Source of the DNA: Candidatus Cloacimonadota bacterium
Lineage (GTDB): Bacteria > Cloacimonadota > Cloacimonadia > Cloacimonadales > Cloacimonadaceae
Length of the DNA: 38,956 nucleotides
Assembly: GCA_027318475.1 (NCBI GenBank)
Contig: DAHVPC010000007.1
Span: forward strand, 1 to 38,956
Reading direction: 5' to 3'
A program made the translations under genes and the position numbers. Within the stretch, counting starts at the first letter, position 1; every line of letters starts with the position of its first letter. Positions 1 to 38,956 of this stretch are shown piece by piece. The notes beneath the pieces were generated by a model, which saw only the letters and a program-made list of their open reading frames with translations, did no database searches and was not told the origin of the DNA.

Positions 1-5
1 CTTGG

Positions 6-87
6 CCTTAATCAAGTATTAATCAAGCCTTAATCAAGCGTTAATAGTTAAGGCTTGATTAAGGCTTGATTAAGACTTGATTAAGGC
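6..87. repeat. Palindromic 11-bp repeat array, copy 1
   Basis: Three 11-bp units of the type TTAATCAAGCC start at 8, 19 and 30. A 14-bp spacer follows, then three units in the opposite orientation (TTGATTAAGGC type) start at 55, 66 and 77. Read as a hairpin, arm 6-44 pairs with 48-86 around a TAG loop, giving 39 bp with two mismatches. The same architecture recurs at 9079 and 29058. There is no open reading frame and no T-run, and the array lies upstream of a plus-strand gene, so it does not look like an ordinary terminator. The function is unknown: operator array, nucleoid or segregation site, and dispersed palindromic repeat are all possible. The window begins at the element, so its left flank is unseen. 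Confidence 0.9.
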
Positions 88-485
88 TAATCTCCCAGGG
101 CCAGACCAAAAATCCCCAGATAAGAGTATGAGTTCTCCGCTGATTTCTCTACCGATTTCGCTGGTAAATCAATGGATTCAGGGTTTCAGGTTCATTATCC
201 CGCTCCCCTCTAAACCAGTTTGGCAGGGCCCAGATCCCCTCTTCCCAGTCCCTTGAAGTCTTCCTGTAATCAATAAGGTTACAACCTTGAGCAATTGGAA
301 TAAAACTTGCGTGGATTTGTATTTCAGATATCCCTAACCGATTTTTCGGCCCGTTGTTTCCCCATTGGTTGTAAAATGACCAAAAAAGTCGGCAGATCGC
401 TCCCCCATTTTGGGCGCCAACCGTCTATAGAAGTGTAGTTTCATAAGGAAAACCATTAACTGGAGTACGAGATAAGGAGTTTGCC
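88..485. other. Non-coding upstream region of the first secreted-protein gene
   Basis: No convincing gene is present in about 400 bp. The stretch is more AT-rich than the neighbouring genes and ends with an AAGGAG ribosome binding site at about 474-480, just before the ATG at 486. The promoter of that gene should lie here, but I cannot pick a -35/-10 pair with confidence. Confidence 0.6.
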
Positions 486-3449
486 ATGAGACGCTGTGTT
501 TTGACAACCTTGATCCTGCTGGCGGCGATATTCGCGCTGGCTCAGGAAATTCCTTTGCGCCAGGCCTGGAAGTTGGATTGGCGGGGCACTTATGTCCGCA
601 GCACCGACGGCTGCGTGATTGCCCTGTGGGAAGACACCGATGCCGGGGATACGGATATCTGGGCGCAGAAGCTCAATCCCTCGGGTGTGCCGCAATGGAC
701 GGAACCACGGATCATAGTCAGTGCTCCGGGCGTTCAGGAAATAGCGGCCTGCGTGCCAACCTCGGACAACAACTTCGTGGTGTTATACGAACAATCGGGA
801 AGGGATATCGATCAGGGCGTCCGGGTGCAAAAATTCAGTTCCAACGGCCAAGCTCTGTGGGGCGAAAACGGCGTGCAGATCAGCAGCGGTGGCGGCGCTT
901 TCGTCGAGACCAGCCTGGTCCCCAACACAAGCGGCGGAGTTTATGCGGTGTATGGCCGCAGTTATGGTTTCCACGATGTCATCGGCCAAAATCTGGACAG
1001 CTTTGGCAACCAGCTATGGACTGCCGGCGGGATCGTCCTGGCCAGCCATGCCAACAGCATAAACCTTGATTCGGCGGTGAGCGACGGCGAGGGCGGCCTC
1101 ATCGTCAATGTAAACAAACCGCAGGGCAGCATCCGCTATACCGAACTGACCCGCTTTTCACCGCAAGGCACGGTGATCGGCAATAATCCCATGCTGCCGC
1201 AATCTGCTTTTCCCGGACTCCGCTATTCCATACTGCGGGACGCCTCTGGCGAATATGTGCTCTGGAATGTAAACACCAATGCCAATGGCGGCCTGATCCT
1301 GCAGCGGATGGACAACAGCGGCAATCTGCTGCTGCCCGCGCCTGTGACGGTATCACTGTCTGCCAATACCGAAGGCATGAATCCGCCAATCCTGAAACCT
1401 GTTTCCGAAGGCGGCCTGATGTTTGGCTACGAGGACACATCCGGTTATCTGGATGTCTATCTGAAGGTCCTGCGTCTGGACAACTCTTACGCTCCCGTTT
1501 GGGGATCCGCCGGAGTGCAGATTGCCAGCAGCGCTTCTTCGGGCTGGGTTTTCCGGAACCTGCAATTGGCGGTTACAGACGGCGGCGCGGCCTGGCTCAG
1601 CTTCGTGCAAAACAACGCGGAAGACACAGCCCAGGAATTGAAAACGCAGTATGTGTCTGCCGCGGGAAACCTGCCCTGGGGCGAAAATGGGATCACGCTC
1701 AGCGCTCCCAACCGTGATCTAACCATGCCCATGCCGGTGGCCTTTTCCGACCGGGGAATGTTCCTCTGGCGCGACCAAAGGGAAATGCAGAACGCCATCC
1801 GCAGGCAGGTTTTGAGCACCGGTGGCGCGACTTTCCAGGATCTGGGCGGATCTCCGTTGGTTTCGCGTCTCAATGGTTTCGCCGGAACGATCGGCGTGGC
1901 GGCCTTGCAAGACAGATATCTGGTGCTCTTTGTGGATATCCGCAACGGCTGGTTCAACACCTACTACCAGCTCTGCGACAGCGACATGAATCCACTTTTA
2001 GAGCCCAACGGCAGGCCGCTTTATCAGCCTTCAGAAATGCACTTGACCGATTTCAGGGTGTTCCCTTTGCCGGATAACAGCGTTGCTATCCTCTACCGCG
2101 CTATAGATTACGGTGGGCAGAACCTGGCGTACCATCTGCAAAAGATCGACGCGCAGGGCAATACACTGTACCCAGGATATGGCGTCCAGATTACCCAGAA
2201 TTTGTATGTCGAGTCAGACATCCGCATCAGCAGCAGCGGCGAAGACATCTACATCGGTTGGACGCAGGGTTCCTATCCCCAGGAGTATCTGATGGGGCAA
2301 CGGATCACGAACGGACAAGCGTTGTGGGGTCCGGAAGGCAGGGTCTTGATCCAAATGCCTGATGCCGTCAACATCACTTTGGTGAGCATTCAGGACAGGT
2401 TTTTCACTTTCAATGCCAGCGATGCGAATACCGATGCAGCCCATGGCTGCGTCCTGAGAATCGATGCCAACGGCGATCCTGAAGCGGGCTGGCCAGCCCT
2501 GGGGATCGAGGTTGTGAACGCAGACGGATATATTCACGACTATTCCCCTTCGACCGTCAGGCTTGGCGACGACCTCGTGGTTTTCTTCATCACCAGGCCC
2601 TCATATGACATAGTGCTGGCGCAGCGCATCACTCCAGCCGGAACCAAGCTTTGGACCGACTCTGGTATCCAAATGCCGTTTAGCAACATCCAGAGCCTGG
2701 TGAAAGCGGATGACGGCCTCATCCTTCTCTATTCCGCGCAATTCGAACCGCAGGACCTGCGTTTGCAGAAATTGGGAGGAAACGGCAACCTGCTCTATGG
2801 CGCAGAAGGCCATCCAGTGGGAGCCGGAATGGAATCCCTGAACGATGCGACCCTTCTGCGCTTCGCCAATGGAAGCCTGGCCTGCCTCTGGACGGATTAC
2901 AGGCCGGGATCTGACTACGACCGGGATCTTTACATCAGGCACATCAACCCGCAGGGAATCGCCATGGGCTCTTGCCCCGCCACGCTTTGCGGAGCCTGGC
3001 TGGAACAGGATCATATCCAAGCGGACGTGATCGGTAACTCCGCTTTGGTGGCTTGGAACGACGCCCGAGCCGGGATCCTGGACTCCGAATACTATGTTTC
3101 CGCGATCTACGCCACACGCGTCAACAGCGCCTGGGTCGAGGTTTCCGATCCCGTTGCGCCTGCGCTTGATCAGCCCGCACTCCATCAGAACTATCCCAAT
3201 CCTTTCAATCCCGAAACGACCATCGCGTTCAGCTTGCCAGAAGCCGGAATCGCCGATCTGGCGGTGTTTAACCAGAAAGGCCAAATGGTGAGGAGCCTGG
3301 TTTCCGGCCAACTGTTACCGGCTGGCGCTAGTTCCTTGGTCTGGGATGGACGCGACGATCAGGGGAATCCGGTGAGCAGCGGGATCTATTTCAGCCGCCT
3401 GACCTGCGCGGGAAGAAGCGTTTCGCGCAAGATGGTGCTGATCAAGTGA
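486..3449 (+). CDS. Secreted propeller-like protein with C-terminal sorting domain
   Basis: The 987-residue protein begins with a signal peptide (MRRCVLTTLILLAAIFALAQ). Its last 85 or so residues form a FlgD-like/type IX sorting module: NYPNPFNPETTIAF, NQKGQMVRSL, then SSGIYFSRL and a basic end. The body repeats strands of the form L(x)3G(x)2LWG(x)3G(x)2I, for example SSNGQALWGENGVQI, which suggests a beta-propeller-like fold. No catalytic motif is visible. The start is set by AAGGAG six bases before ATG. It is predicted to be exported to the outer surface or medium, and its role is unknown. It is convergent with the ABC exporter operon, only about 30 bp from it, with no clear terminator between them. 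Confidence 0.85.
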   Translation: MRRCVLTTLILLAAIFALAQEIPLRQAWKLDWRGTYVRSTDGCVIALWEDTDAGDTDIWAQKLNPSGVPQWTEPRIIVSAPGVQEIAACVPTSDNNFVVLYEQSGRDIDQGVRVQKFSSNGQALWGENGVQISSGGGAFVETSLVPNTSGGVYAVYGRSYGFHDVIGQNLDSFGNQLWTAGGIVLASHANSINLDSAVSDGEGGLIVNVNKPQGSIRYTELTRFSPQGTVIGNNPMLPQSAFPGLRYSILRDASGEYVLWNVNTNANGGLILQRMDNSGNLLLPAPVTVSLSANTEGMNPPILKPVSEGGLMFGYEDTSGYLDVYLKVLRLDNSYAPVWGSAGVQIASSASSGWVFRNLQLAVTDGGAAWLSFVQNNAEDTAQELKTQYVSAAGNLPWGENGITLSAPNRDLTMPMPVAFSDRGMFLWRDQREMQNAIRRQVLSTGGATFQDLGGSPLVSRLNGFAGTIGVAALQDRYLVLFVDIRNGWFNTYYQLCDSDMNPLLEPNGRPLYQPSEMHLTDFRVFPLPDNSVAILYRAIDYGGQNLAYHLQKIDAQGNTLYPGYGVQITQNLYVESDIRISSSGEDIYIGWTQGSYPQEYLMGQRITNGQALWGPEGRVLIQMPDAVNITLVSIQDRFFTFNASDANTDAAHGCVLRIDANGDPEAGWPALGIEVVNADGYIHDYSPSTVRLGDDLVVFFITRPSYDIVLAQRITPAGTKLWTDSGIQMPFSNIQSLVKADDGLILLYSAQFEPQDLRLQKLGGNGNLLYGAEGHPVGAGMESLNDATLLRFANGSLACLWTDYRPGSDYDRDLYIRHINPQGIAMGSCPATLCGAWLEQDHIQADVIGNSALVAWNDARAGILDSEYYVSAIYATRVNSAWVEVSDPVAPALDQPALHQNYPNPFNPETTIAFSLPEAGIADLAVFNQKGQMVRSLVSGQLLPAGASSLVWDGRDDQGNPVSSGIYFSRLTCAGRSVSRKMVLIK

Positions 3450-3481
3450 ACTAACGCAGCCAGGCCAGGATTCAGGCTACC

Positions 3482-5233
3482 CTATTTCAAATGTTCGTGC
3501 AGGAAGTCGTGATATTCCTGGTTGTTGAAGACGAGTTCGTCGTGCGTGCCCTGATGCGCGCGCCCCTCTGAATCGATGAACAGCACGCGGTCCACGTAAT
3601 GCAGGGTGGAGAGGCGGTGCGAGATCACGATGGCCGCGATGCCGGGATAGTGGATGTTGATATCCTGCCAGAGTTTTTCCTCGTTCTCCGCGTCCAGTGA
3701 GGCGGTAATGTCGTCCAGGATCAGCAATTGCGGCCGTTTGATCAGAGCCCGGGCGATGGTCACGCGTTGTTTCTGCCCGCCGGAAACGCCCAAACCGCGC
3801 TGCCCGACTTTGGTCTGTTCCCGTTCCGGAAAAGCCGCGATCTCCTGCTCCAGTTGCGAGGCGCGCACCGCAGTCTGATATTCCTCATCCGTAGCCCCAT
3901 CCACCGCGAAAAGCACATTGTCCTTGATCGTCCCGGTAAACAGGACCGGATCTTGCGGCACATAGGCGATCAGGTCGCGCAGGTCATTCAGGTCGATCTT
4001 CTGAAGCGGTATGCCGTTGAAGGTGATCGCGCCTGAATCCGGCTGCAGCAGACCCAGCACGAGATTGGCGACCGTGCTCTTCCCCGCTCCGGTGGAACCA
4101 AGGATCAATAGACGTTCGCCCTTCCGCAGGTCGAAACTGCAATCCCGAATGGCAGGCTCGCTTTTGTCGGGATAAGTGCAGTCCACGTTCTCGAAGCGCA
4201 ATTCCTGCAGTTCCGCGGGCTTCTCGGTGCCGGACCAGGTGTCGTTGAAACTGGGGTAATCCTTCATGTCCTCCAGGCGGTCGATATTCACGAAGGCCTG
4301 TTTGCCGGAAACGAAGAGTTGCGGCAGGTCCAACAGCGGATAGATCATCATGCTGAGGTAGGAATAGAACATGTAGAAGGTGCCCACCGTGATCCTGCCT
4401 TTCACGGCCATATAACCGCCGAAGAGGATGACGCCGATCTGGGCGAAGTAGTCGATATACTCGTAGATCAGGTGCAGCACGGCATTGAGTTTCACCACGC
4501 TCATCTCGGTCTTGAAACGGCGCGCCAGCGCGGTATCGAAAAAGCGGTTGTACTTTTCCTCGCTGACGAAGGCTTTCACGATGCGGATGCCGGAGAAACT
4601 CATCTCCAACTGGTTGTTGATATTGCTGATCGCTTGCTGGTTGCGCTCGAAGTTCTTGTACAGCCGGTCCGAGGTGAAGTAGAAGACCACCATCATCAGC
4701 GGCAGCGGTGCCACCGAAAGCAAGGTCAGGCGAGGGCTGATGCCAAACATCACCACCAGCGAAAACATGATCAGGCTGAAGGAATTCAGCGCCCGGAAGA
4801 TCCCGGAGCAGAGGAACCAGCTGATCTTCGGGAAATCGCTGAGGTCGTCCGTAAGCCGCGTAACCACGTCGCCGGTGCGGTATTTCTGGAAAAAGCGGAA
4901 GTCCTTGGTGACCACGAAACGGAAGTAAAACATGCGCAGGAAGTGCTCGAAACGGATGTTCACCCAACCCCGGAAGGCAGGATAGAAACCGGTGACGAAC
5001 TGCGCGAAACCCAGTCCCAACAAGATCCAGATGATGCGGTTGACCTCGTCCATGGGGGCAGGATATTTGCCTGGATTGGAGAGGATGTTGCGCAGCAGGT
5101 CGATCAGCCTGCCAAACACGATGGGATGGGCGATGGAGACCGCCGAACTGCCCAAGGTGAAAAAGAGCATGATGATCAGGAACCATTTCTGGTGCGTCCA
5201 CTGGCGGATGATCCACTTAACGTGCTTATTCAC
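3482..5233 (-). CDS. ABC exporter half-transporter with degenerate ATP site
   Basis: This 583-residue protein has an N-terminal membrane domain (about 1-310, roughly six helices) fused to an ATPase domain (about 340-580). Visible motifs are Walker A (GSTGAGKST), Q-loop (VPQDPVLF), signature (VSGGQKQR), Walker B (LLILDDITASLD) and H-loop (SHRLS). The residue after the Walker B aspartate is Asp, where active exporters have the catalytic Glu. This is typical of the degenerate subunit of heterodimeric exporters such as the TM287/288 and BmrCD type. The start is GTG and overlaps the stop of the upstream partner by 8 bp, so translation is probably coupled. The substrate (drug, lipid or peptide) cannot be read from sequence. 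Confidence 0.93.
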   Translation of the reverse strand: MNKHVKWIIRQWTHQKWFLIIMLFFTLGSSAVSIAHPIVFGRLIDLLRNILSNPGKYPAPMDEVNRIIWILLGLGFAQFVTGFYPAFRGWVNIRFEHFLRMFYFRFVVTKDFRFFQKYRTGDVVTRLTDDLSDFPKISWFLCSGIFRALNSFSLIMFSLVVMFGISPRLTLLSVAPLPLMMVVFYFTSDRLYKNFERNQQAISNINNQLEMSFSGIRIVKAFVSEEKYNRFFDTALARRFKTEMSVVKLNAVLHLIYEYIDYFAQIGVILFGGYMAVKGRITVGTFYMFYSYLSMMIYPLLDLPQLFVSGKQAFVNIDRLEDMKDYPSFNDTWSGTEKPAELQELRFENVDCTYPDKSEPAIRDCSFDLRKGERLLILGSTGAGKSTVANLVLGLLQPDSGAITFNGIPLQKIDLNDLRDLIAYVPQDPVLFTGTIKDNVLFAVDGATDEEYQTAVRASQLEQEIAAFPEREQTKVGQRGLGVSGGQKQRVTIARALIKRPQLLILDDITASLDAENEEKLWQDINIHYPGIAAIVISHRLSTLHYVDRVLFIDSEGRAHQGTHDELVFNNQEYHDFLHEHLK

Positions 5234-6989
5234 CGTTCCGCTCCGTAGCGATCAGCTGGAGTTCCACAAGTTTGCGGTACTCGGCGGAAAGCTCCATCAA
5301 TTGGGTGTGCGTGCCGCGATGGATGATCTCGCCATCCTGGTAAAAGAGGATCTCGTCGGCGTCCAGCACCGAAGTCAGCCGGTGCGCCACCACCACCGCC
5401 GTTTTATCGGAAAACACGGTGTGCATGCTGCGCTGGATCTTGGCCTCGGTTTGCGGATCGATGGAGGCGGTCGCCTCGTCCATGATGATCAGTTCCGCCT
5501 CGAAAGCCAGAGCCCGGGCGAAGCTGATCAATTGCTTCTCGCCTTGGGAAACGTTCTGTCCGCGCTCCGCCAATTCGCTGTCCAGGCCAAGGTTCTGGCC
5601 CTGGATAAACTCGTCCAGTTGCACGATGTTGATCGCTTCCTGCACTTTTTGCACCGGCACCGTGTCGTTGTAAACGCGCACGTTTTCCAGAATGCTGCCC
5701 GGGAAGAGGAAGATGTCCTGTAAAATCAGCCCGATCTTGCGGCGCCAGGCGCGGAACTCGATCTCGTCGAGTGGCACGCCGTCGATCAGGATGCGACCTT
5801 TCTGGATGGGATAGAAGCCGCAGAGCAAGCTCACCGTGGTGGTCTTGCCGCTGCCCGAAGCTCCGACCAGAGCGATTTTGGCGCCCTTGGGTATGGTGAA
5901 GGAAACGTCCTTGAGGATCCAGTCCTCGTCCTTGTAAGCGAACCACACGTGGTCGAAGCGGATTTCGTGTTCGAAAGAGGGAATTTTGGTGCCGGTGAAG
6001 ATCTCTTCCTCGGAGCCCAGTTCCGTGAGTTCCAATATGCGTTTCAGGGACACGAAAGCCCGCTGGATCTGCATCACGTTTTCCGAGATCTGCATCAGCG
6101 GCCACATCATGCGGAAGATGTAGTCCACAAACACGATCAGCGTGCCCAGGGTCACCGCTCCGGCGATGATCCGCGGCGCCATCATGCGGATGATCAGCAC
6201 CAGGAACAGCACCTCGAAAAACAGCATGAACACGCTTTGTGAGCCATACTCCAGAAACGAAGTGCGCGTCTCCAGGCGGTATTTATCGGCCGAAGCCTGT
6301 TTCAGGTCTTCATACACCCGCTCCTGCCGGTTCAATGCCTGGATGATCTGCATGCCCTGCACGTAGTCGGTAATCTTGGCGCTGAGCAGCGCGTATTTTT
6401 CCCGGATCAGCCGGTAAAACTTGGAAAGGTATTTGATCAGGAAATAGTAGCCCACGATCGCTACGCCCATGAGGGGAAAAATGTAGGCTGCCACGCGCCA
6501 TTCGCGCACGAACATGACGATGAACACCCCGATGAAGAACAGCACATTGCCGATGATGCGGATGGACAGCTCGGAAAACAGCGCTTTCACGCGCTCGCTG
6601 TCGCTTTCCACGCGGGCGATCAGTTCGCCCACCTGCCTCTGGTTGAACCAGTCCACGGGCAGGGTCAAAAGGTGGCGGAAGACCTTGGCCTTGAAGTTGG
6701 TGATGATTTTGATGCCCAGGCGCGAAAGCAGCACGATCTGCAGATAGGAGAGCAGGCCCGAAACCACCACCACGCCGATGAACAGCAAGCCGTACTGGTA
6801 CATCAGCGCGACGTTGCCGCTGGGTATGCTCTTGTCCACGATCGCCGCCAGGATCAGGGGATAGATCAGCTGCAGCGAGGAAGTGAGCAGCATCGCGAAC
6901 AGCCCGAAGCCGAGCAGGCCCAAGTCCTTTTTTACATAGGGAAAAAGGAGCTTGAGATAGAAAAGGGTGCTTTGCTTGCGTTCGGACAT
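5226..6989 (-). CDS. ABC exporter half-transporter with catalytic Walker B
   Basis: An inner-membrane exporter half of 587 residues, with a six-helix membrane domain followed by an ATPase domain. Motifs are Walker A (GASGSGKTT), Q-loop (ILQDIFLFPGS), signature (NVSQGEKQ), Walker B with catalytic Glu (LIIMDEATASID) and H-loop (VAHRL). The signature departs from LSGGQ. In a heterodimer it would face the partner's Asp-type Walker B, so both defects fall in the same composite site. The ORF track starts at a TTG at 7016, but AAGGAAG just before the ATG at 6989 supports MSERKQ as the true start. The tRNA-Pro CCA end is only 27 nt upstream on the same strand, so a shared transcript is possible. Confidence 0.93.
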   Translation of the reverse strand: MSERKQSTLFYLKLLFPYVKKDLGLLGFGLFAMLLTSSLQLIYPLILAAIVDKSIPSGNVALMYQYGLLFIGVVVVSGLLSYLQIVLLSRLGIKIITNFKAKVFRHLLTLPVDWFNQRQVGELIARVESDSERVKALFSELSIRIIGNVLFFIGVFIVMFVREWRVAAYIFPLMGVAIVGYYFLIKYLSKFYRLIREKYALLSAKITDYVQGMQIIQALNRQERVYEDLKQASADKYRLETRTSFLEYGSQSVFMLFFEVLFLVLIIRMMAPRIIAGAVTLGTLIVFVDYIFRMMWPLMQISENVMQIQRAFVSLKRILELTELGSEEEIFTGTKIPSFEHEIRFDHVWFAYKDEDWILKDVSFTIPKGAKIALVGASGSGKTTTVSLLCGFYPIQKGRILIDGVPLDEIEFRAWRRKIGLILQDIFLFPGSILENVRVYNDTVPVQKVQEAINIVQLDEFIQGQNLGLDSELAERGQNVSQGEKQLISFARALAFEAELIIMDEATASIDPQTEAKIQRSMHTVFSDKTAVVVAHRLTSVLDADEILFYQDGEIIHRGTHTQLMELSAEYRKLVELQLIATERNGE

Positions 6990-7016
6990 TGGCTTCCTTG
7001 TCGAATATAAAAACAA

Positions 7017-7094
7017 TGGTCGGGATGAGAGGATTCGAACCTCCGACTTCTCGGTCCCGAACCGAGCGCGCTAACCGGACTGCGCTACATCCCG
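7017..7094 (-). tRNA. tRNA-Pro (anticodon CGG)
   Basis: Reading the minus strand, the acceptor arm CGGGATG pairs with CATCCCG. The anticodon arm is CTCGG-TTCGGGA-CCGAG, with anticodon CGG reading the proline codon CCG. The T arm contains GGTTCGAATCC, followed by discriminator A and an encoded CCA. Length is 78 nt with CCA. It lies between the DUF4097-type gene and the ABC exporter operon, all on the same strand. Confidence 0.97.
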
Positions 7095-7101
7095 ACCGGT
7101 T

Positions 7102-7123
7102 TGGCTCAAACTTTGTTGAGCCA
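7102..7123 (-). other. Stem-loop between DUF4097-type gene and tRNA-Pro
   Basis: A perfect 8-bp stem (TGGCTCAA/TTGAGCCA) with a six-base loop lies between the stop of the minus-strand solenoid gene and the tRNA. There is no T-run after it, so it may be a weak or factor-dependent terminator, or a processing signal. Confidence 0.35.
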
Positions 7124-7139
7124 GCTATCTGTCAAGAAC

Positions 7140-8591
7140 TTATTCTTTACCGATAGCCTTGAGCAGGCGCTCCGCCTCCTCCGCGGTGATTTTGCCGGCT
7201 TCCAGCATTTCCAGGATCTTGATCCGGCTGCGTTCGTCGACCTCACTCTTTTCGCGGCTGCTCATTCCTTTGCCAGCTTTGCCGAAAGCCGATTCCATGG
7301 TTTTGTGCACATAGTCCTTGATGGACTCGGGATCAAAGAATTCGTGGTGGAACTCGAAACCCTTGCCGCCAAAGGGTCCGCGGAATTGCGCACGTTGCTC
7401 GCGAAACCGGGATTCGCCATCGCGGAAGGGGCCTTTCACCTTGCGGAAGATCTCTTTCAGGCCGTCGGCCAGCTCATCGCCCGCTTGTTCGACCACTTTG
7501 ATGACTTTGTCCTTGGTTTCCTGGACCTCAAACTCCTCGACCGCGGTCTTGAGCTTGGCGAGCGAAGCGGCGAGTTTTTCCTGGATATTGGTTTCAGCCA
7601 CGCTGTTGATGGCGCGTTCGATCGCCGCGGTGACTTTTTCCAGCGCCCTGAGCGCTTTTTCCTTGTCCTCTTCGCTCACGGACTTGCCGATCTGTTCTTT
7701 CAATTCCGCCAGTTTGAGGCTGATGAAACCAAATTCTGCCTTGCCTCCGGAACTGATCTTCACCGCTCCGTTTTCCGTACGGACGCTGATCCTGGCGCCG
7801 CCTTCGCCGCGACGGACGATTCTGCGGCCGCCTTCAGTAATGACCTCGGCATCGAGGTTGGCGGTCACGGAACCGTTTTCGGTCTCGGCCTGCAGTTCAA
7901 ACGCGAAATCTTCCGGCACGGACAGATGGATGCGGCCGTTTTCGCTGCTGAAACTGAACTCCCCGTTTTCCACAGGCAGGGTTTCGTAATAGATCAGGCC
8001 GTTTTCGGTGCTGATGTTCACCAGCGGAAAGGCTGCCTGGCGGATCTTGAGGGGGCTGTTCTCAGATTCCACCTCGAGTTTGCTGCCGCTGACCTTTTCC
8101 GCCACCAAGGGCCCGTTTTCCAGATCGATCTCAAATTCGCCGCTGCATTCGCGCAAACTGATCGGGCCGTTTTCCGCCTCGATGTGCGTATGGCCGGAGC
8201 ATTTCTCCAGCGAGACCGGGCCGTTTTCGTTGTGGATCACCAGAGGGCATTCCAGGCCTTGCACACTTAGCGGCCGCACTTCGGATGTCGCCACCACCAT
8301 GAGCTGTTGCGGAACGCGGATCTGCACCAGCGAACCGCGGCTCCCGGCCCATGATTCCGCCAGATGCGGAATTTCGTCCAGGACGATGGAAACCGTCTTT
8401 TCAAAGAGATTCACGTTGAAATATTCGGCGGTGTCGGTGCCGGAGACGAAAGAATGCAGGTTCAGTTCCGCCTCGATCTCGAACTGCCCGGTTTCTGAAG
8501 GGCTGATGAGCACTGGCGCCATGTGGTTTTCGATCTCCACCTTTTCCGCGCCGGTGAAGTCGTAGTTCAGGTTTATCTTGGCTGTTTTCAT
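7140..8591 (-). CDS. DUF4097-type beta-solenoid protein with C-terminal helical hairpin
   Basis: This 483-residue protein lacks a signal peptide. Residues from about 90 to 270 repeat a short strand pattern around ENGP/ENG (ENGPVSLEKCSG, ENGPISLRECSG, ENGPLVAEKVSG and others), as in the putative-adhesin DUF4097/YvlB-like beta-solenoids. A charged helical region follows (about 280-400). The protein closes with RIKILEMLEAGKITAEEAERLL, a small helical module common at the ends of YvlB-like proteins. Its start overlaps the stop of the DUF2089 gene by 4 bp (ATGA), and its AGGAGG lies inside the end of that gene, so the two are co-translated. In firmicutes such proteins belong to envelope-stress systems. 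The role here is an inference. Confidence 0.8.
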   Translation of the reverse strand: MKTAKINLNYDFTGAEKVEIENHMAPVLISPSETGQFEIEAELNLHSFVSGTDTAEYFNVNLFEKTVSIVLDEIPHLAESWAGSRGSLVQIRVPQQLMVVATSEVRPLSVQGLECPLVIHNENGPVSLEKCSGHTHIEAENGPISLRECSGEFEIDLENGPLVAEKVSGSKLEVESENSPLKIRQAAFPLVNISTENGLIYYETLPVENGEFSFSSENGRIHLSVPEDFAFELQAETENGSVTANLDAEVITEGGRRIVRRGEGGARISVRTENGAVKISSGGKAEFGFISLKLAELKEQIGKSVSEEDKEKALRALEKVTAAIERAINSVAETNIQEKLAASLAKLKTAVEEFEVQETKDKVIKVVEQAGDELADGLKEIFRKVKGPFRDGESRFREQRAQFRGPFGGKGFEFHHEFFDPESIKDYVHKTMESAFGKAGKGMSSREKSEVDERSRIKILEMLEAGKITAEEAERLLKAIGKE

Positions 8592-8947
8592 GATTTCCTC
8601 CTTGTGTCAATCATGTTGATGGCTTCCTCCACGGATATGAAGCCCTGCTCCAGATCGCTGAAGATATCGCTGAAATCAGTGGGGGAAGGCTCTTCCCTGG
8701 CGATCACCTTGATGATTTCCGCCAGACGGTTTTTTACGGTTGGATAGGAGATGCCGAGGCGCTTTTCCATCTCTTTGATGTTGCCGCCCACGGTGATGAA
8801 CAAACGTATAAACTCCAGCTGCGCCGGCTTCAAACCGGTCAGCCAGCTGTTGGTGAAGGTCCCCGTGAATCCCACTTCGCAGGCTGGGCAATAGAGTTCC
8901 CGGATCACCAGTTCCTTCTTGCAGATCGGGCAGGATGTCAATTCCAT
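8588..8947 (-). CDS. DUF2089 family zinc-ribbon/HTH protein
   Basis: The protein has about 119 residues. It begins with a zinc-ribbon pattern, CPICKKEL then CPACEVGF, followed by a helix-turn-helix-like segment (IKEMEKRLGISYPTVKNRLAEI). It ends in a short module (DLEQGFISVEEAINMI) that resembles the C-terminal module of the next protein. This arrangement matches the DUF2089 family, presumed DNA-binding regulators. The ORF track begins two codons upstream. AAGGAG touches that first ATG but sits six bases before the ATG at 8947, which I take as the start. It is the first gene of a two-gene operon. It may control its own promoter, since paired repeats lie just upstream. Confidence 0.85.
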   Translation of the reverse strand: MELTSCPICKKELVIRELYCPACEVGFTGTFTNSWLTGLKPAQLEFIRLFITVGGNIKEMEKRLGISYPTVKNRLAEIIKVIAREEPSPTDFSDIFSDLEQGFISVEEAINMIDTRRKS

Positions 8948-8977
8948 GATCATCTCCTTAATAATGTCAATGCCAAG

Positions 8978-9024
8978 TTTGAATATCTTAAGATTCTGTC
9001 AAGAGAAATTTCAAATATCTTAGG
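8978..9024 (-). promoter_or_regulatory. Candidate promoter/operator of the DUF2089 operon
   Basis: The 9-bp sequence AATATCTTA occurs at 8982-8990 and again at 9014-9022, exactly 32 bp apart (about three helical turns). The first copy lies within the palindrome ATCTTAAGAT. A TTGACA -35-like hexamer on the minus strand (8997-9002) lies between the repeats. No good -10 is visible at 17 bp. An autoregulatory site for the DUF2089 protein is a reasonable inference. Confidence 0.4.
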
Positions 9025-9078
9025 TTCGAGTCCAAATCGCCGCCTATTCTGCTCGGCAATCCTCCCCGCGGGTAAGCC

Positions 9079-9158
9079 TTAATCAAGCCTTAATCAAGCC
9101 TTAATCAAGCGTTAATAATAGACACTTGATTAAGGCTTGATTAAGAAGTGATTGACAG
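9079..9158. repeat. Palindromic 11-bp repeat array, copy 2
   Basis: Forward units TTAATCAAGCC start at 9079, 9090 and 9101 (the last ending in CG). A 14-bp spacer follows at 9112-9125, then inverted units start at 9126 and 9137, plus a degenerate third unit at 9148. The geometry is identical to copy 1. The right side shares a 31-bp identical run with copy 3, from the first inverted unit through GTGATTGAC. The array sits between two divergently transcribed genes, in their upstream regions. The degenerate unit includes TTGACA (9152-9157), which could serve as a -35 for the plus-strand gene, but no matching -10 is clear. Confidence 0.92.
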
Positions 9159-9202
9159 GAATCCGCCAGCTGGAAGGATGGAATCCCAGAAAGGAGTTCA
9201 CT

Positions 9203-9646
9203 ATGAAAGTAACTGTAAAAGATGGAATCAAGGGCTTTTCGGGCCGTCTCGACGGAGCGATTTACTATTATCATCCGCGCCTGAAGCGCACCCTGATGCG
9301 CCGCCAGCCAAAAATGCCAGCCCAGCCGCAAAACGCGGACTACGCCACGATCGCCCAGCGGATCAAGGCTTTAAACCCCTCGTCCGCCTACCGCTACGAT
9401 TTCAAGATCTACCTCAGCACCTTGCGCGATCATGACGACCAGGTGACCTATCCCTCCTGGTACAGCCTGTTCGTGAAAATGCTCTGGGCGCTGCAAGCCA
9501 AATACCCCTCTCAGGTGGATCTGAAAACGCTGACCCGGTCGCAGATTATCCAGCAGGAACTGCCTTGCGTATCGGTCAGGGACGCGGTCGAGAATGGCCT
9601 GCTGCCCATGGTCCCCGGCATCGAATATCTGGATCATCAGATCTAA
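9203..9646 (+). CDS. Hypothetical protein, 147 aa
   Basis: I do not recognise this family. The start at 9203 is chosen because AAGGAG precedes ATG by seven bases; the ORF track extends upstream into the repeat without a ribosome site. The protein is basic and soluble. It opens with MKVTVKDGIKGFSGRLDG, followed by a Tyr-rich strand (IYYYHPR), a charged stretch (LKRTLMRRQPKMP) and helices with aromatic residues (SWYSLFVKMLWALQAKYP). There is no signal peptide or membrane segment. It stands alone between palindromic repeat copy 2 and a stem-loop. The basic N-terminus could bind nucleic acid, but this is only a guess. Confidence 0.75.
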   Translation: MKVTVKDGIKGFSGRLDGAIYYYHPRLKRTLMRRQPKMPAQPQNADYATIAQRIKALNPSSAYRYDFKIYLSTLRDHDDQVTYPSWYSLFVKMLWALQAKYPSQVDLKTLTRSQIIQQELPCVSVRDAVENGLLPMVPGIEYLDHQI

Positions 9647-9661
9647 ATCTGAGTGTAGGGC

Positions 9662-9699
9662 ATTGCCGTAACACCGGTTTCAACGGGTGTTCCGGCAAT
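9662..9699 (+). terminator. Stem-loop downstream of the 147-aa gene
   Basis: A 14-bp inverted repeat with one mismatch (ATTGCCGTAACACC against GGTGTTCCGGCAAT) surrounds a 10-base loop, 15 bp after the stop codon. No T-run follows. It probably marks the transcript end or stabilises the RNA. Confidence 0.5.
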
Positions 9700-9739
9700 A
9701 TGCACAGCCTCAGGAAGTGAAGTCAGATGGAAAGCCAGA

Positions 9740-9772
9740 TAAGCCCCAAGGGGTTTATTACCTCTTTTTTTT
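9740..9772 (+). terminator. Possible rho-independent terminator
   Basis: A short hairpin (TAAGCCCC/GGGGTTTA) is followed seven bases later by CTCTTTTTTTT. The gap between stem and T-run is longer than usual. It would insulate the sigma-factor promoter just downstream. Confidence 0.4.
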
Positions 9773-9791
9773 ACCTTACCCCAAAAATAGT

Positions 9792-9818
9792 CCCAACACT
9801 TTGACCACTCTGAACGTT
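9792..9818 (+). promoter_or_regulatory. Predicted ECF-type promoter of the sigma-factor operon
   Basis: CCCAACACTT (9792-9801) and CGTT (9815-9818) are separated by 13 bases, about 30 bases before the sigma-factor ATG. The -35 with an AAC core and the CGT-type -10 fit extracytoplasmic-function sigma promoters. The same two boxes with the same spacing occur at 11809-11835, which supports a shared regulon and autoregulation. Confidence 0.7.
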
Positions 9819-9848
9819 TGCTATATGTGCACAGGATGATAAAGTGAT

Positions 9849-10337
9849 ATGATCGATCTGGAAGAATTCGTCAGTACGCATGAACGGCCGTTGCACAATT
9901 TCGCGCTGCAGCTTACCAAGTCCGAAGACGAAGCGGATGATCTGGTCCAGGACACCTGGCTCAAGTGCATGGTCCAGCAGCAGTTGCTGGTGTCTCTAAC
10001 GGTCCCGAAACAGCGCAGCTGGCTGTTCACGGTGCTCAAGAACCGCTGGCTGGACATCTGCCGGCACCGGAAGCTGGAACGGACCCTGGAGCTGAGCAAC
10101 GAGCCAATCGCTCCGGCAGTTACGCCAGTGTACCGGTTGGACGAACATCTGGACAAGCTGCCCGCCCTGGAAAAAGAAATAGTCCGGCTCAGGTTCTGGT
10201 CGGAATTCAACAGCCGCCAGATCGCCGAAGAATTGGGAATCCCCGAAGGCACGGTGCGCTGGCGCTTGAAATCGGCAATGGATAAACTAAGAAGATATAT
10301 GGAAAAGAGTGATAAGGAGGAACGATGTCAACTCTGA
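9849..10337 (+). CDS. ECF-type RNA polymerase sigma factor
   Basis: The protein has 162 residues, the usual length for an extracytoplasmic-function sigma factor. Region 2 spans about 1-75 (SEDEADDLVQDTWLK, then RSWLFTVLKNRWLD). Region 4 spans about 95-155 (LPALEKEIVRLRFW, then SRQIAEELGIPEGTVRWRLKSA, a clear helix-turn-helix). It directs RNA polymerase to a small promoter set. A matching promoter lies directly upstream, so it probably activates itself. The 3' end overlaps the next gene by 13 bp, and that gene's AAGGAGG lies inside this one, so the two are translationally coupled. No membrane anti-sigma gene is adjacent, which is unusual for the class. Confidence 0.93.
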   Translation: MIDLEEFVSTHERPLHNFALQLTKSEDEADDLVQDTWLKCMVQQQLLVSLTVPKQRSWLFTVLKNRWLDICRHRKLERTLELSNEPIAPAVTPVYRLDEHLDKLPALEKEIVRLRFWSEFNSRQIAEELGIPEGTVRWRLKSAMDKLRRYMEKSDKEERCQL

Positions 10338-11539
10338 TCAAAAACGTCGGCATCCTGGATGCCCGCAAAGCCTCACCTGAACAGCTCCGCGAGATCGGCA
10401 AGGTCGTAAATGTCGGTTGCCTGGTGATCCATCCGGGATTAAAAGCGGAATTACTGAAAATCAACCTGCAAGACGTGGGCAAGATGCTGGAACTGGACGA
10501 CGATTACCGTTTGCACACAGGCCCGTTGGAGATCTCGCGGCAAATGCTGGAGGACACCCAGGACAGCCTGAAACTGTGCGTGGTAGGGCCTCTCAGCCTG
10601 GAGCCCGATATAACAGTCGAGCTGCTGCAAGAGAAGCTTAGCGGTTTATGTTTGATCGGGCCGGCCTCAGTTCCGGAACACCTTTACGGTACTTTCATGA
10701 GCGTTGCCCGGGATATCGTGGGACCGGTTTCCCCCCTGAAATACGCCGGACTCAGAGCCGCGGGCAAGATCCTGATCACCGACACCTATCTTAACGGCCT
10801 GGAGGACGGGGCGGAACTTACTGTGGCTGGCAATGTTACCTTCGCGGAGGAGGTTGACGCCGAACTTTTCGCCCGCAAGATCAGCAAACTGCAGGTGGTG
10901 GGAGCGATCAAATGCCTGGACACGCAGGAGGAGATGCTGCACAAAGTACTCACCGCCAACAGCGTAGCCAAGATCAAGATCATCCGGGTGGACTTTCATT
11001 ACGTGCCCGGCGGCACCATGCTGGACACCTTCACCATCATGACTGTGAACAAACAGACCGTTTCCTGCCCGGGCTTGCTGATCCTGGACGAAGAGGTGAC
11101 GCCTGAACTGATCAAGGAAAAAGACATTCATTTTGAAGCTGGCACCCTCTACTTCCCGAAATCGGTGATGCGGGAAATGTCTTCCCGCCTGGCTCCCAAA
11201 ACCAAAGGCATACCCTTTGAGCCGGGGAAATTGGAACTGGTGGCCAGCCAGCAATGCATGACCCAAGTCCGCCTGGAAACTATGCCGGATAAGGTCACCC
11301 TGGTTGTCAGCGGCGAACTGACCATCGGCGAGGAAGTCAGCATCGAACAGCTTTCCGCCAAGATCGGCGTTCTGGACAACTATGGCGAGATCATCGCTTC
11401 GCGTGACCAGGCCAGCATCCTGCAAAGCAAGCTGCGCCACGACGAAGGCAGCGTGGTGATCTCAGGCGAAGAGGACGACGACGAGGACCACGCCAAGTAC
11501 GACAACGTGATCGAGAACCTCGCGACCTACGTCTTGTGA
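10325..11539 (+). CDS. Repeat-containing soluble protein coupled to the ECF sigma factor
   Basis: This 404-residue protein is not a family I can name. It has no signal peptide or membrane helix. At least five times it repeats a pattern of the form hxVxG-x-hxh-xxEV-xxELhxxKI-xxLxVxG. Examples are LTVAGNVTFAEEVDAELF, LVVSGELTIGEEVSIEQL and LSLEPDITVELLQEKL. This suggests a solenoid of alternating strand and helix. The C-terminus has an acidic run (GEEDDDEDHAK). ATG at 10325 follows AAGGAGG closely and lies inside the sigma gene. The coupling suggests that it regulates, or acts with, the sigma factor in the cytoplasm. This is an inference from gene order only. Confidence 0.8.
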   Translation: MSTLIKNVGILDARKASPEQLREIGKVVNVGCLVIHPGLKAELLKINLQDVGKMLELDDDYRLHTGPLEISRQMLEDTQDSLKLCVVGPLSLEPDITVELLQEKLSGLCLIGPASVPEHLYGTFMSVARDIVGPVSPLKYAGLRAAGKILITDTYLNGLEDGAELTVAGNVTFAEEVDAELFARKISKLQVVGAIKCLDTQEEMLHKVLTANSVAKIKIIRVDFHYVPGGTMLDTFTIMTVNKQTVSCPGLLILDEEVTPELIKEKDIHFEAGTLYFPKSVMREMSSRLAPKTKGIPFEPGKLELVASQQCMTQVRLETMPDKVTLVVSGELTIGEEVSIEQLSAKIGVLDNYGEIIASRDQASILQSKLRHDEGSVVISGEEDDDEDHAKYDNVIENLATYVL

Positions 11540-11569
11540 TTCTTTAAGCAGTTGTTATCGTTTAAGTTG

Positions 11570-11595
11570 AGCCCTGCAAACGCGGGGCTTTTTTT
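11570..11595 (+). terminator. Rho-independent terminator of the sigma operon
   Basis: An 8-bp stem (AGCCCTGC/GCGGGGCT, one G-U pair) with an AAAC loop is followed directly by a T-run of seven. It lies 31 bp after the stop of the 404-aa gene. Confidence 0.85.
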
Positions 11596-11808
11596 CGCAG
11601 GTTCTTCTGTAGTGGGCAGAGATCCCGGAGGGAAAAGAATTGGGGTGGGGACGTCCCAGGTAGTGTAGCTTTCCAATGCGACAACAGCTGTTGGTTTGTA
11701 ATCCTCCACTCAAGTCGGCTCCGCCAATTCTGTCGACCCGGAGCCCGACAGCCCAGCCCCCCTTCCAGCAGCGCTGAATTTTGCATGAACGTAAATCTGG
11801 AAAAATGT
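11596..11808. other. Intergenic region without a supported gene
   Basis: The ORF track shows small minus-strand frames here (up to 128 codons), but none has a good ribosome site or a recognisable family. The sequence is GC-rich with small inverted repeats such as GTCGAC. It could be a degraded or dispersed intergenic repeat, but no second copy occurs in the window. Confidence 0.5.
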
Positions 11809-11835
11809 CCCAACACTTGCAGACACTCATACGTT
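11809..11835 (+). promoter_or_regulatory. Predicted ECF-type promoter of the 60-aa gene
   Basis: CCCAACACTT (11809-11818) and CGTT (11832-11835) are separated by 13 bases, as at the sigma-factor promoter. The AAAAAT-rich upstream flank and an inner CACTC are also shared. The ATG of the small gene lies 34 bases downstream of the -10-like box. Confidence 0.68.
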
Positions 11836-11868
11836 AGATAAGTGAATCGATGATGTTTGGGAGGAACA

Positions 11869-12051
11869 ATGACGAACATCAACAGGACCCCGCAGCAAGC
11901 CATGGCCTCCAACGCCAAAAAGGCGGACGATGATCTGCAGCCCTGCACTCTGAGGGAATCAAACGGTCCTCAAGTGGCTGACCTGCATATCTTGAGTGTC
12001 TGGAACGAGCATCGCGCCCGCCTGAACAGAACCCAAGTGCATTTGTTGTAG
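11869..12051 (+). CDS. Small hypothetical protein, 60 aa, putative sigma-regulon member
   Basis: The frame starts at ATG 11869 after GGGAGGAAC, a good ribosome site; the track's start four codons earlier has no such site. The product begins MTNINRTPQQAMASNAKK and is hydrophilic, without a signal peptide or membrane helix, and is not recognised. Support comes from three independent signs: the upstream ECF-type promoter matching that of the sigma gene, the ribosome site, and a perfect 11-bp stem-loop directly after the stop. It may be an effector or regulator of the sigma module. It could instead be the 5' part of a regulatory RNA with chance coding potential. Confidence 0.6.
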   Translation: MTNINRTPQQAMASNAKKADDDLQPCTLRESNGPQVADLHILSVWNEHRARLNRTQVHLL

Positions 12052-12060
12052 GATCAAACA

Positions 12061-12100
12061 GCGGGTTAAACAACTGGGTAACCCCGGCCGTTTAACCCGC
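12061..12100 (+). terminator. Stem-loop after the 60-aa gene
   Basis: A perfect 11-bp inverted repeat (GCGGGTTAAAC/GTTTAACCCGC) with an 18-base loop begins 9 bp after the stop. Only a short T-rich tail (ATCATTTCT) follows. It also lies downstream of the convergent solute-binding gene, so it could act for both strands. Confidence 0.6.
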
Positions 12101-12160
12101 ATCATTTCTACGCTTCCGTTCCGTAACGCTGTTCAGGCGGTCCGGATGCAGGGGGCAAGC

Positions 12161-12916
12161 TTATTCGGGCATAGACTCACTCACGGGAAACCATTTTTCC
12201 TTCAGGGTTTGGATGGTGCCTGCCTGTTCCAATTTGGCATAGGCTTGTTTCCACTTTTCGACCGTCTCGACTGGAGTTTGTTTGGAAATGGCGACGTAGT
12301 ACTGGGTTTTCATCAGTTCCAACACAGGTTTAAGGGCGGTGGCCTCGACGCCGGCTTCCTTCAATAAGCGGGGCAGGTTGACATCCGTGAAGACCGAAAG
12401 GTCGGCCTCTTTGCTCATCAGCATCTTGACGGCGTCCTTGGGATCGGGTTTGCTGACCAGATTGGTGAAGCCCTGTTCCTTCAGATACTGCTCCGTGAAC
12501 CAGTCCGTGGTGGTGGCGATGGCTTTGACGCCTTGGGCGGTTTTCAGGTCGGGCACCGCCAGTTCGCTATCCTTCAGGGTGTAGAAGCTGGAGATGTTGT
12601 CGCCCAGGGGACCGATGAAGAAGAACTTGTCCTCACGTTCCGGAGTTTTCTCCATCGTGAACAGGACCACGTTCGGTTCGGTCAGGGCGCGTTTGTAGGC
12701 GGCATCCCAGTTCATCAGTTCCGGGACGGCCTTGGTTTGCAGTTCGGCCTGAATGGCGGCCACGACGTCCGCTCCATAACCGGTTACAACGCCGTTTTCC
12801 AGGTAACTGAGCGGGGGATAATCTTCGGTGAGGATGGTCATGGGGGTTTCTTTGCGGGCGCAGGAAACAAAAATCAACACGCCCAGCACCATAAGCAGCA
12901 GGCTTGCCTTTTTCAT
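12161..12916 (-). CDS. Solute-binding lipoprotein, family 3 type
   Basis: The 251-residue protein starts at MKKASLLL, where AGGAGG is well placed; the track extends 26 codons too far upstream. A lipoprotein signal ends at VSC, so Cys is the probable lipidated residue. The body resembles periplasmic amino-acid-type binding proteins (SBP_bac_3). It opens MTILTEDYPPLSYLENGVVTG, contains GYGADVVAAI and an MNWDAAYKRAL helix, and has a typical end (WKQAYAKLEQAGTIQTLKEKW). No permease or ATPase gene is nearby, so it is an orphan receptor or sensor component. A TTGACA -35-like box lies upstream (12968-12973, minus strand), with a weak TTACTT at 17 bp. Confidence 0.85.
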   Translation of the reverse strand: MKKASLLLMVLGVLIFVSCARKETPMTILTEDYPPLSYLENGVVTGYGADVVAAIQAELQTKAVPELMNWDAAYKRALTEPNVVLFTMEKTPEREDKFFFIGPLGDNISSFYTLKDSELAVPDLKTAQGVKAIATTTDWFTEQYLKEQGFTNLVSKPDPKDAVKMLMSKEADLSVFTDVNLPRLLKEAGVEATALKPVLELMKTQYYVAISKQTPVETVEKWKQAYAKLEQAGTIQTLKEKWFPVSESMPE

Positions 12917-13087
12917 AAGGGCCTCCTTGTGGTGAAATTTTGGCAAGTAAAACGCGGGTCGCCAGTCTGTCAAGGATTTTGCGTAGTCATGCATATCCGC
13001 TTAAACGGCAGATAGTTACCGAGATTCGGATTGATCCGGATTGGCGGTATGAAAGCTTGTGAGAGGCCGGAAAGGGGGTGGTGGAAT

Positions 13088-13990
13088 TTATTTTGCCCGC
13101 TGAAAACGGGAAAGCGCCAGGCCGGAGACGATCACGCAGATCGCCAGGATCTGCAGGATGGAAAGGGTTTCGGCCAGCAGCAGCACCGCCAGCAGCGATG
13201 CTATCACTGGTTTCAGGAAGAAATACACGGAAGTCCGGGCGGCGCCTATGCCTTTCATTGCTTCAAAGTACATCAGGTAGGCGATGCCGGAAACCATTAC
13301 CCCCAGATACAGCATTATCCCGGCTTTTTGCCAGCTGAAATCCAGGAATAGCGGCTTGCGGGCAATGATGTTATAGATAAAGAGCAGGATTGCCCCGCCG
13401 ATGAAGGAAACGCTGTTAGTGAGGGCGTTTCCGTGCTTTTGCAGACTCTTTTTGGCCAGCGCCAGATAGAATCCGAACGTGACAGCTGCGCCCAAGCCCA
13501 AAGCTATGCTGAGCGGAAGATTCAGATAGCGGGCTGCGGCCAGTTCGCCTTCCCCCAAGATCAGCAAAGCCACGCCAGCCAAAGCCAGAGCCAGGCCGAG
13601 GAGCTGAAACAAACTGAGTTTTTCGCGCAGCAGAAGATAAGCGAAAATACTCACAAAGAGGGGATTCGAACTCACCAGCACGGCGCTGAGCGAGGCTTTG
13701 CCGAAATGGACTGAGAGCTGCAGCAATAGCATGCTGATACAGACATTCAGGAAGCCCAGAAATACCAGGGCGGGAAACTCCGCCAGTTTCAGGGCGCGCC
13801 GCGCCTTGCGCAGCTGCAGCAGCGCGAAGGGCAGGATCACCAAACCGCCGATCAGGAACCGCCAGGCTGTGATGGTGAACGGCGAGACGCCCGGACCCAG
13901 GTATTTGCTGGCCAATTCGATGGTGGAATAGACCACGATGGCCAGAGCAGCCAGGATGTGGTATTTGGTGAGAGAGGGTTTATCCGGCAT
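13088..13990 (-). CDS. EamA family (DMT) membrane transporter
   Basis: This 300-residue protein has about ten hydrophobic helices arranged as two EamA repeats (about 12-140 and 155-295). Typical features are an early WRFLIGGLVILPFALL segment, VLVSSNPLFVSIFAYLLLREKLS at the end of the first repeat, and the matching FLKPVIASLLAVLLLAETLS at the end of the second. The family exports metabolites such as amino acids across the inner membrane. The substrate is not deducible. It lies downstream of the cdsA operon on the same strand but beyond a terminator-like hairpin, so it is probably a separate unit. The ribosome site before the ATG is weak. Confidence 0.9.
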   Translation of the reverse strand: MPDKPSLTKYHILAALAIVVYSTIELASKYLGPGVSPFTITAWRFLIGGLVILPFALLQLRKARRALKLAEFPALVFLGFLNVCISMLLLQLSVHFGKASLSAVLVSSNPLFVSIFAYLLLREKLSLFQLLGLALALAGVALLILGEGELAAARYLNLPLSIALGLGAAVTFGFYLALAKKSLQKHGNALTNSVSFIGGAILLFIYNIIARKPLFLDFSWQKAGIMLYLGVMVSGIAYLMYFEAMKGIGAARTSVYFFLKPVIASLLAVLLLAETLSILQILAICVIVSGLALSRFQRAK

Positions 13991-14004
13991 GGTTTCGATC
14001 TGCT

Positions 14005-14041
14005 AAAAAGGGCCAGCGATCGCTGGTTGCAGGACCAGCGA
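14005..14041 (-). terminator. Terminator of the prfB-uppS-cdsA operon
   Basis: On the minus strand an 8-bp stem (TCGCTGGT/ACCAGCGA, six-base loop) is followed by a second overlapping arm and then TTTTT. The region also contains the perfect 14-bp palindrome CCAGCGATCGCTGG (14013-14026), so alternative foldings are possible. Confidence 0.6.
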
Positions 14042-14097
14042 CCGCGTGACCCCTATTCCGGACTCCGTTGCCGGAGCCCGCTTCAAGTATCGTTTGC

Positions 14098-15840
14098 TTA
14101 CTTCATCAGCACCATTTTACGGGTGGATGAGTACTTGCCGGAGTGCATGCGGTAGTAGTAAACACCGCTGCTGACTGCGATGCCGTTGTCGTCGGTTCCG
14201 TTCCAATTGAGGCTGTGCGTGCCTTTGCCTTCGGTGAGGAGGTTCCAGGTCTTCACTGCCTGGCCCTTCTGATTGTAAACGGTGATCTGCACCGGTTCGG
14301 CTTTGGCTGTGAAATAACTGATGGTGGTCTCCGGATTGAACGGATTGGGATAGTTGCCGATCAGCTGAGTGGTGGCGGGAACTGCCGTGGCGTCGTCATT
14401 GGCCACGTTGCCCCAGTCGGAGAGCTGGCGGGCAAAGACCTGCGGCGTGTTGTTGAACTGGTTGACCAGCGCCAGCAGGCTGAAGTTTCCTGTGGGAATG
14501 GGCTCGCCAATGTAATCAGCGTCGTAGAAGGCGGTTCGGAACACGATCGTTCCGCTGTCGTCCACCAAGGTGTAGTTTGTGCCGCTGGCGAAGGTTCCGG
14601 TTTCCTGGAAGTGGGCATTGTTAAACCTCACCAGGCGGGCCTGGTACATTTCCACATTGGCGTTGACGTTGGCGGCAGTCACCACCGGTACGAAGACCGA
14701 GTTGCCGGAAGAAGTTGCTGGTCCGGGGTTCGCCACGGGTGTGAACTGCAGCATATTATTGTAGCGGGCGATGGTTCCCGTGATGCCGGTGATTCCATCC
14801 ATCAGGTTGTAGCTGGTGGAGATCACTCCGGAAGGATCGTCGATGAGGACGCCGGCTCCGTTGTCCTGCACGAATTTCTGGTTGCGGAAGGTCTGCTTGA
14901 AAGTCATCACGACTTCGCCGGAGACCATGTAAACGCTTCCATCGCCGGCTGTCAGAGCGCGCAACTGGGTGACGTTCTGCACCACCTGGGAAACGAAGGT
15001 GTAGGTTCCGGAAGCCACATAACTGGGATCGAATCCCGTGGCATAGGCGATGGCTTTCAGAGTGGTGGTGGCGGTCAGGTGCACCGGAGTGGTGTAGATC
15101 GTGCCCACTGTGGTGGTGGGATTGGATCCGTCGGTGGTGTAGCGGATGGTGGCGCTGGGCGTGGTGGTTGAAATGGTAACGTTGATGGGCTGGGAGAAAA
15201 CGCCGGCAGGGGGATTGAAGGTAGGCGTGGCGGCGTTTTGGCCACCGCCCGGATCGAAGGTGTGCATGCCGATGTCGGCTACATAATCCTGCGGTTGAAC
15301 CAGCCATTCGGAATTATCCATGTTGGTTCCGGCTCCATCCACGAAGTCCAGATTTCCCGAAACGATTTCGGGCTTTCTGATCAGGGTGTGTTCCCGGGTG
15401 GCGTTTTCCACGCCGGCAACCGGCCAACCCAGGTCTGTACCGGGATTCTGCTCATAAACTCCGATGATGTCGATCAGAGTGTCGCCGTGAAACAGCCCCA
15501 CGCAGTCGTTGCCGTTATAGTAGGTGACGGTGTGGGTCATATCCGCGACGGCTTGGATGGCGGCATTGGCGCCGGCATTGGCGATCACGAAAACGTCGTT
15601 GTTGGCCAGGGTTCCGGAGAGCGTCACGCTGTTCGTGGCGGACCAGGTACCGCCATTGGAGGCGAGTTTCATCGTGTAGTTGGAAAGGTCCACCGCAGCA
15701 CCGGTGCCATTGAAGATCTCGAGGGCTTTGTTGTTGGAACTTCCCTCCAGATACTCCGAAATGAAGAGATCCTGGGCCTGGGCAAACATCACTGCGATGA
15801 GCCCCAGCAGCAGGATCGAGACAAGTGTTCTTTTGATCAT
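14098..15840 (-). CDS. Secreted lamin-tail/chitobiase-like protein with sorting domain
   Basis: The 580-residue protein has a signal peptide (1-22, ending AQA). A lamin-tail domain follows (about 23-195: LFISEYLEGSSNNKALEIFNG). Next is a chitobiase C-terminal-like repeat (about 203-283: TIRYTTDGSNPTT), then an OB-like DUF5689-type region (about 287-476), and a type IX-like sorting module (about 485-580: NYPNPFNPETTISY, SSGVYYYRM). No nuclease motif such as an EEP domain is present, although lamin-tail proteins often carry one. The start lies five bases after the cdsA stop, with GAGGT overlapping that stop, so it is the last gene of the prfB-uppS-cdsA operon. It is probably a surface or secreted binding protein. 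Confidence 0.88.
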   Translation of the reverse strand: MIKRTLVSILLLGLIAVMFAQAQDLFISEYLEGSSNNKALEIFNGTGAAVDLSNYTMKLASNGGTWSATNSVTLSGTLANNDVFVIANAGANAAIQAVADMTHTVTYYNGNDCVGLFHGDTLIDIIGVYEQNPGTDLGWPVAGVENATREHTLIRKPEIVSGNLDFVDGAGTNMDNSEWLVQPQDYVADIGMHTFDPGGGQNAATPTFNPPAGVFSQPINVTISTTTPSATIRYTTDGSNPTTTVGTIYTTPVHLTATTTLKAIAYATGFDPSYVASGTYTFVSQVVQNVTQLRALTAGDGSVYMVSGEVVMTFKQTFRNQKFVQDNGAGVLIDDPSGVISTSYNLMDGITGITGTIARYNNMLQFTPVANPGPATSSGNSVFVPVVTAANVNANVEMYQARLVRFNNAHFQETGTFASGTNYTLVDDSGTIVFRTAFYDADYIGEPIPTGNFSLLALVNQFNNTPQVFARQLSDWGNVANDDATAVPATTQLIGNYPNPFNPETTISYFTAKAEPVQITVYNQKGQAVKTWNLLTEGKGTHSLNWNGTDDNGIAVSSGVYYYRMHSGKYSSTRKMVLMK

Positions 15841-15845
15841 GGTCT

Positions 15846-16643
15846 TTACCTCACTTTAGTTAAAATCATTAACGCGCAATACAGGAAGGCGCCTGCCAGC
15901 AGGACGCTGTCCACACGGTCGAGCATTCCGCCGTGGCCTGGAAAGAGCCTGGAGGAATCCTTGACGCCGGCAAAGCGTTTGAGCATGCTTTCAGCCAGAT
16001 CGCCCAATTGCCCTGCGATCCCGGCCGCAAAAGCGGTCAAGAGAAGAGCGGGCAGATCGGAAACAAGTCCGGCATAATATAATATAATCACAAAGATAAA
16101 AGGAACAAGCGCCCCGGCCACGAAGCCTTCCCGGCTCTTGTTTGGGCTCACGGGAAAGATGCCGCGCCGCCTGCCCCACTTCATGCCCACTAAATAAGCG
16201 GCAGAATCAGCCGACCAGATCAGGAGCACCAGCCAAAAAAGCGCTTTGGGCGGCTGATGCATCAGGCCAAGGCGTGCGCAAAGGGCGGGGAGGCCGGCTG
16301 TGTAGGCCATGCCCCAAAAACTCAGGGCGGTACGGGGCAAACTGCGCTCGCCATCCCAGTTTGCCAGGCCTTCCAGAATGGCCAGGACAAAGGCGGTTCC
16401 CATCAGGACAGGTTCCCAGCCGGGTAAAAAGACCAGGCCCAGATACAATGCAGGCGCGAATAGAACCCAGTGCCAGCCCGGCTTGTAGGCTGTCTGCCTG
16501 AGCATGCCGACAAATTCCCCGGCGCATACAACGGAGATCGCTCCCAAACCCGCCACCAGCCAGTATCCACCCAGCCACAGCAAAGCCAGGGCAACCGGAA
16601 TCAGCAGCGCGGAGACCAGGATACGTTTGTGCAATTCGGTCAT
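15846..16643 (-). CDS. cdsA: Phosphatidate cytidylyltransferase
   Basis: This 265-residue inner-membrane enzyme makes CDP-diacylglycerol from CTP and phosphatidate, the branch point of phospholipid synthesis. The C-terminal family signature is complete: SMLKRFAGVKDSSRL followed by PGHGGMLDRVD. Another conserved element is SPNKSREGF. About seven hydrophobic helices are visible. Its ATG overlaps the uppS stop by 4 bp (ATGA), a common pairing in bacteria. A secreted-protein gene follows five bases later. Confidence 0.96.
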   Translation of the reverse strand: MTELHKRILVSALLIPVALALLWLGGYWLVAGLGAISVVCAGEFVGMLRQTAYKPGWHWVLFAPALYLGLVFLPGWEPVLMGTAFVLAILEGLANWDGERSLPRTALSFWGMAYTAGLPALCARLGLMHQPPKALFWLVLLIWSADSAAYLVGMKWGRRRGIFPVSPNKSREGFVAGALVPFIFVIILYYAGLVSDLPALLLTAFAAGIAGQLGDLAESMLKRFAGVKDSSRLFPGHGGMLDRVDSVLLAGAFLYCALMILTKVR

Positions 16644-17383
16644 TTGGGTTTCCTGCCTCCGAAACGCCTTTGGCGGCTTTGGAAATCGATGAGCGCTTCC
16701 AGCATTTCCACTTTGCCGAAATCGGGCCAGAGGGTGTCGGTGATATAGATCTCGGCATAAGCGCTCTGCCAGAGCAGGAAGTTGGAAAGGCGCCGTTCTC
16801 CGCTGGTGCGGATGATCAGGTCGGGATCAGGCTGCCCGGATGTGTACAGATAGCGGGAAAAGGTCTCGGAATCAAGCTTGTCCAGCATTTCCGGGTTACG
16901 CAGCGCGTCCCGCCCTATTTTCTGGACCGCTTCCAGGATCTCGCGGCGCCCGCCGTAATTAAAGGCAAGATTGAGGGTCAAACCGGTGTTCTGATGCGAG
17001 ACCGAGGCCACCTTGCGCAGTTCGGTCAGATACTTGGGATCGAGTTCCGTCTCGCTGCCCAGGATACGAACCACGATGTTCTGCCTGTGCAGTTCGCCGA
17101 TCTCCTTGATCAGCAGTTCTTTGAACATCCTCAGCAGGCCCTGCACCTCGGCCTGCTCGCGGCTCCAGTTTTCCGTGGAGAAAGTATAAAAAGTCAGGAA
17201 GCCCAGCTTCAATTCCACACCCAATTCCACCACCTGGCGCAGGGCGCGCGATCCCGCCCGGTGGCCATACAGGCGCGGCCTGTGATGCAGCTTCGCCCAA
17301 CGCCCGTTGCCGTCCATGATGATGCCAACGTGCCGGGGCAAACGGCTGAGGTCGAGCTGGGGCAGCAGGTCCTGGTAGTTCAT
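16640..17383 (-). CDS. uppS: Isoprenyl transferase (undecaprenyl diphosphate synthase type)
   Basis: A cytoplasmic cis-prenyltransferase of 247 residues that elongates farnesyl diphosphate with isopentenyl diphosphate to form the lipid carrier for cell-wall and polysaccharide synthesis. Motifs are HVGIIMDGNGRWA (Asp24 is the conserved catalytic Asp), GHRAGS, TFYTFSTENW, LAFNYGGRREI and the substrate-binding DLIIRTSGERRLSNFLLWQ. The start overlaps the prfB stop by 4 bp and the end overlaps cdsA by 4 bp, so the three are translationally coupled. The exact chain length of the product cannot be read from sequence. Confidence 0.97.
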   Translation of the reverse strand: MNYQDLLPQLDLSRLPRHVGIIMDGNGRWAKLHHRPRLYGHRAGSRALRQVVELGVELKLGFLTFYTFSTENWSREQAEVQGLLRMFKELLIKEIGELHRQNIVVRILGSETELDPKYLTELRKVASVSHQNTGLTLNLAFNYGGRREILEAVQKIGRDALRNPEMLDKLDSETFSRYLYTSGQPDPDLIIRTSGERRLSNFLLWQSAYAEIYITDTLWPDFGKVEMLEALIDFQSRQRRFGGRKPK

Positions 17384-18493
17384 TGCATCTTCTGCTGGGC
17401 GTTGTATTTGAGCCAGGCGTAGATAAAGCCGTCCAGGTCACCGTTCATGACCCTGTCCACCTGCCCCACTTCATACTTGGTGCGCAGGTCTTTCACCATT
17501 TGATAAGGTTGAAACACGTAGGAGCGGATCTGGTTGCCCCAGCCGATATCGGTCTTGCCGGATTCGGTGATCTTCTTCTCCGCCTCCCGCTGCTCCTCGT
17601 AGTGCTGGTACAGGCGGGATTTCAGGATGGCCATGGCCTTTTCGCGATTCTGGATCTGGGAGCGTTCGTTCTGGCAGGAAACCACGATCCCGGTGGGCAG
17701 ATGGGTGATGCGGACCGCGGAATCGGTGGTGTTCACATGCTGTCCGCCGGCTCCGCTGGAACGGTAGGTATCCACTTTGAGGTCTTTGGGATCGATCTCA
17801 ACCTCGATATCGTCGTCGAACTCGGGGTAGACGAAGACCGAGGCGAAAGAGGTCTGGCGCTTGCCCTGGGCGTTGAAAGGCGAGATACGGACGAGGCGGT
17901 GGATGCCGATCTCGGCTTTGAGCATGCCGTAGGCGAAATTACCGCTGATCTCCACGCTGACGCTTTTCAAGCCAGCTTCTTCACCGGCCAGGGAATCGAT
18001 GATGGAATAGGAAAACTTGCTCTGTTCAGCCCAGCGGGTGTACATGCGCAGGAGCATCTCAGCCCAGTCCTGGGCTTCGGTTCCGCCTGCTCCGGCATGG
18101 ATGATCAAGAGGGCGTTTTCGTGATCGAATTTATCGTTCAGATAGCATTCGATCTCGGCTTTTTCGATGAAGGCTTTCTGAGTGGGGAGTTCCGCCACGG
18201 CCTCCTGCAGCAGGTTTTCGTTGAAATCTTCTTCCAGCAGCAGAAGATAGGTCTCCAGCTCGTCCTTGAGGCGTTCCAGCGTATTGATATGGTCGATCTC
18301 CTCGTTCACCTGGCTCAATTGCCGGGAGATCTTTTTGGCCCTGTTCGTGTCGTTCCAGAAACCGGGGCTGTTTACCTCCAACTCCAGTTGCGAGGCCTGC
18401 TCCTCTTTTTGGGCGAGATTAAAGTAACCTCCTGATCTCGGAAATCTGGGAGATCATGGAGTTCACTTCTTTGCGGTAATCTACGTATTCCAT
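17380..18493 (-). CDS. prfB: Peptide chain release factor 2, programmed +1 frameshift
   Basis: Release factor 2 ends translation at UGA and UAA. The main frame shows HAGAGGTEAQDWA, the stop-codon-reading SPF loop (VRISPFNAQGKR), and the peptidyl-tRNA hydrolysis motif GGQ (SSGAGGQHVN). The track shows only 333 codons from an internal TTG. The true start is upstream in another frame at ATG 18493 (MEYVDYRKEV, with AGGA eight bases before); ATG 18502 is possible. Reading runs 24 codons to CTT TAA at 18424-18419, where a +1 slip restores the frame (Leu, then Asn). The product is about 370 residues, the expected family length. It is the first gene of an operon with uppS and cdsA. Confidence 0.95.
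18418..18433 (-). promoter_or_regulatory. Programmed +1 frameshift site of prfB
   Basis: On the minus strand the sequence is AGGAGG-TTA-CTT-TAA-T. An internal Shine-Dalgarno lies three bases before the slippery CTT, the spacing known from Escherichia coli (AGGGGG-TAT-CTT-TGA-C). The in-frame stop is UAA instead of the usual UGA. When release factor 2 is scarce, the ribosome pauses, slips by one and makes full-length protein. Because release factor 1 also reads UAA, the feedback should be weaker here. Confidence 0.92.
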
Positions 18494-18535
18494 GGCGTTC
18501 ATCCTGCGTGGGTCTGATAAAAATTTTAGCGTTTC

Positions 18536-18564
18536 ATTAAATTCCGCGCTCAGGATTTTGTCAA
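18536..18564 (-). promoter_or_regulatory. Predicted housekeeping promoter of prfB operon
   Basis: On the minus strand a TTGACA (18559-18564) and a TTTAAT (18536-18541) are separated by 17 bp. This is a near-consensus vegetative promoter about 45 bp before the prfB start. Confidence 0.7.
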
Positions 18565-18590
18565 TTCTTTTATGAAAACCCAGAATTTCA

Positions 18591-18618
18591 TTGACAGAAT
18601 GGCGAGAATTTCTAATTA
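18591..18618 (+). promoter_or_regulatory. Possible promoter of the pyrophosphatase gene
   Basis: TTGACA (18591-18596) is followed by TAATTA (18613-18618) at 16 bp on the plus strand, about 60 bp before the start. The -10 match is modest. It diverges from the prfB promoter. Confidence 0.4.
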
Positions 18619-18677
18619 AGCCCTCTCTTTTGCGTGGGTTGCCCAAGCGCCCACGACACCTGACTGAGGTAATGAAT

Positions 18678-21134
18678 ATGATTCCTTCCCTTTGGTACAT
18701 CGCTCCAGCCGGAGCCATCATGGCTTTGATCTTTGCGGCGATCTTCTTCCGCCAGGTCAAGAACGCGCATCCCGGCAATGCCCGGATGATCGAAATCGCC
18801 GGATACGTCCGAGAAGGCGCTTTTGCCTATCTCAAACAGCAATACCGGGGCGTCACCCTCTTTTTCCTGGGCGCTTTTATCGTCTTCATGTTCATGTCCC
18901 AGGTGCTGCACGTGCTGCACTGGCTGGTGCCCTTCGCTTTTTTGACCGGAGGTTTTTTCAGCGGACTGGCCGGCTACATCGGCATGAACATGGCCACTTT
19001 GGCCTCCAACCGCACTGCGCAGGCCTGTTCCGAGAGTTTGAACAAAGGCCTCAAGGTCGCTTTCCGGGGCGGAGCGGTCATGGGTTTGACCGTGGTGGGG
19101 CTGGCGCTGATCGACATTTCCGCCTGGTTTTTCATCCTGAACAAGTTTGACTTCCCGTTGCATCAGATCACAGTGATCATGCTCAGTTTCGGCATGGGCG
19201 CCTCGACCCAGGCCCTGTTCGCGCGTTTGGGCGGCGGAATATTTACCAAGGCGGCCGATGTGGGCGCTGACCTTGTGGGAAAGGTGGAAGCGGAAATTCC
19301 GGAAGACGACGTCCGCAATCCCGCCACCATCGCCGATAACGTGGGCGACAACGTGGGCGACGTGGCAGGCATGGGAGCCGACCTCTATGAAAGTTACGCC
19401 GGCTCGATCCTGGCGACCGCCGCTCTGGGCATGAGCGCCGTTTCCACGCTGGGAGCGCAGTTCGAGGCGTTCCGCTTCAACTTTGTGGTCGCGCCGATGG
19501 TCCTGGCTGGAATCGGAGCCCTGCTTTCGATCCTGGGCGTCTTCATGGTCAGCACCAAGGAAAACGCCGGCACCAAGGAATTGATGTTCGCCCTCAACAA
19601 AGGCGTGTACGGAAGTTCAGTGCTCATCGCCGTGGCGGCGTTCTTCATCACGCGGATGTTGCTGCCTGCGGATTATTGGTTCGGAGTGTTCATCTCCACG
19701 GTGATCGGCCTGATCTGCGGAATCCTGATCGGCTTGTTCACGGAACGCGACACCTCGCACAGCTATGAGGCCACGCGCAACATCGCGTCCCAGGGAATCT
19801 ACGGCCCCGCCACCGTCATTCTGGAAGGTTTGGCCGTGGGCATGCGTTCGGCAGCCGCCCCTGTGATCACGATCGTGGTGGGGATTCTAACCGCCTTCAT
19901 CTGCAGCCATGGTTTCCAGAGCATTGAAATGGGGCTTTACGGAATCGGTTTCGGCGCGGTGGGAATGTTGGCCACGCTTGGCGTGACCCTGGCCATGGAC
20001 GCTTTCGGTCCGATCGCCGACAATGCCGGCGGCAATGCCCAGATGTCGCATCTGCCTGACAATGTGCGCGAAATGACCGACAATCTGGACAGTGTGGGCA
20101 ACACCACCGCGGCAACGGGCAAAGGTTTTGCCATCGGTTCGGCCGCCCTCACCGCCATGGCCCTGCTCGCAGCCTACCTGGAGGAAGTGCGCGCCGGCCT
20201 GGTCCTCATCGGTAATAAAGCCGGAGAATACATGTTCCTGAGCATTAACTACGGCCGCGACCTGGTCGAGAGGGTGCGCGTGGATAATGCCTCCATCTCC
20301 GATTTCATCAATTTCTACCAGATCCATGTGCTCAACCCCAAATTCCTGATGGGTATCTTTGTGGGCGCCATGGTCGCTTTCGTCTTTTCCGCGCTCACGA
20401 TCAAAGCCGTGGGCAAAGCCGCGGGCAAAATGGTCCATGAGGTCCGCCGCCAGTTCAAGGAAATCCCCGGAATCCTGGAAGGAACCGCCAAGCCCGAATA
20501 CTCCACCTGCGTCAAGATCGCCACAGTGGGTGCTCAGCAGCAGATGTTGCTGCCAGCTTTAGTTGGCATCATCACGCCGATCATCGTGGGCTTGATCCTG
20601 GGTGTGCCGGGCGTTTTGGGCGTCCTCTGCGGAGCCCTGGTCAGCGGCTTCGTATTAGCGATCATGATGAACAACGCCGGCGGAGCCTGGGATAACGCCA
20701 AGAAATTCGTGGAAACAGGCGAGCACGGCGGAAAATCCTCCTCCGTGCACAAAGCGACAGTGGTCGGCGACACCGTGGGCGATCCTTTCAAGGACACCGC
20801 CGGTCCCTGCATCAACATTCTGATCAAGCTCATGAGCATGGTCTCTATCGTCTTTGCCGGCTTGATCGTCTCCTATTCACTCAGCGTCGAGATCATCCAG
20901 CCGCCATTTTCCGGACGCGGCGTCGACCGCTCCAAGCACAACGTCATCATCCGGGTGGACAAGGCCAAATACGATAAAAGCGCCTGCGCCAATTGCGCGC
21001 TGCTGACTCCGGACTGCTTCGACAAAGAAAAGGAAGCCGCTGCTGACCCTCAAAAGCCGGCTGGCGCGGTGAAACCCACTCCCCAAGCCGCTGCCAAACC
21101 TGTGCCGGAAAATACCCGTGGCCAAAGACCTTAG
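18678..21134 (+). CDS. hppA: Membrane-bound ion-pumping pyrophosphatase, K+-dependent type
   Basis: The 818-residue protein has about sixteen membrane helices and couples PPi hydrolysis to H+ and/or Na+ transport. Active-site motifs are ADVGADLVGKVE, the DNVGDNVGDVAGMGADLYES block and GDTVGDPFKDTAGP near the C-terminus. GNTTAATGKG has Ala where K+-independent enzymes have Lys, so this is the K+-dependent class. H+ versus Na+ specificity is not decided. GAGGT seven bases before ATG 18678 sets the start; the track begins 29 codons too early. After the last helix there is an unusual tail of about 85 residues with CANCALLTPDC and a Pro/Ala/Lys-rich end. The 3' end overlaps the next gene by 17 bp. 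Confidence 0.95.
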   Translation: MIPSLWYIAPAGAIMALIFAAIFFRQVKNAHPGNARMIEIAGYVREGAFAYLKQQYRGVTLFFLGAFIVFMFMSQVLHVLHWLVPFAFLTGGFFSGLAGYIGMNMATLASNRTAQACSESLNKGLKVAFRGGAVMGLTVVGLALIDISAWFFILNKFDFPLHQITVIMLSFGMGASTQALFARLGGGIFTKAADVGADLVGKVEAEIPEDDVRNPATIADNVGDNVGDVAGMGADLYESYAGSILATAALGMSAVSTLGAQFEAFRFNFVVAPMVLAGIGALLSILGVFMVSTKENAGTKELMFALNKGVYGSSVLIAVAAFFITRMLLPADYWFGVFISTVIGLICGILIGLFTERDTSHSYEATRNIASQGIYGPATVILEGLAVGMRSAAAPVITIVVGILTAFICSHGFQSIEMGLYGIGFGAVGMLATLGVTLAMDAFGPIADNAGGNAQMSHLPDNVREMTDNLDSVGNTTAATGKGFAIGSAALTAMALLAAYLEEVRAGLVLIGNKAGEYMFLSINYGRDLVERVRVDNASISDFINFYQIHVLNPKFLMGIFVGAMVAFVFSALTIKAVGKAAGKMVHEVRRQFKEIPGILEGTAKPEYSTCVKIATVGAQQQMLLPALVGIITPIIVGLILGVPGVLGVLCGALVSGFVLAIMMNNAGGAWDNAKKFVETGEHGGKSSSVHKATVVGDTVGDPFKDTAGPCINILIKLMSMVSIVFAGLIVSYSLSVEIIQPPFSGRGVDRSKHNVIIRVDKAKYDKSACANCALLTPDCFDKEKEAAADPQKPAGAVKPTPQAAAKPVPENTRGQRP

Positions 21135-21597
21135 CGCTTTCCCGCAACGCATAGAACTGGATATCGAATTGGGGTACTCGGCCGAGTACCCCAATTCAGC
21201 ATTTATCTCCTGCAGTTTCGACGTTTACCCGATCTTCGGCAGCAAGGCCCGCATCCCCGTAAAACTGACAGTGGACGGCCATGTCTTCCGCTCCAGTCTG
21301 GCTCCCATGGGCGGTACGCACATGATGGTCTTCAACAAGCAAATGCGCGACGCCACGGGATACAAGGCCGGAGACCGCATCCACATCATCCTGGAACGCG
21401 ACTCCGAGCCCCGTATAGTGGAGATTCCCGACGATGTCAGGACAGCCCTGCTAGCCAACCGGACCTGGGAAAAGTTCCAGAAATACACCTATTCCCACCA
21501 GAAAGAAACCATGGACTGGATCAACGACACTAAAAATCCGGAAACCCGGTCCCGCCGCATCGCCAAACTGGCAGACAATCTCCTCAACCAATCCTAA
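21118..21597 (+). CDS. DUF1905/YdeI-like protein
   Basis: The protein has 159 residues from a GTG start inside the end of hppA. The first part matches DUF1905 (FDVYPIFGSKARIPVKLTV, then RSSLAPMGGTHMM). The second matches the C-terminal YdeI/OmpD-associated segment (VEIPDDVRTALLAN, then DWINDTKNPETRSRRIAKL). The family is small and cytoplasmic, with no firm biochemical role. The ribosome site before GTG is weak, so translation may depend on coupling to hppA. The N-terminal coding region contains a 32-bp perfect DNA palindrome, encoding part of IELGYSAEYPNSAF. A downstream start cannot be excluded. Confidence 0.88.
   Translation: MAKDLSAFPQRIELDIELGYSAEYPNSAFISCSFDVYPIFGSKARIPVKLTVDGHVFRSSLAPMGGTHMMVFNKQMRDATGYKAGDRIHIILERDSEPRIVEIPDDVRTALLANRTWEKFQKYTYSHQKETMDWINDTKNPETRSRRIAKLADNLLNQS
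21166..21197. repeat. 32-bp perfect palindrome within DUF1905 gene
   Basis: Half-site GAATTGGGGTACTCGG is followed directly by its reverse complement, with no spacer and no mismatch. It lies about 32 bp after the hppA stop, near the 5' end of the overlapping gene. No other copy is present in the window. Confidence 0.95.
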
Positions 21598-21600
21598 TCT

Positions 21601-21636
21601 GGGCATGGCCCTAACTGACAGGGCCGTATGCCCTTT
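21601..21636 (+). terminator. Terminator-like hairpin after DUF1905 gene
   Basis: GGGCATGGCCCT pairs with AGGGCC..ATGCCC (two bulged bases) around a seven-base loop, then TTT. It begins 4 bp after the stop codon, with a strong stem and a short T-run. Confidence 0.65.
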
Positions 21637-21737
21637 ACTACGAACCTGTTTTCCATCCCACTCCCATAACCGTTGCGCCATCATTGCGCAATGATCACGT
21701 GAACGAGCTGGGTTTACCGCTGGTTCAAAACCTGCAT

Positions 21738-24700
21738 CTACTCCAGCAGCAGCATCTTCTTCACGCTCTGATAGGCGCCGGCTCTCATGCGGTAGAAATA
21801 CACCCCGCTGCCGACAGCGCGCCCGCTGTCGTCCAGTCCGTCCCACAGCACGTGGTAATATCCCGCCGGCTGTTGCGCGCTCACGAGCTGGCGCATTTGC
21901 TGCCCCTTCAGGTTATAGATGGCCAGAGTGACGGCAGCCGGATCCTTGAGCGCGTAGGCTATCGTGGTTTCCGGATTGAAGGGATTGGGGTAGTTGCCTG
22001 TGAGTTCGGTGGCGGCAGGCGGAACGAGCGGATCGACAACTGCTGAGCCCGGAGTCAAATGGAAGTTGACCGTCGTGGTCTGGTTTTCCAGCACGCTGAC
22101 GTCCTCCACGGTTTGGGAAATGAAGCCCTGTTTGGAGGCGGTCACATCGTAGGTTCCCACGGGCACCACCAAACTATAGGCTCCGGCGGTATTGGTGGTG
22201 GCGGTGTAGGTGGCCGCGGTGACCGTGGCTCCTGAAATGGGGGCGTTTTGCGTGGTGCGCACCACCCCGGAGATGAAGCCGGTGACCAGTTCCTTGACCA
22301 GCGGATTGGATAGCGAGGGCACGGAGAGGACGTTGGAAGTGTACACCGCTTTCACAGCCCAGCGATAGGTTCCGTTGGGCAAAGCGCCCCAGCCAGTATC
22401 GGTCAAACTCAGGCCGGTGATCGTTTGCGGCGTGAGCGCTACCCAGGCGGTCTCATTTCCTTCCTGGCCGGATGCCAGCCTCCACACCCGGTATCCCACC
22501 AATGCCCGCGAACCATTTCTGCTCACAGCTTGGGAGGGTAAAACCGGCTGGCTGAAGGCTTGATCCTGTCCGGCTCCGAATTGGGCTTTGGAGTAACGCA
22601 GAGGCAGGTCCAGATCCGGCCGCGGCTCGCTCTGCGCCTGAGTTCCGAAGCGAGCAAGCTCACCCGGCAGAAAACGGACCGGATTCACGGAATTGCCGAT
22701 GTAAATGTCGTCGATGAACCACACATACCAGAGGCCGTCGTTGGTGGGGCCGTCCACCGCGTGGAACGCGACCCTTAGTTGCAGGCCTTCGTACATGGCG
22801 AGGTCGATCACGATCGGCGAAGCGTAATAGTTCCAGCCTCCTGTCTGGGCCGAGGCGTCCCAGAGCGTGGTCCAGGTGTTTCCATCGTTGGTGGAGACCT
22901 TCACGTAGTAGTGGTCGCCGTTGGTGGAGCCCTGGAACACGTAGGATGAGAAGCTCAGATAGGCAGCGGGGGGACAGTTGAAACCGGGCGTGACCAGCCA
23001 CTCGTCCTGATGGTCATAGCTCCACCAGAGGCCGGCTTGATATACTCCATCCGGAGGTGTGGCGGGCTGTCCGCTGATGGTGATGGCCCCAAAACGGCAC
23101 CAGGTGGGATACACGCCAGAGGTGTTCGCCGGGCCTGTATTGGTGATGGTTTGGGTCCAGTTGGGGGGCGGGAAGCCGTCCCCTTCGAAGCTCTCCACCA
23201 CGTCCAATGCCGTGGGATCCGGCGCCAGCCAATTCAACTCCACCTGCGCGTTGTTGCCCGCAATTTCGCCATGCACCTGGCGCGGCGCGTAGGCCACTTC
23301 GTTCAGGATGATGGTGCCGAAGTTATAGTTTCCCGCACCGACGTTGATCGTGCCGGATACGTTTTGATAGCCGGGACAGATGACTGTGTAGTTGTAGGTG
23401 AAATTGGCATAGACGCCGGGGATCGTGAATACTCCGGCGGCGTTGGTGCTGGCGGTGTAATCCGCATAGCCTTGCAGGTAGATACCCGCTCCATTCAAAC
23501 CGGCCGAGGTGTCGCTGGCCACCACGGTCCCGCCCACTGCTACCATGGGCATCTGCTGCAGCGTGATATTCAGCGTAATGGTCTGATCCTCAGGTATGGC
23601 CACGGCTTGGGAATGGTCGATGTATCCATAATGGGTGAAACTGAATTGATAGTTGCCGGCGACGATGTTCTGGATGCTGTATTGGCCTTGCGCGTTCGTT
23701 GTTGTGGAGTAGCCACCGGTTGCCGATTGGATGGCGACCCCTGCCAGAGGCTGGTTTCCGGCTCCCAGGACCGTACCGGTGAGATGTCCGACTCCACCGG
23801 GAATGATGAAGAAACTGGTCTTGGGAAATCCGGACGAGGCCGAACCACCGGGAGGACTGGTGGGATCGAACGCCGTGCCGTCCGAATAGGCGTTGCGGGC
23901 GCGCAAGGTGGTTCCGTCCTGAGTTAAAAACACATCCTGGTAGCTGTAGTACTGGGCGTCCATGGGACGCTGGACCATCATCACGAGGTTTTGCCCGGTC
24001 AGATACAAATAGGGCACCGGGAACGAGATGTTGATCAGGTTCTGGCCACTGGGATAACTCACCAATCCGGTAAAGACCTGGGTCAACTGCGTGGAGGGTA
24101 TCCAGTCCGCGCTGAGGTCGGCGCTGGTGGTCGTTCCCAGCCAGACGTTCGTGGGCTGGTTGGGCAGATCGGTCACGAAGTTGTTGTAGAATCCCACGCC
24201 ATAGATGGAGCCGATGGTGTTGCTCAGTTCCGCCGGATAATACATGCACTCGTAGAGCGAGTTCATATAGTACATGTCCAGCGGAATGCGATCGGTCTGC
24301 GAGCCGTCGCCGATTGTCAGCACCACCAGGCCCTGCGGCTGCACGGTCACGTTGTAGTTGGGGCTTTGGTCGTTCAGGTTGTTTTGGTCGCCGGTAAGTG
24401 ACACCTTGCCGTAGATGTAGGTGGCGCCTTGCTCGGTGGGGGTCCAGGGCACAGTTACCTGGACGGTCTGGTTCGGGTTTATGGCCGTTCCGGCCACCGT
24501 TGCCAGCTCGATATCGCCCTGCTTGAATAGCTTTACCTGATAGTTGTTCTGAGCGTTGGTGCCCCAGTTGAAGACGTTGACCACATAGTTGGTGGCCATG
24601 CCCACGGATGGAGTCACATTGCCTTGCACGGAGAGGGCTGCGAGGTCGTTCTGGGGCGTGAATTCCAGCATCACGTTGTCCAGATAGATACCGCGATACA

Positions 24701-27700
24701 TGTCGCCCATGCCGTGTTTGAACGCCACGGTCCTTCCGGTTCCGGCATAGGTGGAGAAGCTGACCACGTATTCGGCCCATTGCTGGGTCAGGGTCACGGT
24801 CTGGATATCCGTGAAGGTGGCGGAGTTCTGCGGATTGGCCATGATGCCCACGATCAGCGTGTGGTTCGTCCCGACACCGCGGGCGTGGAATTTCACGCGG
24901 GTCAGGTTCGTGGCGATGGTGTTCGCGTAAGGCGGCGCGACCAGGATCATCGTGGCGCCGGTCTGCTCGTAGTTGTTCATATACACGCAGTTCGGCGGGG
25001 AAACGCAATCGCCGTTGGTGGTGAATATTTCCGGCCCGGTGGAACCTTCGATGATCGCGGCCCATTGCACTGGCAAAGCGGGCGGCGTCACGCCGTCGAA
25101 ACCCTGCAGGTAGGGCAGTTCGGTGATCGTGGGGTCCACGCAGGTGCCGGAAAGCGCCACTGTGTGAGGCGTACGGAAGGCGTTTCTGCTATCCAGGTTC
25201 ATAACCAGGTTGTCGTTGATGGTGATCGTTGCCGTATGCGCTCCGGTCGCCGTCGGATTGTAGCGTCCCGTGAAAGTGATGCTCTGGCCGGTGTTCAGGC
25301 TGACGGGCAGCGTGGGAACGTTTTGCAGCGTGAAATGCGGGCTGCCGGCGATGTTGATGCTGTTCACGGTCAGGGTTCCGCCCCCGGCGTTCATCACCAG
25401 GAAGTTGCGGTTCTGGACGTTGTTCAGCAGCACGGTTCCGAAATCGTGGCTGGCGGGATTGACCATGAAGATGGGATCCGGACCCAGCGGAGTCATGTGG
25501 AAAGAGGTTTTGGGGAATTGGCCGGTGAGGTTGGACTCCGTGGGAGGGTTGTCCGGGAAAAACTCCGTGCCGTCGGAATAGACGTGCCGGGTGCGGTTCG
25601 TGCCCACGGTCTGGCAATAGAAGTTATCCATCGAGGAGAAATAGGTGGTGTCCATCGGCCGGTTGACCATCATGACCAGGTTTCCGCCGGCATAGGTGAA
25701 GGGCGTTTGCAAAGGAATGACGATGGTGTTCGGCCCGGAGGGATAGTTGACGTTGCCGTTGAAAACCTGGGTCAGTTGGGTGGCGGGGATCCAGCCGGCG
25801 GAAAGGTCCTGGCTCTGCGTGCTGCCCAGCCAGATCTTGGTGGGCTTGTTGGGCAGGTTGGTGACAAAGTTGTTGTAGAAGCTGATCGCCGTCACCGTGC
25901 CGAACATGGTCATTTCGGGAGTGAGGTAGATCGTCTCGAACAAGCTGTTGCGCCAGAACATGTTGACCGGCAACAGGGCTTGCTGGCCGCCGTCTCCGAT
26001 GGTTACCACGAGCATGCCTGCCGGCATCACGGTGACGCTCAGAAGCGGGCTGGGATCGTTGAGCGGATTCTGGTCGCCGGCCATCACCACTTTGCCATAG
26101 ATCTGCATCGGGCCTTCGGTTGCGGGAGTCCACATCACGGAAACCTGGACCGTTTGCGCCGGAGCGACAGTCACGCCGGGCACGGAAGCCAGCTCCACAT
26201 CGGCGCTGCTGAACAGCTTCACCGTGTAGGTGCTCTGGGGCTGGGAGCCCCAGTTGTAAACTGCGACCGTGTACGCGGTGGCGTTGCCCACGCTGGGGGT
26301 CTGGTTTCCCGTCACGGACAGCGCGGCGAGGTCGTTGGCGGGAATCACTTCCAGCATCACGTCGTCGATGTAGATGGTCTGGTACCATTGCCCCAAGCCG
26401 TGTTTGAAGGCCACATTGCGTCCGGTGCCGGCATATGTGGCGAAACTCACCACATACTCCGTCCAGGTGGAGTTCAGGTTCACAGTTTGGATGGGCAGGA
26501 ACGTGGCGGCGTTTTGCGGATCGCCCATAATGCCCACGACCACGCTGATCTCTTCGTTGGAAGATCCCCTGCCGCGAAAATGCAGGCGGGTGGTGTTGGT
26601 GGGAATGTTTGTGGCATAAGGAGGCGCGATCAGCAGCAGGCTGGCCGCCATATCGTCGTAGTTGTACATCCCGACGTTGTTCGGCGGGCTGAAACTGCCG
26701 TTGCCGTTGGTTTGGACATAGGCGTAGGTGGTGGTGGTCTGCACGATCTTGCTCCATTCGAGCGGCAGCGCCGGCACCGTCACGGCGTCGAAATTCTGCG
26801 CGTAGGGCAGCGTGTAGATCGTGGGGTCGATGCAGGACGCGCTGATGGGAATGGTGTGCACCACACGGGTGAGATTGTCCGTAACCGTCAGCGTCCCAGT
26901 GTGCGTTCCCGCCGTTGTTGGCAGATAGACCACATTGAACTGGATGCTCTGCCCGGTCACCAGGTTGGCTGGCAAAGCGGGCGGATTCTGAATGGAGAAA
27001 TAGGCGCTGCCGGTGAGCGTCACGTCCGTCACGCCCAAAGTTCCGCCACCGCCGTTCATGACCACAACCTGGCGGCTATGCGTCGTCTGCATCAGCACCT
27101 GGCCAAAGTCGATGCTGCCGGGGCTGATGATCGCCACGGGATCCGTGCCCAGCGGAGTCATGTGGATCGAGGTTTTGGGGAACTGCCCCGTGTTTTCCGC
27201 TTCACCCGGAGGGTTCGCGGGATCGAAAGTCGTGGAATCGCTGTAGATATTGCGGCTGCGCGTGGCGCCCACGGTCTGGCAGTAGAACAGGTCCTGCGTG
27301 CTGTAATACTGGGTGTCCATGGGCCGGTTGACCATCATCACGAGGTTGCCGCCGGTGTAGGTGAACACGGTCTGCAGCGCGATCAGGACGGTGTTTTGCC
27401 CGCTGAGGTAGTTCACCGTGCCGTCAAACACCAAAGTGAGCTGCGTGGAGGGTATCCAGCCTCCGGAAAGGTCGGCGTTCGTGGTGGTGCCCAGCCAGAT
27501 CTTGGTGGGCATATTGGGCAGGTTGGTAGAGAAAGTGTTGTAGAAGCTGAGGGCGGAGATATTGCCCGCCATGCCGATCTCGGTGGGATAGAAGAGCGTT
27601 TCGAACAGCGAATTGCGCCACCACATGTCCACCGGAACGCGGGCTTGCTGGCTGCCGTCGCCGATGGTCATCACCACCATTCCGGCCGGCATCACGGTCA

Positions 27701-28685
27701 CGTTAAGCGGCGGGCTCTGGTCGTTGTTGGGGTTTTCGTCCCCGGCCAAAACCACCCTGCCCCGCAAGATCAAGGGGCCTTGCGTCGTGGGAGTCCAGCT
27801 CAGCGTGAAATCCAGGCTTTGGTTGGCCAGGATCGCGGTTCCGGGAACGGAGGCCAATTCAGTGCCGGTGGAAGTCACCAGCTTCACCTGGTAAACCGTC
27901 TGGGCGTTGCTGCCCCGGTTGCGCACGCTCACAATGTAGTTCGCTGGCGTGCCCACCGAGGGCGTCGTATTGCCGCTCAGGGCAAAGGCCGCCAGGTCGT
28001 GGGTGGCAGGCGGTGTGGGCAGAAACTCATAGATCGATCCGGCTCCGGGCCAAGTGCTGATCGAGGTGTTTTCCGCGGTCTGGGAAACCGAGGGCACGGC
28101 GCCCGGAGTGACGCTGTAAAACCAGTTGGCACCGCCGGGGCTCATATTGATCCCGATCGATGCGGAAGCGTTTTCCGGTCCGCCAGTTGAGGGGCCATAC
28201 ACGAAATCCACCTTGCCCGTCTCATAGAGCCGGATCTGGTAGTTGAACTGGTTATCGGCCCAATAGTTCCAGCGCAGGTTCATGTATTGGACCGTGAAAA
28301 CGCGGTTGGGCGCGGTTCCCGAGAGCAGGTACTGGCAATCCCCCCCGCCCAAGCTGGTGTCGTCCCAAAGCGCGGCCAGAACGGGATACCAGTCCCCTGA
28401 ACTGAGCTGGTTGCTCAGGTTGCTGTGGGTCAGAGAGGTCCCCAAGCCCACCCAGCCATTCGAAGACACCACGATCGTGCTGAAAGTGGATTCCCCATAG
28501 GGAAATCCGAAGCCGAGGGTGATCGATTCGGACAGCGCGTCGTCCGAAAGGATGCTGGAGATGGAAGTTCCGGTGATGGGGGTGTAGTTTCCGGTGGTGG
28601 CATTGAACGTATAAAAATCGTCGATGCCGGCAAAACATAGAGCCGCGAGCGCGACCATCACGAAAATCATTGCGGGCGTTTTCAT
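21738..28685 (-). CDS. Giant secreted modular protein with triplicated blocks and sorting domain
   Basis: The 2315-residue protein has a signal peptide (MKTPAMIFVMVALAALCFAG) and a nidogen-like sandwich (about 22-225). A block of about 560 residues starts at about 230, 787 and 1348; the third copy is partial. Each full block holds a CARDB-like domain (DLAALSVxGNxTPSVG), an IGDGSQQ..WRNSLFET sandwich, a choice-of-anchor-D strand set, and a MAM/jelly-roll domain (AFKHGLGQWYQTIYIDDVMLE). Two carboxypeptidase-regulatory-like Ig folds follow (about 1630-1800), then a MAM-like domain (VVESFEGDGFPPPNW), a third such Ig fold, and a type IX-like sorting module (NYPNPFNPETTIAYAL). AAGGAGG precedes the ATG. 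No enzyme motif is seen. It is a probable surface adhesin or matrix protein. Confidence 0.9.
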   Translation of the reverse strand: MKTPAMIFVMVALAALCFAGIDDFYTFNATTGNYTPITGTSISSILSDDALSESITLGFGFPYGESTFSTIVVSSNGWVGLGTSLTHSNLSNQLSSGDWYPVLAALWDDTSLGGGDCQYLLSGTAPNRVFTVQYMNLRWNYWADNQFNYQIRLYETGKVDFVYGPSTGGPENASASIGINMSPGGANWFYSVTPGAVPSVSQTAENTSISTWPGAGSIYEFLPTPPATHDLAAFALSGNTTPSVGTPANYIVSVRNRGSNAQTVYQVKLVTSTGTELASVPGTAILANQSLDFTLSWTPTTQGPLILRGRVVLAGDENPNNDQSPPLNVTVMPAGMVVMTIGDGSQQARVPVDMWWRNSLFETLFYPTEIGMAGNISALSFYNTFSTNLPNMPTKIWLGTTTNADLSGGWIPSTQLTLVFDGTVNYLSGQNTVLIALQTVFTYTGGNLVMMVNRPMDTQYYSTQDLFYCQTVGATRSRNIYSDSTTFDPANPPGEAENTGQFPKTSIHMTPLGTDPVAIISPGSIDFGQVLMQTTHSRQVVVMNGGGGTLGVTDVTLTGSAYFSIQNPPALPANLVTGQSIQFNVVYLPTTAGTHTGTLTVTDNLTRVVHTIPISASCIDPTIYTLPYAQNFDAVTVPALPLEWSKIVQTTTTYAYVQTNGNGSFSPPNNVGMYNYDDMAASLLLIAPPYATNIPTNTTRLHFRGRGSSNEEISVVVGIMGDPQNAATFLPIQTVNLNSTWTEYVVSFATYAGTGRNVAFKHGLGQWYQTIYIDDVMLEVIPANDLAALSVTGNQTPSVGNATAYTVAVYNWGSQPQSTYTVKLFSSADVELASVPGVTVAPAQTVQVSVMWTPATEGPMQIYGKVVMAGDQNPLNDPSPLLSVTVMPAGMLVVTIGDGGQQALLPVNMFWRNSLFETIYLTPEMTMFGTVTAISFYNNFVTNLPNKPTKIWLGSTQSQDLSAGWIPATQLTQVFNGNVNYPSGPNTIVIPLQTPFTYAGGNLVMMVNRPMDTTYFSSMDNFYCQTVGTNRTRHVYSDGTEFFPDNPPTESNLTGQFPKTSFHMTPLGPDPIFMVNPASHDFGTVLLNNVQNRNFLVMNAGGGTLTVNSINIAGSPHFTLQNVPTLPVSLNTGQSITFTGRYNPTATGAHTATITINDNLVMNLDSRNAFRTPHTVALSGTCVDPTITELPYLQGFDGVTPPALPVQWAAIIEGSTGPEIFTTNGDCVSPPNCVYMNNYEQTGATMILVAPPYANTIATNLTRVKFHARGVGTNHTLIVGIMANPQNSATFTDIQTVTLTQQWAEYVVSFSTYAGTGRTVAFKHGMGDMYRGIYLDNVMLEFTPQNDLAALSVQGNVTPSVGMATNYVVNVFNWGTNAQNNYQVKLFKQGDIELATVAGTAINPNQTVQVTVPWTPTEQGATYIYGKVSLTGDQNNLNDQSPNYNVTVQPQGLVVLTIGDGSQTDRIPLDMYYMNSLYECMYYPAELSNTIGSIYGVGFYNNFVTDLPNQPTNVWLGTTTSADLSADWIPSTQLTQVFTGLVSYPSGQNLINISFPVPYLYLTGQNLVMMVQRPMDAQYYSYQDVFLTQDGTTLRARNAYSDGTAFDPTSPPGGSASSGFPKTSFFIIPGGVGHLTGTVLGAGNQPLAGVAIQSATGGYSTTTNAQGQYSIQNIVAGNYQFSFTHYGYIDHSQAVAIPEDQTITLNITLQQMPMVAVGGTVVASDTSAGLNGAGIYLQGYADYTASTNAAGVFTIPGVYANFTYNYTVICPGYQNVSGTINVGAGNYNFGTIILNEVAYAPRQVHGEIAGNNAQVELNWLAPDPTALDVVESFEGDGFPPPNWTQTITNTGPANTSGVYPTWCRFGAITISGQPATPPDGVYQAGLWWSYDHQDEWLVTPGFNCPPAAYLSFSSYVFQGSTNGDHYYVKVSTNDGNTWTTLWDASAQTGGWNYYASPIVIDLAMYEGLQLRVAFHAVDGPTNDGLWYVWFIDDIYIGNSVNPVRFLPGELARFGTQAQSEPRPDLDLPLRYSKAQFGAGQDQAFSQPVLPSQAVSRNGSRALVGYRVWRLASGQEGNETAWVALTPQTITGLSLTDTGWGALPNGTYRWAVKAVYTSNVLSVPSLSNPLVKELVTGFISGVVRTTQNAPISGATVTAATYTATTNTAGAYSLVVPVGTYDVTASKQGFISQTVEDVSVLENQTTTVNFHLTPGSAVVDPLVPPAATELTGNYPNPFNPETTIAYALKDPAAVTLAIYNLKGQQMRQLVSAQQPAGYYHVLWDGLDDSGRAVGSGVYFYRMRAGAYQSVKKMLLLE

Positions 28686-29057
28686 GACAGCCTCCTTATG
28701 CTTTATTTACTAGGTTTATAGCATTTTAACGGTGCAGGAGCAGCGTTGGACTAAGTTTTAGTAAACAACATCACGTGGGCGATAGGTCATTCTTTATGTC
28801 CGCATATCAACGCGCCCGAATCTTGTCAATAATTATCTGAATCGGTCTCTCATATGTGTGGCAAGGCCGGTTTCCTGCTCTGGCGGATCGCTGTTTGGGG
28901 CTGTTAACCACCAGGGAACACAGGTTTCAACCGGTCGGACCACCAGATGAATCCAGGGTTCCGGCAATGACCCGCACTCTTTGATTACAAGCGCCTCCAA
29001 CGCTTCCACCTTTCCACCTTTCCACCCCCTTTTTTTCTTCGATCCGGCGGCTTGGCG
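28686..29057. other. Non-coding region upstream of the giant protein gene
   Basis: No gene is supported. The minus-strand part next to 28685 contains the AAGGAGG site and an AT-rich stretch with TATAAA at about 28715, a possible -10 without a clear -35. Further on are a three-fold TTTCCACC repeat (about 29008-29032) and a T-run. Part of the stretch (GGTTTCAACC, GGTTCCGGCAATG) loosely resembles the stem-loop at 9662. Confidence 0.5.
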
Positions 29058-29137
29058 TTAATCAAGCCTTAATCAAGCCTCAATCAAGCGTTAATAATTA
29101 ACGCTTGATTAAGGCTTGATTAAGAAGTGATTGACTG
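29058..29137. repeat. Palindromic 11-bp repeat array, copy 3
   Basis: Forward units start at 29058, 29069 and 29080, the third with one change (TCAATCAAGCG). A 14-bp spacer follows (29091-29104), then inverted units start at 29105, 29116 and, degenerate, 29127. The layout is the same as copies 1 and 2. The left flank CTTGGC is shared with copy 1, and the right degenerate unit GTGATTGAC with copy 2. It lies between two divergent secreted-protein genes. Confidence 0.92.
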
Positions 29138-29497
29138 CCAGAGGCGGGAACCTGGCCTGTGCGGGTTAGCGGATAACGCACTTTTCGAGGCGTTGGGGAG
29201 CGTGCCGCGCCCTCTCCCGGCACAAGATTTTTCCACCGTAAATAGTTGCTGCTGTGAAAATATACACGGCGGGGAGTTTGCATAACGACTGGCAGAGATA
29301 ACAATATTGTTGGCGTATAGGTAATATAATCTTGTTAAGGGCGGAATATTTAAATATTATGTAACCTCGCCCTAAATGTGAAATTCTTCTTGACAAGTTT
29401 ATTTGGTTCGGGAGAATTGACACAGCATATTGGCCTGTTCCGGCAAATACGCTGGGATAAGTTTCTATGTGATAAAGCTTTTACCAAGGAGTTCAGC
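29138..29497. other. Non-coding leader region of the SBBP gene cluster
   Basis: No gene is supported in this stretch. It contains a hairpin (GTGCCG/CGGCAC) followed by AAGATTTTT near 29201-29231, the palindrome AACAATATTGTT near 29300, and TTGACA at 29390-29395 without a convincing -10. The AAGGAG at about 29486 serves the first SBBP gene. Confidence 0.45.
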
Positions 29498-31153
29498 ATG
29501 AAAAAGCTAATCTTTATGTGTCTCGTAGTTTCCCTGGGCGGCATTCTGAGCGCCCAAACCGATCCCCAATGGCTCTGGGCTACCAGTGCCGGCAGCGCGG
29601 GCAACGATATCAGCTACAGCATCTCCCGCGACAACTACGGCTATCTCTACGTCACTGGATTCTTTCTGGACACCGCCCAATTCGGCGGCACCCATCTCAC
29701 CACTCTGGGAAGCAACGAAATCTTTGTGGCCAAACTGGACGCCAACGGCAACTGGCTCTGGGCAGTCCGGGCCGGCGGAACGGGTGACGACAAAGGCATG
29801 AGCATTTCCACCGATGGGGATGGGAACAGCTATGTGACCGGATATTTCTCCGGCACCGCCGATTTCGGCTCCACCACCCTGACCAGCGCTGGCTCAGCGG
29901 ATATCTTCATCGCCAAACTGGATCCCAGCGGCAACTGGCTTTGGGCCAAACGCGCCGGCGGGCCTTACGAAGATTGGGGAAACATCGTCGCTTTCGACAA
30001 CGGATACTGCTATCTCACCGGAAGGTTTCAAGGCACTTCCAGTTTCGGGGCGCTGACAGTAAGCAGCGCGGGCAGCCACGACATTTTTGTCGCCAGGCTG
30101 GATACCAACGGAAACTGGTTCTGGGTAAGGAGCGCGGGCGGCACGAGCTGGGACGAAGGTGATTGCGTATCCACTGACGCCGGCGGAAATTGCTACGTCT
30201 CCGGATACGTGTATGGCGCCGTCAATCTGGGCCCTTTAACTCTCGATGCCAATGGCGATGATGCTTTTGTCGCCAAACTCGATCCCGACGGCAACTGGCT
30301 CTGGGCAAACTGCTGCGGCGGTTCCGGATTAGCCGGGGCATGGAGCGTTTCCACTGATGACAGCGGCAACAGCGCAGTCACTGGTCCGTTTACGGGCACG
30401 GCTATTTTTGGCACGACCACTTTACAATGCAGCGGTTCCTATGATATCTTCATCGCCCGGATGGATAATGAGGGCAACTGGGTGTGGGCCAGGCGCGCGG
30501 GCGGTAACTACGTGATGGCCGATTACACCGACGTCGGGTGCTGCATATCTCTGGATAACAACGGCGACTGCTATGTGAATGGTTATTATTATGGCGCAGC
30601 TGCCGATTTTGGCACCATCGTGCTGCCCAACGGCGGTTTCTACAATCTCTATGTAACCAAGCTGGATATTGACGGCAACTGGCTGTGGGCGATCACTGTT
30701 GCCGGAATTTCCAATGACAGCTGCTGGGGATTTTGCCTGGATGGTGAGGGGAATGGTTACGGCACAGGAGCGTTTTCCGGAACAACGGATTTTGGCGCAA
30801 CCTCGCTGACCAGCGCTGGCGAAAGGGATATCTGGGTCGGAAAACTCTCCTCCGGAGTGGGTATCGACGACGATCTGGCCCCTGATCTATCCGGCGTATC
30901 CAGCTTATCCGACGCCTGGCCCAATCCCTTCCGGGTTGGCGCTACCGCCACCATCAAAGCCCATGTCGCGGAGCGGGAAAATGGCATCCTCACTCTCTAC
31001 AATCTCCGCGGACAAATCATCCAGAGCCAGCAGCTCGATTCCGGCCCGCATGAGATAGTTATCAACGGAGCCGATCTACCCGCCGGGATCTATCTCTATC
31101 AGCTCAAGACCCCTAGTTCCAACAGCACAAAGAAGCTTGTGCTATTGAAATAG
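29498..31153 (+). CDS. Secreted SBBP-repeat protein 1, seven repeats
   Basis: The protein has 551 residues from ATG 29498, chosen because AAGGAG precedes it and a signal peptide (MKKLIFMCLVVSLGGILSAQ) begins there; the track starts 40 codons early. The body has seven repeats of about 58 residues with the pattern GNxYVTGxFxGT, then FGxTxLTSxGSxDIFVAKLDxxGNWLWA and AGG. This matches the SBBP beta-propeller repeat. The C-terminal module is a variant sorting domain (SDAWPNPFR, LTLYNLRGQI, LPAGIYLYQLKT, KKLVLLK). It is predicted to be exported as a seven-bladed propeller, probably for surface binding. It is the first gene of a tandem family. Confidence 0.9.
   Translation: MKKLIFMCLVVSLGGILSAQTDPQWLWATSAGSAGNDISYSISRDNYGYLYVTGFFLDTAQFGGTHLTTLGSNEIFVAKLDANGNWLWAVRAGGTGDDKGMSISTDGDGNSYVTGYFSGTADFGSTTLTSAGSADIFIAKLDPSGNWLWAKRAGGPYEDWGNIVAFDNGYCYLTGRFQGTSSFGALTVSSAGSHDIFVARLDTNGNWFWVRSAGGTSWDEGDCVSTDAGGNCYVSGYVYGAVNLGPLTLDANGDDAFVAKLDPDGNWLWANCCGGSGLAGAWSVSTDDSGNSAVTGPFTGTAIFGTTTLQCSGSYDIFIARMDNEGNWVWARRAGGNYVMADYTDVGCCISLDNNGDCYVNGYYYGAAADFGTIVLPNGGFYNLYVTKLDIDGNWLWAITVAGISNDSCWGFCLDGEGNGYGTGAFSGTTDFGATSLTSAGERDIWVGKLSSGVGIDDDLAPDLSGVSSLSDAWPNPFRVGATATIKAHVAERENGILTLYNLRGQIIQSQQLDSGPHEIVINGADLPAGIYLYQLKTPSSNSTKKLVLLK
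30966..31112 (+). repeat. 147-bp near-identical block (partner at 32728-32874)
   Basis: This part of the sorting-domain coding region matches 32728-32874 in the next gene at 146 of 147 bases. The repeat regions of the two genes are far more diverged, which points to recent gene conversion or unequal recombination. Confidence 0.9.
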
Positions 31154-31190
31154 TTTAATAACGGACAGCTCCGATCATATTGAAGCGCCT

Positions 31191-31224
31191 GCCAGGGCCT
31201 CGCCCTCAGCAGTAGGGCCCTGGC
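31191..31224 (+). other. Intergenic stem-loop A before SBBP gene 2
   Basis: GCCAGGGCC pairs perfectly with GGCCCTGGC around a 16-base loop, 44 bases before the next ATG. It is homologous to the stem-loops at 32949 and 34701, with a common GCGCCTGCCAGG entry. It could be a terminator without a T-run, an mRNA stabiliser or a leader element. Confidence 0.75.
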
Positions 31225-31268
31225 GGTCAGAAGAACAAAAGGTGAAACATGGATCCAAGGAGGATATC

Positions 31269-32915
31269 ATGAAGCAACTCGTTTTTGTATGTCTCATCCT
31301 TGCCTTGGGCGGCATTCTCAGCGCGCAAAACGACCCGCAATGGGTGTGGGCGACTCGCGCAGGCGGTGCGGGCAACGACTGGGGCTGGCTGGGTGCAACC
31401 GACCAGTTTGGACGAAGTTACATGACGGGATATTTTTCCGACTATGCGGATTTCGGTTCCGAATCTTTCACCAGCAGCGGAGGGATGGATGTGTTTGTAG
31501 CCCAATTGGATTACCTCGGCAACTGGCTCTGGGTAAAAACCGCGGGTGGAACGAGCTTGGACCAGGGAACGGGGATATCGCTCGATTTTGACGGGTGTGT
31601 GTATGTATGCGGCACATTCAATAACTCCGCCACCTTTGGGACAACAACGCTTACCAGCCACGGAGCCCTGGATATCTTCGTCGCCAAGCTGGATAACAAC
31701 GGTAACTGGCTCTGGGCGGTGAATGCCGGAGGTTCTGGTGATGATGCCGGTTACCAGATCACCACGGACAGCGTCGGTAACAGCTATATCACGGGACAGT
31801 TTTCGCAAACCGCCAACTTTGGCGCCCTCTCTCTGGCCAGCGTCGGGGCAAGCGATATCTACGTTGCCAAGCTGGATAACGACGGAAATTGGCTCTGGGC
31901 AACCCGCGCCGGAGGACTCGGCAATGACTTTGGGTATGGGATCACCCGCGACTACTATGGAAACATCTACACCAGCGGTGATTTTCACGGCGTTGCAGAT
32001 TTCGGCGCTACATCCCTCACCAGCACGGGCTTATACTACAACAACTATGTCGCCAAATTGGATGCCAATGGTAACTGGCTCTGGGCAACGCGTGGCGGAG
32101 GAACCGCCGACGCAGAGCTGGCGCCTGCAATATCCATTGGTCAAGGAGGCATACATCTGGCGGGATATTTCGCCGGAACTGCCGATTTCGGAGCTGTGAA
32201 CCTGACCAGCCAGGGAAGCCAGGATATTTACGTCGCGTGCTTGGATATAGCCGGAAACTGGCTTTGGGCGACCCGCGCCGGAGGGCCTCTCTGGGACGCT
32301 GGCTTCGATATCGTGGTGGACGGCTCCGGGAACAGCTATGTGTCAGGGATTTTTCGAAGCTCTTCCAACTTTGGCTTCAACATCATTACGGCTTTGGGTG
32401 ATGGGGACGCTTTCGTAGGCAAGGTCGATGACATTGGTAACTGGGAATGGGTGCTGCGTGGCGGCGGATACGGCGTGGATTCCGCCGTAAACATCTCCAC
32501 CGATTACGACGGGAATTTCTTCGTGTCCGGGGGTTTTAGTTCAACCACGACATATGGAACAACTACATACACTTCCAGCGGCGGTTACGATGTATTGATT
32601 GCCAAACTTTCCGCAGGTGTGGATATCGATGACGATTTGGCCCCTGATCTATCCGGAGTATCCAACTTGTCCGACGCCTGGCCCAATCCCTTCCACACAG
32701 GAGATACTGCATACATCAAGGCCAGAATCGCGGAGCGGGAAAATGGCATCCTCACTCTCTACAATCTCCGCGGACAAATCATCCAGAGCCAGCAGCTCGA
32801 TTCCGGCCCGCATGAGATAGTTATCAACGGAGCCGATCTACCCGCCGGGATCTATCTATATCAGCTCAAGACCCAAACCGTGAGCGCGGTCAAAAAACTG
32901 GTGCTCTTGAAGTGA
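31269..32915 (+). CDS. Secreted SBBP-repeat protein 2, seven repeats
   Basis: The protein has 548 residues from ATG 31269 after AAGGAGG; the track begins nine codons early. The signal peptide is MKQLVFVCLILALGGILSAQ. Seven repeats are counted from the WLWATRAGG-type strands (one initial plus six after KLD/QLD/CLD/KVDxxGN). The sorting module is the SDAWPNPFH variant, almost identical in DNA to that of the preceding gene over 147 bp. It is a tandem paralogue, lying between two homologous intergenic stem-loops, and was probably created by duplication of a unit comprising leader stem-loop, ribosome site and gene. Confidence 0.9.
   Translation: MKQLVFVCLILALGGILSAQNDPQWVWATRAGGAGNDWGWLGATDQFGRSYMTGYFSDYADFGSESFTSSGGMDVFVAQLDYLGNWLWVKTAGGTSLDQGTGISLDFDGCVYVCGTFNNSATFGTTTLTSHGALDIFVAKLDNNGNWLWAVNAGGSGDDAGYQITTDSVGNSYITGQFSQTANFGALSLASVGASDIYVAKLDNDGNWLWATRAGGLGNDFGYGITRDYYGNIYTSGDFHGVADFGATSLTSTGLYYNNYVAKLDANGNWLWATRGGGTADAELAPAISIGQGGIHLAGYFAGTADFGAVNLTSQGSQDIYVACLDIAGNWLWATRAGGPLWDAGFDIVVDGSGNSYVSGIFRSSSNFGFNIITALGDGDAFVGKVDDIGNWEWVLRGGGYGVDSAVNISTDYDGNFFVSGGFSSTTTYGTTTYTSSGGYDVLIAKLSAGVDIDDDLAPDLSGVSNLSDAWPNPFHTGDTAYIKARIAERENGILTLYNLRGQIIQSQQLDSGPHEIVINGADLPAGIYLYQLKTQTVSAVKKLVLLK
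32728..32874 (+). repeat. 147-bp near-identical block (partner at 30966-31112)
   Basis: This is the second member of the pair described at 30966. The single difference is TATCTC against TATCTA in the TATCTxTATC stretch. Confidence 0.9.
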
Positions 32916-32948
32916 AGGAGTTCTATCCTACCCATATTAAACGATGCG

Positions 32949-32988
32949 CCTGCCAGGACCAGGATCTGATCAGTCCGTACCTGGCAGG
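32949..32988 (+). other. Intergenic stem-loop B before SBBP gene 3
   Basis: CCTGCCAGG pairs perfectly with CCTGGCAGG, 39 bases before the next ATG. Downstream, AAACATGATCC and AGGAGGAATC are shared with stem-loop C. The stem sequence differs from A and C while pairing is kept. Confidence 0.75.
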
Positions 32989-33027
32989 TAAAATAATATC
33001 CTACAAACATGATCCATAGGAGGAATC

Positions 33028-34668
33028 ATGAAGAACCTATTCTTAGTATGTATTGTTGTTTTCCTGGGCAGTATGGTTTATGCGCAAACCGATCCGCAGT
33101 GGTTGTGGGCGTCAGGAGCCGGAGGAAGCGGCGCTGACGAAGCTTCGCGCATCGCTGTGGACAGCGCCGGCAACAGCTATGTGGCTGGGTATTTCAGCGG
33201 AACTGCCGATTTCGATGGAATCTCCCTGACCAGCGCTGGAGCAACGGACATTTTTGTAGCCAAGCTGGATCCCGACGGCAACTGGCTTTGGGCCAAACGA
33301 GCCGGCGGTACCATGGCCGACGACGCCTATGGTGTTTGCACAGATGGCGATGCCAACGTCAACATCACCGGTTATTTCAAATCCACCGCCCTGTTTGGCA
33401 CTATCTCCCTCACCAGTAGCGGCGCGGAAGACATCTTCGTCGCCAAACTGGATGCCAACGGCAATTGGCTGTATGCAGAAAGAGCCGGCGGAGCAGGATT
33501 CGATGCCGGAACCCGCCTGATCCCGGACAGCAACGGAGATATACTCATAACGGGAGCCTACGCCAATTCCGCGTCATTCGGCTCGATCACTATCACTGGA
33601 GATGCAGGTTATAACGTGTTTGTGGCCAAACTTGACATGTACGCTGAATGGGTCTGGGTGACCCAAGCTGTGGGATCCGGCAATATGTATGGAAACGACA
33701 TTTCCACCGACGGCGCTAATTGCTACATCATCGGCGGTTTGAACGGAACCCTCACCTTCGGCGCCACAACCATGTCCAGCGCGGGAAACTGGGATATCTG
33801 CCTGGCCAAACTGGATGGAGAAGGCAACTGGGTCTGGGTGAAAACCGCCGGAGGCACCAATGAAGACGCCGGCTACGCGATTTCCTGCGACAGCAACGGC
33901 TATTCCCTGATCACGGGATATTTCCAGGCCTATTCCAATTTTGGCACTTTCCATCATACCAGCTCCGGGGATGAAGATATTTTCATTGCCAGGCTCGATC
34001 CCAGCGGCAATTGGCTCTGGGTGCTGCCAGCTGGAGGAACCGCCATTGATTACGGCGGGGACGTTTATATGGACAATTATGGGAATTGTTACGCGATCGG
34101 CTGCTTCTCGTTGACTTTCGAACTGGGAAACCACACTTACACCAGCCAAGGAAGTCAGGACATCTTTATCGCCAGATTGGATCACCAGGGAAATTGCCTC
34201 TGGGCGACCAGCATCGGAGGCAACGGGGTGGACGTGGGTTTCGGCATCGTCACCGATAACGCCGGAAACTACTATGTATGCGGTTCTTTCTCCTCTTCCG
34301 TGGCCTTTGGCAGCACCTGGCTGAACAGCGCCGGAGGCTATGATATCTGGGTCGGTAAACTTTCCTCCGGAGTGGGGATCGACGACGAACTGGCTCCTGC
34401 AGCAACGGAGGTGTCCAGTCTGTCCGACGCCTGGCCCAATCCTTTCCGATCTGGCGATACAGCATATATCAAAGCCAATATCGCTGAGCGAGAAAGCGGA
34501 ACACTTACGCTCTTCAACCTCCGGGGACAAATCGTGCAAAGCCATTACCTCAGTTCCGGAGCCCATCAGATCAGCGTTGATGGCAGCGACCTGCCCGCTG
34601 GGATCTATCTTTATCAACTTAAAACCCAGACCACGAACACGACCAAGAAGCTGGTGCTCTGGAAGTGA
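33028..34668 (+). CDS. Secreted SBBP-repeat protein 3, seven repeats
   Basis: The 546-residue protein has a signal peptide (MKNLFLVCIVVFLGSMVYAQ) and AGGAGG before ATG. Seven SBBP repeats are present, with one degenerate copy in which GN is replaced (KLDMYAEWVWVTQAVG). The C-terminus is the SDAWPNPFR variant sorting module (LTLFNLRGQIVQS, LPAGIYLYQL), diverged from those of genes 1 and 2. The export and fold inference is as for the other family members. No catalytic residues are apparent. Confidence 0.9.
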   Translation: MKNLFLVCIVVFLGSMVYAQTDPQWLWASGAGGSGADEASRIAVDSAGNSYVAGYFSGTADFDGISLTSAGATDIFVAKLDPDGNWLWAKRAGGTMADDAYGVCTDGDANVNITGYFKSTALFGTISLTSSGAEDIFVAKLDANGNWLYAERAGGAGFDAGTRLIPDSNGDILITGAYANSASFGSITITGDAGYNVFVAKLDMYAEWVWVTQAVGSGNMYGNDISTDGANCYIIGGLNGTLTFGATTMSSAGNWDICLAKLDGEGNWVWVKTAGGTNEDAGYAISCDSNGYSLITGYFQAYSNFGTFHHTSSGDEDIFIARLDPSGNWLWVLPAGGTAIDYGGDVYMDNYGNCYAIGCFSLTFELGNHTYTSQGSQDIFIARLDHQGNCLWATSIGGNGVDVGFGIVTDNAGNYYVCGSFSSSVAFGSTWLNSAGGYDIWVGKLSSGVGIDDELAPAATEVSSLSDAWPNPFRSGDTAYIKANIAERESGTLTLFNLRGQIVQSHYLSSGAHQISVDGSDLPAGIYLYQLKTQTTNTTKKLVLWK

Positions 34669-34700
34669 TAGAGTTCTATCTTAACCAGAATGTAATAAGC

Positions 34701-34742
34701 GCCTGCCAGGACCCGGTTCTCATCAAGTCGGGTCTGGCGGGC
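34701..34742 (+). other. Intergenic stem-loop C before SBBP gene 4
   Basis: GCCTGCCAGGACCCG pairs with CGGGTCTGGCGGGC, with one bulged base and one G-U pair, 38 bases before the next ATG. It is the longest stem of the three related intergenic hairpins. Confidence 0.75.
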
Positions 34743-34780
34743 AAAATAACAACCAGCAAACATGATCCCCAGGAGGAATC

Positions 34781-36445
34781 ATGAAGAACCTGATCGTTGT
34801 ATGTTTCGTTGCTTTCATTGTCAGTATGGCCTGCGCGCAGATTCCTGAGTGGGAATGGGCGATACAAGCGGGAGGTTCAAGTCTATATGATGGCGGATCG
34901 AGTATCGCCGCAGACATGCAAGGGAACCTCTATGTGACAGGTAGCTTTGAGGGAACCGTAAACTTCGGCGCCACCACGCTTACCAGCAATGGCAGCAGAG
35001 ATATCTATGCCGTCAAACTGGACAATGGCGGCAACGTCCTCTGGGCGGTCAATGCTGGCGGGACGGCGTATGATGGGGGCTCTGGAATTGCCGTGGATTC
35101 TGCCGGCAATGCCTATCTGGCGGGATATTTCAGGGGCACTGTTGTTTGTGGCTCCGACACACTTATCAGCGACTCCAACCGCGATGATATCTTTGCCGCC
35201 AAACTGGATGGTGACGGCAATTTCCTCTGGGCCAGGAGAGCAGGTGGGTCTGGCGATGACTTCTGCGCGGGTATTACCGTGGATTCCGCCGGCAATGCCT
35301 TTCTGACCGGACATTTTGCGGGAGGCGCTTTCTTTGGCACCCACTATCTCTACAGCAGCGGACTCTATGAAATCTTCGCCGCTAAACTAGGCAGCGACGG
35401 CAATTGGCTTTGGGCGGTCCAGGCAGGTGGAGCCAACATTGATCTGGGCCGTAAGATTGCCGTGGATGATGCAAGCAACGCCTTTGTGACTGGAAGGTTT
35501 ACCGGATCAGCCTATTTCGGCGCCACCATGGTAAGCGGCAACCAAGGAAGCGCCGACGTATTTATTGCCAAACTTGACAACAGCGGAACCTGGCTTTGGG
35601 TCAAACGCGCAGGTGGATCAAGCTCTGATGACTATGGCTACGATATCGCCTTGAACAACGACGGAAACGCCTACCTGACCGGAAGTTTTCTAGGCACCGC
35701 CACCTTTGGCGAAACAACGCTTATCAGCAGCGGCGGGTACGAGATTTTTGCCGCCAAGTTGGACAGCAGCGGCAATTGGCTCTGGGCGGTCAAAGCCGGC
35801 GGGATATATAACGATACCAGTTATGGCATTGCTGTGGATGCAGCGGGGAACGCCTATCTGACCGGTGAGTTTGTGGGGACAGCCTACTTTGGAACAAACA
35901 CGCTCACCATTACCGGATACAAGAACATTTTCACTGCCAAACTAGACGGCATGGGCAACTGGCTCTGGGCAGTCCAAGCAGGCGGGGATAGAGACGATTC
36001 GGGCTATGGCATTGCCGTGGATGACACCGCCAACGTCTATCTGACCGGGTTTTTCCAGGAATCCGCCTCCTTTGGCCCCACAGTCCTCACCAGTTATGGT
36101 GGCAAAGATATCTTTATCGCAAAGCTTTCACCTGGAGTGGGTACCGACGATGACGTGCAGATCCCTGAATCAGCCTTTCAGATGATGAACTACCCCAATC
36201 CCTTCAACCCGGAAACCACGGTATCATATACTTTGCCCGCTGCAGGAATGGTATCTCTGCAGATCTGCAACAGCCGGGGACAGATGGTGAGAAGCCTGTT
36301 GCATGAAGAGCAGCCAGCGGGCGAACATTCCCTCATCTGGAACGGCAAAGACGATTCCGGCCACAGCGTGGCCTCGGGCTTGTACCTTTGCCGGATCGCT
36401 TGTAATGGAAACCAGGAAACGAGGAAGATGCTGCTGCTCAAATAG
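34781..36445 (+). CDS. Secreted SBBP-repeat protein 4 with canonical sorting domain
   Basis: The protein has 554 residues, with a signal peptide (MKNLIVVCFVAFIVSMACAQ) and AGGAGG before ATG. Seven SBBP repeats are again seen, with many IAVDSAGNAYLTG strands. Unlike its three upstream paralogues, it ends in the canonical module (MMNYPNPFNPETTVSYTL, SRGQMVRSLL, SGLYLCRI). That module is close in DNA sequence to the end of the next gene, which has a different body. This suggests the C-terminal cassette was exchanged between neighbours. Confidence 0.9.
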   Translation: MKNLIVVCFVAFIVSMACAQIPEWEWAIQAGGSSLYDGGSSIAADMQGNLYVTGSFEGTVNFGATTLTSNGSRDIYAVKLDNGGNVLWAVNAGGTAYDGGSGIAVDSAGNAYLAGYFRGTVVCGSDTLISDSNRDDIFAAKLDGDGNFLWARRAGGSGDDFCAGITVDSAGNAFLTGHFAGGAFFGTHYLYSSGLYEIFAAKLGSDGNWLWAVQAGGANIDLGRKIAVDDASNAFVTGRFTGSAYFGATMVSGNQGSADVFIAKLDNSGTWLWVKRAGGSSSDDYGYDIALNNDGNAYLTGSFLGTATFGETTLISSGGYEIFAAKLDSSGNWLWAVKAGGIYNDTSYGIAVDAAGNAYLTGEFVGTAYFGTNTLTITGYKNIFTAKLDGMGNWLWAVQAGGDRDDSGYGIAVDDTANVYLTGFFQESASFGPTVLTSYGGKDIFIAKLSPGVGTDDDVQIPESAFQMMNYPNPFNPETTVSYTLPAAGMVSLQICNSRGQMVRSLLHEEQPAGEHSLIWNGKDDSGHSVASGLYLCRIACNGNQETRKMLLLK

Positions 36446-36488
36446 GATCTTACTAAACATTTAAACTCTCTTTCCAATGGAGGAAAAG

Positions 36489-38675
36489 ATGAAAGCACTA
36501 TCTCTGATCATTTTGGCCTTGCTCTTTACTACATCACTATGCGCAGTAAAAAGCACCCGCAACGAAGTTGTGTGGTGGGAGGAGGATTTTGAAAGCGCGG
36601 CTCCAGGCTGGACGCATTTTTGCTATCCTGCGAACATCTGGCATAGTGAAAGGTATTGGACAGGTGAGGGTCACAGGGACAGATGGGTTATGGGTGAGGG
36701 ATACTTTGACCACCAATACCTGGTTTTGGATACCCCTGAGCGCACCCTGGCAGACTCAAACGCGACCCTGTCCTTTCTACTTCAATGTCGTATCCAAGGT
36801 ACAGCAGGAGCAACGGCACCTTACGACGGTTGGGATGCCTTCAATGTCCGCATTTCCACGGACGGTGGCACAACCTGGACCCCGATCTACGGAACTCCCG
36901 CCTATAATATGAGCTCATCCTACGCATTCGGTGCCGAGTTCGGCGAAGGACCCGGGGTTCCTGGATGGGGAGGAGAATTTGTATGGCAAGCAGCCAATTT
37001 TAACCTGGGTGCTTATATTGGGCAAACTGTGAAGATCCGATTCGCCTTTGCTTCGGACTCGACCACAACAGCAAATGATTACTACGTAGAAGTTAGCCAA
37101 ATATCCTTCGGCGGATACACCAACGGATCGTCGGGATCTTACTACCCAATCGATAATAGTAGTCTTGATGACAATCAGATGACAATTGCCAACCTCAGTA
37201 CACCTTCCGAAGACATCTGGCAAGTAGCCGTTGACGCAACCGCTCCGTCGCCGGTTCATATCATGAAATGCCAAAACACGCAGGGGACTTACAACGCCAA
37301 TATCAGGGATTTCCTGATAAGCCCACCCATCGACCTACCCCCTGATGGCTTCATACGGGCGGACTTCATGTATCGGGGCGGTATGAACGATCCTGAACAC
37401 GATTACGTTGCTTGGGATGTCTGTTACAGTATCGATGGCATTTTTGGAGGGTGGTTTAGCATGGGTCCATACTCCTGGCCCGGATTCGATCCCCCAGCAA
37501 CATGGTCCTCTATGGCAGGAAATTATGAAACGGAACTCGCCGCTTATGCTGGCCAAACGGTCAGATTCCGCTGGATCTTCATATCCGATGAAGACACACC
37601 GGAGGGGATCGGGCTTCTGATCGACGACTGTAAAATCTTGTACCATCCGGTCCTGAATCCACCGGAAAATCTGGAGGCAACTGTCAATGGTGGCAATATC
37701 ATCCTGACCTGGAATACACAGGTATCTTCCAGAGAGGATGGTCAATCCCGTCACGCCGCCACCTACAAAATTTACAGGGGTCATGAACAGATTGCAATGG
37801 TCACAGCTGACTTGGATACCTATACGGATGAGGAAGTGCCTGCAGGACACCATTCTTATTATGTGACAGCGGCAGATGGCCCCTACGAATCTGAACATAC
37901 AAATACAGTCACTGTTTTTTTGCCTAATGCCTCCCATATTGAGCTTTTCCATGATGACGGAACTGCCGAAAATTTTAGCGACCTTTTTCAATTGGCGGTT
38001 AAGTACACTTATGATGCGCCAGTCACCCTCAGATACGTCAAGGTTTATGTAGACTCTGTGGGGTCTCCCGGTTTTATGCGCCTTGAGCTCTATGTTTATG
38101 ATGATGACGGTCCAAATGGCTTGCCTGGGTCTTTTATACTCGATTATGTTTCTCCGAACTTTTTTGTGTGGGAAGGATGGAACTGGATTGCCGTGAACAT
38201 AGATCTGCCGGAAGGTCAATTCTACATTAGTGTACGCCCGTTCTACGATGGTCCCAGGATTGGATTTGACACATCCTCCCATGGCTTCAGCTATTATCAG
38301 TATATAGGCACACAGTGGTTCCCCTTCACATGGGGAGAACTAATGATCCGCGCCATTGTTGAGCCTACTGTGGCCAATGACGATGATGTGATACCTCCGC
38401 TTACACTTGATCTGAGCAACTACCCCAACCCCTTCAACCCGGAAACCACGATTTCCTATACTGTGCCAACAGCGGGATCGGTGTCCCTGGAGATCTACAA
38501 CAGCCGGGGACAATTGGTAAGAAGCCTGCTGCAGGAAGAGCAGACCGCAGGGGAACATTCCCTCATCTGGAACGGCAGGGACGACTCTGGAAACAGCGTG
38601 GCCTCGGGCTTGTACCTTTGCCGCATCACCTGCAACGGCAAACAGGAAACGAGGAAGCTGCTGCTGTTGAAGTAA
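36489..38675 (+). CDS. Secreted MAM/FN3-like protein with sorting domain
   Basis: The protein has 728 residues from ATG 36489; GGAGGAAAAG precedes it, and MKALSLIILALLFTTSLCA is a signal peptide. Two MAM or jelly-roll-like domains follow (about 25-200 with WWEEDFESAAPGWTHF, and about 225-380 ending in IGLLIDDCKI). A fibronectin-III-like domain is next (about 385-475: PPENLEATVNGGNIILTWNT), then another sandwich (ELFHDDGTAENF), and the canonical sorting module (NYPNPFNPETTISYTV, SRGQLVRSLL). No protease motif was found. The middle of the gene looks more AT-rich than the SBBP genes around it. It interrupts the tandem SBBP array. Confidence 0.87.
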   Translation: MKALSLIILALLFTTSLCAVKSTRNEVVWWEEDFESAAPGWTHFCYPANIWHSERYWTGEGHRDRWVMGEGYFDHQYLVLDTPERTLADSNATLSFLLQCRIQGTAGATAPYDGWDAFNVRISTDGGTTWTPIYGTPAYNMSSSYAFGAEFGEGPGVPGWGGEFVWQAANFNLGAYIGQTVKIRFAFASDSTTTANDYYVEVSQISFGGYTNGSSGSYYPIDNSSLDDNQMTIANLSTPSEDIWQVAVDATAPSPVHIMKCQNTQGTYNANIRDFLISPPIDLPPDGFIRADFMYRGGMNDPEHDYVAWDVCYSIDGIFGGWFSMGPYSWPGFDPPATWSSMAGNYETELAAYAGQTVRFRWIFISDEDTPEGIGLLIDDCKILYHPVLNPPENLEATVNGGNIILTWNTQVSSREDGQSRHAATYKIYRGHEQIAMVTADLDTYTDEEVPAGHHSYYVTAADGPYESEHTNTVTVFLPNASHIELFHDDGTAENFSDLFQLAVKYTYDAPVTLRYVKVYVDSVGSPGFMRLELYVYDDDGPNGLPGSFILDYVSPNFFVWEGWNWIAVNIDLPEGQFYISVRPFYDGPRIGFDTSSHGFSYYQYIGTQWFPFTWGELMIRAIVEPTVANDDDVIPPLTLDLSNYPNPFNPETTISYTVPTAGSVSLEIYNSRGQLVRSLLQEEQTAGEHSLIWNGRDDSGNSVASGLYLCRITCNGKQETRKLLLLK

Positions 38676-38695
38676 GAACAACTATGGAGCTTACC

Positions 38696-38956
38696 ATGAG
38701 ACACTTGGTGATATGCATCATCCTGCTCTGCGGAGCGATGTTGCTCAGCGCTCAAACCCCGCAGTGGCAATGGGCAGTCAGGGCGGGTGGATCAGGAAAT
38801 GATCAAGTGCTGGCCATGGCCAGCGACGGCCTGGGTAATCAGTATTTGACTGGATCGTTTAGCGGAACAGCCGATTTCGGGCCTATTTCACTCACGTCCA
38901 GCGTCCTCAGGGATATCTACATCGCCAAACTGGATGACAGTGGCGACTGGCTGTGG
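38696..38956 (+). CDS. Secreted SBBP-repeat protein 5, partial
   Basis: This frame is absent from the ORF track because it runs off the window end. ATG 38696 follows GGAG by six bases and opens a signal peptide (MRHLVICIILLCGAMLLSAQ), then TPQWQWAVRAGGSGND and one complete repeat (GNQYLTGSFSGTADFG to IYIAKLDDSGDWLW). The reading frame is open for 87 codons to the last base. It is a fifth member of the SBBP family, placed 20 bp after the MAM/FN3-like gene and probably co-transcribed with it. Confidence 0.88.
   Translation, partial: MRHLVICIILLCGAMLLSAQTPQWQWAVRAGGSGNDQVLAMASDGLGNQYLTGSFSGTADFGPISLTSSVLRDIYIAKLDDSGDWLW

Follow-up and report, generated by a model that had tools for sequence, protein, structure and literature searches.

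The window, a 38,956-nt stretch, is contig C229 of a draft genome of 2.34 Mb in 251 contigs (G000, ~89% complete) and carries three copies of a long palindrome, the second of which lies upstream of a gene for a 147-amino-acid (147-aa) protein (Table 1). The original prediction had described three copies, each composed of three repeated units, a 14-bp spacer, and three inverted units. All three are present where they had been placed, and we refined each to a core of exactly 77 bp, or 7 × 11 bp. The three 11-bp units (TTAATCAAGCC-like) and their inverted counterparts stand as described, whereas what had been called the spacer is more aptly an 11-bp dyad (TTAATNATTAA) in register with them. Self-complementary positions number 70, 62, and 66 of 77 in copies 1, 2, and 3, respectively, and single-strand folding gave z-scores of −14.4, −9.0, and −12.5 as RNA and −17.8, −8.7, and −11.3 as DNA, with no shuffle as good in any case. 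The 11-bp period had been taken to place all half-sites on one face of the helix, which holds approximately, as 11.0 versus 10.5 bp amounts to ~17 degrees of drift per unit.

A detector blind to sequence, requiring 38-bp arms of at least 72% complementarity, matched exactly these three copies in the window and nothing in 390 kb of first-order random sequence. Detector thresholds varied among our scripts (complementarity 0.66–0.78, periodicity 0.40–0.50), and threshold-dependent counts move slightly, e.g., 36 versus 37 elements in G000; the conclusions are independent of the exact value. Using Rfam curated models at gathering score, a tRNA was the sole match in the window, and the palindromes had none.

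Table 1. Positions of the palindromes and neighboring features within the window
Feature	Positions	Strand	Remarks
Copy 1, core	8..84	.	Three units, dyad, three inverted units; 77 bp; contig end
Copy 1 with outer arms	2..101	.	CTCCCAGGG side is the conserved family I end in G000
DUF2089 zinc-ribbon/HTH protein gene	8588..8953		Left of copy 2; divergent from the 147-aa gene
Copy 2, core	9079..9155	.	Orthologous palindromes elsewhere at about the same distance from the 147-aa gene
Inferred promoter	9152..9180	+	TTGACA overlapping the end of copy 2, 16-bp spacer, weak −10-like AAGGAT, then GG
147-aa protein gene	9203..9646	+	Function not assigned by profile; relatives in all 49 family genomes searched
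Copy 3, core	29058..29134	.	Divergent flanks: 21738–28685 (minus) and 29498–31153 (plus)
Run of related genes	29498..38956		~183-bp internal repeats, beta-propeller (SBBP) signatures, type IX secretion C-terminal domains

The neighbors of copies 2 and 3 are divergently transcribed, as had been noted, and copy 1 sits at the contig end. The first 92 bp of the window are identical to the last 92 bp of contig C205, and because of this overlap the left neighbor of copy 1 is probably a plus-strand gene ending ~0.9 kb away, in tandem arrangement. The DUF2089 protein encoded to the left of copy 2 is a possible regulator; the pairing of its gene with the 147-aa gene is not conserved in G008.

The palindromes had also been proposed to belong to a genome-wide repeat family of no described type, and searches of the draft genome and of its relatives bore this out: the family is abundant elsewhere in G000 and in some congeners, near-exclusive to Cloacimonadota, and without an Rfam match. 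Counts in G000 rest on pattern matches. A two-unit pattern located 42 places (family I), or approximately 41 loci when the copy at the ends of C205 and C229, which their overlap suggests is shared, is counted once. A second family (II), with TCATTGCG-NNN units that use other letters than family I but the same 77-bp core, accounts for ~48 further places among the matches listed, against a background of ~10% at three mismatches as estimated from a reversed control pattern. The scale of the system thus exceeds what three copies in a window could show. The inverted ends of the elements read CGCCCTGG..CCAGnGCG or GGCTCCC..GGGAGC. Conservation runs ~18 bp beyond the core as complementary outer arms in G000, G006, and G008 and then stops; in G003 elements it stops after ~8 bp. 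Core and complementary outer arms together make a whole element of ~93–115 bp, the range for the family also being given as roughly 80–115 bp. No G000 copy falls inside a predicted gene, and about a dozen contigs break off a few hundred bases or less from a copy, as repeats would give.

Gaps occupied in five congeneric genomes comprise 24 divergent, 25 convergent, and 27 tandem arrangements, counts that are approximate because they use codon-based gene calls made for this analysis. The claim that the elements occupy promoter-side regions and not gene ends fails in general on these figures, which rule out a promoter-side role for all copies; it survives as a conserved feature of copy 2 and not of the dispersed copies. 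Nor are the copies found mainly between convergent genes, the arrangement that the original prediction had named as counting against it. Flanking-gene orientation bears equally on a role at the RNA level, in which long hairpins in untranslated regions would act as bidirectional terminators or govern how stable the mRNA is, functions that have been proposed for ERIC and Correia elements. The RNA hairpins are very stable, many copies do lie between convergent genes, and 11 bp is close to the pitch of A-form helices. However, copies between divergent genes are just as numerous, copy 2 showed no terminator-like T-tract, and the best-conserved copy is upstream of an inferred promoter and hence outside that transcript, leaving an RNA-level role improbable.

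In a collection of 84,980 species genomes, the family I unit pair occurs in 46 stretches, 44 of which are from Cloacimonadota. When only ATCA/TGAT was fixed, at 11-bp pitch, 33 of 124 genomes of the phylum gave matches, almost all of them members of one family, and the control gave hardly any; judged by such matches, family I is essentially confined to one family of Cloacimonadota. Matches to this looser pattern range from 0 to ~80 per genome and are patchy even among sister species. We rejected a phage origin, as viral contigs yielded no exact matches. The unit letters are species specific and the 7 × 11 layout is constant: units read TTAATCAAGCC in G000, G001, and G008; TCTATCACTTG and TCTATCCACTG in G006, which has two families as does G000; TTAATCTACCC in G017; TTAATCCCCTC in G033; GGAATCAATAC in G003; and TTAGTATAACC in G013. 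Between congeners, the unit sequence is replaced wholesale, with the two arms covarying. This is an unusual case, in which the geometry of a repeat, seven mirror-complementary 11-bp blocks, outlasts complete replacement of its sequence.

Since the looser pattern requires ATCA, its zero counts could conceal other letters, and we therefore performed a sequence-blind scan of 702 kb from four congeners (G002, G007, G009, and G011). Where the G000 pattern density leads to an expectation of ~24 palindromes, a single one was detected, beside the 147-aa ortholog of G009. At least this congener, as far as sampled, retains the promoter copy only, and the patchy occurrence among congeners supplies natural controls.

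We examined 24 regions upstream of 147-aa homologs, namely that of the best homolog in each of 23 genomes and that of a second G000 copy (L135). Exclusion of L175, which lacks a usable start, left 23 usable regions from 22 genomes, belonging to close homologs (51%–100% identity). By inspection, 21 of the 23 carry a palindrome or a decayed 11-bp array, the array being decayed or rearranged in two (L165 and L172), and neither was seen in L169 and L170. Twenty of these promoter palindromes could be extracted in register; in 19, the core ends 47–50 bp before the start codon, and in the remaining one the distance is 54 bp. What follows downstream mostly conforms to a consensus of TTGAC, ~16–17 bp, a −10-like A/T-rich hexamer and then GG, and a strong ribosome site. 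Because the TTGAC and −10-like pattern recurs across orthologs, we infer that the palindrome lies directly upstream of, and overlaps, a promoter, with the last unit of copy 2 probably forming the TTGAC; a simple promoter scan of the window did not call the promoter listed in Table 1. Operators with helically phased half-sites combine phased units and dyad symmetry at promoters. Copy 2 and its orthologs resemble them in each respect, and their position relative to the start of the 147-aa gene is conserved across species, as in an operator. In contrast to such operators, the units of the element differ within an arm, and the dispersed copies are not preferentially at promoters.

The variable letters of the promoter copy equal those of the dispersed units in nine of ten genomes when compared by eye and unblinded, G017 being the exception. 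Given this match, and given that G009 keeps only its promoter copy, we favor the promoter copy as the source of the dispersed ones or as a site evolving in step with them. A fixed copy at one gene provides a concrete place to ask whether such repeats begin as regulatory sites. Upstream of 20 divergent 147-aa paralogs there are no family II elements; the tandem repeats found there have mixed periods of 7–11, and period 11 is for this reason mainly a feature of close orthologs. At L395–L398 and L401–L405, upstream of 147-aa paralogs, 7–10-bp tandem repeats (AATTCGTG, AATCCGTAG, TTAACTC, and GCCCTTTT) stand just upstream of the ribosome site. A divergent paralog in G011 is preceded by four tandem 11-bp AGCTTATGTCC units and an inverted partial unit (L393, G011:C66); no dispersed element was found in that genome.

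We assessed pairing between the arms in an ungapped alignment of 18 orthologous promoter sites. Mirror cells are paired in 83% of cases, and 20 of 37 mirror pairs show change on both sides; within the unit, positions 7–11 are the variable ones. Cells changed on both sides number 47, compared with 19.3 ± 3.2 after shuffling (0 of 500 as high) and 7–11 in slid structures, with the caveat that related sequences may beat shuffles without any structure and that the slid versions are handicapped too. We regard this covariation as good but not absolute evidence that the arms pair, and it could reflect selection to maintain a hairpin or cruciform, or else palindromes being corrected by template switching. 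The suggestion that the elements are sites for a polymerizing DNA-binding protein found no support, since the units of an arm may all be unlike one another and yet each remain complementary to its mirror unit. Such a pattern fits a hairpin/cruciform constraint, or perfection by template switching, better than one protein reading six identical half-sites.

As judged by flanking genes, about a dozen gaps are occupied in two or three species, including pairs whose unit letters differ. The element lies on the same side of the gene in 21 adjacent ortholog pairs and on the opposite side in 3, the 21 including the 147-aa site and several cases in which two flanks belong to one site, for ~12 independent sites. 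Of 12 genomes inspected, 3 have an element in the gap next to one shared-site gene; the gap preceding a GyrB-like gene, a name given on its N-terminal sequence alone, is filled in 4 of 13, two by family I and two by family II. Both gaps were picked as already known shared sites, which biases these fractions upward. A third protein search, made to trace one site through the congeners, matched a repeated C-terminal domain and was informative for G000 and G008 only. In G005, a decayed-looking TCAAGTCTTGA-like array lies upstream of the GyrB-like gene (L310), in the gap occupied in four congeners. Intergenic DNA is not alignable between species beyond the promoter, so that no filled and empty sites could be matched at base level, and no target-site duplication is evident in aligned element flanks. 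Strict orthology of the dispersed sites was rejected: shared gaps exist, but their DNA is unalignable and different families fill the same gap. That a single gap can contain either family suggests that tolerant gaps have received insertions more than once, and conserved function is also possible.

This last point leads to the possibility that the copies are sites of a chromosome-organizing or regulatory protein, perhaps the 147-aa protein itself, with a species-specific code in which all units change at once with the protein. Consistent with this, the position upstream of the 147-aa gene is conserved over ~20 species, the 11-bp pitch is fixed with a nearly invariant T..ATC phase, and some intergenic sites are common to species with different unit letters (G001 L244 and G003 L285, where both flanks are orthologous, and G008 L236 and G006 L260). 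Within the genus, moreover, at least ~20 dispersed family I copies occur in four of five genomes with a close 147-aa ortholog and in none of eight without, a comparison that ignores kinship and depends on the letters searched. We nonetheless consider protein sites unlikely, because units within an arm differ freely while mirror pairs covary, whole congeners appear to lack dispersed copies, and the occurrence of families I and II in the GyrB-like gap of different species looks like repeated insertion. The 147-aa protein, for its part, matches nothing in Pfam, NCBIfam, or PHROGs, has no recognizable DNA-binding domain, and gave no significant match in a PDB profile search; a structure model built from two sequences (pLDDT 46) was too poor for a fold search.

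The copies look like small mobile repeats, and the reading we prefer, to which we assign a probability of about 0.55, is that they are dispersed, non-autonomous mobile hairpin repeats working like REPINs, ERICs, or MITEs, with family I most likely derived from, or kept in step with, the palindrome at the 147-aa promoter. On this model, a non-coding hairpin would multiply within genomes as a non-autonomous mobile element and settle in long intergenic gaps. Recognition would be mainly of a hairpin of fixed geometry, with the unit letters free to drift and become homogenized within a genome while the arms stay complementary; unit sequence is indeed concerted in most genomes compared. At the 147-aa promoter, the last unit would supply the −35 TTGAC, and the palindrome would probably serve as an operator or cruciform switch. 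Against mobility, intergenic positions shared between species also fit conserved functional sites. A related proposal, which we find quite improbable, is that of an escaped promoter operator, wherein the 147-aa protein recognizes a 7 × 11-bp cruciform by its geometry and not by its letters, regulates its own promoter through it, and is required for the dispersed copies to spread or persist. Recognition of geometry by the protein would then account for an architecture that is conserved and a sequence that is free.

Mobile hairpin repeats, as we favor, have precedents. REPINs and the REP-RAYT system (PMC3116915, PMC6006769) share with the Cloacimonadota repeats an extragenic hairpin of similar size, formed by an inverted pair and present in tens to hundreds of copies, as well as genome-specific sequence families, compensatory stem changes, and more than one family per genome. 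Unlike REPINs, the Cloacimonadota repeats have an 11-bp internal periodicity, and the aligned element ends show no conserved tetranucleotide like the GT[AG]G foot at the REPIN hairpin base. ERIC, YPAL, RUP, Correia, and other bacterial MITEs (PMC2229807) are likewise <200 bp, non-coding, and intergenic, with inverted ends, and for most of them the mobilizing transposase is unknown (PMC2229807). Three-unit tandem arms at 11-bp pitch and an essentially Cloacimonadota-restricted range set the present elements apart, and we saw neither target-site duplications nor TA ends of the MITE type in them. Ends shared with an autonomous element are limited to a 25-bp insertion sequence (IS) end on one side, in some genomes only. 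We conclude that the repeats most likely represent a new architecture of mobile hairpin repeat, REPIN/ERIC/MITE-like in its working but failing the RAYT and foot tests for a REPIN. A search of mainly open-access literature turned up no prior account of an intergenic repeat system from this phylum.

A canonical RAYT (NF047646) as mobilizer is ruled out, as its presence does not track the repeats: G000, G008, and G012 (drafts, 71%–89% complete) have many elements and no NF047646 match, and G005 and G007 encode a RAYT and have 0 pattern matches. An IS200-like TnpA-Y1 could instead move the copies in trans, as RAYTs are thought to move REPINs. The proteins in question (~150 aa; DH[VI]H, WQ, and Y..NQ..HH) fit subclass 1.2 of PMC6006769, which is described as being without REP sequences. 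In genus g1, the seven genomes with a strong Y1_Tnp match all have at least 39 pattern matches and the six without have 0–7, and elements lie 136–871 bp downstream of four TnpA-Y1 genes. Four of four independent tree pairs agree with the association, but four pairs cannot reach significance (p = 0.125; we ran many sequential tests, and p values are uncorrected for multiplicity). Outside the genus, G017, G019, G020, and G026 contain many elements and no strong Y1_Tnp match. Moreover, every TnpA-Y1 gene examined has short flanking palindromes of its own that differ from the 7 × 11 element, which is on this account unlikely to be the main substrate of these proteins. We therefore downgraded this candidate, attractive by correlation, to a very remote one. 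The flanking palindromes are type specific and often form arrays, e.g., of GAGTCCCATCGGGACGGCATTTTAGATAG or GAGTCTCGGAGAGACGATAGTTTAGGTCAA (L187, L188, L189, L190, L192, L195, L198, L199, L213, and L215).

Alternatively, the copies might be MITEs of an IS3-type insertion sequence. A 25-bp IS-end motif (TGACCCGTCCTGAAATAGGTTGACC and variants) abuts 24 of 43 elements in the collection loci and 10 of 20 in G006, where eight loci run into the IS3-type element itself, whose open reading frame start matches HTH_Tnp_1. Yet an element usually carries the motif at a single end, most copies in G000, G008, and G003 lack it, and its position is explained equally well if the IS targets the repeats for insertion, so that we judge derivation from this IS highly unlikely. 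The repeats may be a target of the IS3-type element, or the two may have ends in common, an arrangement reminiscent of insertion sequences that target REP repeats. This IS, with an OrfA start of MKKTRPQVRYSEEFKRTVVEEIEAG, or a truncated fragment lies exactly at the palindrome end at L137, L143, L149, L151, L262–L264, and L266 in G006, and an IS3-type element or truncated piece is similarly placed at L033, L035, L038, L048, L062, L065, and L069 in G001.
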